DNA from: Acidobacteriaceae bacterium
GTDB taxonomy: Bacteria; Acidobacteriota; Terriglobia; Terriglobales; Acidobacteriaceae
Assembly (NCBI GenBank): GCA_003170825.1
Contig: PMYL01000050.1
Coordinates: forward strand, 1-44,729
Reading direction: 5' to 3'
Length of the DNA stretch: 44,729 nucleotides
Shown here piece by piece: positions 1 to 44,729 of the stretch. The position numbers and the translations under genes were made by a program. Each line of letters begins with the position of its first letter. The first letter of the stretch is position 1. Below the pieces are notes generated by a model, which ran no database searches, had not been told where the DNA came from, and saw only the letters and a program-made list of their open reading frames with translations.

Positions 1-2
1 CC

Positions 3-1853
3 GGCGTCGGCAAGACGGCCATCGTCGAAGGCCTCGCCCAGCGCATCTCCGATGGCGAAGTCCCCAGCTTCCTCGCCGACAAGCGCATCCTCGGCCTCGA
101 TCTCTCCCTCATCGTCGCCGGCACCAAGTACCGCGGCCAGTTCGAGGAGCGCCTCAAAACCATCATGAAAGAGCTGATGGAGAGCCAGAACTCCATCGTC
201 TTCATCGACGAGTTGCACACCCTGGTCGGCGCGGGCTCCGCCGAGGGCTCCCTCGACGCCGCCAACATCCTCAAGCCGGCGCTCTCCCGCGGAGAAATCC
301 AGTGCATCGGCGCCACTACCCCCGCCGAGTACCGTAAATCCATTGAGAAGGATCGCTCCCTCGAGCGCCGCTTCCAGGCCGTCAAAGTGCCCCCGCCCAA
401 CGAGGCCGACGCCATCAAGATCATCCACGGCATCAAGGACCGCTACGAAAAATTCCACGCCGTCAGCTACACCGACGAGGCGGTCGAGTTCTCCGTCTCG
501 CATTCCAGCCGCTACATCCCCGACCGCTTCCTCCCCGACAAGGCCATCGACCTCATCGACGAGGCCGGCGCCCGCGTCAAGCTGCGCCAGACCTCGCTGC
601 CCGAGGAGATCACTGAAGTCCAGAAGCGTATCAAGTTCATCGTGCACCGCATGGACTCGGCCATCGCCAACCACGAATTCGAGAAGGCGCGCTTCTACTC
701 CGACGAGGAGCGCAAGGAGCGCGAAACCCTGCGCGGCCTGAGGGACAAGTACCACCTCGACGACTCAGCCGCCGGCATCGTCAGTCGCGAGGACATCGAG
801 GACGTCGTCAGCCGCTGGACCGGCGTTCCCGTCAACAGCATCAAGGAAGAAGAGACGCAAAAGCTCCTCCGCGTGGAAGAAGAGCTGCACAAGCGCGTCA
901 TCTCCCAGGACAAGGCCATCGGCGCGCTGGCTCGCGCCATCCGCCGTTCCCGCGCCGGCCTCAAGTCGCCCCACCGCCCCATCGGCAGCTTTCTCTTCCT
1001 CGGCCCCACCGGCGTCGGCAAAACCGAGATGGCACGCACCCTGGCCAACTTCCTCTTCGGCTCCGACAAGGCCCTCATCCGCTTCGATATGTCGGAGTTC
1101 ATGGAGAAACATTCCGTCTCCAAGCTCATCGGTTCGCCTCCGGGCTACGTGGGCTACGAGGAGGGCGGCCAGCTCACCGAACGCGTCAAGCGCTCGCCAT
1201 ATTCCGTCGTCCTGCTCGACGAAATCGAGAAGGCCCACCCCGATGTCTTCAACATCCTGCTCCAGGTCTTTGAGGACGGGCAGTTGACTGACGGCCTCGG
1301 CAACACCATCGACTTCAAGAACGTCATCGTCATCATGACCTCCAACATCGGCGCCCGGCATCTGATGAAGAAGCAGGGGCTCGGCTTCGCGAGCGACCGC
1401 GAAGACCTGGTCAGCGAGAAGATCGAGGAGCTGGTCAAGCAGGAGGTCAAGAAGACCTTCAACCCCGAATTTCTCAACCGCCTCGACGAGGTCATCCTCT
1501 TCCAGTCTCTCAACGACGCCGACCTCATCCAGATCGTCGAACTGCTGGTCCAGCAGCTCAACACCAATCTGGCCCAGAAGTCCATCACCATCTCCGTCAC
1601 CGAGGAAGCCAAGCGGTGGATCCTCGACAAGACCCTTGTCGACCGCAGCTACGGCGCGCGCCCCCTGCGCCGCGCCCTGCAGCGCTACGTCGAGGACCCC
1701 TTGTCCGAAGCCCTGATCGCCGGAATAATCTCTGAGCGCCCAGCCTTCCTCGAGGTCTATCTCGACGTCAATCAGCTCTTCTATCGCCCCGTAAGCGCCG
1801 ACGAAAGCGTGACCGACGAAAAAGCCGCCGGCGTTCTCCTCTTCAGCAACTGA
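3..1853 (+). CDS. clpC: ATP-dependent Clp protease ATPase subunit ClpC (5' truncated)
   Basis: Hsp100/ClpC unfoldase that feeds proteins to the ClpP peptidase in the cytoplasm. The window opens inside the first Walker A motif (GVGKT, codons 1-5 of the visible frame), so the N-terminal Clp repeats are outside. In order one sees the first-ring Walker B ([14 protein letters not shown]), an Arg-rich end of D1, a coiled middle region with a UVR-like stretch (about visible residues 205-240), the second Walker A (GPTGVGKTE), the second Walker B ([12 protein letters not shown]) and the C-terminal D2-small domain. The middle domain is short, as in ClpC/ClpA and unlike the long M-domain of ClpB, hence ClpC. 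The stop TGA at 1851 is followed by a strong stem-loop. No frameshift is seen in the 617 visible codons. The first visible internal ATG is at 165, but it lies in the middle of D1 and is not the start. Confidence 0.95.
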
Positions 1854-1874
1854 GGCCCATTTTCAACCCAGATA

Positions 1875-1915
1875 CAACAAAGCCCCCGGCCAACCCCCGG
1901 GGGCCTTTGTTTGTG
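1875..1915 (+). terminator. Rho-independent-type terminator of clpC
   Basis: A GC-rich hairpin begins about 20 nt after the clpC stop. The left arm contains AAAGCCCCCGG and the right arm CCGGGGGCCTTT, followed by TTTGTTTG on the plus strand. Flanking A- and T-runs extend the stem. Confidence 0.85.
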
Positions 1916-1934
1916 CTGGGTGTAAATCAGATTT

Positions 1935-2135
1935 GTCATCCAAGCAGAGGTCGCAACGGCGACCGAAGTCGAAAGCCTGCCCTGAGCGAAGTCGAAGGGG
2001 GCCTGCATTTGCTTTTGGCCGCTTTGACAGGTACGGTCCGGTACGCCGGGGTTTCAACCCCGGCATAAAACCACCCACTCTAAAATTAAAAGATAGTGTA
2101 CGCGGCGCAAGCCGCGCTCATATCCCCACGACTGG
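1935..2135. repeat. Dispersed ~200-bp intergenic repeat, copy 1
   Basis: This non-coding stretch between clpC and the glucanase locus has three landmarks: GAAGTCGAA near a CCTGAGCGAAG motif, the self-complementary CCGGGGTTTCAACCCCGG, and a segment reading AAAACCACCCA then GTGTACGCGGCGCAAGCCGCG. The same landmarks in the same order recur at 25557-25805 and, inverted, at 34610-34832 and 34945-35175. No open frame here looks like a protein. Confidence 0.8.
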
Positions 2136-2159
2136 CCTCACGTCTTACGCTTTGCATTT

Positions 2160-2195
2160 CTATGGGAGGGAGCGATGAGTCGCTCCCTCCCATAG
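2160..2195 (-). terminator. Stem-loop downstream of GH16 gene A
   Basis: Perfect 16-bp inverted repeat (CTATGGGAGGGAGCGA, loop TGAG, then its complement), 20 nt after the stop of the GH16 gene ending at 2215. There is no clear U-tract on the minus strand, so it could be a 3'-protective hairpin rather than a classical terminator. A near-copy is at 5364-5395. Confidence 0.65.
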
Positions 2196-2214
2196 TCAAT
2201 AGCCGGTTCGATCG

Positions 2215-4677
2215 CTACTGAACTGAGATGCCGTTCACCTCCGCGTTGTCCGTCACCGTGGTGAACACAATCACGATCTGGCCGGAGCCATTGGCGGTCG
2301 CCGTGAACGTCTTGTCGATAGCCTTGAACTCGCCGCCAGCCGCGGCAAAGACATCGAAGTTGGCCAGCACCTGTGTGCCGTTGATGCTGACGTTGAAGAC
2401 GCGTTTTCCGGCCGCTGTCCAATAGAACTCGTCGAAGTACAACACGACCGTATGGTTGGATCCAGCCGTGTAGCCGGGAATTGTGTAGGTGAAGTTGCCG
2501 AACCGCTGGGATTGGTAAACGGCTTCGGGCGCAGGGTTGGTCACGCCGGTGGTGGTGATGGTCGTCGCGGTGCTTGACTCAGTTCCGCCGGCGAAATCTT
2601 CATCGGCGGCGAAGGGGCTTACGGCGAGCCCGCCGGAGTTAATCGCAATCGATGTCGGTGGGGGGCCACCCGACGCAAATGCGAACCAGTTGATGTTCCA
2701 GCCGGCTTTATCCTGGTTAATGGTCAACGTCTGGGTCCCTGCCGGGAGTGTGACGGTGGCCGTTACGTTTACCCATGCCTGGTAACCGCCGGTCGCCGGT
2801 ACATTGACCGAGCCGCTCAGATTGGTTCCCGACGAGTTCGATAGATGGAACGCATCGGTGACTGCAGCGGGAGCGGCTACGCGGAAGGTGACCGTGTAGG
2901 ATCCGGCCGTGGCCACGTTGACGGTGTATTTGAACCACTGTCCGGCAGCCGTCCATCCGAGGTTGTAGCCCCCGCCCGTGTCGGTGGTCACTTCCAAGTC
3001 GACGCCATCGGAGCGGTAGCCGTTACCCGTTCCATTGACCGCAGTAACGTTATAGGCAACCCCTTGGCCGCCGGTGTCATAATTCTCTGCCTGCACCGTG
3101 CCGGGAATGGCTGCGGGAGTGCCGCCGTATGGACCCTCGCCGCTGGCTGCCTGCGTGGTGGCTTGAGCCTGCGCCGAGGCCGCCGATGTGCCGTCCGCGT
3201 CGACCGCTTCAACCTTGTAGTAGTGGGTGGTCGAAGCCGCGAGGCCGGTGTTGGTATAACTGACGCTCGTCACGCCGCTTGCGATCAGGTTGCCTGTGCC
3301 GGGAGTGAATCCGCTGGTGGTGCTGCCGTAAACGCTGTAGGAGCTGATGGTGCAATTAGCCGGAGGGGTAACTGCCGTCCAGTTCAAGCCGATGGCGCTT
3401 GAGGAGACCGCTGCCGCCACTAGCCCGGTTGGCGCCGAAGGAACCGTGGTGCAACTGACGCCGCCTTGCGTGGTTGCCGTCGCGGTGTTGGAAGCAGGCG
3501 ATGTGCCGCCCGAGTCCACCGCCTCAACGGTGTAGGAGTATTGGGTTGAGGCCGCCAATCCTGTGTTGGAGTAAGTTGTTCCGGTAATTCCCGTGGCGAT
3601 CGACGTTCCGCCGCGAAGCACCGTATAGGTGACTCCAGAGGTGGTCGAGGCCGTCCAGCTCAGGTTGATCTGGCTGGATGAAACTGCCGTTGCGGTCAGG
3701 TTCGTGGGCGCTGCGGGCGGCGTGCCCGATGAGGCCGTGTACCAGCGAACGTAGTCCACCAACATCGGCTGCGCCGGACTGGCCAGGCCGCTGGTCGATC
3801 CACCCAGCGTGCCGCCGACCGCCACATTAAAGATCACGAACATGCTTTGATTGAATGGCCAGGTATCTCCCGAGGGAAGGCTGCTGGGGGTAATAGTCAA
3901 GAACGGTGATGATGGGTTATCCACATAGGTCTGCAGCGAGTTCGCCTTCCAAATTAACCCGTATTGATGGAAGGCAGTGTTCCCCGCTTGTCCGCTGGGG
4001 AAAGTAAAACGTCCTCCTACTCCGCTCCCTCCAGTATCTGTCGTGTGAGCCGTAGAAATGTCCCCTGTGGTGCCTTCGCCGTTATCCACTTGCGGGGACC
4101 AGTCCTCCATGATGTCCTCTTCGCCGCAACCGGGCCAGGGAACGGTGGTGATGTCGCTGCCCAGGGTCCACCATGCGGCCCAGAGACCTTGGGTTGTCGT
4201 ATTGGGGAGCTCGATGCTGGCTACGAGTATGCCGTAGGTAAAGTTTTCCTTCCCCTCCGTATTCATGCGGCCCGATAGCCACGCGCCATTTTCATTGATC
4301 GGCCGGATCACCAGGTGACCGCTGCCGTCGATGTAGATCGGGGAGGTGGAAGCGCTGAACGTTGTGGGACACTGGGACGGATTGCCCGCGTATCCCGCAG
4401 GCCCGCAGTAAACTTCCGCCTCGCCGTTGCCCCAGCCGCCTCCTCCGAGGTCAAACTTCCACGTCGTGGTGTTTGGAGAACCCGCAGCGCCGTTGAATTC
4501 GTCGCACCATGTCGGAACGTATGTCGTTGACCCGACCGTAATGTTGGAAACGCCGGTGCAACCGCCAGATGGTTGCGCATAGGCTACAACTGGCAACGAA
4601 GTTAAAGCGAAAATCAGCGGCGCCACAAACAGCGCGGCCACGAAGATTTGTCTCAATTTGCTTGAATAACGTTTCAC
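2215..4677 (-). CDS. Secreted GH16 glucanase-type protein A (GH16-FN3-FN3-CBM6-malectin)
   Basis: Predicted secreted endo-beta-glucanase/laminarinase-type hydrolase, 820 aa. The GTG start at 4677 is chosen because it has GAGAGGA about 6 nt upstream and aligns with the ATG of the sister gene at 7276; an ATG at 4710 in frame has a poorer context. Signal peptide residues 1-34 end ...VAYA/QP. The GH16 domain spans about 40-315 with the catalytic ExDxxE signature as EEDIME (nucleophile Glu186, Asp188, acid/base Glu191). It is followed by FN3 (about 320-404), FN3 (about 410-500), a CBM6/35-like sandwich (about 515-650) and a C-terminal malectin-like domain (about 655-820). It is last of three tandem GH16 genes. 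The 5' half is almost identical in DNA to the gene at 5528-7276, indicating recent duplication or gene conversion. The substrate cannot be read from sequence; beta-1,3- or mixed-linkage glucan is the usual GH16 expectation. Confidence 0.9.
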   Translation of the reverse strand: MKRYSSKLRQIFVAALFVAPLIFALTSLPVVAYAQPSGGCTGVSNITVGSTTYVPTWCDEFNGAAGSPNTTTWKFDLGGGGWGNGEAEVYCGPAGYAGNPSQCPTTFSASTSPIYIDGSGHLVIRPINENGAWLSGRMNTEGKENFTYGILVASIELPNTTTQGLWAAWWTLGSDITTVPWPGCGEEDIMEDWSPQVDNGEGTTGDISTAHTTDTGGSGVGGRFTFPSGQAGNTAFHQYGLIWKANSLQTYVDNPSSPFLTITPSSLPSGDTWPFNQSMFVIFNVAVGGTLGGSTSGLASPAQPMLVDYVRWYTASSGTPPAAPTNLTATAVSSSQINLSWTASTTSGVTYTVLRGGTSIATGITGTTYSNTGLAASTQYSYTVEAVDSGGTSPASNTATATTQGGVSCTTVPSAPTGLVAAAVSSSAIGLNWTAVTPPANCTISSYSVYGSTTSGFTPGTGNLIASGVTSVSYTNTGLAASTTHYYKVEAVDADGTSAASAQAQATTQAASGEGPYGGTPAAIPGTVQAENYDTGGQGVAYNVTAVNGTGNGYRSDGVDLEVTTDTGGGYNLGWTAAGQWFKYTVNVATAGSYTVTFRVAAPAAVTDAFHLSNSSGTNLSGSVNVPATGGYQAWVNVTATVTLPAGTQTLTINQDKAGWNINWFAFASGGPPPTSIAINSGGLAVSPFAADEDFAGGTESSTATTITTTGVTNPAPEAVYQSQRFGNFTYTIPGYTAGSNHTVVLYFDEFYWTAAGKRVFNVSINGTQVLANFDVFAAAGGEFKAIDKTFTATANGSGQIVIVFTTVTDNAEVNGISVQ

Positions 4678-5010
4678 GTAGATCCTCTCAGGGGGGAAAT
4701 AGACTCGCATTTCTGAGCCGGACCCAAACTCTATCCATCGTTTGAACGGCGCGAAACGTTACATTTGTTACCCTGGGGTTTCAGGCGTTGGGAATCGGCC
4801 GCTGGTGCATCCGAATGTTGGACTTAACTGGAACGTTAACGCCAGCCATGTAACCGTTGGAGTTACTCGATTTGTGCGGAATCGACTCGTTTTCGGACAG
4901 TACTCTCAAAAAAACGCGCATGTTAACGCAAGCCGGGCGCCGGAGGTCTGTGAGGATCGCACCCCCAAGGCGGCAGGCCTAAATGCCGCCCTGCAATGGC
5001 GCGATTTCGG
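4678..5010 (-). promoter_or_regulatory. Conserved upstream block of GH16 gene A, ending in a relic terminator
   Basis: About 330 bp of non-coding DNA is shared with 10633-10975 and, with a ~150-bp insert, with 7277-7720. On the minus strand it includes GGTAACAAATGTAACG (direct repeat of GTAAC with a 9-bp period) and GTTAACGTTCCAGTTAAG (direct repeat of GTTAA with a 12-bp period), then the leader with the RBS. Its far end carries a hairpin at 4969-4990 (GGCGGCA/TGCCGCC) that matches the terminator of the regulator gene at 10922-10949, so the block was copied with its former neighbour's terminator. I cannot assign -35/-10 boxes with confidence. From 5010 to 5360 I see nothing recognisable. Confidence 0.6.
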
Positions 5011-5363
5011 CCTTATTGATCCGGCCCGATTGGGTTGTGACGGAGAAGGGCGGCTACAAAGGCAACCGCAGGTCTTCGACTTCGTTTGTTGCGCGGACAT
5101 GAGGATTCCGGCTGTGACGCCCGACAAGGTTCGACCAGATGTGGAATGGAAACTGGTCCAGCGCAGGCTGGTGAACGCCAAAAGATCCCCACCCGCGCAA
5201 AAATAGGCGAATTTGGGAACGTCGGATAGAGTGAAGAACGGCGCGCCACTGGACGAGGCCCTGGTGGACTCTGCACCCGGTGGCTGGCCAAACGGCATCT
5301 CCGGCGCGATCGCCGGTTTGGTGGGTTGCGCCTTGGTGAGCGGGTCTTACGCTTTGCATGTTA

Positions 5364-5395
5364 ATGGGAGGGAACGACTCGTCGTTCCCTCCCAT
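5364..5395 (-). terminator. Relic stem-loop, copy of the 2160-2195 hairpin
   Basis: Inverted repeat ATGGGAGGGAACGAC with its complement and a 2-nt loop, in the same position relative to the relic malectin tail at 5417-5484 as the 2160-2195 hairpin has to gene A. It is part of the duplicated remnant. Confidence 0.6.
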
Positions 5396-5416
5396 AGTCA
5401 ATAGCCGGCTCAATCG

Positions 5417-5484
5417 CTACTGAACTTCAATACCGTTCACCTCCGCGTTGTCCGTCACCGTGGTGAACGTAATCACGATCAGGC
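5417..5484 (-). pseudogene. Fragment of a lost malectin-bearing GH16 gene (last ~21 codons)
   Basis: The minus strand reads LIVITFTTVTDNAEVNGIEVQ and then a TAG stop at 5419-5417. This matches the last residues of GH16 protein A (TTVTDNAEVNGISVQ). The homology to 2140-2285 continues on the 3' side through the stop and the adjoining hairpin and breaks abruptly at the terminator of the next gene at 5480. It is therefore the tail of a fourth copy removed by deletion or recombination. Confidence 0.8.
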
Positions 5485-5510
5485 CGGCGGCACAAAGTGC
5501 CGCCGGCCTG
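5480..5510 (-). terminator. Terminator of GH16 gene B
   Basis: Perfect 14-bp inverted repeat CAGGCCGGCGGCAC with an AAA loop, 18 nt after the stop at 5528. The same hairpin, with a TTT loop on the plus strand, follows GH16 gene C at 7720-7750. Confidence 0.75.
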
Positions 5511-5527
5511 AATGGGTTGGGTTCGTC

Positions 5528-7276
5528 TTACCGGATTTCTAGACCCGCGACCGAAGGTTGGTTATCCGCACCGTCGGTGAAGGCGACCACGATTTGGCCG
5601 CTGCTGTTGGCCGAGGTCGTGAACGTCTTGACCACAGCGATGTATTCTCCTCCGGCTGCGGCATATTGGTCAAAGTTGGTGAGTACACGGGTGCCGTTGA
5701 TGGCCACATTGAACTCACGACTCCCCGCCGCGGTGAAATAGGTCTCGGCGAAGTGAATCAGGACGGTGTGCTGGCTGCCGGCAACCATGCCCGGTATCGT
5801 GTAAGTGAAGACACCGTCCCGCTGGGTCTGATAGACCGCCATGGGCGCAGCATTGGCGCCGGCCGCGGTCGTACTAATGGCGTGCGTGGTAGTAGTTGCA
5901 GCTCCGCCGCCGCTGTAGTCTTCGTCCGCGTGAAAGGAAGCGTCGCCGCCGCCCGAGTTGCTGACCGCCGGACCGTTGAAGTTGATGGCGATGAAGTCCC
6001 CGCCGGAACCGCTTGCCAGCGTGGTGGCTTGGGCTTGCGCCGAGGCCGCTGACGTGCCGTACGAGTCAAGCGCTTCCACTTTGTAGTAGTAGGTCGTCGA
6101 AGCCGTGAGGCCGCTGTTGGAATAGCTGGGGCTGGTCACGCCGCTGGCGATCAGGTTGCCCGTGCCCGGCGTGAATCCGCTGGTGGTGCTGCGGTAGACG
6201 TTGTAGGAGCTGACGGTGCAATTGGCCGGGGGAGCAGGCTCCGACCAGGTTAAATTGATGACGCTGGAGGATTGGGCCGTTGCCGCCAGACTGGTTGGCG
6301 CCGAGGGATCCGCGCTGCAATTTCCCGTGGATGGCGTGTACCAGCGAACGTAGTCCACCGTCATCGGCTGCGCCGGACTGGCCAGGCCGCTGGTCGATCC
6401 ACCGAGGGTGCCACCGACCGCCACATTAAAGATCGCGAACATGCTTTGATTGAATGGCCAGGTATCTCCCGAGGGAAGGCTGCTGGGGGTAATAGTCAAG
6501 AACGGTGATGATGGGTTATCCACATAGGTCTGCAGCGAGTTCGCCTTCCAAATTAACCCGTAGGTATGGAAGGCGGTGTTCCCCGCTTGTCCGCTGGGGA
6601 AAGTAAAACGTCCTCCTACTCCGCCCCCTCCAGTCTTGGTCGTGTGAGCCGTTGAAATGTCCCCTGTGGTACCTTCGCCATTATCAACTTGCGGGGACCA
6701 GTCCTCCATGATGTCCTCTTCGCCGCAACCGGGCCACGGAACGGTGGTGATGTCGCTGCCCAGGGTCCACCATGCGGCCCAGAGACCTTGGGTTGTCGTA
6801 TTGGGGAGCTCGATACTGGCCACGAGTATGCCGTAGGTAAAGTTTTCCTTCCCCTCCGTATTCATGCGGCCTGACAGCCACGCGCCATTTTCATTGATCG
6901 GCCGGATCACCAGATGCCCGCTGCCGTCGATGTAGATCGGGGCGGTGGAAGCGCTGAACGTTGTGGGACACTGGGACGGATTGCCCGCGTATCCCGCAGG
7001 CCCGCAGTAAACTTCCGCCTCGCCGTTGCCCCAGCCGCCTCCTCCGAGGTCAAACTTCCACGTCGTGGTGTTTGGAGAACCCGCGGCGCCGTTGAATTCG
7101 TCGCACCATGTCGGAACGTATGTCGTTGACCCGACCGTAATGTTGGAAACGCCGGTACAACCGCCAGATGGTGCCGCATAGGCAACAACTGGCAACGAAG
7201 TTAAAGCGAAGATCAGCGGCGCCACAAACAGCGCGGCCACAAAGATTTGTCTCAATTTGCTTGAACTGCCTCTCAT
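5528..7276 (-). CDS. Secreted GH16 glucanase-type protein B (GH16-FN3-malectin)
   Basis: The shortest of the three tandem paralogues, 582 aa. ATG at 7276 is chosen because AGAGGA lies about 6 nt upstream; ATGs at 7282 and 7303 are less well placed. It has a signal peptide with a hydrophobic core and a VAYA/AP cleavage site, then a GH16 domain (about 40-315) with EEDIME at Glu186/Asp188/Glu191. One FN3 module follows (about 325-410), then a C-terminal malectin-like domain (about 425-582). The CBM6-like module and second FN3 of protein A are absent. The GH16 and signal-peptide coding DNA is nearly identical to gene A, while the malectin end is closer to gene C, so the three genes look like recombined modules. 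It has its own upstream block and terminator, so it is probably transcribed independently. Confidence 0.9.
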   Translation of the reverse strand: MRGSSSKLRQIFVAALFVAPLIFALTSLPVVAYAAPSGGCTGVSNITVGSTTYVPTWCDEFNGAAGSPNTTTWKFDLGGGGWGNGEAEVYCGPAGYAGNPSQCPTTFSASTAPIYIDGSGHLVIRPINENGAWLSGRMNTEGKENFTYGILVASIELPNTTTQGLWAAWWTLGSDITTVPWPGCGEEDIMEDWSPQVDNGEGTTGDISTAHTTKTGGGGVGGRFTFPSGQAGNTAFHTYGLIWKANSLQTYVDNPSSPFLTITPSSLPSGDTWPFNQSMFAIFNVAVGGTLGGSTSGLASPAQPMTVDYVRWYTPSTGNCSADPSAPTSLAATAQSSSVINLTWSEPAPPANCTVSSYNVYRSTTSGFTPGTGNLIASGVTSPSYSNSGLTASTTYYYKVEALDSYGTSAASAQAQATTLASGSGGDFIAINFNGPAVSNSGGGDASFHADEDYSGGGAATTTTHAISTTAAGANAAPMAVYQTQRDGVFTYTIPGMVAGSQHTVLIHFAETYFTAAGSREFNVAINGTRVLTNFDQYAAAGGEYIAVVKTFTTSANSSGQIVVAFTDGADNQPSVAGLEIR

Positions 7277-7719
7277 GCACATCCTCTTTTTTAGGGGGAA
7301 CAAATAGACTCACTCTTCCGAGCCGGATCAAATCTATCCGCTGTTTGGGCTGCGCGCAACGTTACATTTGTTACCTCGGGGTTTCAGGCGTTGGGAATCG
7401 GCCGCTCCTGCATCCGAATGCGGCATAAAGCGGAGCGTTAATGCCGGCCATGTAACCGTTAGAGCATTTTCATTTCACATATGGACCTTGCATCGGCGTG
7501 CAAGGTGGCTTTTACTTCCATCCCACGGACGAAGCCTGTTCGTGGGGACCCCGTTAAGGAAAAAGCCGCCCGGCTGCATGGTTTCTGTAAGGAGCAGAAG
7601 TGAAAATGCTGTAGGCGGGCTCGATTTGTGCGGAATGGACTCGTTTTCGGACAGCACTCTCAAAAAACGCGCACGGTAGCGCAAGGCGGGTCGCCGGAGG
7701 TTTGTGAAGATCGTACCCT
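7277..7719 (-). promoter_or_regulatory. Upstream block of GH16 gene B, interrupted by an inserted repeat
   Basis: Both ends match the upstream blocks of genes A and C, with the ACGTTACATTTGTTACC part at about 7360-7376 and the CGGACAGCACTCTCAAAAA part at about 7655-7673. The middle (about 7465-7620) is replaced by unrelated DNA carrying a hairpin repeat. One of the GTTAA direct repeats has decayed here (about 7425-7445). Gene B may therefore be regulated differently from A and C. Confidence 0.55.
7470..7620. repeat. Inserted hairpin repeat (CCCA-stem-GGGGACCCC family), copy 1
   Basis: It contains AAGGTGGCTTTTACTTCCA, then CCCACGGACGAA-loop-TTCGTGGGGACCCC (7522-7552), then GGAAAAAGCC. The same order of landmarks is found on the minus strand of 12690-12810 and, in shorter form, twice in tandem at 15198-15280. 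Its absence from the two sister upstream blocks shows that it was inserted here. Confidence 0.7.
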
Positions 7720-7750
7720 CAGGCCGGCGGCACTTTGTGCCGCCGGCCTG
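7720..7750 (-). terminator. Terminator of GH16 gene C
   Basis: Inverted repeat CAGGCCGGCGGCAC / GTGCCGCCGGCCTG with a 3-nt loop, 18 nt past the stop at 7768, identical in stem to the hairpin after gene B. Confidence 0.75.
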
Positions 7751-7767
7751 AGTTGGTTGGGTTCGTC

Positions 7768-10632
7768 TTAGCGGATCTCAAGACCCGCGACTGAAGGTTG
7801 GTTGACTGCGCCGGTGGTGAAGGCGACCACGATTTGGCCGCTGCTGTTGGCCGTGGCCGTGAACGACTTGACCACAGCGATGTATTCTCCTCCGGCTGCG
7901 GCATATTGGTCAAAGTTGGTGAGCACACGGGTGCCGTTGATGGCCACGTTGAACTCACGTTTCGCCGCCGCTGTGAAGTATATCTCGGCGAAGTGAATCA
8001 GGACTGTGTGCTGGCTGTTGGCTACCAAGCCCGGAATCGTGTAGGTGAAGGTTCCGTCACGCTGGGTCTGATACACCGCCATGGGCGCCGCGTTGGCGCC
8101 GGCCGCGGTGGTGCTAATTGCGTGCGTGGTCGGGGTGGCTTTCCCGCCGCCGGTGAAGTCCACATCGGCAACAAAGGGAGCGTCGCCGCCGCCCGAGTTG
8201 CTGACTGCAGGACCTTCAAAGTTGATGGCGATGAAGTCCCCGCTGGCTGCCTGCGTGGTGGCTTGCGCTTGCGCCGAGGCAGGCGATGAGCCGAACGAGT
8301 CAAGCGCTTCGACCTTGTAGTAGTAGGTCGTCGAAGCCGCGAGGCCGCTGTTGGTGTAGCTGAGGCTGGTCACGCCGCTGGCGATCAGGTTGCCCGATCC
8401 CGGCGTGAATCCGCTGGTGGTGCTGCTGTAAACGTTGTAGCCGCTGATGGTGCAGTTAGTCGGTGGAGTCACCGCCGACCAGTTCAAGCCGATGGCGCTG
8501 GAGGACGTGGCCGCCGCCGTCAGCCCGGTTGGCGCTGCGGGAGTCGCGGAGCAACTGGTGCCGGCTTGCGTGGTGGCGCTGGCCTGCGCCGAGGCCGGCG
8601 ATGAGCCGTACGAGTCAAGCGCTTCAATCACGTAGTAGTAGGTGGTCGAAGCCGCGAGGCCGGTGTTGTTGTAGCTCGTGCCGGTCACGCCACTGGCAAT
8701 CAGGTTGCCCGAGCCCGGCGTGAAGCCGCTGGTGGTGCTGCGGTAGACGTTGTAGCCGCTGATGGTGCAGTTGGCCGGGGGGGTATCCGCCGTCCAGGTC
8801 AGACCGATGGCGCTGGAGGAAGAGGCCGTCGCCGTCAACCCGGTTGGCGCCGCGGGATCCGCGGAGCAACTGGCGGCGGTGCTCCGGACTTCAATTCCCA
8901 TGACTACGGGTTGGTTTACGGCGCCGTTGGTGAACGCGATCACGATCTGGCCGCTGCTATTAGCGGTGGCCGTGAACGTCTCGACCAGAGCCGCGTTTTT
9001 CCCGACATGGGCATAAATGTCAAAGTTGGTGAGCACGGCGGTGCCGTTGATGGCCACATTGAACTCACGGCCCCCCGCTGCGCTGAAATAGCTCTCGGCG
9101 AAGTGCAGCAGAACGGTGTACGAACTGCCGGCCGTCAGGCCCGGAATGGTGTAGGTGATGGTTCCGTTCCGCCCGTTCTGATATACCCCCATGGGCGCCG
9201 CATTGGCGCCGGGTTGGGTCAGATTGATAGTGGACGAATTTTTGGCGTTAAGCGCTCCGCCAACGAAGTCTTCGTCCGCGACAAAGGAGTAGTCGCCGCC
9301 GTTCGCGTTGCTTTGCGCCGGACCGCCGGCAGCGATGGCCACGATTTCAGGGCTGGTGACTCCCGGCGCCAGCGTGGTGGCGGTTGCCTGGTTCGAGCCC
9401 GCTGAGTTGCCGAACGCGTCCACCGCTTCAACCACGTAGTAGTAGGTGGTCAAATCGGTGAGGCCGGTGACGGTGTATTCGTTGCTGGTCACGGTGGCGA
9501 GCAGGTTGCTCGACGACGGCGTGAATCCGCTGGTGGTGCTGCCGTAGACGTTGTAGCCAGTGATGGTGCAGTTGGCTGGAGGCAGGGTATCCGCCGTCCA
9601 TACCAAGCCGATGACGCTGGAGGAGGAGGCCGCTGCCGCCAGCGCGGTTGGCACCGCGGGAAGCAAGCTGCAAGTGACTGGCCCGTTTGGCACGTACCAG
9701 CGAACGTAGTCCACCAGCATCGGCTGCGCCGGACTGGCCAGGTTGGTGTCCGATCCACCGAGGGTACCGCCGACCGCCACATTAAAGATCACGAACATGC
9801 TTTGATTGAATGGCCAGGTATCTCCCGCGGGAAGGCTGCTGGGGGTAATAGTCAGGAACGGTGCTGTTGGGTCATCCACATAGGTCTGCAACGAGTTCGC
9901 CGCCCAATTTAACCCGTATTGATGGAAGGCAGTGTTCCCCGCTTCTCCGCTGGGGAACGTATAGCGTCCTCCTACTCCGCTCCCTCCAGTCTTGGTGGTG
10001 TGAGCCGTTGAAATGTCCCCGGTGGTGCCTTCGCCGTTATCAACCTGCGGGGACCAGTCCTCCATGATGTCCTCTTCGCCGCAACCGGGCCAGGGAACGG
10101 TGGTGATGTCGCTGCCCAGAGTCCACCATGCGGCCCAGAGACCTTGGGTTGTCGTATCAGGGAGCTGGATACTGGCCACGAGTATGCCGTAGGTGAAGTT
10201 TTCCTTCCCCTCCGTATTCATGCGGCCTGACAGCCACGCGCCATTTTCATTGATCGGCCGGATCACCAGATGCCCGCTGCCGTCGATGTAGATCGGGGCG
10301 GTGGAAGCGCTGAACGTTGTGGGACACTGGGACGGATTGCCCGCGTATCCCGCAGGCCCGCAGTAAACTTCCGCCTCGCCGTTGCCCCAGCCGCCTCCTC
10401 CGAGGTCAAACTTCCACGTCGTGGTGTTTGGGGAACCTGCGGCGCCGTTGAATTCGTCGCACCATGTCGGAACGTATGTCGTTGACCCGATCACAATGTT
10501 GGCAACGCCGGTGCAACCGCCAGATGGTTGCGCATAGGCAACGGCTGGCCACGAAGTTAAAGCGAAGATCAGCGGCGCCAGGAAAAGCGCGGCCATGAAG
10601 ATTCGTTTCAGTCTGCTTGAATAACGTTTCAC
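7768..10632 (-). CDS. Secreted GH16 glucanase-type protein C (GH16-FN3-malectin-FN3-FN3-malectin)
   Basis: Largest paralogue, 954 aa from the GTG at 10632, which has GAGAGGA just upstream and corresponds to the start of gene A. Signal peptide 1-34 (...VAYA/QP). The GH16 domain is at about 40-315 with EEDIME (Glu186, Asp188, Glu191). Then come FN3 (about 320-415), a first malectin-like domain (about 425-580), two FN3 modules (about 585-675 and 680-775) and a second malectin-like domain (about 785-954). Its GH16 part differs from A and B at more positions than they differ from each other. It lies directly downstream of the malectin-domain regulator. Malectin domains are known as carbohydrate-binding folds; here they probably act as substrate- or wall-binding modules. 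Exact specificity is unknown. Confidence 0.9.
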   Translation of the reverse strand: MKRYSSRLKRIFMAALFLAPLIFALTSWPAVAYAQPSGGCTGVANIVIGSTTYVPTWCDEFNGAAGSPNTTTWKFDLGGGGWGNGEAEVYCGPAGYAGNPSQCPTTFSASTAPIYIDGSGHLVIRPINENGAWLSGRMNTEGKENFTYGILVASIQLPDTTTQGLWAAWWTLGSDITTVPWPGCGEEDIMEDWSPQVDNGEGTTGDISTAHTTKTGGSGVGGRYTFPSGEAGNTAFHQYGLNWAANSLQTYVDDPTAPFLTITPSSLPAGDTWPFNQSMFVIFNVAVGGTLGGSDTNLASPAQPMLVDYVRWYVPNGPVTCSLLPAVPTALAAAASSSSVIGLVWTADTLPPANCTITGYNVYGSTTSGFTPSSSNLLATVTSNEYTVTGLTDLTTYYYVVEAVDAFGNSAGSNQATATTLAPGVTSPEIVAIAAGGPAQSNANGGDYSFVADEDFVGGALNAKNSSTINLTQPGANAAPMGVYQNGRNGTITYTIPGLTAGSSYTVLLHFAESYFSAAGGREFNVAINGTAVLTNFDIYAHVGKNAALVETFTATANSSGQIVIAFTNGAVNQPVVMGIEVRSTAASCSADPAAPTGLTATASSSSAIGLTWTADTPPANCTISGYNVYRSTTSGFTPGSGNLIASGVTGTSYNNTGLAASTTYYYVIEALDSYGSSPASAQASATTQAGTSCSATPAAPTGLTAAATSSSAIGLNWSAVTPPTNCTISGYNVYSSTTSGFTPGSGNLIASGVTSLSYTNSGLAASTTYYYKVEALDSFGSSPASAQAQATTQAASGDFIAINFEGPAVSNSGGGDAPFVADVDFTGGGKATPTTHAISTTAAGANAAPMAVYQTQRDGTFTYTIPGLVANSQHTVLIHFAEIYFTAAAKREFNVAINGTRVLTNFDQYAAAGGEYIAVVKSFTATANSSGQIVVAFTTGAVNQPSVAGLEIR

Positions 10633-10921
10633 GTAGATCCTCTCTGGGGGGGGAATAGACTCGCACTTCTGAGCCGGACCCAAACTCTATCCATCGTTTG
10701 AACGGCGCGAAACGTTACATTTGTTACCTTGGGGTTTCAGGCGTTGGAATCGGCCGCTTGTGCATCCGAATGTTGGACTTAACTGGAACGTTAACACCGG
10801 CCATGTAACCGTTGGAGTTGCTCGATTTGTGCGGAATGGACTCGTTTTCGGACAGCACTCTCAAAAAAAACGCGCACGTTAACGCAAGGCGGGCGCCGGA
10901 GGTCAGTGAGGATCGCATCCT
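10633..10921 (-). promoter_or_regulatory. Upstream block of GH16 gene C
   Basis: Intact version of the block shared with gene A. It keeps both direct-repeat motifs on the minus strand: GTAACAAATGTAAC near 10710-10730 and GTTAACGTTCCAGTTAAG near 10778-10797. It also keeps the GAGAGGA ribosome-binding site before the GTG. It sits between the regulator's terminator and gene C, which is probably the ancestral arrangement. The promoter boxes are not clear. Confidence 0.55.
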
Positions 10922-10949
10922 CAGGGCGGCAGGCCGAAATGCCGCCCTG
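10922..10949 (-). terminator. Terminator-like hairpin after the malectin regulator gene
   Basis: Inverted repeat CAGGGCGGCA / TGCCGCCCTG with an 8-nt loop, about 70 nt downstream of the stop at 11017. A relic of the same hairpin sits at 4969-4990 in front of gene A. Confidence 0.6.
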
Positions 10950-11016
10950 CAATGACGCGATTCCGGCCATATCGATCGGATACCACGGCGAAACCCACCC
11001 TAGCCGCGAAGAATCC

Positions 11017-12585
11017 CTACGGCGTCTCGTCTTCCACCTCGACCGCGTCCACAGTGGCGTAGTTCACGTCCGGCACCAGCGAGATAAGCAACTTGCCCTG
11101 CGCGTTGGGGTGAAGTCCGTGAAAGGTCTTCTTCACAGCGTGGCCGCTTCCGGCTTCCCTGGCAAGGTCTAAATTGCGGAACAGCGCTACCCCGTTGCAC
11201 AGCACATCGAAGACCCGGCTGCCCGGCCCGCCGGTGTTGGAAAACGGAGTGCCCCAATAATCTTCGGCAAAATAGAGAGTCAGCGCATAGGTTCCCTGGT
11301 CCACTGGCACGGCATAGCTGAAATTCCCATAGCGCTCTCCCTCATACAGGCCCGGATCCTCGGCGCCGGCAATGGTTACTTTGGTGGTTGCGAGTTGCCC
11401 TCCAAGGACATATGAATCGGGGGACCACAGATTCCCGGATTTATCCACGACAAAGTTGTTCTGCGCAACCATTCGAATCGGGCGGAGCCGGCGCGGAAGG
11501 CCGGGAATGATTTCAATCGCATTGATCATCGGCATTCCCAGCGTTGCCGTGAAGTCGAGCCGAAGATGGCCGTCCGGCCCAGGGTGAACATCCTTGAACA
11601 CCCGAACATCCGCCGTATTCGCTCCAGCGTCTGAAACAATGTCGAACAGCGCCAGGAGGGGTTTTCCATTCAATAGAACATTGAAGACCCGGCTGTTTTC
11701 CCCGCCTCCCAGTGTGCTGGACCAACCGTATGTAGTCTCGGCAAAATACAGGTGCAATTCATACGTTCCAGGATCGAGGGGAATATTGTAGGAAAACGTT
11801 CCCTGTCTCAGGCTCAGGAAGAGTTGAGGTTCCCGCGTGCGCGCAATCGGCTGATCGTTAAGCTCGACTGCATGGCCTTCCGAAAAATAACGGTCTCCGC
11901 TCCATTCCTTGCCTTCCCGGTCCTTGAACATGGTCTTGGGATAGCCGCAACGAATGCGCACCTCCGGGCCGGAAAGCAAGACGGCTGGTTGCGGCGATGC
12001 GCCGGAAAAGATATGAGCCGGGCGGGCCTGATGCGTATAACCGAGCCAGAAGAGGATCGCCATCATCAGGCAAACGATCGCCGCCAGCCCATACCGGACA
12101 AGGTGCATTCTCGTTGTCTGGGCCGGATCTCCGGCCATTGCCGCAAAGGCCGGTTCCCCGGGTTCAGGCGCGGGCTCTTCTTCCGGCAGCACATGTTCGA
12201 CATGCCGCCTGTCGATAAACCCCGGCAGATAATGTCCAGTGACGACTATGATCTGGATGGTCTGGCTGCTGCCCTCATTGTCGTAAAACTCGCGCAGCTT
12301 TTTCCTCAGGCGATAGAACTCCACCCGTACGATGGAATCGGCAGCCGGGTCGAATGTATGGGGCTGGTGGAAAATATCGACGGCAATAGAATATTCCTTG
12401 ATGCTTTCCGCATCTCCCTCAAAGTATTTTCGACAGATGTATTCGAGCAGGCTGGCGAGCCGCGGATGCTTCCTGAACGTCGGCGAGGCCAGCACGGCGC
12501 TCAATGCCAGGCGCTCCTGGGCCAGGCGCTCCTGAGCCAAGCGCTCGGGCTGAGAAATTGTTCCCTTCGTTGCCATAGGCCGCAT
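11017..12585 (-). CDS. Membrane-anchored regulator-like protein with two extracytoplasmic malectin domains
   Basis: 522 aa. The N-terminal cytoplasmic part (about 25-125) matches the style of a domain common in Acidobacteriota membrane regulators: a helical segment around LLEYICRKYFEG, then IKEYSIAVDIF, FDPAADSIVRVE and RLRKKLREFY. I infer that it binds DNA, by analogy with ToxR/CadC-like regulators. One membrane helix lies at about 163-183 (YGLAAIVCLMMAILFWLGY). The remainder should be outside the cytoplasmic membrane and holds two malectin-like domains (about 205-345 and 360-520), each with the typical GxFSY, YxLxLYFAE and RVFxVxxNG strands. There is no enzyme domain. It sits upstream of, and parallel to, three malectin-bearing GH16 genes, so it may sense glucan or its fragments and control them. 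The N-terminus has a threefold LAQER-type repeat from a 15-bp tandem repeat (12506-12550). The start at 12585 has AGAG just upstream; ATG at 12576 is an alternative. Confidence 0.8.
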   Translation of the reverse strand: MRPMATKGTISQPERLAQERLAQERLALSAVLASPTFRKHPRLASLLEYICRKYFEGDAESIKEYSIAVDIFHQPHTFDPAADSIVRVEFYRLRKKLREFYDNEGSSQTIQIIVVTGHYLPGFIDRRHVEHVLPEEEPAPEPGEPAFAAMAGDPAQTTRMHLVRYGLAAIVCLMMAILFWLGYTHQARPAHIFSGASPQPAVLLSGPEVRIRCGYPKTMFKDREGKEWSGDRYFSEGHAVELNDQPIARTREPQLFLSLRQGTFSYNIPLDPGTYELHLYFAETTYGWSSTLGGGENSRVFNVLLNGKPLLALFDIVSDAGANTADVRVFKDVHPGPDGHLRLDFTATLGMPMINAIEIIPGLPRRLRPIRMVAQNNFVVDKSGNLWSPDSYVLGGQLATTKVTIAGAEDPGLYEGERYGNFSYAVPVDQGTYALTLYFAEDYWGTPFSNTGGPGSRVFDVLCNGVALFRNLDLAREAGSGHAVKKTFHGLHPNAQGKLLISLVPDVNYATVDAVEVEDETP

Positions 12586-12664
12586 TTTTCTCTGCGTGCC
12601 TTAGGGGATAGAACGCACGCACGCCCGCTTCAAAACGCATTATAGACCGTAGGGCATACACTAT

Positions 12665-12843
12665 GACATTTCCCGAGTTGGTGTAGAGGAGGCCACAACC
12701 GCCAAGTGGATTTTTCCTTTCCGGGGTCCCAGCGACTTGGGCGGCCGCCCTTTGGGCGCGGCGAGCGATTTTTGCTCGCTGGGGTGGAAGTAAAATCCAC
12801 CTTTCACTGCTCTTGGCGACTCCACGTGAACTCGGGAAATGCT
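12665..12843. repeat. ~180-bp near-palindromic element (hairpin repeat family, copy 2)
   Basis: Its ends are inverted (CATTTCCCGAGTT at 12667 and AACTCGGGAAATG ending at 12841). Internal segments also pair (GTGGATTTT near 12705 with AAAATCCAC near 12792). The centre holds GCGGCCGCCCTTTGGGCGC and GCGAGCGATTTTTGCTCGC hairpins. On the minus strand it carries the TTTTACTTCCACCCCAGCG ... GGGACCCC signature of this repeat family. No protein is apparent. It may be a MITE-like element or a structured RNA. The flanks (12586-12664 and 12844-12957) hold nothing else I recognise. Confidence 0.65.
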
Positions 12844-12957
12844 CTGAAAGCTCCCGGTTACACACAAATCCGCTGCTTCAAGCTTTCCGGTTGCCCACAA
12901 ACCGGTGACCTTTAAGCCGCCATTTTCTGAGATTCAACTGACGCCTGACCCCTGATC

Positions 12958-12997
12958 TCTGTGCAGACTGAGCAGAATTCCAGTCAGTCTGCACAGA
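12958..12997. other. Perfect 14-bp inverted repeat upstream of thpR
   Basis: TCTGTGCAGACTGA (12958-12971) is repeated in inverse at 12984-12997 around a 12-nt loop containing an EcoRI-like GAATTC. It lies about 195 bp before the thpR start. It could be an operator, a transcript hairpin or part of a mobile repeat; nothing decides between them. Confidence 0.55.
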
Positions 12998-13191
12998 ATC
13001 TGAGCCCCATCCACCCGTTCAAGCCCCCAATTCCCGCCTTCATCGTCCGATACCTCTTCCTCCCAATGCTTCAACTCCACAATCTCCATGGCCCTGGGCC
13101 TCGCCGGGCTTGTCGCTGTTCCCGTGCCCCATGGGGCGAGATCCCCGAAATCGCCTATGGAGGCGCAGCGCCTGTCTTAGACTATCTTCGT

Positions 13192-13767
13192 ATGCGTCTG
13201 TTTGTTGGGATTCCCCTGGCGGCTGCGGTCATCGGCGAGCTTGCGGCGGTCTCGGCGCGCCTTAAATCCAATCAGGACGGGCTGCGCTGGGCCACGCCCG
13301 AATCGTGGCACGTCACCCTGCAATTCCTGGGCAATACCGGCCCTGAACAATACGCGTGCCTGGTGGCGCGGCTGCGCGAAGTGCGTTCGCCGCCCGTTCC
13401 CGTGCGGCTTGAGGCGCTGGGCTTCTTCGATCGCGCCGGAATCTTCTTTGCCGGCGTCGGACTCACCCCCGAGCTGCTCTCCCTCGAACAGCGTGTCACG
13501 GCCGCGACAGGCCTTTGCGGCTTCGTGCCCGAGACGCGTCCCTTCCATCCGCACATCACGCTCGCGCGCGGCAAGGGCGAAGGCCGCGGCCAGGGACTCA
13601 GCGAACTGAGAACCCGGATTCAACGCCAGCCAACCTTCACCCGGTTTGTCGCCGGAGAATTCCTTCTCTACGAAAGCCATCTCTCGCCCGCCGGCTCCCG
13701 CTACGAGATTCGCGAGCGATTCCCCCTCGGCCGTCAGGGCTCCCAGGCCGGCTCTACCGCACGCTGA
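13192..13767 (+). CDS. thpR: RNA 2',3'-cyclic phosphodiesterase (2'-5' RNA ligase family)
   Basis: 191-aa member of the 2H phosphoesterase superfamily, which opens 2',3'-cyclic phosphates on RNA. Both catalytic HxT motifs are present: His40-Val-Thr42 (HVTLQFLG) and His121-Ile-Thr123 (HITLARGKG). The N-terminus MRLFVGIPL is typical of the family, so I place the start at the ATG at 13192 rather than the far upstream ATG, which would add 77 residues of non-conserved sequence overlapping the inverted repeat. Length matches the usual 180-200 aa. It converges with purU. The C-terminal few residues after FPLGRQG are poorly conserved and run up to a heptamer repeat. Confidence 0.9.
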   Translation: MRLFVGIPLAAAVIGELAAVSARLKSNQDGLRWATPESWHVTLQFLGNTGPEQYACLVARLREVRSPPVPVRLEALGFFDRAGIFFAGVGLTPELLSLEQRVTAATGLCGFVPETRPFHPHITLARGKGEGRGQGLSELRTRIQRQPTFTRFVAGEFLLYESHLSPAGSRYEIRERFPLGRQGSQAGSTAR

Positions 13768-13812
13768 CCTTCTGTTCCCTGTTCCCTGATCTCTGACCCC
13801 TGACCACTGTAG
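13768..13812. repeat. Degenerate 7-bp tandem repeat between thpR and purU
   Basis: Reads as successive heptamers of the form TTCCCTG / ATCTCTG / ACCCCTG / ACCACTG. A similar short run is at 12937-12961. It fills the gap between two convergent genes. Confidence 0.7.
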
Positions 13813-13817
13813 CTGTA

Positions 13818-14732
13818 TCAATCGAAAACGACCGTCTTGTTGCCGTAGCAGAGAATCCGCCGGTCCAGGTGCCAGCGCACCGCGCGGGAGAGAACGATGC
13901 GCTCCAGATCCCGCCCCCGGGCCACCAGATCCTCCACCTGATCGCGGTGCGAGATGCGCGCCACGTCCTGCTCGATGATCGGTCCATCGTCAAGCAAATC
14001 AGTCACATAGTGGCTGGTGGCCCCGATCAGCTTCACCCCCCGCGCGTGCGCCGCGTGGTACGGTTTGGCTCCCGTAAACGCCGGCAAAAACGAGTGGTGC
14101 ACGTTGATGATGGCCGCCGGATAGCGGGCAACGAAGGCCGGCGAAAGAACCTGCATATAGCGCGCCAGCACCACCAGATCAACTCCACAGGACGAAAGCA
14201 GTTCCAGTTGCCGCGCCTCCGCCTCGCCGCGCCTGTCCGCCGTAGCCTCAACATATTCAAACGGAATCCCGTAAAACCCCGCAAGTTTCTCCACATCCCT
14301 ATGATTCGAAAGGATTAAAGGAATCTCGCACATCAGCTCGCCGGTTCGCCACCGGTGCAGCAAATCCGCCATGCAGTGCAGGTACTGCGAGCAGAACAGC
14401 GCCACCCTTGGCAGCCGTCCGCTGGAGCTTAGCTGCCACCTCATGCCCAGCTCCGCGGCCAGCGGCGCAAAGGCTGTCTTAAAACCTTCCAGATCAAAGC
14501 CTTCCAGTCCGGATGCCTGGCCGGGTATTGGGCCGGCTTGCGGAGTTGCCGAACTCGCCGCAGGGCCGTCCAGCGCCCACTCGACGCGCATGAAGAAGAG
14601 GCCCAGGTCGTGGTCCTGGTGCTGGTCGGCGTGGAGAATGTTGGCGCCTCGCTCGTAAAGCAGCGAGGAGACGCGGGCCACCAGTCCCTTGCGGTCCGGG
14701 CAATCGATAAGAAGTACAGCCGAATCTTTCAT
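13818..14732 (-). CDS. purU: Formyltetrahydrofolate deformylase
   Basis: 304-aa enzyme that hydrolyses 10-formyl-THF to THF and formate, balancing the one-carbon pool and supplying formate for purine synthesis. The N-terminal ACT domain (about 1-85, starting AVLLIDCPDRKGLVARVS) and C-terminal formyltransferase fold (about 105-300) are in the usual order. The catalytic region is visible as INVHHSFLPAF and GATSHYVTDLLDDGPII, with the conserved Asn, His and Asp. Between the two domains is a low-complexity Gly/Pro/Ala stretch (about 55-75) longer than in typical PurU of about 285 aa. The ATG at 14732 leads straight into the ACT domain; the RBS is weak. The next minus-strand gene upstream lies 600 bp away. 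Confidence 0.93.
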   Translation of the reverse strand: MKDSAVLLIDCPDRKGLVARVSSLLYERGANILHADQHQDHDLGLFFMRVEWALDGPAASSATPQAGPIPGQASGLEGFDLEGFKTAFAPLAAELGMRWQLSSSGRLPRVALFCSQYLHCMADLLHRWRTGELMCEIPLILSNHRDVEKLAGFYGIPFEYVEATADRRGEAEARQLELLSSCGVDLVVLARYMQVLSPAFVARYPAAIINVHHSFLPAFTGAKPYHAAHARGVKLIGATSHYVTDLLDDGPIIEQDVARISHRDQVEDLVARGRDLERIVLSRAVRWHLDRRILCYGNKTVVFD

Positions 14733-14826
14733 GCTGCGTTCAGCTTAAATCACCCCCCGCCTGCGGTGGGGGGCCTTGCCGTCCAGGCAGGCGGCCTTCG
14801 GCGTGGAGAACGAACGGTCTCGGTTT

Positions 14827-14860
14827 CCCACCCTTCGCTAGAAAAAAGCGAAGGATGGGG
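14827..14860. repeat. Hairpin repeat CCCACCCTTCGC-loop-GCGAAGGATGGGG, copy 1
   Basis: Stem CCTTCGCT/AGCGAAGG inside CCCA...TGGGGCACGGG. The same design recurs at 39472-39503 and, with another repeat inside its loop, at 35061-35143. The preceding part of this 600-bp gap (14751-14775) has a CCCCCCGC/GGTGGGGGG hairpin just upstream of the purU start. Confidence 0.7.
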
Positions 14861-14974
14861 CACGGGGCTTTTGGGGGCTTCCGGCCCGGTTCCTCTCTGG
14901 CCGTAACTCGACGCGGCGATTCGGGCGGATGAGGATGAACGGGACGGGCGCTTCTTGGAGGAGTCTTTAACAAA

Positions 14975-15044
14975 GGCGGCAAGTTGGCCCCCGCCCCGCC
15001 ACTGCGGGCAGGTGCGCGGGGATAGCAAGTTAGCAAGTTGGCGG
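14975..15044. repeat. Dispersed repeat with AGTTGGCCCCCGC and AGTTAGCAAGTTGGCGG, copy 1
   Basis: Begins GGCGGCAAGTTGGCCCCCGC and ends GCGCGGGGATAGCAAG then TTAGCAAGTTGGCGG. A second copy in the same orientation is at 34866-34920. The AAGTTAGCAAGTTGGC part is itself a short direct repeat with an 8-bp period. Confidence 0.7.
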
Positions 15045-15197
15045 ATTCTTGCGACGATCTGGATGGGGCGCGAAAAGACGCCGGGGCATATGCCGCCCCG
15101 GTCCGCCGCGGTCCGCCGCGGCGGATGCAACGCAATGAATTTTTTTGCCGACTCCTCTGCGCAGGCTGGGAGGGAAGATTTACGCCCGCGCCTTTTA

Positions 15198-15280
15198 TCT
15201 CCACCCCAGCGCACAAAGTTCGTGCGCCGGGGACCCCGGGTCTCCACCCCAGCGCACAAAGTTCGTGCGCCGGGGACCCC
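15198..15280. repeat. Two tandem copies of the CCCA-stem-GGGGACCCC hairpin
   Basis: Two 40-bp units (15198-15237 and 15241-15280) are identical over TCTCCACCCCAGCGCAC, AAAGTTC and GTGCGCCGGGGACCCC. Each forms a GCGCAC/GTGCGC hairpin. They belong to the same family as 7515-7552 and the centre of 12665-12843. They lie in the gap downstream of the small receiver gene (ends 15338); apart from these repeats I see nothing else in 15045-15337. Confidence 0.75.
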
Positions 15281-15337
15281 GGTCTGGCGCGGGAGGAGCC
15301 GAAGGCGTCCGCCTGGACGGCCAGTCCCCGCAGGTGC

Positions 15338-15853
15338 TCAGGCGGCGGTATTCCCGCGGATCTCGAAGGGTGCGTTCAACTGCTGGCGGAGGCTGCCGGC
15401 CAGATCGGCCACCACGCGGAGCTTGTCGGCGATGGGAGAGGCTGCTTCGCTGCCGGAGAGGGCCAACTGCGAGTGCAGAAGCAGGCCGGCGACCGTCGTT
15501 TTCAGCTCGCTTTCGATCATTGCCGCCGCCGCCCGGCGGGCCAGCGCCTGCTCCCGCTCGCGGCGGTGCAGGGCGGCGCGAATCTCCCTCGTCAGCCGGG
15601 CCGCTCCGGAGAGCGCGAAGTTGATCTGCAGGGGAATGGCCAGCCCGGCGCGGTCCCATATCGCCTCGGCGGCGGACGGATCGCACTCGGCCATGGTCTC
15701 ATCCACCACCACGGCGGCAAATTCCCGGCGGCGCAGCGCCCCCAGCGCGGCCTTGCGTCCCTCCGCCACTTCAACCTCCATGCCCAGTTGCGCGCCCACC
15801 ACGGCGGCGCAATTACGGGCGCCTTCGATTCCGGTCACAATCAGAATGTTCAT
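15338..15853 (-). CDS. Small degenerate receiver-like protein with a DHp-like helical tail
   Basis: 171 aa. Residues 1-95 follow a response-regulator receiver pattern (MNILIVTG..., FAAVVVDETMAE), with Asp51 at the place of the phospho-acceptor. The usual N-terminal acidic pair is replaced by Thr7-Gly8, and no clear KPF lysine is seen, so normal phosphorylation is doubtful. Residues about 96-160 are helical; ELKTTVAGLLLHSQLALS resembles a histidine-kinase dimerisation helix without its His. It has a good RBS (GAGGAG, 6 nt before ATG). It is third in line after the kinase at 18464 and the sigma54 activator at 17451, all on the minus strand, so it may tune that system. The function is inferred only from fold-like patterns and position. 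Confidence 0.55.
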   Translation of the reverse strand: MNILIVTGIEGARNCAAVVGAQLGMEVEVAEGRKAALGALRRREFAAVVVDETMAECDPSAAEAIWDRAGLAIPLQINFALSGAARLTREIRAALHRREREQALARRAAAAMIESELKTTVAGLLLHSQLALSGSEAASPIADKLRVVADLAGSLRQQLNAPFEIRGNTAA

Positions 15854-15867
15854 CGCGAACTCCTCGT

Positions 15868-15985
15868 TGTTAGCTTCTAGCCTCTAGCTTTTAGCTTCCG
15901 GCTCCCGGCTCGTTCGTGCTCAGACCGAGACCTCGGCGCTTCACCCCGGCAAATTGAAGCTAGGAGCTAGAAGCTAGAAGCTGTT
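15868..15985. repeat. Inverted pair of degenerate 7-bp repeats (AGCTTCT-type)
   Basis: Heptamers such as AGCTTCT, AGCCTCT, AGCTTTT, AGCTTCC occupy 15870-15905. The complementary run (GAAGCTAGGAGCTAGAAGC) occupies 15956-15980, so the transcript can fold into a long hairpin between the sigma54 activator gene and the small receiver gene. Confidence 0.7.
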
Positions 15986-15990
15986 TTTGG

Positions 15991-17451
15991 TTACTCTTCC
16001 CGAAGCGGGTCGGCGATGCCGTATTCCTTCAGCTTGCGGTAGAGCGTCGTCTTGCCGATGCCCAGCAATTTCGCGGCTTGCAGCTTGTCGCCGTTGAGAG
16101 CGCGAATGGCTCCCAGGATGGCCTGGCGCTCGAGATCGGCCAGCGTCTTTACATCCGGCGCGCCGCCCTCGCCGTCCGGCTCGCCGGCGGCCGCGGCAGA
16201 GCGCCGGGCCTCCAGGCCTTGTTGCTGCAATTGCGTGGGCAGGTCGCCCAGGTGCAGCACAGGGCCCGAAGAGAGCGCGCAGGCCCGCTCCACGGAGTTT
16301 TCAAGCTCGCGCACGTTGCCCGGCCAGTCGTGCCGCATCATGGCGCGCAGGGCCTCGTCGCTGAGCGTGAATTTGGTGCCGTGCTCGCGGCTGATGCGGT
16401 CCAGGAAGTGCGCCGCCAGCAGCGGGATATCCTCGCGCCGGTCGCGCAGCGAAGGCAGCCGCAGATTGACCACGTTGAGCCGGTAGAAGAGATCCTTGCG
16501 GAAGGAGCCCTTCTCCACCATCACCGCCAGGTCGCGGTTGGTGGCGGCCACGATGCGCGCCTTGATGGGGATGCGGTGGGTGGCCCCGACCGGCCGCACC
16601 TCTTTTTCCTGAAGCGCCCGCAGCAGCTTGGCCTGCAGGTCGAGGGAAAGCTCGCCGATCTCGTCCAGAAAGACCGTGCCTCCCTCGGCCGAGACCAGCA
16701 GCCCGTCCTTGGAGCGGTTGGCTCCGGTGAAAGCGCCCTTGACGTAGCCGAACAGTTCGCTTTCGATCAGCGTAGGCACCAGCGAGCCGCAGTCCACCGG
16801 CAGGAAGGGCTTCTGAGAATTTGGCCCGTAGGCGTGGATGGTCCTGGCCACCAGTTCCTTGCCCGTGCCGCTCTCGCCCAGGATCAGCACCGGGTGCGAG
16901 CTTTGGGCGACTTTTGAAAGAATGCGGTAGAGCTTCTCCATCTCCCCGGAGCGGCCGATCATGGCGCCCAGGCCCTGCGAGAGCCGCAGCCGCTCCCGTA
17001 GCTGGCGGGTCGCGGTGTCGGTCAGGTGGCTCGCGGCCGCGCGGTCCAGCACCGTCGAAAGCTCGTCCATGGCGAAGGGTTTGGTCAGGTAGTCTGAGGC
17101 TCCGCAGCGCATCGCCTCCACGGCCGCGTTCACCGAGCCCGAGGCGGTCATGGCGATCACCGAGGTTTCGGGGTAGAGCAGCTTGACCTCGGAGACCAAT
17201 TCCAGGCCCTGGTTGCTTCCCGGAGGCAGGTTGACCAGCAGGATGTCGGCCGCGCGGCCGCGCAGTTGGCTCCGCGCCTGGCCCAGGTCGCCGGTGCTTT
17301 CCACCGCATAGCCCAGGCTGGCGGCGATCTCGGCGCAGGCCGAGCGAACCGCCGCGTCCGCGTCCACTACCAGCAGGTGCAGCCGCACCGCCGGCTCCGC
17401 AAGTTGAGGGATAAACTCCATGGCCCTGGTGTTGAGAACTGTCTCGAGCAT
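15991..17451 (-). CDS. NtrC-type sigma54-dependent activator with an Asp-less receiver
   Basis: 486 aa with three domains: receiver (about 23-140), AAA+ sigma54-interaction domain (about 165-395) and C-terminal Fis-type HTH (about 440-480, ending KAAKLLGIGKTTLYRKLKEYG in style). The Walker A GESGTGKE (192-199), sigma54 loop GAFTGA (239-244) and Walker B GTVFLDEIGEL (258-268) are intact, so it should remodel sigma54 polymerase. In the receiver the Lys of TKPF (124) and an Asp in VVD (30) remain. The phospho-acceptor position in LLVNLPPG is Asn74 (codon AAC) instead of Asp, so normal phosphorylation by the adjacent kinase seems excluded. The ATG at 17451 has a GAGGCG RBS; M11 is an alternative. 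It follows the kinase gene by 107 nt. Confidence 0.9.
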   Translation of the reverse strand: MLETVLNTRAMEFIPQLAEPAVRLHLLVVDADAAVRSACAEIAASLGYAVESTGDLGQARSQLRGRAADILLVNLPPGSNQGLELVSEVKLLYPETSVIAMTASGSVNAAVEAMRCGASDYLTKPFAMDELSTVLDRAAASHLTDTATRQLRERLRLSQGLGAMIGRSGEMEKLYRILSKVAQSSHPVLILGESGTGKELVARTIHAYGPNSQKPFLPVDCGSLVPTLIESELFGYVKGAFTGANRSKDGLLVSAEGGTVFLDEIGELSLDLQAKLLRALQEKEVRPVGATHRIPIKARIVAATNRDLAVMVEKGSFRKDLFYRLNVVNLRLPSLRDRREDIPLLAAHFLDRISREHGTKFTLSDEALRAMMRHDWPGNVRELENSVERACALSSGPVLHLGDLPTQLQQQGLEARRSAAAAGEPDGEGGAPDVKTLADLERQAILGAIRALNGDKLQAAKLLGIGKTTLYRKLKEYGIADPLREE

Positions 17452-17558
17452 TGTATTCGCCTCACGCGTACTTGGGTGAATTCGGTTTGCGGTTGCCGGT
17501 CTTTTGCCGTTTCCGGACCTCTGGTCTCAGTGCCGTCCCTACGCCTGCAGTGCCGGAT

Positions 17559-18464
17559 TCAGCGGGTCCGGACGGGCAACTCGATCTCCAAGCGCGCTCC
17601 GGGAGCGGCGCGGCTGGCGGCGTGAATCCGGCCGCCCGCTGCCTCCACGATCGAGCGGGTGATCGAGAGGCCCAGCCCGCGATGTGCCCCCGCCCAGCCT
17701 CCGTTGGCTGAGGACCCGTTCGACCGCGTGGTGTAGCCGGCCGCGAAGATCTGATCCAGCGCCTTCCGGGGGATGCCCTGCCCGGTGTCTTCCACCGCCA
17801 ACACCAACCAGGGCGCGGCTTCCGCTTGGGCATGAAACTCGTGCAGGCCCAGCGCGATTCGCCCTCCCGCGGGCATGGCTTCCGCGGAGTTCTTGACCAG
17901 GTTGACCAGCACCCTGGTCAGATCCTCTCCCGTCAGCCTTACCGGCAGCGCGCCACCCTCGATGTCCACGGTCAGGGCAACCGAAGGCCCGGCCAGCGCG
18001 GCCAGCAGATTCCGGTTGGCCGCGAGCTCTCCGGCCAGGTTATCGATCGGCATGGCCGGCATCAGGTCCCAGCTCCCGGAACGTTCAGGCCGGGCCCGCT
18101 CAAGCCGGTCTCCGCCAGTGGATTCCCCAGGCAATCTTCCCAGGCTGCGCGGGGTTTCATGGGAAGAACCGGCTCCCGGAGCCTCGCGGATGTCGAGAGC
18201 CACCAGCTTTTCCACCAGCCGGCGGCTGGCCGCGGCCACCAGCCTCAACTCGCTTCCATAGTGAAGAAACGGGGTCGCCAGCACCCCCGGCTCTTCCAGG
18301 AGATCGCAGTAAAGCCCCAGCGCCGTGACCATGTTTCTGGCGTCATGCGCCACCTCCGCCAGGGTCTCGCCCCGGTTGTGCAGAGTGGCCAGCGTTTCCA
18401 CCACCGCTTCCACCCGCTTGCGCTCCGCTCCGCCCAATCCTGCCGGCTGTTCCATCTGCTGCAT
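17559..18464 (-). CDS. Soluble sensor histidine kinase
   Basis: 301 aa with no membrane segment and no recognisable sensory domain. The H-box is AEVAHDARNMVTALG with His40, very near the N-terminus, followed by a two-helix dimerisation domain (about 30-105). After a variable linker (about 105-150) comes the HATPase domain, with N-box NLVKNSAEAMP, G1 DTGQGIP and G2 GLGLSITRSIVEAAGG. The upstream 385 bp carries a candidate sigma54 promoter. It probably acts with the downstream NtrC-type activator, yet that protein's receiver has Asn at the acceptor site, so the phosphate may go elsewhere or the kinase may act by binding. The first residues (MQQMEQPA) leave M1 and M4 as alternative starts. Confidence 0.88.
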   Translation of the reverse strand: MQQMEQPAGLGGAERKRVEAVVETLATLHNRGETLAEVAHDARNMVTALGLYCDLLEEPGVLATPFLHYGSELRLVAAASRRLVEKLVALDIREAPGAGSSHETPRSLGRLPGESTGGDRLERARPERSGSWDLMPAMPIDNLAGELAANRNLLAALAGPSVALTVDIEGGALPVRLTGEDLTRVLVNLVKNSAEAMPAGGRIALGLHEFHAQAEAAPWLVLAVEDTGQGIPRKALDQIFAAGYTTRSNGSSANGGWAGAHRGLGLSITRSIVEAAGGRIHAASRAAPGARLEIELPVRTR

Positions 18465-18498
18465 GGCTTGCTCCCTTTCCTGTCTGCGCTTAGCGGCT

Positions 18499-18545
18499 TC
18501 CCCTATTCCCTATTCCCTGTTCCCTGATCCCGCTTCCCGTTCCTG
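18499..18545. repeat. Degenerate 7-bp tandem repeat (TTCCCTA/TTCCCTG type)
   Basis: Successive heptamers ATTCCCT, ATTCCCT, GTTCCCT, GATCCCG, CTTCCCG lie in the leader of the kinase gene, between the candidate sigma54 promoter and the start codon. Confidence 0.7.
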
Positions 18546-18561
18546 CCCTGGCAACGGGTTT

Positions 18562-18694
18562 TGTCCTCTTCTAATACACGTAGCGTGCCAAACTAGGACA
18601 CTTTCGCTAAGTTCCTGATAAGGAACGGGATTGCTGTCCAATTCCTGGACACTCCCGCAGGGCCGCTGCGAGAGATTATGTCCCAAAATGGAAC
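18562..18694 (-). promoter_or_regulatory. Candidate sigma54 promoter with three upstream activator palindromes
   Basis: On the minus strand TTGGCACG (18584-18591) is a perfect -24 element, and GTGTA (18575-18579) stands where the -12 TTGCA is expected, with correct spacing but only a 3/5 match. Upstream of it are three related palindromes: GTTCCTGATAAGGAAC (18611-18626), TGTCCAATTCCTGGACA (18635-18651) and TGTCCCAAAATGGAAC (18679-18694). A further TGTCCT/AGGACA pair (18562-18567, 18595-18600) brackets the promoter. This arrangement is what one expects of a sigma54 promoter and its enhancer sites, and would make the kinase-activator operon self-regulated. The weak -12 box is the main doubt. 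Confidence 0.6.
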
Positions 18695-18848
18695 TCCCTC
18701 GCCGGAAAGAGTCCGCCTAATCTATTTAGTTTCAATCGGTTAGGAAGATTTTCCTGTTCCGGGCCGCGAATGAGCCGATTTCCCGTCTTGAAACTGGCCC
18801 TTCCCGGTCCTTTCCGGCACCGGGACCCGGCTCCCGTACAATCGCCCT

Positions 18849-19586
18849 ATGCACGCGCCCGGCCCATTCTTCCGTCCCGGCGGCAGGACCCCCGTCCAGC
18901 TCCGCCCCCTCTCTCTCACTCCCGGTTTTGTCCAGACCGCCGAAGGCTCGGTGCTGGTCTCGCTGGGCAACACCCGCGTCCTGACCAACGCCACCATCGA
19001 ACAGGGAGTGCCGGGCTGGCTGCGCAACGCGGGCCGGGGCTGGGTGACGGCGGAGTACTCGATGCTTCCCCGCTCGACCGTCACCCGGACTCCTAGAGAA
19101 AGTGAGCGGGGCAAGATCGGAGGCCGGACCCACGAGATTCAGCGGCTGATCGGCCGGAGCTTACGCTCTGTTGTGGACATGCAGGCGTTGGGCGAACGAA
19201 CCGTGATTCTGGACTGCGACGTGATCCAGGCCGACGGCGGCACGCGGACTGCTGCGATTACTGGCGCGGCGGTGGCCCTTGCGCTGGCGCTGAACGCGCT
19301 GGTCGCAGCCGGAACGCTCAAAGCATCGCCACTCAGGCAACTGGTGGCCGCGACGTCAGTCGGCATCGTCGGCGGTACCGCGCTGCTCGATCTCTGCTAC
19401 GAGGAGGACTCGGCGGCCGAGGTGGACATGAACGTGGTGATGACCGCCGACGGCGGCCTGATCGAAACCCAGGCTACGGCGGAGAAGGGCAGCTTCTCCC
19501 GCAGCCAGCTCAACGGGTTAATCGATCTGGCCGAGGTGGGCCTGAAGGAAGTATTTGCCGCGCAGCGGGCGGTGCTGGGGCTGTAG
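18849..19586 (+). CDS. rph: Ribonuclease PH
   Basis: 245-aa phosphorolytic 3'-5' exoribonuclease that trims tRNA 3' ends. Typical segments are the N-terminal [29 protein letters not shown], the highly conserved [14 protein letters not shown] and [14 protein letters not shown] (phosphate-binding Arg), the [19 protein letters not shown] core and the C-terminal [13 protein letters not shown] region. Length is the family norm. The ATG at 18849 gives [13 protein letters not shown], close to the usual start. It is divergent from the two-component operon and converges with the restriction-modification gene, whose stop is only 30 nt away; no terminator is seen between them. Confidence 0.95.
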
Positions 19587-19616
19587 GGCATCCTCGATAA
19601 AGAGACAGGAACCCTT

Positions 19617-22592
19617 CTATCTACCAACTCCGGTCATTGGTGCCTTTGCTCCCGAAGTTGGACTCTCAATCAGCGCGATTTCCGCAGCCGTCAAATCGTA
19701 CAGATCATATACCAGCCGGTCAATCTCCGCGTCTGTTGCGTCAATCTGGCGCTGCATAATGGCCTTCTGAGTAGACGACTTTGCGGTCGTATGGTGCTTG
19801 CGTAAGGCCAGCATCGAGTCAACTAATGTTACGATACGGTCGTGCAATGCTTTCTCCACGCCGACCGAAGAATCAATACGGCGGATTGGGAGTTGTTCCA
19901 AAAAAGTCTTGGAGATATTAACGGTAAGCTGAGAACGATTCGTATAACTAAGGATGTAATACCAGTTAAGAAGCCGCGAGTTTAAGAGTCCCAAGATGTA
20001 CTTAAGAGAGTACTGATTCTTCGTCGAGTCTCTGAGTATGGTATTGGTGGAATTAAAAGTATAGAACTGTTGGTCGTCATACCCAACCACGAGTGCGCGC
20101 TCCCCCCCAGCAATTCTCTGGGTTACCAACTTCTCTTGCGCTAAGAAGATTTCCTCATCCCGTGCGCGGTACAGTTTCTTTCGGTCATACAGAATAAACC
20201 GATCTCTAAACGTGACGAGGTACCTGTCTATATCTTTCCCTTCTATCAAAGGCTTATAAGTGCTAGAGAGCTTACGATCGCTAATATAGCTACTCTTGCC
20301 TGGACCAGTTGCGATTCCGCCCGCATGAATCGTGCAGATCTGCCCGAGCCTTACACTTTTAGTGGTCATTTTCTCAGTCACTGCATCTGAAGATGCACTA
20401 CCGTAAAGACTGAATGCGAAACTCGTATTGTCGAGAAAACTTGCCTGTGAAATTCTAACTGTGGTTTTAGGGGAGGCGGCTTTAACTCCCTGCGCCACGT
20501 TAACGAAATGGGTTGAAAGCGCCTCTCCTTTTTCAAGAACCAGGATGACCGTCGAGGCCGTCACGCGCTCGAATACTCCACTGCCAAGGTCGGCAATCAT
20601 CCTCACTGTTGTTGAATCAAGAATATGTTTGCGAATCACATCGTAAACAGTTGCGCGAAGCAGAGTGTTAGGGACTATGTAACCGAATTGGCCACGTTCC
20701 TTCAAAAGCCTGGTCGATTTCAAAATAAAGATAGCGAAGAGATTTATTTTCCCAGATTGTTTTGCCCTTCCAGTCTGAGAACCCACTAATCCTTTCAAAT
20801 ACACATCATCAAGGTATTTTTTCATAGTCGCGGCAAAATCGCCTTCTCGTGTGAAGACCCATGGAGGATTGCCAATGACACAATCGAAGCCCCCGGCCTT
20901 CATCGCGTCCGGGAAGCGTTGCTTCCAGTCGAACGGGTTGACGTGCTTCATCTCTTCGCTATCTACAATCAGCTTACCCATGAAGTAGTCCGGGCCGATG
21001 AGGGAATTACCGCACTTGATGTTGTCTGCCAAGTTGGGGAGGGCGCGGTCGCCGAAGGCAAGCTGGCTCAATGAAAGGCTTTGGTCGGTCTCGCCCTCGA
21101 GCACCTTGAGCAGTAGAGAGAGTTTGGTCACTTCAACGGCTTGGGGGTCAATGTCCACACCGAAGAGATGCGTCGTCAAGATTCGCTTTCTTTCCTCAAT
21201 AGTCAGTCGCCAATAGCCGCTGCGGGGGTCCTTATACACGGCCTTCTTGTAGTTTTCCGGTTTGTGCTCGTTGTACCAACTCAAACAGTGGTCTAGGAAG
21301 CACTGGTATGCGCCCAACAGGAACGATCCGCTTCCACAAGCCATGTCGAGGACGCGAAAAGGTGCCTTGTTTTGGGAACTGGCGAGTTGTGCTGGACTTC
21401 GCCTTTCAATCTGCGGAGCGACAGTTTGCCGGACGATGTAGTCAACGATGGAGGCCGGGGTGTAGTAGACGCCTCTGGCTTTGCGTACTTCGGGTTTCTC
21501 CTCAATCTTGGCCTGATGTCCAGCCGTGAGCCGAATCACTTTGCCCAAGAACCGCTCGTAAACGGTTCCAAGGATTTCGACCGGCATGACGCCAAAGTGA
21601 TAAGGCGAGCCGTGAGCGAAATAGAGGCTTTGCAGAATTGGCTTGAAAACCCTGTCGTCCACCACCAGCTTTGGAGTGATCCGGTCAGGCTCCTCGGATA
21701 CGCTGCCTTCGTTCTGGAAATGGAACAGCCCGGAGTTGTACTTCTGGTCTGCCCGTCGGCACAGATCGCGCATGAAGCGGGAATAAATGTCGGCCCGTTC
21801 GCACAGCTTCAGAAGTTGCTCGTAAGGCTCCAACCCCCGGTCTTCCGCCATGCGAAGGAATACCACACGGTCAATCGTCAGTTGAACGGCGGCGTTCAGG
21901 TCATCCAAAGACAGGCCCTTGTTGCGGAGGGCCATGTTTCCGGCCAGCGCGAGCCGCCAGCCCTCCATTTCCTTCAAAAACTCCACGTCTACTTCGGACG
22001 TGCCGCGCTTTCGCTTGGACGCAGCGTATTGGTCAAATGCCCCGGACCATACGGCTTCGCGCGAAAACACGTCCCATAACTCGCGCCAACGATCGGGGTA
22101 TTCCTCGAAGTGGAAGTGCTGAATACGCGCACGGCTAGCCTTCTCGCTCGGGTGTGGCCGCAGGGTGCAATCGTAAACGCCAAGTTCCTCAAAGTCGGTG
22201 AGAATGGACAACGCGAGTTTGGCGCTCCATCCGTACCGGCGAAGCTGGAAGGCGGGGGCAGGGTCCGCGCCGATGTTTACTCCGCACTTCTTGGCCTCAG
22301 CGTAAAACTTCGGCAGGGAGCCTACGCGAAAGGTGTAATCCGGAGCTTTCTGTTGCCCTTCAACATCCAGACTGTCTTCGGGAACGACCTCCCTATACTG
22401 GGGCGCAGTCATTGCCTTATTGCCGACATCCCAGCCTAGGGCTTCAAAGAATGGGTCTATGAGCGATTGGCGGACGTGGGCTTCCTTGACGCCGGGTGCG
22501 AGAAACGCTTGGCGATTCGTAGTGAAATATCGGCAGAGCTTTGTGACTTCGTCTTTGCCTTGGTCGAACGTCTTTGCCGGAAGTGTGCCCAT
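19617..22592 (-). CDS. Single-chain type IIG restriction-modification enzyme
   Basis: 991 aa that combines nuclease, methyltransferase and specificity parts in one chain. The N-terminal nuclease candidate has PD at 84-85 followed by EAK at 99-101 (PDYTFRVG...FYAEAKK). The gamma-class N6-adenine methyltransferase motifs are VLDMACGSGSFLLG (motif I, about 415) and NPPWVF (motif IV, about 574). The C-terminal 300 residues look like a TaqI/Eco57I-type target-recognition domain with SDRKLSSTYKPLIEGKDI-like and LNWYY features. There is no separate R, M or S gene. Codons in the 3' half are AT-richer than in rph or the neighbouring permease, which suits acquisition by transfer. It is inserted between housekeeping genes. 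The recognition sequence cannot be deduced. Confidence 0.88.
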   Translation of the reverse strand: MGTLPAKTFDQGKDEVTKLCRYFTTNRQAFLAPGVKEAHVRQSLIDPFFEALGWDVGNKAMTAPQYREVVPEDSLDVEGQQKAPDYTFRVGSLPKFYAEAKKCGVNIGADPAPAFQLRRYGWSAKLALSILTDFEELGVYDCTLRPHPSEKASRARIQHFHFEEYPDRWRELWDVFSREAVWSGAFDQYAASKRKRGTSEVDVEFLKEMEGWRLALAGNMALRNKGLSLDDLNAAVQLTIDRVVFLRMAEDRGLEPYEQLLKLCERADIYSRFMRDLCRRADQKYNSGLFHFQNEGSVSEEPDRITPKLVVDDRVFKPILQSLYFAHGSPYHFGVMPVEILGTVYERFLGKVIRLTAGHQAKIEEKPEVRKARGVYYTPASIVDYIVRQTVAPQIERRSPAQLASSQNKAPFRVLDMACGSGSFLLGAYQCFLDHCLSWYNEHKPENYKKAVYKDPRSGYWRLTIEERKRILTTHLFGVDIDPQAVEVTKLSLLLKVLEGETDQSLSLSQLAFGDRALPNLADNIKCGNSLIGPDYFMGKLIVDSEEMKHVNPFDWKQRFPDAMKAGGFDCVIGNPPWVFTREGDFAATMKKYLDDVYLKGLVGSQTGRAKQSGKINLFAIFILKSTRLLKERGQFGYIVPNTLLRATVYDVIRKHILDSTTVRMIADLGSGVFERVTASTVILVLEKGEALSTHFVNVAQGVKAASPKTTVRISQASFLDNTSFAFSLYGSASSDAVTEKMTTKSVRLGQICTIHAGGIATGPGKSSYISDRKLSSTYKPLIEGKDIDRYLVTFRDRFILYDRKKLYRARDEEIFLAQEKLVTQRIAGGERALVVGYDDQQFYTFNSTNTILRDSTKNQYSLKYILGLLNSRLLNWYYILSYTNRSQLTVNISKTFLEQLPIRRIDSSVGVEKALHDRIVTLVDSMLALRKHHTTAKSSTQKAIMQRQIDATDAEIDRLVYDLYDLTAAEIALIESPTSGAKAPMTGVGR

Positions 22593-22696
22593 GTGACGAT
22601 GATTCTACTCGGTGTAGCCAACATTAGGGCACCATCCAGAAGGGGTGTGTATACGTTCCGTTAAGGCCCGCAGTTCAGGAATACCGGCATTGGTTC

Positions 22697-24172
22697 TCAC
22701 CGCAGCACCGCCGCCAGCAGCAGCGTCGTCCCCAGCCCGGCCACCGACAGCACCGTCTCCAGCACCGTCCATGTGGAGAGGGTTTCCTTCAGGTCCAGCT
22801 TGAAGAAGGACTGGATCAGCCAGAAGCCGGGATCGTTTACGTGCGAAAGGATGACCGAGCCGGTGCCGGTGGCCAGCACCAGCAGCTCGGGCCGCACGCC
22901 AATATGCCCGGCCATGGGCGCCAGCATTGCCGAGGCCACGGCCATGGCCACAGTGGACGAGCCCATGGAGATGCGCACCACGGCGGCCAGCAGCCAGGCC
23001 AGCACCAGCGGCGGCATGTGCGCGCCCAGCGCCAGGCTGACCGTGGCCTGCGCGGCTCCCGAATCGCGCAGAATGCCGCTCAGTCCCCCGGCCGCGGCCA
23101 GGATCACCAGCACGTTGGCGATGGGTTCAAAGGATTCCGCGGTCAACTTCCGCAACAGCTCCCGGCCGTGATGCTGGCCGGTCTGGATGCGCCCGCCCAG
23201 CGTGACCAGAGCTACCAGCACGGCGATCAGCAGCGCGATATCCGGGCTGCCCACAAAGTGCAGAATCCGGTTCGGGACGCTTCCCGGCGCGGACAGCGCG
23301 TCGGCCCAACTGCCCAGGAAGATCAGCGCCACGGGCAGCAGAATGGCCGCCGCGGCCCGCGCAGGGCCAGCCGGAGCGGGAATCCGTTCCGCCTTCGCTT
23401 CCACAGGCCCGGCCGCTTCGTCCGCACCGCGTTCAATCCGGGCTTCCATCTCGCGATCTTCTGCGAGCGTCGGCGCGAACAGGGTCAAGCCCGCATCGGC
23501 GGGCTCCGCCGCGCGCTTTGCCCCTCGCCTCTCCCAGCGGCGGATCAGGAACCATCCCAGCCCCGGCCCGGCCAGCGCGGCGGCGGGCAATCCGGCGGTC
23601 AGGCCCCACAAGATGGTGCGGCCCAGGTCGGCGTGATACTGCGCGGCCGCCAGCATCGCGGCCGGATGCGGCGGAAGCATGCCATGCACCATCGAGAGCC
23701 CAGCCAGCACCGGCAGACCCACCAGAATCGGCGGACGCCCGTTGCGCCGCGCGGCCTCGGCCACAATCGGCATCAGCAGCACCAGCCCCACCTCAAAGAA
23801 GACCGGCATGCCTACCAGGATGCCCACTCCCAGCAGCGCCCAGGGGAGGCCGATTTTGCCGCAGCGTTCCACCAAAACCCTGCCTAGAGCGGCTGCCCCA
23901 CCGCAGGTGGCCAGCAGGCGCCCCAGCACCGCGCCCAGTCCCAAAATAATGGCGATATGCCCCATCAGGTTGCCAACGCCTGCGGTGAACGACAGCGGAA
24001 CCTGCGTCAAAGGCATGCCCGAAGCCACGCCCAGCCCCACCGCGGCCACGCACAAGGCCAGCGCCGGATGCAGCCGCGCCCAGGCGATCAGAATCAGCAG
24101 CAGCAGCACCGTCCCGGCGGCGCAGGCCACCAGGAACCAACTGTCGTAAGGCGTAGCGGAGGCAAGGCTCAC
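22697..24172 (-). CDS. GntP-family gluconate/sugar-acid permease
   Basis: 491-aa multi-pass inner-membrane transporter of the GntP family, which takes up gluconate or related sugar acids with protons. Hydrophobic helices run through the protein. Family signatures include SFTAGVGNLMGHIAIILGLG near the N-terminus, GILVGMPVFFEVGLVLLMP and, near the C-terminus, GTGSVILSHVNDPGFWLI. A hydrophilic Ala/Glu/Arg-rich stretch at about 213-275 makes it some 40 residues longer than usual. The ATG at 24172 precedes the first helix. It is divergent from the aldolase gene across 237 bp. I see no gluconate kinase or dehydrogenase nearby, so the true substrate is open. Confidence 0.88.
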   Translation of the reverse strand: MSLASATPYDSWFLVACAAGTVLLLLILIAWARLHPALALCVAAVGLGVASGMPLTQVPLSFTAGVGNLMGHIAIILGLGAVLGRLLATCGGAAALGRVLVERCGKIGLPWALLGVGILVGMPVFFEVGLVLLMPIVAEAARRNGRPPILVGLPVLAGLSMVHGMLPPHPAAMLAAAQYHADLGRTILWGLTAGLPAAALAGPGLGWFLIRRWERRGAKRAAEPADAGLTLFAPTLAEDREMEARIERGADEAAGPVEAKAERIPAPAGPARAAAAILLPVALIFLGSWADALSAPGSVPNRILHFVGSPDIALLIAVLVALVTLGGRIQTGQHHGRELLRKLTAESFEPIANVLVILAAAGGLSGILRDSGAAQATVSLALGAHMPPLVLAWLLAAVVRISMGSSTVAMAVASAMLAPMAGHIGVRPELLVLATGTGSVILSHVNDPGFWLIQSFFKLDLKETLSTWTVLETVLSVAGLGTTLLLAAVLR

Positions 24173-24409
24173 CGGCAGATTATTCCACAGCCTGCCCTAT
24201 CCACGCCCATTTCGGGCCAACCCCGCGCCTCTCCCGCGCGCGCCTGTGCTCCCCCGCACACACTTCCCTTGCGCGCCTCTGCTACCATAAGCACGATTGC
24301 AGTTCCCGCCGCCCGTCCTGCCGATTTCCCGCCCCTCAAGGGCCCAGCGCACAGGCGGCCGGACCCAACCCAACCCCGCCGGTTGATCCGGCGCACAGGA
24401 GAATCCTCT

Positions 24410-25459
24410 ATGCCTCTAGTCTCCATGCGGCAGCTCCTCGACGAGGCCGCCAAGGGCGGTTACGGCGTCGGCGCATTCAACGTCAACGATATGGAACAGA
24501 TTCAGGCCATCATGGCGGCGGCCAAGGAAACCAATTCGCCGGTCGTCATCCAGGCCAGCCGCGGCGCCCGCGCCTTCGCCCAGGACCGCTTCCTCTTTCA
24601 CCTCATCCTGGCGGCCAGCGAGCTCTATCCCGAGATTCCCATCGCCATGCACCAGGACCACGGCAACAGCTTCGAGACCTGTAAGAGCGCCATCGAGCTG
24701 GGCTATACCAGCGTGATGATGGACGGCTCGCTCAAGGAAGACGGCAAGACCCCGGCCAGCTTTGAAGAGAACGTCGCAGTCACCAAGAAGGTGGTTGATT
24801 TCGCGCACCCGCGCGGCGTCACCGTCGAAGGCGAGATCGGCGTGCTGGGCGGCGTTGAAGACGGCCACGGCGCCGGCGGCACGGGCCTGGAGCACATCAC
24901 CGACCCCGACCAGGCGGTCGAGTTCGCAGAGCGCACCGGCGTAGACGCGCTGGCCATCGCCATCGGCACCAGCCACGGCGCCTACAAGTTCACCAAGAAG
25001 CCCGACGGCTCGGTCCTCAAGATGGACGTTCTGATCGCCATTCACAAGCGCCTGCCCAACACCCACCTGGTCATGCACGGCAGCTCTTCGGTGCCCAAGG
25101 ACCTGCAGGACATCATCAACCAGTACGGCGGCAAGCTCAAGGAGACCTGGGGCGTCCCGGTCGAGGAGATTCAGCTCGGCATCCGCAACGGCGTGCGCAA
25201 GATCAACGTGGACACCGACAATCGCCTGGCCATGACCGGCGCCATCCGCAAGGTCCTCTGGACCCAGCCGGAGAAGTTCGATCCCCGCGACTACATGAAG
25301 CCCGCCCGCGAGGCCATGCAGAAGGTGGTTTCAACGCGCATGACCCAGTTCGGCCAGGCCGGACACGCCGGAGACTACAAGCCCGTCACGATTGCCGAGA
25401 TCGCCAAAGGCTACGCCGACGGCACCCTCGTCACCAAGCCGCTCGTCGCCGCCAGGTAA
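24410..25459 (+). CDS. fba: Class II fructose-bisphosphate aldolase
   Basis: 349-aa zinc aldolase that interconverts fructose-1,6-bisphosphate with dihydroxyacetone phosphate and glyceraldehyde-3-phosphate in glycolysis and gluconeogenesis. The ATG at 24410 has AGGAGA 7 nt upstream and gives the family start MPLVSMRQLLDEA. The zinc-site HQDHG (His81, Asp83, His84), GEIGVLGGVEDG, the second zinc histidine in VMHGSSSVPKD and the phosphate-binding NVDTDNRLA are all present. The insertion GGKLKETWGVPVEEIQ marks the roughly 347-aa Calvin-cycle-type subgroup. It is monocistronic and ends in a strong terminator. Confidence 0.96.
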   Translation: MPLVSMRQLLDEAAKGGYGVGAFNVNDMEQIQAIMAAAKETNSPVVIQASRGARAFAQDRFLFHLILAASELYPEIPIAMHQDHGNSFETCKSAIELGYTSVMMDGSLKEDGKTPASFEENVAVTKKVVDFAHPRGVTVEGEIGVLGGVEDGHGAGGTGLEHITDPDQAVEFAERTGVDALAIAIGTSHGAYKFTKKPDGSVLKMDVLIAIHKRLPNTHLVMHGSSSVPKDLQDIINQYGGKLKETWGVPVEEIQLGIRNGVRKINVDTDNRLAMTGAIRKVLWTQPEKFDPRDYMKPAREAMQKVVSTRMTQFGQAGHAGDYKPVTIAEIAKGYADGTLVTKPLVAAR

Positions 25460-25510
25460 CTACGGCGTCAAGCGCGAAACAAGCCGGCCAGACCCGGCAT
25501 CAAGCATGAA

Positions 25511-25548
25511 GAAAAGGGCCACTCCGCAACCGCGGAATGGCCCTTTTC
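25511..25548 (+). terminator. Terminator of fba
   Basis: Long hairpin GAAAAGGGCCACTCCGC / GCGGAATGGCCCTTTTC with an AACC loop, about 50 nt after the stop. The A-run and T-run on both arms make it a likely bidirectional terminator, also serving the minus-strand gene ending at 25815. Confidence 0.9.
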
Positions 25549-25556
25549 TCCTTAGG

Positions 25557-25805
25557 TTTGTCATCCTGAGCGCAGTCAAAATGTGGATGTCATTCTGAGC
25601 GACCCTGAGCGCAGCGATGGGGAGTCGAAGAACCTGCTTTTGCTTTTCGGCGCTTTGAACGGGCACGGCCCTTTAGGCGGGGCTTCACAGGCTGCGGAAA
25701 AACTCGATCCGGAGGGAGGCCGGGGTTTCAACCCCGGCAAAAACCACCCACCCCAATTTGAAAGATCGTGTACGCGGCGCAAACCGCGTTCAAATTCGCG
25801 CCTTC
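25557..25805. repeat. Dispersed ~200-bp intergenic repeat, copy 2
   Basis: Same orientation and landmarks as 1935-2135: TTTGTCATCCTGAGCGCAG, GAGTCGAAGAACC, CCGGGGTTTCAACCCCGG, AAACCACCCACCCCAATTTG and GTGTACGCGGCGCAAACC. It has an additional GATCCGGAGGGAGGC part that also appears in the copy at 34610. It abuts the 3' end of the methyltransferase gene. Confidence 0.8.
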
Positions 25806-25814
25806 AAAGGACGC

Positions 25815-27566
25815 TCATCCTGCCGTAGCGCCCTCGGCCTGGGCGGCGGCTCGTTCGTGATTTAGGGCGAGGAGCCGTGCCAATATCTCTTCTTTTGAAA
25901 GGTTCGACGGCCAGCCGTAAGCGGCAAACACGGCTTCGTCTAGTGTGCGATGGGCATTCGCAAGCCACTCGGGACGCAGGTTGTAAAGGTTGGTCAGCGT
26001 GCGTGTCTTCAACTCCCTCGGCGAAATCCCCGGCGGGTTCAGCCACGCATCCCGCAAACGCACAAGTTCCCGCGCCGCATCGGCGATGGCTTTGACGCGT
26101 GCGTCGTTCTCTTCGGTAGGTTCGCTGTCAGGAGGCCACGGAAATGGGAAAGTCGAGAAAATCGTATCTGAGTTATAACTCGGACGATCCTCGAAAGTGG
26201 AGCCCATTCGCAGTGACCAATCCGTGTGAATTGCGGATTGAAGGACGCCAAGAAAGTAGTCGTCTCTTCTCGCGAAGACGTGAAGACGATGGTCGGGAAT
26301 AACATCCGTTGCCATCCAGGTAAAAAGCCTATATTTTGCAATCTCAGAGGTGACGATGCAACGGTCAAGCGACGAGATTGCTTTTCGCAAGGCCGGTCGT
26401 GTCCGACCAAAGAGCCACCATTCCTTCTTCATTAGAGCATCATCGTTTAGTTCGCGGCGCGGTTTGACCTTTTGTAGAACATATTGGAATGGAAGCTCAT
26501 AGAGCGCAGCCTCTGCCTCAGTAAGACCGGTGAAGTCTATGACCCATCCGTCGCTGGGCCGTCGGAGAATGTCACGGCCGATCAGACGGCGCTTCACAAC
26601 GACAGAATTGCTTTTCCCGTTTGGATTTAGCGGCGCTGTCAACATTTTTCGCGCTACCTCGGCGCTTATGTTAAACAGTCCGCCCTTCATCATGCCAAGA
26701 AAGCAAAGTCTCGCATTTTCTGGCAAGGGCGAGGCATCGACAAAGGAATCACCAGCCGTGAGGTCAGCGTGAATCTTGCCAACAGGATGACCGTTGAGCA
26801 CGTGTTCATTATCACTGCCATCGTCGAATCCGACCATCGACACCCTGACTGCTGCGCCATCCAAAAGCCATGGCCGATCGCTCCAGGCCATGAAGATATT
26901 TGCCGAAGCGACCACTCGATCAAGAACGGAACGATTTGCACCCTGTCTGATCGAGTTTGTCGCAAGCAAGCCCACCCTTTTGACTCTCCGCTCATCTATA
27001 TAGCGTTGCGCCTTTTCATACCAGTAACAGACTAGATCGGCACCACCTGGAACCCTTCCGTCATAAAGAAACCGCAAATCCTCTACATAATGTGGGTGTC
27101 CAGGAGCATTAAGTTCCCGCTTCATCTTCTTATCGCCCAAAAACGGCGGATTCCCAACAATGAAGTCCGCTTTCGGCCACTCAGGCTCGTAAGGCTTGCC
27201 TTCATCGTCATAGCGCAGAATCGCATCCCCATGCTCGATATTCGTGAGCTTTTCAAGAATCGGCTCGCGGTCTTCGCGGATGGCGTGCTCGTGCTTCCAT
27301 TGCAGAAACCCGATCCACACGACAATGGAGGCCAGTTCGTGCGCGTAGAACTCGGTTTCAATGCCGAACAACTGCCTTGGAGAGACAATCTTTGAGACAA
27401 CCAGCGAGATGCCCTGCTCGGAAGCAAAGCGCGTTGCCTCCAGCCACAGGTCCAACATGCGTCTGAGTGCGAGATAGAGAAAGTTGCCGGAACCGCAGGC
27501 CGGATCGAGAACCCGGATAGAAGTTAGCTCCTCGATCCACGCGCCCAACAGCTTTTCTGACGGCAA
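25815..27566 (-). pseudogene. MmeI-like R-M enzyme, C-terminal half (methyltransferase and target recognition)
   Basis: 583 codons in the same frame as the gene that ends at 27585, separated from it by one TAA (27587-27585) and six codons. Motif I is DPACGSGNFLYLAL (about 21-34) and motif IV NPPFLGDKK (about 139), both in the wording typical of MmeI-family (type IIL) enzymes. The target-recognition and C-terminal helical parts follow. No Shine-Dalgarno sequence is seen before the TTG at 27566 or any nearby start, so separate translation is doubtful. Either this is a nonsense-mutated gene, or the halves are expressed by reinitiation or readthrough and assemble. The reading frame itself is intact to a stop at 25815, which argues that any damage is recent. 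Confidence 0.75.
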
Positions 27567-27584
27567 ATCGACGCGCAGGCGCGC

Positions 27585-28688
27585 TTAGCGGCTGTTGCGC
27601 GCGGCCTCTTCGGCGTGCTCCACCTCTAACGCCTCCAGAACCCGTTGCTTCACGCTCTCCCAGCGCTGCCTGAGTGGGCGAACAAGCACCGGCTCAATCA
27701 GCAACAGAATGTCCTCTTCGCTGGTGTAGTGCGCGCCGATCAGGGAACGGCGCGCCGGGTCCAGCGAACGCTCGAACAATGTGCCGAAGATGGCTGGAGC
27801 AATGTGCGACCAGTCGTAATTCTTCGAGACCTCGTACAGGATGCCCAGATCGGCCTCGTCAAGCAGGATGATCGATGCTGAATCGAAGAGTCCGCCATTG
27901 AAGTATTTGATGGAGTGCTCGCCGAAGATGCCATCCCTCTCGCTCATGGCTTCAAACAGCAGCTTCAGCTTGCGCAGAAACTTCCGGGGCAGAAAACGGT
28001 CGTCGCTTAGGATGAGTTTGCGGAAGAGATGATCGGGTAAAAGTCCAATCGAGTCGGCGAAGAGGCAGAAGAGCAACCGCATCAGGAAGTGCGCGATCTC
28101 AGCGCGGCTGGCCCCCAGGCTGCGCTCTTCCAGTTCCAGACGCTCGGCCAGCTTGCTGAAGAGCTTGGCCGCTTCCTGCGTGACATACGCGTCGGTATGC
28201 TCGGGCCGCAGAACGTTGTAGTCGCCGAAGAGAGCGCGCAGAACCTCAAGGGGAGGAAGCGGGCAGGTCGCGGTCACCTGATTGCGATTTAGGTCGTCCA
28301 GGTTGAAGGCATACACGCGCTTCGAGGTGGCCGTGAAGTTGGTATGTACCTCGAATCGCTCGAAGTCGCACACCACCAGCAGCGGAGGATTCCCCAGGTC
28401 TTCGCGGTAATCGTTGAGTTGCTCGTAGGCTTTTTGAAGGTTCTTGTGCTTGACCTTGTATTCCCACGCGAAGTGGCCGCGGAGCCAGACATCGGCAAAG
28501 CCGGTGCCGCCGCGGGTCTTGTTTACGTGCTTTTCAAAGGCATAGCGTTCTCCCGTGGGATCGCTTTCCGTCGGGTTCTTCTCACCGAGCACTTCGCACA
28601 GGTCGCGAAAGTGCGACTGCGCGGTGGCGCGCTCGGACTGCGAGTTGATCTTCCAACGCTTGACGAAATCTGCGATTGTTAGCGGCAT
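27585..28688 (-). CDS. MmeI-like R-M enzyme, N-terminal half (nuclease and helical spacer)
   Basis: 367 aa. The PD-(D/E)XK nuclease signature is Asp66-X9-Glu76-X-Lys78 (FADVWLRGHFAWEYK), the same spacing as the D-X9-EXK of MmeI. A helical spacer follows (about 150-355), including LLFCLFADSIGLLP and the conserved YTSEEDILLLIEPV that normally leads into the methyltransferase. In intact relatives the chain continues for about 580 more residues; here a single TAA stops it right before motif I. On its own this half would have a nuclease without a methylase. The ATG at 28688 begins MPLTIADFVKRW, the normal N-terminus of the family. Related by function, but not by sequence detail, to the type IIG enzyme at 19617-22592. 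Confidence 0.8.
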   Translation of the reverse strand: MPLTIADFVKRWKINSQSERATAQSHFRDLCEVLGEKNPTESDPTGERYAFEKHVNKTRGGTGFADVWLRGHFAWEYKVKHKNLQKAYEQLNDYREDLGNPPLLVVCDFERFEVHTNFTATSKRVYAFNLDDLNRNQVTATCPLPPLEVLRALFGDYNVLRPEHTDAYVTQEAAKLFSKLAERLELEERSLGASRAEIAHFLMRLLFCLFADSIGLLPDHLFRKLILSDDRFLPRKFLRKLKLLFEAMSERDGIFGEHSIKYFNGGLFDSASIILLDEADLGILYEVSKNYDWSHIAPAIFGTLFERSLDPARRSLIGAHYTSEEDILLLIEPVLVRPLRQRWESVKQRVLEALEVEHAEEAARNSR

Positions 28689-28799
28689 GGGTGCATGGGT
28701 AGTTTACGCCGATGGCAGGGCGACAGACAGCGGGAAACCAAAAGATACTGTTGACCGTGTAAGTCCACTTGGGCCTCCGGCAACCGCCCCGCCGCCCCG

Positions 28800-28846
28800 C
28801 TGACCCCTGTTCCCTACTCCCTACTCCCTAATCCCTAGTCCCTGCC
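28800..28846. repeat. Degenerate 7-bp tandem repeat (TCCCTAC type)
   Basis: Six successive heptamers of the form GTTCCCT, ACTCCCT, ACTCCCT, AATCCCT, AGTCCCT. It overlaps the last few codons of the MosA-like gene ending at 28828. The rest of the 28689-28799 gap shows nothing else. Confidence 0.75.
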
Positions 28847-29184
28847 TCCATCACCCTCCCCAACGCCCGGTCGTCCGCCAAATCCTCCAGCGTCTTCCCA
28901 TTGCGCGGCACGACCGCATAAATCAGCTTGCAGCCCATAGCCTGCGCCACCCGGTCCAGCCCATTCACCGAGATCGTTCCCCGCCTCTCGCTCTGCTCTA
29001 GCCGGAAGAGCACCGAGGGGCTCACGCCAATTTCCTTCAACATCTCCGCCGCTGGAACTCCCAGCGCGTGACGAACCGCCCGCAGCAAACCCTGGGTAGG
29101 GTTCTTCTCCCTGCCCGCCCACCGGTAATACTTGAGTTCCTTGTCCAGTCGCCTCCGCGCCAACTCCCGCTCTCTGCCACGCAT
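28828..29184 (-). CDS. XRE-type regulator resembling mobile mystery protein A
   Basis: 118 aa. The ATG at 29184 is chosen because GAGGAGG lies 8 nt upstream; the open frame extends 65 codons further but without conserved features. After a basic N-terminus (RGRERELARRRLDKEL) come WAGREKNPTQGLLRAVRHALG and an HTH with EMLKEIGVSPSVLFRLEQSE, GTISVNGLDRVAQAMGCKLIYAVVP. This order fits the family called mobile mystery protein A (MosA-like), normally paired with a Fic-domain partner, protein B. No Fic gene lies on either side, so this is an orphan or the partner has been lost. Its C-terminal codons run into a heptamer repeat. Confidence 0.72.
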   Translation of the reverse strand: MRGRERELARRRLDKELKYYRWAGREKNPTQGLLRAVRHALGVPAAEMLKEIGVSPSVLFRLEQSERRGTISVNGLDRVAQAMGCKLIYAVVPRNGKTLEDLADDRALGRVMEAGTRD

Positions 29185-29542
29185 CGTCCCATCCTCCTCG
29201 AAGGGCGCACCTCCGCTCCAAAGAGCGCTTGCCCTGCTTAAAACGTAGGATAAAGGGGCGAAATTATACGCAAAAACGCCCAATTTCGGGCTTATTTTGG
29301 CTATTTTTCGCAGTTTTGGTAGGCATCCAATTGGACTTTCGCTGCTTTTCAGACGACACGCAAGGCCAATTTCTTGCAAATTGGCTCCCGATTTCTCTGT
29401 TTGCAGCCGTGGAGCGCGACAGGTCGTCTTCTTTATCTATGCCTGCAGGACTTCAGACGCCATCGCCTTGCAGAGCGACATATTCACTGCCGCCGCCGAC
29501 TTGCTAACTCGCAGACCTGCTGACTCGCTGACCCCTGATTTT
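29185..29542. other. Gap between the MosA-like gene and the ABC exporter
   Basis: AT-richer stretch (29225-29340, with CGAAATTATACGC and TTTTTCGC parts) that probably contains the promoter of the MosA-like gene. Near 29500-29540 there are TTGCTAACTCGCAG and CTGACTCGCTGACCCCTGA repeats. No convincing gene is seen on either strand. Confidence 0.5.
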
Positions 29543-31561
29543 TCACACCGCTGGCGCAATCGAGGGTTTGCGCACCGGACCGGCTGACAACTGACCACTG
29601 ACAACTGACAACTGCTCCTGGTCCTTGTACTGGAGTTGGTAGAGCTTCCAGTAGAGACCGCGATGGGCCAATAGCTCTTGATGGTTGCCCATCTCGCGCA
29701 ACTGCCCCTTGTGCAGCACCAGAATCGTCTCGGCGCGTTGCACGGTGGAGAGCCGGTGGGCGATCAGCACGCTGGTGCGCCCTTCGACCATCCTCTCCAG
29801 CGCCCCGCGGATGCGCAGTTCGGTGTCGGTGTCCACGCTCGACGTAGCCTCGTCCAGGATCAAAATGCGCGGATTGTAAGCCAGGGCGCGGGCAAAGTTG
29901 ATGAGCTGTTTCTGCCCCGTCGAGAGCGAGTTCCCGCGCTCGCGGACCGGCTCGTCGAAGCCGCCCGGCAGGCTCTCAATGAAGTCCAGCACATTCACGT
30001 CGTGCGCCGCCTGGCGCAGTCTTTCGCCTGTAATCTCCTCATTCCAAAGGTGAATGTTCTCTGCCAGGGTGCTGGTGAAGAGGAATGGATCCTGCAGGAC
30101 GACGGCGAAGTGCTGCCGAAGCGCGGTCAGGTCTTGCTCGCGCAGGTCCACGCCGTCGAGCAGGATATGGCCGGCGGTCACGTCGTAAAAGCGCATCATC
30201 AGGCTGGTGAGCGTGGTCTTGCCGGCGCCGGTGTGGCCTACGATGGCTACCGTCTGGCCGGGTTCGACGGTGAAGGATACGTCCTTTAGAATCCATTCGA
30301 TACCGTCGATCGCGGCCAGCCCGGCGCCTGCGGAATCATTCCCGGTTGCCCGGTCCACAGCCGCCTGCTGCTCCGCGCTCAGCTTCTGATACGTAAACCA
30401 GACGTGGCGGAATTCAATTCTGTTGGACCCGTCGCCCTTTACCGGATGCGCCGGGTTGACGATCTCCGGGGCCGTATCCAACAGCTTAAAGATGCGCTCA
30501 CAGGCCGCCATCGCGGCCTGCAGGATGTTGTATTTGTCGCTCAGGTCCTGGATCGGCCGCCAGAAGCGTAACGAGTACAGAATGAACATGTTAAGTACGC
30601 CGATGGTCACCGTGCCCGAGAGCACGCCGAAGCCGCCCCACCAGATGACCAGCGCAATGGCGACGGCGGAGAGCAGATCGACCGCAGGGTAATAGAGGGC
30701 GTAGGCGAAAATGGTGTCTTTGAAGGCGATCATGTGCAGGCGGTTGACGGCCTCGAAGTCGTCATAGGCGCGCTGCTCGCGGTTGAAGAGCTGCACCACG
30801 CTCATCCCGCTTACATATTCCTGGATAAAGCTGTTGATGCGGGCGATGGCGGCGCGGACGCGGCGGAAGCTCTCCCGCACGTGATTGCGGAAGATGCGCG
30901 TGACGATGAGGATGAGCGGCAGCACGGAGAAGGCGATCAGCGCCAGCCACCAGTTGATGGCGAGCATGACGGCGGCCATGATGACGAGGTTGAGAAAGTC
31001 GTCCACAATAGCCAGCACGCCGGCGGTAAACATCTCGTTGATGGCGTCCACGTCGGAGGTGAGGCGTGTGACCAGGCGGCCCACGGCGTGTTTGTCGAAG
31101 AAGCCGATGTGCATGCGCTGCATGTGGCGGAAGATGTCGCGGCGGAGATCGAACATGATCTTCTGGCCGGTCCACTGCATGAGGTAAGTCTGAATGAATT
31201 GAAAGAGATAGGCGGAGAGCAAGGCGCCGAGCCAGATGGCGGCCAACTGGGTGATTCCCTGGTAGGGATCGGCCGGGAGGCGGCGGGTAAGCCAGTTGGT
31301 GGCGGGGCCGGGCCTGCCGGTGAGGTAGCGGTCGATGGCGACTTTGACCAGGTAGGGGCCGGTGACGTCGCTGATGGATTTGAGGCTGACGGCGACGGCG
31401 GAGACGGTGGCCTGCCACCAATAAGGGCGCAGGTAATGGGCGAGACGGCGGACCAGGCGGGAGTCGTAGACTTTGCCGACCGGGTCCTCATCCCGTTTCC
31501 TGGGATCGGGCTTGTCCGGCTTGTCCTGTTTGTCGGGCTTGTTCCGCTCTTCGTCGGCCAT
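29543..31561 (-). CDS. ABC exporter, fused membrane and ATPase domains (MsbA/BmrA-like)
   Basis: 672-aa half-transporter that would dimerise in the inner membrane; it probably exports lipids, drugs or peptides. The six-helix membrane domain is at about 35-345. The ATPase domain has Walker A GHTGAGKTT, Q-loop VLQDPFLF, signature SLSTGQKQLINFARAL and Walker B ILILDEATSSVD. Two oddities are visible. First, about 30 extra residues lie between the A-loop tyrosine (WFTYQKLS) and the first core strand (WILKDVSF). Second, the last ~25 residues (QLSVVSGQLSAG...) are encoded by an intergenic-type 7-bp repeat, so the gene has run into a repeat. A long charged N-terminus (DKQDKPDKPDPRKRDEDP) precedes the first helix. 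A perfect palindrome lies 84 bp upstream of the ATG. Confidence 0.92.
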   Translation of the reverse strand: MADEERNKPDKQDKPDKPDPRKRDEDPVGKVYDSRLVRRLAHYLRPYWWQATVSAVAVSLKSISDVTGPYLVKVAIDRYLTGRPGPATNWLTRRLPADPYQGITQLAAIWLGALLSAYLFQFIQTYLMQWTGQKIMFDLRRDIFRHMQRMHIGFFDKHAVGRLVTRLTSDVDAINEMFTAGVLAIVDDFLNLVIMAAVMLAINWWLALIAFSVLPLILIVTRIFRNHVRESFRRVRAAIARINSFIQEYVSGMSVVQLFNREQRAYDDFEAVNRLHMIAFKDTIFAYALYYPAVDLLSAVAIALVIWWGGFGVLSGTVTIGVLNMFILYSLRFWRPIQDLSDKYNILQAAMAACERIFKLLDTAPEIVNPAHPVKGDGSNRIEFRHVWFTYQKLSAEQQAAVDRATGNDSAGAGLAAIDGIEWILKDVSFTVEPGQTVAIVGHTGAGKTTLTSLMMRFYDVTAGHILLDGVDLREQDLTALRQHFAVVLQDPFLFTSTLAENIHLWNEEITGERLRQAAHDVNVLDFIESLPGGFDEPVRERGNSLSTGQKQLINFARALAYNPRILILDEATSSVDTDTELRIRGALERMVEGRTSVLIAHRLSTVQRAETILVLHKGQLREMGNHQELLAHRGLYWKLYQLQYKDQEQLSVVSGQLSAGPVRKPSIAPAV
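29583..29613. repeat. 7-bp tandem repeat inside the 3' end of the ABC exporter gene
   Basis: On the plus strand CTGACAA, CTGACCA, CTGACAA, CTGACAA, CTG: four and a half heptamers. Read on the minus strand they encode the QLSVVSGQLS end of the exporter. Confidence 0.8.
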
Positions 31562-31639
31562 GCGTTGGGTGGGGTTCGGCTTCCTTCTTTATTGTACGGG
31601 CAAGCGTCAGGGGTCAGTTGGAGCTTGAAAATGACGCCC

Positions 31640-31667
31640 TGCAAGTCAACAAATTTGTTGACCTGCA
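31640..31667 (-). promoter_or_regulatory. Perfect palindrome upstream of the ABC exporter: candidate operator
   Basis: GTCAACAAATTTGTTGAC (31645-31662) is a perfect 18-bp palindrome, extended by TGCA on both sides with one mismatch. It starts 84 bp before the exporter ATG, where a repressor site would be expected. No TetR/MarR gene adjoins it. It could also act as a transcript hairpin. The neighbouring TGTACATATTTTGTGTACA (31826-31844) is a second inverted repeat, lying within the toxin remnant. Confidence 0.5.
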
Positions 31668-31781
31668 AGGCCCCAAACAGCCTGATTGACTACAAATTTG
31701 CAAGAAAGTCCCTTCACAGATGGTCATAAAACCGTGAAAGCCCGTCTGGAAGTCTCCAAAAAAGGGTAAAAGTACTCAAAA

Positions 31782-31907
31782 TTAGTCGTTTTTGGCCCCT
31801 TTTTGCCCCCATTTTGCGGCCAATATGTACATATTTTGTGTACAGATTGCCGTTCTTTGGCGGGCTTCGGTCTTTGCCGCGCCGGTGCTGAGAACGTACT
31901 CCTTCAT
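31782..31907 (-). pseudogene. Truncated ParE/RelE-type toxin
   Basis: The ATG at 31907 overlaps the antitoxin stop (ATGA), the usual coupling in parDE operons. The first residues MKEYVLSTGAAK fit the N-terminus of ParE-type toxins. After that the frame reads TEARQRTAICTQ... and stops at 31782 with no toxin-like sequence; a normal toxin has about 95 residues. So the toxin has lost everything but its first strand, leaving an orphan antitoxin. Confidence 0.65.
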
Positions 31908-32170
31908 GCGCTGAGCTTTCTCCGCTCGCGGGACTTCTGCTCAAGCCGTGCCCGCGCCGCTTCCGGCTGGACGTGCTCTCCACGGTCCAGCGACGCCAGC
32001 CTTGCCCCGAGCTCCAGGTTGAAGGCGGCAAGCTGCGCGCTCCGCGCCCGGTCGTGTTCTTCGAGCAGGCGCAGGGCCTCGCGAACGACCTCGCTGGCCG
32101 AGTTGTAGCGGCCGGATTCGACTTTCCCGGCGACGAATTTATCCAGTTCGGGGGTCAGCGAAACATTCAT
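31904..32170 (-). CDS. ParD-type antitoxin (orphan)
   Basis: 88 aa. The N-terminal ribbon-helix-helix (MNVSLTPELDKFVAGKVESG, RYNSASEVVREALRLLEEHD) is the ParD/CopG DNA-binding and dimerisation fold. The C-terminal part (about 45-88) is charged and helical, as expected for toxin binding. It overlaps the ATG of the toxin remnant by 4 nt. With the toxin destroyed, it may still act as a repressor or as an anti-addiction antitoxin. The upstream gap to the SIR2 gene (195 bp) has an AAGCAACTT/AAGTTGTTT hairpin that may terminate the SIR2 transcript. Confidence 0.85.
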   Translation of the reverse strand: MNVSLTPELDKFVAGKVESGRYNSASEVVREALRLLEEHDRARSAQLAAFNLELGARLASLDRGEHVQPEAARARLEQKSRERRKLSA

Positions 32171-32365
32171 GGAGAAATCTCCTGCTTTCGATGCTGGACC
32201 GAATAACAGGGTTTGTCAATCTTTGGCATTCGCGCTGGCGAAATCCCGGGTCTCAAAAGCAACTTCCTTTAAGTTGTTTGGAATCATCCACCGGTCAGAG
32301 CCAGTTTGCTGCTCAAAATCGAGACTTGGGGCACACGGCCTTGAGGCGAGAAGTGCAGCTCAGAT

Positions 32366-34480
32366 TTAGTCTCGCAATGGCGGAAGACAGCAAAGGCGAA
32401 ACTTGTCCCCAGATCCGCAAATGCAAGGATCGTCACCGCCAATCCCACGCCCCTTCGTTAGACCCAATAACAGTGATCGCGATTTGGCGCGCCAAAACCT
32501 CGTGGAGTCGTCCAATTGAAGCGAATTTGCCCAAACGGCTGGGACTGAAGAGATCGAGATTCTGTCCGTCAATAGGGAGGATAGTTGATCTTGCGCCTTC
32601 TGCAAAATCTGCGGTGGAATGTTCCTAGCTAGCCCCGCATTAACGGAGGCCGGAAACTCGCTCATCGCGTTTGTAAGTAATTGGTCGCGCACTTCTCTGC
32701 GAAATGCCTCACCCTCGCTCGTGCCTCGAAAGCGCAAGATCCCCTGGAGAATCAATGGCTGAGCAACAAGCGCAGCGCCCAGGTCGGTATTGAACTTTCC
32801 GGAGAGAACGTAACTTGCGTATTGATCGGCCGATTCCGAGGCAGACTGCACACCAAATGCGGCACTTGTTAGCCGTACGCCCCCAAATGGAATTTTGGCC
32901 GCCTGTATTCCCAGCCGATCGCAAACTGCGCCAGTTTGAACGAGGTGCGCCATGCGCAAACATGGAAACCTCAGCCAAATCGGAATCTGGCTGGGCAGTA
33001 TGGCCTCACCAATACCCAGCAGGCGCGCAACCTCAGGCATCATGAAGGACGCACGCACTAAGTCTGCCAACTCTAACCTCAATCCGTCGTCGAACAGGAT
33101 GACCTTCGCTTCGAGCTCCGAAAAAAGCTTCTCGACTTCTGCCTCCATGCCCGGGGCAGGCTTGAGCTGGCGTCGAATGTGCGTTCCGACCGACTCTGGG
33201 CCGCCTGTTGGGGCAGTGAGAGTGACTAGCCCGACATCGCCCATCAGCTCACCTTTTCCGGATACTATTGCTGGCTCCTGTTGCAAGTGAACAAATTGAA
33301 TGACATCAGCCTGTGTCAGTTGCCAAAATGAATCGCCCAGTAACGTTCGAATTCTGTGCAATGCCGAAAGAGGAAGGTATATGACGTCAAAGCATATAAG
33401 CCCAACTATGAGATCGTGGGCAGCAGTTGATTGGTTAAAAGGTAATTCGTCGTTCGTAAAGCCGAGACCCACGGTCATCTCGGCGTTTAGACCATCTTTG
33501 CGCGCAAGTTGGGCTGTTTGGGAGGTGGTCCATGTCCCCGCGGGCATAAAGTCGGAGATGAAGTAAGCAGTCTTAGCAACGGGAGTTGGGGCGCCCACTC
33601 CTGACTGCCGCGCCTTGACGTGGAAATCGACTCTCGTGGAAGTTTCGGCTTTTCTCGCTGCGGCCTGTTTAATGATTTCGAGAATAGTCAACGCTGACCT
33701 GTGATCCGCGAAGCGCTTGAGCGAGTAGCTTATTCGATGCAGATTTGGGGTGGGGTTGAAGTCTGAGCTAACAACAAAATGTGGACCTGCTCCAAAGAGA
33801 CTCATGTCCCTCGCATTATCGGAGAGGAGGTCAACAACGTATTGATCGCTGACGCCGTAACCGAGGAATACTACGGTTGCAACGTTGAAAATCTGCCTCA
33901 GGGTGCTTATGAAGCCGGTCTCGGTTTTGAGCTTCTCGTAGTCGTCGTGTGTGAAAACCGTACTCTCGATCGCACTTCGTGAGCCATGCAACTTTGCGAT
34001 AAACGAATTTCCGGCTTGCAACTGCTCCAGGCATCCGGTGATATCAGATTGCTGAAAAACTCCGGCTCCGGGGAACCGCTGCTCTAGGGCTTCGTCAATG
34101 TTGGTTGTCAGAACCCGCAGCGGCGCAATCGCTCCGAGAGCATCGGTGAATCGCCTGTAAAGGGGCGTATCGGGCAGGGGCAAAAAAGCATTACTCAGAG
34201 CATGGTAGTAGCGTTGTCTATCACGATCTCGGCACCCTTGAAAAAATGTGGGAAAGGCATTTGCCGCGATCAGCTCGAGAGCTGCCGCGTTGTCGAACCC
34301 ATCGACATATCTGAAAAACTCACGTCGAAGTTGACTTGCAAATTCCTTCCACAGTGGATATCCACGCCATTTGCTCGTTCCCGCACCAGCCCAAAGAACC
34401 AGCGGTTTATTCGAATCTTGAATTGAGCGCCTGAGCTCGCGCATGGCGATAAACGTTCCTGAATCGTTAGCGTTGAGCAT
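32366..34480 (-). CDS. SIR2-domain protein with C-terminal SEC-C zinc motif (putative defence effector)
   Basis: 704 aa from the ATG at 34480, which has AGGAGGG just upstream; the longer frame from 34642 overlaps a repeat and is not conserved-looking. The N-terminal SIR2 fold shows GAGTS (32-36), TTNID (125-129), the catalytic-type KLHGS (His165) and VVFLGYGVSDQ (202-212). Residues about 240-680 match nothing I know. The C-terminus ends in CIC-X8-CC (Cys686, 688, 697, 698), a SEC-C zinc-binding motif. SIR2-like domains are known NAD-degrading effectors in anti-phage systems such as Thoeris, DSR and short-Argonaute systems; SEC-C motifs also occur in defence proteins. The gene stands alone beside TA and R-M genes, so a single-gene abortive-infection system is plausible but unproven. 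Confidence 0.78.
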   Translation of the reverse strand: MLNANDSGTFIAMRELRRSIQDSNKPLVLWAGAGTSKWRGYPLWKEFASQLRREFFRYVDGFDNAAALELIAANAFPTFFQGCRDRDRQRYYHALSNAFLPLPDTPLYRRFTDALGAIAPLRVLTTNIDEALEQRFPGAGVFQQSDITGCLEQLQAGNSFIAKLHGSRSAIESTVFTHDDYEKLKTETGFISTLRQIFNVATVVFLGYGVSDQYVVDLLSDNARDMSLFGAGPHFVVSSDFNPTPNLHRISYSLKRFADHRSALTILEIIKQAAARKAETSTRVDFHVKARQSGVGAPTPVAKTAYFISDFMPAGTWTTSQTAQLARKDGLNAEMTVGLGFTNDELPFNQSTAAHDLIVGLICFDVIYLPLSALHRIRTLLGDSFWQLTQADVIQFVHLQQEPAIVSGKGELMGDVGLVTLTAPTGGPESVGTHIRRQLKPAPGMEAEVEKLFSELEAKVILFDDGLRLELADLVRASFMMPEVARLLGIGEAILPSQIPIWLRFPCLRMAHLVQTGAVCDRLGIQAAKIPFGGVRLTSAAFGVQSASESADQYASYVLSGKFNTDLGAALVAQPLILQGILRFRGTSEGEAFRREVRDQLLTNAMSEFPASVNAGLARNIPPQILQKAQDQLSSLLTDRISISSVPAVWANSLQLDDSTRFWRAKSRSLLLGLTKGRGIGGDDPCICGSGDKFRLCCLPPLRD

Positions 34481-34609
34481 AGCCCTCCTGGGACGAGATG
34501 CGGCACCTTCCTTAGGCTGTAAGTATAAGCCAGCAGAAATCCGAGCAGCCGATAACGAGCATGAGCGTCTCACAAGTCGGGGCGGTTGGTGCAACTGGGC
34601 TATGGGTTG

Positions 34610-34832
34610 ACGAGATTTGAGCGCGGCTTGCGCCGCGTACACGATCTTTCAAATTGGGATGGGTGGGTTTATGCGGGGGTTGAAACCCCCGCCTCCCTCC
34701 GGATCGCGTTTATCCGCAACTTGTGAAACCACGGCGTACCGGACCGTACCGTTCAAAGCGGCGAGAAGCAACCGCAGGTCCTTCGACTACGGTCGCCGCG
34801 GCGACCTGCGCTCAGGATGACAGCTTTTGTGG
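34610..34832. repeat. Dispersed ~200-bp intergenic repeat, copy 3 (inverted)
   Basis: Opposite orientation to copies 1 and 2: GCGGCTTGCGCCGCGTACAC, GATCTTTCAAATTGGGATGG, GCGGGGGTTGAAACCCCCGC, TCCGGATCGCG, then GGTCCTTCGACTACGG and CTCAGGATGACAG. It lies directly upstream of the SIR2 gene and probably displaces its original promoter region. Confidence 0.8.
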
Positions 34833-34865
34833 GGGTGGGGGCGGAGTTTGGTTCGTTTGGGTTGA

Positions 34866-34920
34866 AGGCAGCGAGTTGGCCCCCGCTGGCGCGGGGATAG
34901 CGAGTTAGCAAGTTGGCGGC
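34866..34920. repeat. AGTTGGCCCCCGC / AGTTAGCAAGTTGGCGG repeat, copy 2
   Basis: Matches 14975-15044 in the same orientation but lacks about 15 bp in the middle. It separates two copies of the 200-bp repeat. Confidence 0.7.
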
Positions 34921-34944
34921 GATTGGCGATGAGGAGGGCTTTGG

Positions 34945-35175
34945 CGCGGATTCTGCCGCGTACACGATCTTTCAATTTGGGGTGGGTGGGGTTGTGCCGG
35001 GGTTGAAACCCGGGCCCGACCGCTTCGGGCCTTTTCAGGTGGCTGACTGAGGGCGTGGGTTTCCCACCCTTTCGGCAAGAAAAGCAAAAAGCAGGTCCTT
35101 CGACTCCGCTCCGCTGCGCTCAGGATGACAGAAAGGATGGGGCACGGAGGTTTTTTGAATGGGCGGGATTTGTGC
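34945..35175. repeat. Dispersed ~200-bp intergenic repeat, copy 4, nested with a hairpin repeat
   Basis: Begins GCCGCGTACACGATCTTTCA as copy 3 does, then a decayed CCGGGGTTGAAACCCGGG. From 35061 a CCCACCCTTT ... AAAGGATGGGGCACGG hairpin repeat encloses the GGTCCTTCGACTCC...CAGGATGACAG segment in its loop, so one repeat has landed inside another. It ends with GCCGGGGCTAAAGCCCGCG. Confidence 0.75.
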
Positions 35176-35211
35176 CGGGGCTAAAGCCCGCGTTGATTAT
35201 GCGGCATTTAC

Positions 35212-35384
35212 GGCACGACTAAGAGCTTATCCGTAAATTGTAGCGCCGGTCTCCAGACCGGCTGTACTGGCGGCTTCCAAGCCGCCAGAGACAGCGGATG
35301 CAGGTCTAAAGACCTGCACGACAGCCGCTCTGGAGAGCGGCGCTACAAAAGCCGCAATTTACGGATAGGCTCTAAAGTCGTGCC
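35212..35384. mobile_element. MITE-like palindromic element of ~173 bp
   Basis: The two ends are inverted copies of about 50 bp: GGCACGACT...TTATCCGTAAATTGTAGCGCC against GGCGCTACAAAAGCC...AATTTACGGATAGGC...AGTCGTGCC. The interior is a row of small palindromes: CCGGTCTCCAGACCGG, TGGCGGCTTCCAAGCCGCCA, TGCAGGTCTAAAGACCTGCA and CCGCTCTGGAGAGCGG. There is no open frame. Long terminal inverted repeats without coding capacity fit a MITE. The regular chain of hairpins also suggests a structured RNA. I see no target-site duplication. Confidence 0.7.
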
Positions 35385-35416
35385 CTGATACAAAGCCAGA
35401 GTTTTTCAACAAGTTC

Positions 35417-35869
35417 CTAGAGATCCCTGGATTGGTACCAGTGTCTCTTTCGTCCAATGAGCAGGCCGGAGTCGATGAGTACGGCCAGGGAGCCAAAGAT
35501 CATGCAGAGGTCGGTGCGGGCCTCGTGGAGAAAGCTGAGCCAGCCGTAATGGGGGAGCTTGTCGAGCGGAAAGGGTCCCAGGGGACGGCCCAGCAGGATG
35601 GGCGCCTTGGTAGTGACGAGCGCGGTGACAATGACCAGCAATAGCAGCAGCGCGGCATCTCCGGCATAGAGATTCAGGAGAATTGCAGTGCCGCCGGCGA
35701 TCTCGATGCCGCCCACCAGCGGCGCCAGCAGTTGAGGAAAGGGCAGGCCGAGCCCGGCAAAGCGTCCCGCGCCCAGTTCATCGGGGTGCATGAACTTGAG
35801 GATGCCTTCCGTCAGGAATACCAAACCCACAATCACCCGAATCAGGATCATGGGAAGATTTCGGCGCAT
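35417..35869 (-). CDS. DoxX-family membrane protein
   Basis: 150 aa from the ATG at 35869, which has GGGAGG 7 nt upstream. The longer open frame adds 56 non-conserved residues. Four membrane helices are visible: ILIRVIVGLVFLTEGILKF, LLAPLVGGIEIAGGTAILL, DAALLLLLVIVTALVTTKAP and DLCMIFGSLAVLIDSGLLI. FLTEGILKFMHPDELGAGRF is the typical DoxX opening. Members are poorly defined; some relate to thiosulfate:quinone oxidoreductase subunits or to oxidative-stress complexes. It follows the universal stress gene by 107 nt on the same strand, so they may form an operon. Confidence 0.82.
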   Translation of the reverse strand: MRRNLPMILIRVIVGLVFLTEGILKFMHPDELGAGRFAGLGLPFPQLLAPLVGGIEIAGGTAILLNLYAGDAALLLLLVIVTALVTTKAPILLGRPLGPFPLDKLPHYGWLSFLHEARTDLCMIFGSLAVLIDSGLLIGRKRHWYQSRDL

Positions 35870-35976
35870 GATTGCCTCCCGGCGCTCAAATCTCTCTCGG
35901 AAAGCCTGTCCAGGTAATGGAAAGAGGCTGGAGTTCGAGCCGGATATGCAGCAAGCATACCTCAGGCGCCGCGGTT

Positions 35977-36936
35977 CTAAAAGACGCCGGCCATATAGGC
36001 CTCGGCGGGATGGCGCTTTTCTCCATGTATGCCGCACTCGGCCAGCACGGCCGGCGACAACGTAATCACCGGGCAGTGGGCATGGGCCAGCACCTTATAG
36101 ACCACGCCGTGGCGGGTGATGGCGGCAAAGGCCGATGCGCCCTGCGCGCCGAGCACGATCAGATCGGCCTGCTGGGCCCTGCACTGGTAGAGCAGCTCCT
36201 CGGTCGGATCGCCGGGCACGACGATGATCTGCACGGCAATCTTGTCGTGCAGCTCAGGCGGAACCATCGAGAGCAGTTCGGTCTCGATCTCCTCGATGGA
36301 ACAGCCGGCGAGGACCTCGGCGCGCTCCTGGGGCCGGATGACATGCTGCAGGATCAGGCGCGCGTTGTGCTGGGCAGCCAGTTCCGCGGCAAAGCCGGCC
36401 ACCACATAGCTAGCCTCATGCAGGCTTACGGCGCACAGGATGGCGCGGGTGGCAAAGTTGCGGTAGCTGCCGTCAACCACGTCGGGACCGACGATGCAAA
36501 CCGGAACCTTGGCGGTGCGCAGGACGGCCTCGGCCACCGAGCCCACCAGCAGCTTGCCGATGGGGCCGGGAGAGTGAGTGCCCATGACGACGCGGTCGAT
36601 CTCGCGCTCGCGCAGGAAGGCGAGGATCTGGTCGGCGGGCAATCCGGGTCTAACCACGATTTCGCATCGGACGCCGGCCTGGCGCACGCGCTGGGCCAGA
36701 GGCTCAAGACTCTTCATTTCGGCGCGTGCGGCGGCGGCATAGTCGTAGTAGCGGATACCCGAGGTCTCCGATGCGCTCACCACCAGCGTGTCATAGGCGT
36801 GAAAGAGGATGAGATCGGCGCCGAACTCGGCGGCTTGCGCAAGAGCGAAGGCGAAGGCCTTCTCATTGGCGGGAATCTCGGAGGCGAAAAGGATGGTGGA
36901 GGGCTTGCTCCAACCTGGCTTGATAACGGCTGCCAT
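35977..36936 (-). CDS. Tandem universal stress protein (two UspA domains)
   Basis: 319-aa cytoplasmic protein with two Usp folds (about 10-150 and 160-300). The first has the full ATP-binding signature GTHSPGPIGKLLVGSVAE (G-2X-G-9X-G-S). In the second, GAQGASAFAAITRHGVVYKV is decayed, so only one domain should bind ATP. The ATG at 36936 has AGGAGA 6 nt upstream. Tandem Usps often accompany low-oxygen or stationary-phase responses. Here the upstream region carries two CRP/FNR-type palindromes, and the downstream gene is DoxX, which fits redox or energy stress. The exact role is unknown. Confidence 0.9.
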   Translation of the reverse strand: MAAVIKPGWSKPSTILFASEIPANEKAFAFALAQAAEFGADLILFHAYDTLVVSASETSGIRYYDYAAAARAEMKSLEPLAQRVRQAGVRCEIVVRPGLPADQILAFLREREIDRVVMGTHSPGPIGKLLVGSVAEAVLRTAKVPVCIVGPDVVDGSYRNFATRAILCAVSLHEASYVVAGFAAELAAQHNARLILQHVIRPQERAEVLAGCSIEEIETELLSMVPPELHDKIAVQIIVVPGDPTEELLYQCRAQQADLIVLGAQGASAFAAITRHGVVYKVLAHAHCPVITLSPAVLAECGIHGEKRHPAEAYMAGVF

Positions 36937-37010
36937 GGGAATCTCCTGGAGGCGCGGCAGATGATTAGCAGACTTGCCATCGGCTTAACCTGCCTGATGG
37001 CACAACGCGG

Positions 37011-37026
37011 CGTGAAATGAATCACG
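37011..37026. promoter_or_regulatory. CRP/FNR-family-like site 1 upstream of the universal stress gene
   Basis: CGTGAAATGAATCACG is a GTGA-N6-TCAC dyad, 75 bp before the usp ATG on the minus strand. The shape suits a CRP/FNR-superfamily dimer; the exact regulator is not in the window. Confidence 0.55.
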
Positions 37027-37186
37027 ACGGGGACACATAAACTCTAGCTTCCGGCGTTCGGAAAACCATGTGTCAGCTAATAAAGGCGCAGGTTCCAGGA
37101 CAATCGATCAGTAGAAATGGAATTTTGCGCCCTTTTCGGGAATTTGTCCAGCGGGAGAGGGCCGGGCAGCCGATTGAGCGAGATGA

Positions 37187-37202
37187 AGTGATCTGAATCA
37201 CA
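37187..37202. promoter_or_regulatory. CRP/FNR-family-like site 2 in the usp/radical SAM intergenic region
   Basis: The minus strand reads TGTGATTCAGATCACT, one base from the CRP consensus TGTGA-N6-TCACA. It lies between the divergent usp (36936) and radical SAM (37426) genes and could serve either. Nothing else is recognised in this 490-bp gap except an AT-rich TTAATAATTGGATAATTG stretch (37348-37365), possibly part of the radical SAM promoter. Confidence 0.55.
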
Positions 37203-37425
37203 GCCTGCGCAGCGCCGAGGCTGCTCTTCTGGAGCGGAATCGTGGCCCTCAAGAGCGATTTTCCAATTCACGGGGCTCTGCTGAAAGCTTCCAACATGGT
37301 TTCCTCCCACGGGGAAATTATCCTATCGGCAGTGTCTTGGTTTTCTTTAATAATTGGATAATTGCTCGATCCCCGGCGCGGGACCCCTCTCAGGACCCGC
37401 CAGCCGCGATTCCGCTGGAGGCCTG

Positions 37426-38616
37426 ATGCAACCGATGCACACCATCCCCGCCCGAGGCGGCTTGAACTTCGACGAAACGCCCTTTCTGGCCATCTGGGAG
37501 GTCACACAGTCCTGCGACCTGGCCTGCAAGCACTGCCGCGCCGCCGCCCAGCCCATCGCCCACCCCGACGAGCTGACCAACGCCGAGGGCAAGGCGCTGA
37601 TCGACCAGATCGCCGCCATGGGCGTGCCCATCTTCGTCTTTACCGGCGGCGACCCGATGAAGCGCAAGGACGTATTCGAGCTGATCCGCTACGCCGCGGA
37701 CAAAGGCGTGCAGGTTGCGCTCACCCCCAGCGCCACGCCGCTGCTGACGCGGGAGGCAATCTTCAAGCTCAAGGAGGCCGGGTTGGTGCGGCTGGGCATC
37801 TCGCTGGACGGCTCGACCCCCGAGATTCACGATGCGTTCCGGGGCCTTCCCGGCGCGTGGGCGCGGACCATCCAGGCCATCGAGTGGGCCAACGAAGCGG
37901 GCATTCCCATCCAGGTGCACTCCACCATCAGCCGCCACAACGCACACGATCTGGACAACTTATGCGCTTTGTTTGAAAAGCTGGCCATCGTCATGTGGAA
38001 CGTGTTCTTCCTGGTTCCGGTGGGGCGCGGGCAGCTCGCCGACCTGCTCAGCGGCGAGGAGTTCGAGCAGGTCTTCGGCAAGATCTACGAGCTGAGCCAC
38101 CGGGTGAACTTCCAGATCAAGACCACGGAGGCCATGCACTACCGGCGCTATCTGCTACAGCACAATCTGGAAGAACGGCGCATGGGGCATGGGCGTCCAC
38201 ACAGTGCGGCTGCGGCCGGCCACGCCTACGAGCCCGGCGCGCCCACCGCCGATGCGCAGACCCGCACCGCAAGTTGGGCCACGCGCCGCGTCAACGACGG
38301 CAAGGGCTTCCTCTTCGTCTCCCACGTGGGCAACGTGTATCCGAGCGGTTTCCTGCCCATCCACGCCGGCAACATCCGCGATACCCCGCTCAGCGAGATC
38401 TACCGCAACGCGCCCATCTTCAAATCCCTCCGCGACACCAGCAAGCTGGAAGGCAAGTGCGGCGCCTGCGAGTACAAGGAGATCTGCGGGGGTTCGCGGG
38501 CGCGCGCTTACGCCGTCACCGGCGACCCGCTGGCGGAGGAGCCCTGCTGCATCTATCAGCCGAATAACTGGGACCCGCAACTGGAGAACGAGGCCGCGGC
38601 CTTCGCGAAAAGCTAA
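37426..38616 (+). CDS. Radical SAM/SPASM protein (TIGR04053-like)
   Basis: 396 aa from the ATG at 37426, which has TGGAGG 4 nt upstream; earlier in-frame starts lack an RBS. The radical SAM cluster motif is Cys30-X3-Cys34-X2-Cys37 (CDLACKHC), followed by FTGGDPMKR and a TIM-barrel core (about 20-240). The C-terminal SPASM-type region has Cys345, Cys348, Cys354 and Cys374-Cys375 (CGACEYKEICGG ... EEPCC) for extra Fe-S clusters. The wording HPDELTNAEGKALIDQ and LTPSATPLLT fits the TIGR04053 group, whose substrate is unknown; it is related to heme-d1 NirJ and peptide-modifying enzymes. A Gly/Ala-rich insertion at about 250-285 is unusual. No precursor peptide or nir gene is visible nearby. Confidence 0.85.
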   Translation: MQPMHTIPARGGLNFDETPFLAIWEVTQSCDLACKHCRAAAQPIAHPDELTNAEGKALIDQIAAMGVPIFVFTGGDPMKRKDVFELIRYAADKGVQVALTPSATPLLTREAIFKLKEAGLVRLGISLDGSTPEIHDAFRGLPGAWARTIQAIEWANEAGIPIQVHSTISRHNAHDLDNLCALFEKLAIVMWNVFFLVPVGRGQLADLLSGEEFEQVFGKIYELSHRVNFQIKTTEAMHYRRYLLQHNLEERRMGHGRPHSAAAAGHAYEPGAPTADAQTRTASWATRRVNDGKGFLFVSHVGNVYPSGFLPIHAGNIRDTPLSEIYRNAPIFKSLRDTSKLEGKCGACEYKEICGGSRARAYAVTGDPLAEEPCCIYQPNNWDPQLENEAAAFAKS

Positions 38617-38639
38617 AGGCCGCTGTATATTCGCTCTCT

Positions 38640-38690
38640 ATCAGGGGGCTGAAGCCCCCTGCTCCCTCCGTTTACCCAGTCCTTTGCGGA
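38640..38690. repeat. Partial copy of the dispersed intergenic repeat
   Basis: CAGGGGGCTGAAGCCCCCTG is a hairpin followed by CTCCCTCCG, the same order as the middle of the 34610-34832 copy. Placed after the radical SAM stop it could act as a terminator, though without a T-tract. Confidence 0.5.
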
Positions 38691-38722
38691 GTTCAATGGA
38701 TGGACCTCAGCTAGACAGAATG

Positions 38723-38753
38723 AACCATATAGGTCATACTAACCATATTGGTC
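38723..38753 (+). promoter_or_regulatory. Operator-like direct repeats before the Phd/PIN operon
   Basis: AACCATATAGGTC (38723-38735) and AACCATATTGGTC (38741-38753) are two 13-bp repeats with an 18-bp period, and ATGGTT follows as an inverted half-site. They lie 20-50 bp before the antitoxin ATG, where a Phd-type antitoxin would bind to repress its own operon. The TATAGGT core may overlap the -10 box. Confidence 0.65.
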
Positions 38754-38772
38754 GTTATGGTTGGAGGACGCA

Positions 38773-39042
38773 ATGGTTACCGAGGTCAACGCAGTCAATT
38801 TTCGCCAAAACCTGGGAGAGATGCTCAACCAGGTGCAATATCGCAACGACAGTATCGTGGTGAACAAGGATGGCAAGCCCGTTGCCGCTCTGGTTGACGC
38901 CGGTCTTTTTGCGCGCATCCGCACGATGCGGGATCGTTTTGACCAATTAAGCAGCCGGGTTGCCGAGGCTTATGCGGATGTGCCCGCCGATGTGGGCATG
39001 GCGGAGATTGATGCGGCCACCACGCGCGAACGGCGTCCCTGA
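38773..39042 (+). CDS. Phd/YefM-type antitoxin
   Basis: 89 aa. The ATG at 38773 has GGAGG 5 nt upstream. The N-terminal Phd fold is seen as EVNAVNFRQNLGEMLNQV and SIVVNKDGKPVAALVDA, which binds DNA and dimerises. The acidic tail (about 60-89) should block the toxin. Its stop overlaps the toxin start (TGATG), the standard translational coupling. The tandem repeats upstream are the probable autoregulatory operator. Confidence 0.9.
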   Translation: MVTEVNAVNFRQNLGEMLNQVQYRNDSIVVNKDGKPVAALVDAGLFARIRTMRDRFDQLSSRVAEAYADVPADVGMAEIDAATTRERRP

Positions 39043-39455
39043 TGGCCGGCTTGCGCGTTGTCCTGGACACCAACGTCCTGGTATCGGCGCTGGCTTATCC
39101 CGGCAGGATTCCCGGACGTATCTTAAGCGCCTGGCGCGAGGGCGGACTGAATCTGGTCCTGTCGCGCTACATTCTCGACGAGATGGTTCGAGTCCTGCCG
39201 CGGCTGCCGCGAATAACCCTTACTCCCGCTGAAATCCGCGATCTCGCCGACAGCTTCCTCTTCATGGCGGAGATCGTCGAACCCAGCTCCGAACCGGAGG
39301 CAACCTTGCGCGACCAAGCCGATCAACTGGTCCTGGGAATCCTGCGCGCGGCACAAGCCGACTACCTTGTCACCGGGGATAAGGATTTGCTCGCGCTCGC
39401 CCAGCGATACCCCATCCTCACTCCGGCCATCTTCTGGGAACGCCATGGGCGTTAG
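39042..39455 (+). CDS. PIN-domain toxin (VapC-like, TIGR00305 type)
   Basis: 137-aa metal-dependent ribonuclease toxin. The acidic active-site residues are in place: Asp9 (VVLDTNVLVSAL), Glu47 (SRYILDEMVRVL), Asp94 (RDQADQLVLG) and Asp113 (VTGDKDLLAL). The wording LDTNVLVSAL and the spacing fit the PIN family of TIGR00305, usually paired with Phd- or RHH-type antitoxins. It overlaps the antitoxin gene by 1 nt. The open frame and the catalytic set are intact, so unlike the ParE remnant at 31782 this pair should be functional. Confidence 0.9.
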   Translation: MAGLRVVLDTNVLVSALAYPGRIPGRILSAWREGGLNLVLSRYILDEMVRVLPRLPRITLTPAEIRDLADSFLFMAEIVEPSSEPEATLRDQADQLVLGILRAAQADYLVTGDKDLLALAQRYPILTPAIFWERHGR

Positions 39456-39471
39456 GGCCTGTTGCCCGATT

Positions 39472-39503
39472 TCCACCCTTCGCAAAGGACACGAAGGATG
39501 GGG
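39472..39503. repeat. Hairpin repeat CCACCCTTCGC-loop-CGAAGGATGGGG, copy 2
   Basis: Seventeen nt after the PIN toxin stop. Same stem and the same GGGGCACC flank as at 14827-14860, so it may act as a terminator-like 3' structure. The rest of the gap up to 40012 is AT-richer and contains a run of nine or more C's at 39553; I see no gene in it. Confidence 0.65.
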
Positions 39504-40012
39504 CACCCGGCCTGTCCCGCCTACGGATTTTTGCGTATTATATGGCCGGGTCCCCCCCCCACCCGGTTTCTGTGAGTAAATTCCTTGTTTTCATTGATTT
39601 GAGAGAGAGGTTGCGCTGTAAATTCTTCATTATGCTGGAGTTATTTGCAGAATCCTGATTCCAAATGAGTTACGGCGCGCCTTCGGCATCATTCTCTGCA
39701 AAGAGAGGCCGCTTGCGGGTTTTTGGTTGAAAACTCGGGCGCAGTACTTCTCATGAATTCGCAGTTTCGTCCTCACTCTTTCGATTGTGCGCCGGAAGAA
39801 GGATATTTTCTGCAAGCACCTGCGGTGCGGCAGCCGCCTTCGGCAAAGAATCCTTCCCAGGTCCGAAAACCAGAGCCCATAGCACCCGGCTGATACACGT
39901 CTTTGCTTCGAATTAAGGGTTGGCGGAGTGAGTTGAGGTTCTGGTGGCCCGTTAATGGACGCTAGCCGACTTCACAGGACTTATCGCATAGACGCTGAGA
40001 CTCAGTGCCAGG

Positions 40013-42202
40013 TTAAGACTCATTTCGGAGATCAATGCGTTTGCCCGGCTTTAGAAAGCGATTCGCAAAATCCTTCATCTGCTCATCCTCTTCCCATAGA
40101 AATTTGAGTGATACGGCAACATCAATGATTCGGTTGCTGTCCTTATGCCATCCAAAACCAAACCATTCGTTGCATTTCTCTGAATATTTCTTCAACAGAG
40201 CGAAAGGCATAGCTTGTTCAAATACTGCTTCGTCCGTCTTCTCGCCTACGGCGGTGATGAACGAAAAACCTCGAGAGTGCTCTGACGATCCCATCGAAAA
40301 CGAATGGCCTGAGCGATCGCGCCGGGTCGAGTCTTTAGTCGTTTCAATCATCTCCAGAATTTTTTTACGGCTCGGACCGCTCATGTCCAAAAGCGCGAGT
40401 GCCGCATCGGTTCTGTGCAGGTTCGACAGTCCCTCGATTCCCGCAATCAATTCAGAAAACCTCTCTGGGACAGGAGCAGCCGGAGGCTTCACATCTTCAT
40501 GCGCATCATGCTTCCTATACACGTACTCGTCGATCTCATCGGAGAACCCATTCAGATACAAGTCCGTGATGTTAGAGAATTCTTCAGTACTGAAATACAT
40601 CCCTTGTGAGATATAGAACCCCAGCAGATCCATTTCGTCGGCATCAATCCCGAAGGGGGTCCTTTCTAACGCGAGACGCCGCTCAACGTAATGCAGAAAT
40701 GCCGCAGGAGAGTTTAGCACTTCTGTGATGATGTCCAAATCGCCGAGGGAGGTTGAGAATGGATACTCTTTTTCGGGGAACAATCCCAACGCTTCTTCGA
40801 TGTTCTCAAACCGCGTTGCGAAGATCAGGAAGGGCATTAGCGTTATGTTTATGAGGTAAATATCCGTAATCGCACTCCCATCAATTTGCAATTGCACCGG
40901 TCCTACCTTGAGGGTAGGCCTGTCTGTAGAGCGGATGTATTTTCGTGCCCTTATTGCTTGATCGAATGCGGAACGAATTGCAGCCTGAATGTCTATCCGC
41001 AGGCGCGAGAAATCCATACCGATTCGGGCTTCTCTCGTCAGTCCTTTGGCTTTGCACTGAAATATCAGAATCTTCCCATCATGCAGCACTGCTACATCCG
41101 AGAACTCGTTACCGTCTGGGTAGTCTGGATTCATCAGGATCATATGTTTCGGGAAAATCCTGCTCATGTATTCCCGAACCTTGCGCTCGACGAGCTTTCC
41201 TCTTGCTTTTTCGAAGCGAGGACAATATGAGCGGTCGTTCATCAGATCGAAGAAGAACGTATGGAACAAAACAGAAGGGACCATCGGATTCGTGAAAAGC
41301 CAATAGAAACCTTCCCGCTCAATGAACGGCCTCTCATCCATGGTGTTGTAGTCCCATGGTGCTTTTAATGGGTCTGAAAACGTGTCCGTGAACTTGGGAT
41401 TTCGATAGCCGAACGATTGACTCATTCGCTTCAGGAAGGCCCTGCAAACGCCTATCGGCAGTCCTGACAATTGAGAGAGCTGTTCTGCCGTGAATCGCAG
41501 TAGTGCCGCACCGTTCCCATAATGAAGATGAATTGCAATCCTTGTTTCCAATTCCTTTCGGGTCAGCCCGGCTGCTTTCGCTTCCTCCCAATGTGTGTCG
41601 GATTCGGCCGGCGCGTTTGCACGGGCATTATTTGCTGATTCATTGAATCGCAGGTTCAACTCATCCGTGACGGCCCGAAAGATTCGAACAGCCTCCTGAA
41701 TTGTGAATCCAAGGTTGGCACGGAACCAATCGTCATGCTCCCCGTACAACTCCAGCGCATATTCGAAGAATTGATGCGGGTATGCATCACCGCGAACCCA
41801 AAGCGAATATGTTTTCGCGCTTTGTAGAACTCGCTCGGAGGAAGTCCACTGCGGAGCGTCAGGCGGTCTGTTAACGGAGTCGTAAAGAAACGAATTGAAA
41901 TATTGCAAGATGAGGCTTTCGAACTCTTCGATGTGAGCGCCATCAAAGATCTCGTAGGGCCCAGAACGAGTTGGGATCGTGGCAAGGTAGCCAGCCGTAA
42001 ATTCTATCCACCGAGCCCAACGGCGCATATCTGTCGCCTCGCCTTGAAAGCCTTCTTGACTGAACAGGAAGGTCATCGTCAATTGGCACAGGAGTTCAAT
42101 CGGGTCGAATTTCTGCACATAGGTTTCAAATTCTTCGAATGCCGCTTCGGGCGGCACCAATCGTGGAGCTGGCGTAGTCCCCTCGATCATCATTGTCTCC
42201 AT
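40013..42202 (-). CDS. Unrecognised 729-aa protein with a nuclease-like D-X12-QxK signature
   Basis: I do not recognise this gene. The first ~270 residues are helical and Trp/Phe-rich. Residues about 340-400 look like a restriction-endonuclease-type core: KARGKLVERKVREYMSRIF, then Asp369 (NEFSDVAVL), then a beta strand with Gln382-X-Lys384 (KILIFQCKAKG). This is the D...QxK variant of PD-(D/E)XK seen in Mrr- and NERD-like nucleases. The C-terminal part (about 430-729) has no motif known to me. There are no membrane segments. A GGAG sequence before the ATGs at 42193/42190 suggests that the true start may be M4 or M5. Base composition is AT-richer than neighbouring ppdK, as for the R-M and SIR2 genes, so transfer is likely. 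A defence or DNA/RNA-processing role is a guess from motif and company. Confidence 0.6.
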   Translation of the reverse strand: METMMIEGTTPAPRLVPPEAAFEEFETYVQKFDPIELLCQLTMTFLFSQEGFQGEATDMRRWARWIEFTAGYLATIPTRSGPYEIFDGAHIEEFESLILQYFNSFLYDSVNRPPDAPQWTSSERVLQSAKTYSLWVRGDAYPHQFFEYALELYGEHDDWFRANLGFTIQEAVRIFRAVTDELNLRFNESANNARANAPAESDTHWEEAKAAGLTRKELETRIAIHLHYGNGAALLRFTAEQLSQLSGLPIGVCRAFLKRMSQSFGYRNPKFTDTFSDPLKAPWDYNTMDERPFIEREGFYWLFTNPMVPSVLFHTFFFDLMNDRSYCPRFEKARGKLVERKVREYMSRIFPKHMILMNPDYPDGNEFSDVAVLHDGKILIFQCKAKGLTREARIGMDFSRLRIDIQAAIRSAFDQAIRARKYIRSTDRPTLKVGPVQLQIDGSAITDIYLINITLMPFLIFATRFENIEEALGLFPEKEYPFSTSLGDLDIITEVLNSPAAFLHYVERRLALERTPFGIDADEMDLLGFYISQGMYFSTEEFSNITDLYLNGFSDEIDEYVYRKHDAHEDVKPPAAPVPERFSELIAGIEGLSNLHRTDAALALLDMSGPSRKKILEMIETTKDSTRRDRSGHSFSMGSSEHSRGFSFITAVGEKTDEAVFEQAMPFALLKKYSEKCNEWFGFGWHKDSNRIIDVAVSLKFLWEEDEQMKDFANRFLKPGKRIDLRNES

Positions 42203-42304
42203 TGTGGACCATATCTGCGCGACTGTTCACTATAACGCCGCCCATATAGGTCCTCACAAACGCCGTTGCAGCCGGTGGGTCTTAATTTGCCGCTAGAGAA
42301 AGCC

Positions 42305-42330
42305 AGGGCGCAGCCCGAAGGCTGCGCCCT
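42305..42330 (-). terminator. Terminator of ppdK
   Basis: Perfect 11-bp hairpin AGGGCGCAGCC-CGAA-GGCTGCGCCCT, 27 nt after the ppdK stop. The T-tract is short (GGCTTTCTC on the minus strand). Confidence 0.75.
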
Positions 42331-42356
42331 TGCTGTTTGAGCCGGTGAGTGCCGCT

Positions 42357-44729
<2,373 letters not shown>

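Follow-up and report, generated by a model that had tools for sequence, protein, structure and literature searches.

Membrane-spanning control of polysaccharide-degrading genes is exerted in Bacteroidota by SusR and hybrid two-component systems, and plant CrRLK1L receptors such as FERONIA and ANXUR carry their sensor at the N-terminus. To our knowledge, no regulator that is itself a direct glycan receptor has been described from Acidobacteriota. A search of the open-access literature for malectin-domain membrane transcriptional regulators of bacteria gave, by title, plant subjects only; no malectin work on Acidobacteria was found there, and among the titles listed by related searches there was no malectin-sensor regulator of the kind described here. 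ToxR-like regulators have an N-terminal DNA-binding domain, one membrane helix and a C-terminal external sensor, as set out in two sources (PMC5430869, PMC5936718).

The window, that is, the whole stretch of 44,729 nucleotides analysed here (C36:1-44729), belongs to a 3.49-Mb, 59-contig genome of the same family as G084, which is taken to be Granulicella mallensis. An earlier note on this DNA had described a one-pass membrane protein with a putative DNA-binding N-terminus and two external malectin-like domains, followed in the same direction by three secreted malectin-bearing GH16 proteins. The features are as follows.

11017..12585, minus strand: membrane regulator P0001, 522 aa (Pfam, modelled structure)
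12211..12552, minus strand: N-domain of P0001, residues 12-125, predicted OmpR-like winged helix (model, VIA-align)
12034..12108, minus strand: single predicted transmembrane helix of P0001, residues about 160-184 (hydrophobicity, model)
11503..11973, minus strand: malectin domain 1 of P0001, residues about 205-361 (Pfam, fold search)
11026..11487, minus strand: malectin domain 2 of P0001, residues about 367-520 (Pfam, fold search, alignment)
10713..10727, minus strand: candidate operator GTAACAAATGTAACG before GH16 gene 1 (pattern search, upstream alignment)
7768..10632, minus strand: secreted GH16 gene 1, laminarinase-type, with fn3 repeats and two malectin domains (Pfam, structure comparison; likely GTG start at 10632)
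7360..7374, minus strand: candidate operator before GH16 gene 2 (pattern search, upstream alignment)
5528..7276, minus strand: secreted GH16 gene 2, with fn3 and malectin (Pfam; likely ATG start at 7276)
4757..4771, minus strand: candidate operator before GH16 gene 3 (pattern search, upstream alignment)
2215..4677, minus strand: secreted GH16 gene 3, with fn3, CBM6 and malectin (Pfam; likely GTG start at 4677)
GTAAC-repeat candidate site sequence for P0001 and its Granulicella mallensis relative: GGTAACAAATGTAACGTTT

The domain analysis confirms the layout of the membrane protein. A malectin HMM search matched PF11721 to two stretches of P0001 (E 4.7e-39, 134.4 bits against a cut-off of 23), and this was the only family above its Pfam cut-off; there was no kinase or receiver match up to E 0.1, and histidine kinase, receiver and AraC domains had no Pfam match. 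There is one hydrophobic stretch (19-residue windows above 1.6 begin only at residues 160-167), and the structure model has a helix at residues 159-184. This suggests that P0001 is bitopic, with one transmembrane helix, the malectin part being predicted to lie outside and the N-domain inside. The N-domain model (pLDDT 89.7) begins with helices, and the DNA-binding domains of SaeR, GlnR, ArlR, PhoB and AdeR are its top rows in VIA-align, with modest scores. The OmpR likeness is taken from VIA-align; Foldseek with the N-domain alone gave chance-level matches only, a sequence profile search of the PDB returned nothing below E 0.1, and no Pfam family, PF00486 included, matched. The N-domain, of which some genomes hold at least 15 copies, is predicted to be an OmpR-like winged helix, a modest fold call in agreement with the DNA-binding role suggested previously, and would point to a DNA-binding domain absent from Pfam.

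The predicted layout of P0001, with its putative DNA-binding domain, is already known as a kind, being that of ToxR and CadC, which likewise lack a phosphoacceptor. P0001 differs from these in that its sensor is a tandem malectin and its likely targets are glucanases, and its N-domain, unlike those of ToxR-like regulators, has no PF00486 match. In contrast with the plant CrRLK1L receptors, P0001 has no kinase match and has a predicted DNA-binding domain, and its sensor is C-terminal rather than N-terminal. With the Bacteroidota systems it would have membrane-spanning control in common, but not a histidine kinase, receiver or AraC domain. The window enzymes resemble GH16 laminarinases with malectin modules in PF00722, in the ExDxxE motif and in the kinship of copy 1 to beta-1,3-glucanases; they differ in occurring as three tandem copies with matching candidate operators and an adjoining malectin regulator. 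As far as the open-access literature shows, what is new is the malectin sensor, its coupling to a putative DNA-binding domain that Pfam does not list, the candidate operator and the presence of glucanase genes next to the regulator. The CadC domain starts with strands beta1-beta4 (PMC5430869), whereas the model of the P0001 N-domain starts with helices.

Pfam also bears out the three secreted enzymes, which lie downstream on the strand of P0001 and carry PF00722 (27.3-28 bits against a cut-off of 22), fn3 and malectin. At full length the open reading frames are 7768-10683, 5528-7303 and 2215-4710 (all minus); the likely starts were placed by eye from shared upstream context. The genes are tandem copies with an upstream block common to all three, and the GH16 motif ExDxxE reads EEDIME in each (computed for copy 1, by eye for copies 2 and 3). 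The solved structures nearest to the first copy, the one compared, are beta-1,3-glucanases or laminarinases. Judged from these sequences, the window enzymes are likely to be of the beta-1,3-glucanase type.

A protein search with P0001 gave 1497 matches among 7997 candidates scored. A scan of contigs with the regulator alignment had yielded five loci only, so the search was widened to the whole order and to the phylum; in the order, 298 genomes were covered and 54 of them have a relative at E 1e-40 or better. The 78 regulator loci comprise four from the window's own genome and four from other contigs; the other 70 remain from 72 that were fetched, after L143 and L146 had been left out as broken or truncated and lacking an N-domain frame. 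The HMM confirmed malectin in all 78. The G. mallensis regulator, of 517 aa, matches P0011. A separate malectin protein lies within the fetched flank of ten (window, L042, L043, L077, L097, L116, L120, L125, L131 and L145, the last with its partner about 4 kb away). An eleventh pair is L030, on contig C15 of the same genome as the window: the protein divergent from its regulator has 68% identity with the partner at L125, and the contig ends before any malectin domain. The remaining 67 regulators have no malectin partner in the stretch fetched, and because many such stretches end at contig ends the pairing count is a lower bound. The pairing of regulator and enzymes noted in the window therefore recurs in related genomes, but it is not general.

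In a tree of 76 regulators (L139 and L148 left out), the paired label of the ten needs five changes. Pairing recurs in four regulator clades and several genera. The clade that contains the window has 100/99 support, and its four members (from the window, G. mallensis, an Acidobacteriales MAG and Edaphobacter aggregans) are all paired. GH16 partners were found at the window, L042, L097, L077, L125 and L131. Partners at L097, L125 and L145 are GH55 by direct match to 4PEW, and those at L131 and L030 by 57-79% identity to these GH55 partners. L120 has GH81 and GH12 partners; no catalytic family was recognised in the L043 partner or in the one protein scanned at L116. Thus a partner from GH16, GH55 or GH81 is present at nine of the 11 paired loci. 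All three families are associated with beta-1,3-glucan, the GH16 family as a whole being broader. 4PEW is SacteLam55A, named an exo-beta-1,3-glucosidase in its source (PMC10637969). In the window's own genome, contig C49 (L034, 3921-8675) has a GH55-like and then a GH16 malectin gene, the latter 74% identical to the window's, with no regulator beside them and no TAAC pair in the stretch examined.

For the wider neighbourhood, neighbouring open reading frames were clustered by single linkage and one representative per cluster was annotated. A protein with CarboxypepD_reg and an outer-membrane barrel (TonB-receptor-like) is encoded no more than 7 kb away in 35 of 78 loci, a divergent TPR protein occurs in 19 and a member of a GH3-type cluster in seven. 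Such barrels are common genome-wide (at least 47-60 places per genome in five genomes), so the 35 loci say little by themselves; the divergent, upstream placement of 28 of the 43 TonB-receptor-like genes is a stronger sign than their count.

The block 10633-10921, which the earlier note had named as a place where the regulator might bind, holds a direct repeat at 10713-10727. In the window and in G. mallensis the GH16 genes are preceded by the form GGTAAC-ANA-TGTAACG, and in L042 several TAAC repeats follow one another (by eye). When the upstream regions of GH16 gene 1 and G. mallensis are aligned, the repeat block gives the best local match (26 of 29 bases), which 0 of 1000 first-order shuffles equalled, and the same block is the best match between gene 1 and L042 (0 of 1000); the match between G. 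mallensis and L042 is weaker (3 of 1000). From repeat end to start is 80 bp in gene 1 and G. mallensis, and 83 and 79 bp in the other two copies. The proteins behind the repeat in gene 1 and G. mallensis are only about 32% identical over their first 700 residues, which suggests that the site is kept though the enzyme differs; the L042 and L097 GH16 proteins are 75% identical. A -10-like box lies 24-25 bp downstream of the repeat in the window, G. mallensis and L042 (by eye).

Across the family, 38 of 77 regulators have TAAC-N5-8-TAAC in the 400 bp before the gene (L124 was left out, its upstream sequence being shorter than 200 bp), as do 33 of 70 once seven loci read beforehand are excluded. 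In 200 first-order resamplings of the regulator upstream regions the average was 2.0 loci and the maximum seven. Control regions upstream of mechanically called, uncurated open reading frames of at least 200 aa had the pair in 49 of 633 cases when those beside the regulator were included and in 18 of 529 when over 700 bp from it; the Fisher value of 4e-22 is too small, the loci being related. In a word-free count, for which regulator regions were read leading away from the gene and control regions leading up to it, GTAAC ranked first among the 5-mers that recur as direct repeats 9-12 bp apart (17 of 77 malectin regulators), and in the controls it was outside the top 12 words. Broken down by neighbourhood, 8 of 11 paired, 17 of 19 TPR and 12 of 35 TonB-type regulators have the pair upstream; it is absent from half of all regulators, 23 of the 35 with TonB-type neighbours included. 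Among N-domain regulators without malectin, picked by hand from the phylum-wide search listing, only 2 of 39 have it, which ties the repeat to the malectin branch. In these 39 (L174-L213), TTCAC and AACGT are each repeated upstream in five, hinting at branch-specific operators.

The spacing between TAAC words has one maximum at 9-12 bp and a second at 32-33 bp. In 23 of 77 loci, including G. mallensis, there is an additional TAAC at a distance of three turns, and 19 loci, mostly near a TPR gene, have a TAGC pair further off, mostly at 128-133 bp. Where a divergent TPR gene is present, as in L106, L130, L104 and their relatives, TAAC is often followed by a TAAC pair 32-33 bp on and a TAGC pair about 130 bp further. 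No TAAC pair is found upstream of P0001's own gene. MITE-like elements with inverted-repeat ends of 22 and 17 nt lie at 12667-12841, upstream of P0001, and at 7460-7613, upstream of GH16 gene 2; the former may have displaced a regulator-side operator. The longer pattern GTAACN4-7GTAACG occurs at six places in the window's own genome, the three GH16 promoters among them (reversed control, six), and at nine in G. mallensis, one of them the regulator/GH16 gap (reversed control, 19); 15 such places in G107, in G138 and in the genomes that contain L042 and L043 all lie away from the paired locus. Our confidence in the best explanation is slightly lowered by the finding that, in the window's own genome, this exact long pattern is no less frequent than its control.

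Taken together with the observed domain order, the pairing with malectin-bearing GH16, GH55 and GH81 proteins in separate regulator clades and the promoter repeats, the data suggest, with a probability of about 0.7, that P0001 is a direct membrane sensor that switches the neighbouring glucanase genes without a kinase relay, likely through beta-1,3-glucan and the TAAC repeats. The idea that substrate is reported straight to the promoter gains support from the repeat tracking the family and from the beta-1,3-glucanase nature of the partners; the signalling we infer. Released enzymes would cut beta-1,3-glucan outside the cell. Beyond the inner membrane, the malectin pair would bind the resulting fragments, and this would alter DNA occupancy or the dimer state, as happens in CadC. 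The paired receptors would thereupon hold on to the TAAC repeats, the putative operator of the family, and recruit polymerase to the glucanase promoters. Control direction, ligand and dimer formation are proposed by analogy with CadC-type receptors. The effect is presumed to be activation, since the repeat comes shortly before a -10-like box (by eye), the position of PhoB-type activators.

The least certain step is the ligand. The tandem malectin likely binds beta-1,3-glucan fragments, and domain 2, aligned to animal malectin, keeps the ERY and aromatic-pair positions, which we take to contact ligand. It is possible, though on the doubtful side, that P0001 is a direct membrane regulator of these genes but responds to some other glycan, to a piece of cell wall or to a peptide, in the way that RALF peptides are bound by FERONIA. 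The folds closest to the ectodomain are ANXUR and FERONIA, one FERONIA entry being a RALF23 complex; animal malectin (2k46) is complexed with nigerose, an alpha-glucoside; and most family members have no malectin glucanase in reach, with TonB-like and TPR genes beside many. Against this, the catalytic families at the nine paired loci named above point to beta-1,3-glucan.

That the repeat is another regulator's site or a promoter element, the N-domain having no role in DNA binding, seems unlikely. DNA binding by the N-domain is a prediction with weak fold statistics and half of the regulators lack the repeat, but the repeat follows the family far more closely than it does other genes of the same loci or N-domain proteins without malectin, and OmpR-type domains use direct repeats spaced by about one turn. 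The N-domain likely binds the paired TAAC repeats. Very improbable is a coincidental neighbourhood, in which duplication and shuffling placed a malectin protein beside malectin enzymes without regulation. Malectin matches occur at 29 places in the window's own genome and the three GH16 genes are tandem copies, yet pairing arises in four clades with different enzyme families, gene pairs are divergent in five of the ten loci, and the promoter block is conserved. Random placement in seven genomes would give about 0.45 paired regulators of 17 against eight observed, a number that is a guide only, as the genomes were chosen for holding pairs.

Beyond direct sensing by P0001, we give even odds to a broader reading: that Acidobacteriota, a phylum widespread in soils, have a phylum-wide, expanded class of receptors that are their own transcription factors, with the N-domain, a helix, exchangeable ectodomains and branch-specific repeat words (GTAAC, TTAAC and GTAGC for malectin receptors, others for other ectodomains), whose FERONIA-like malectin branch would read beta-1,3-glucan and directly drive glucanase or TonB-type uptake genes. 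If so, this branch would be the Acidobacteriota counterpart of the Bacteroidota SusR, hybrid two-component and ECF systems, and the tandem-malectin receptor design of plants would be used by bacteria to reach the promoter in one step. Regulator, operator and ligand could be tested in one locus, and the P0001 system would be a ready glucan biosensor part.

Elsewhere in the window, a 729-aa open reading frame (40013-42202) had no Pfam or PADLOC match at the thresholds used. Two adjoining frames (25815-27566 and 27585-28688) encode an apparently split MmeI-type type IIG restriction-modification protein, and 19617-22592 encodes an Eco57I-like type IIG restriction-methyltransferase. Finally, 32366-34642 encodes a SIR2-like and SEC-C protein, the SIR2 part of which matches the PDC-S25, Dsr1 and ThsA defence models.
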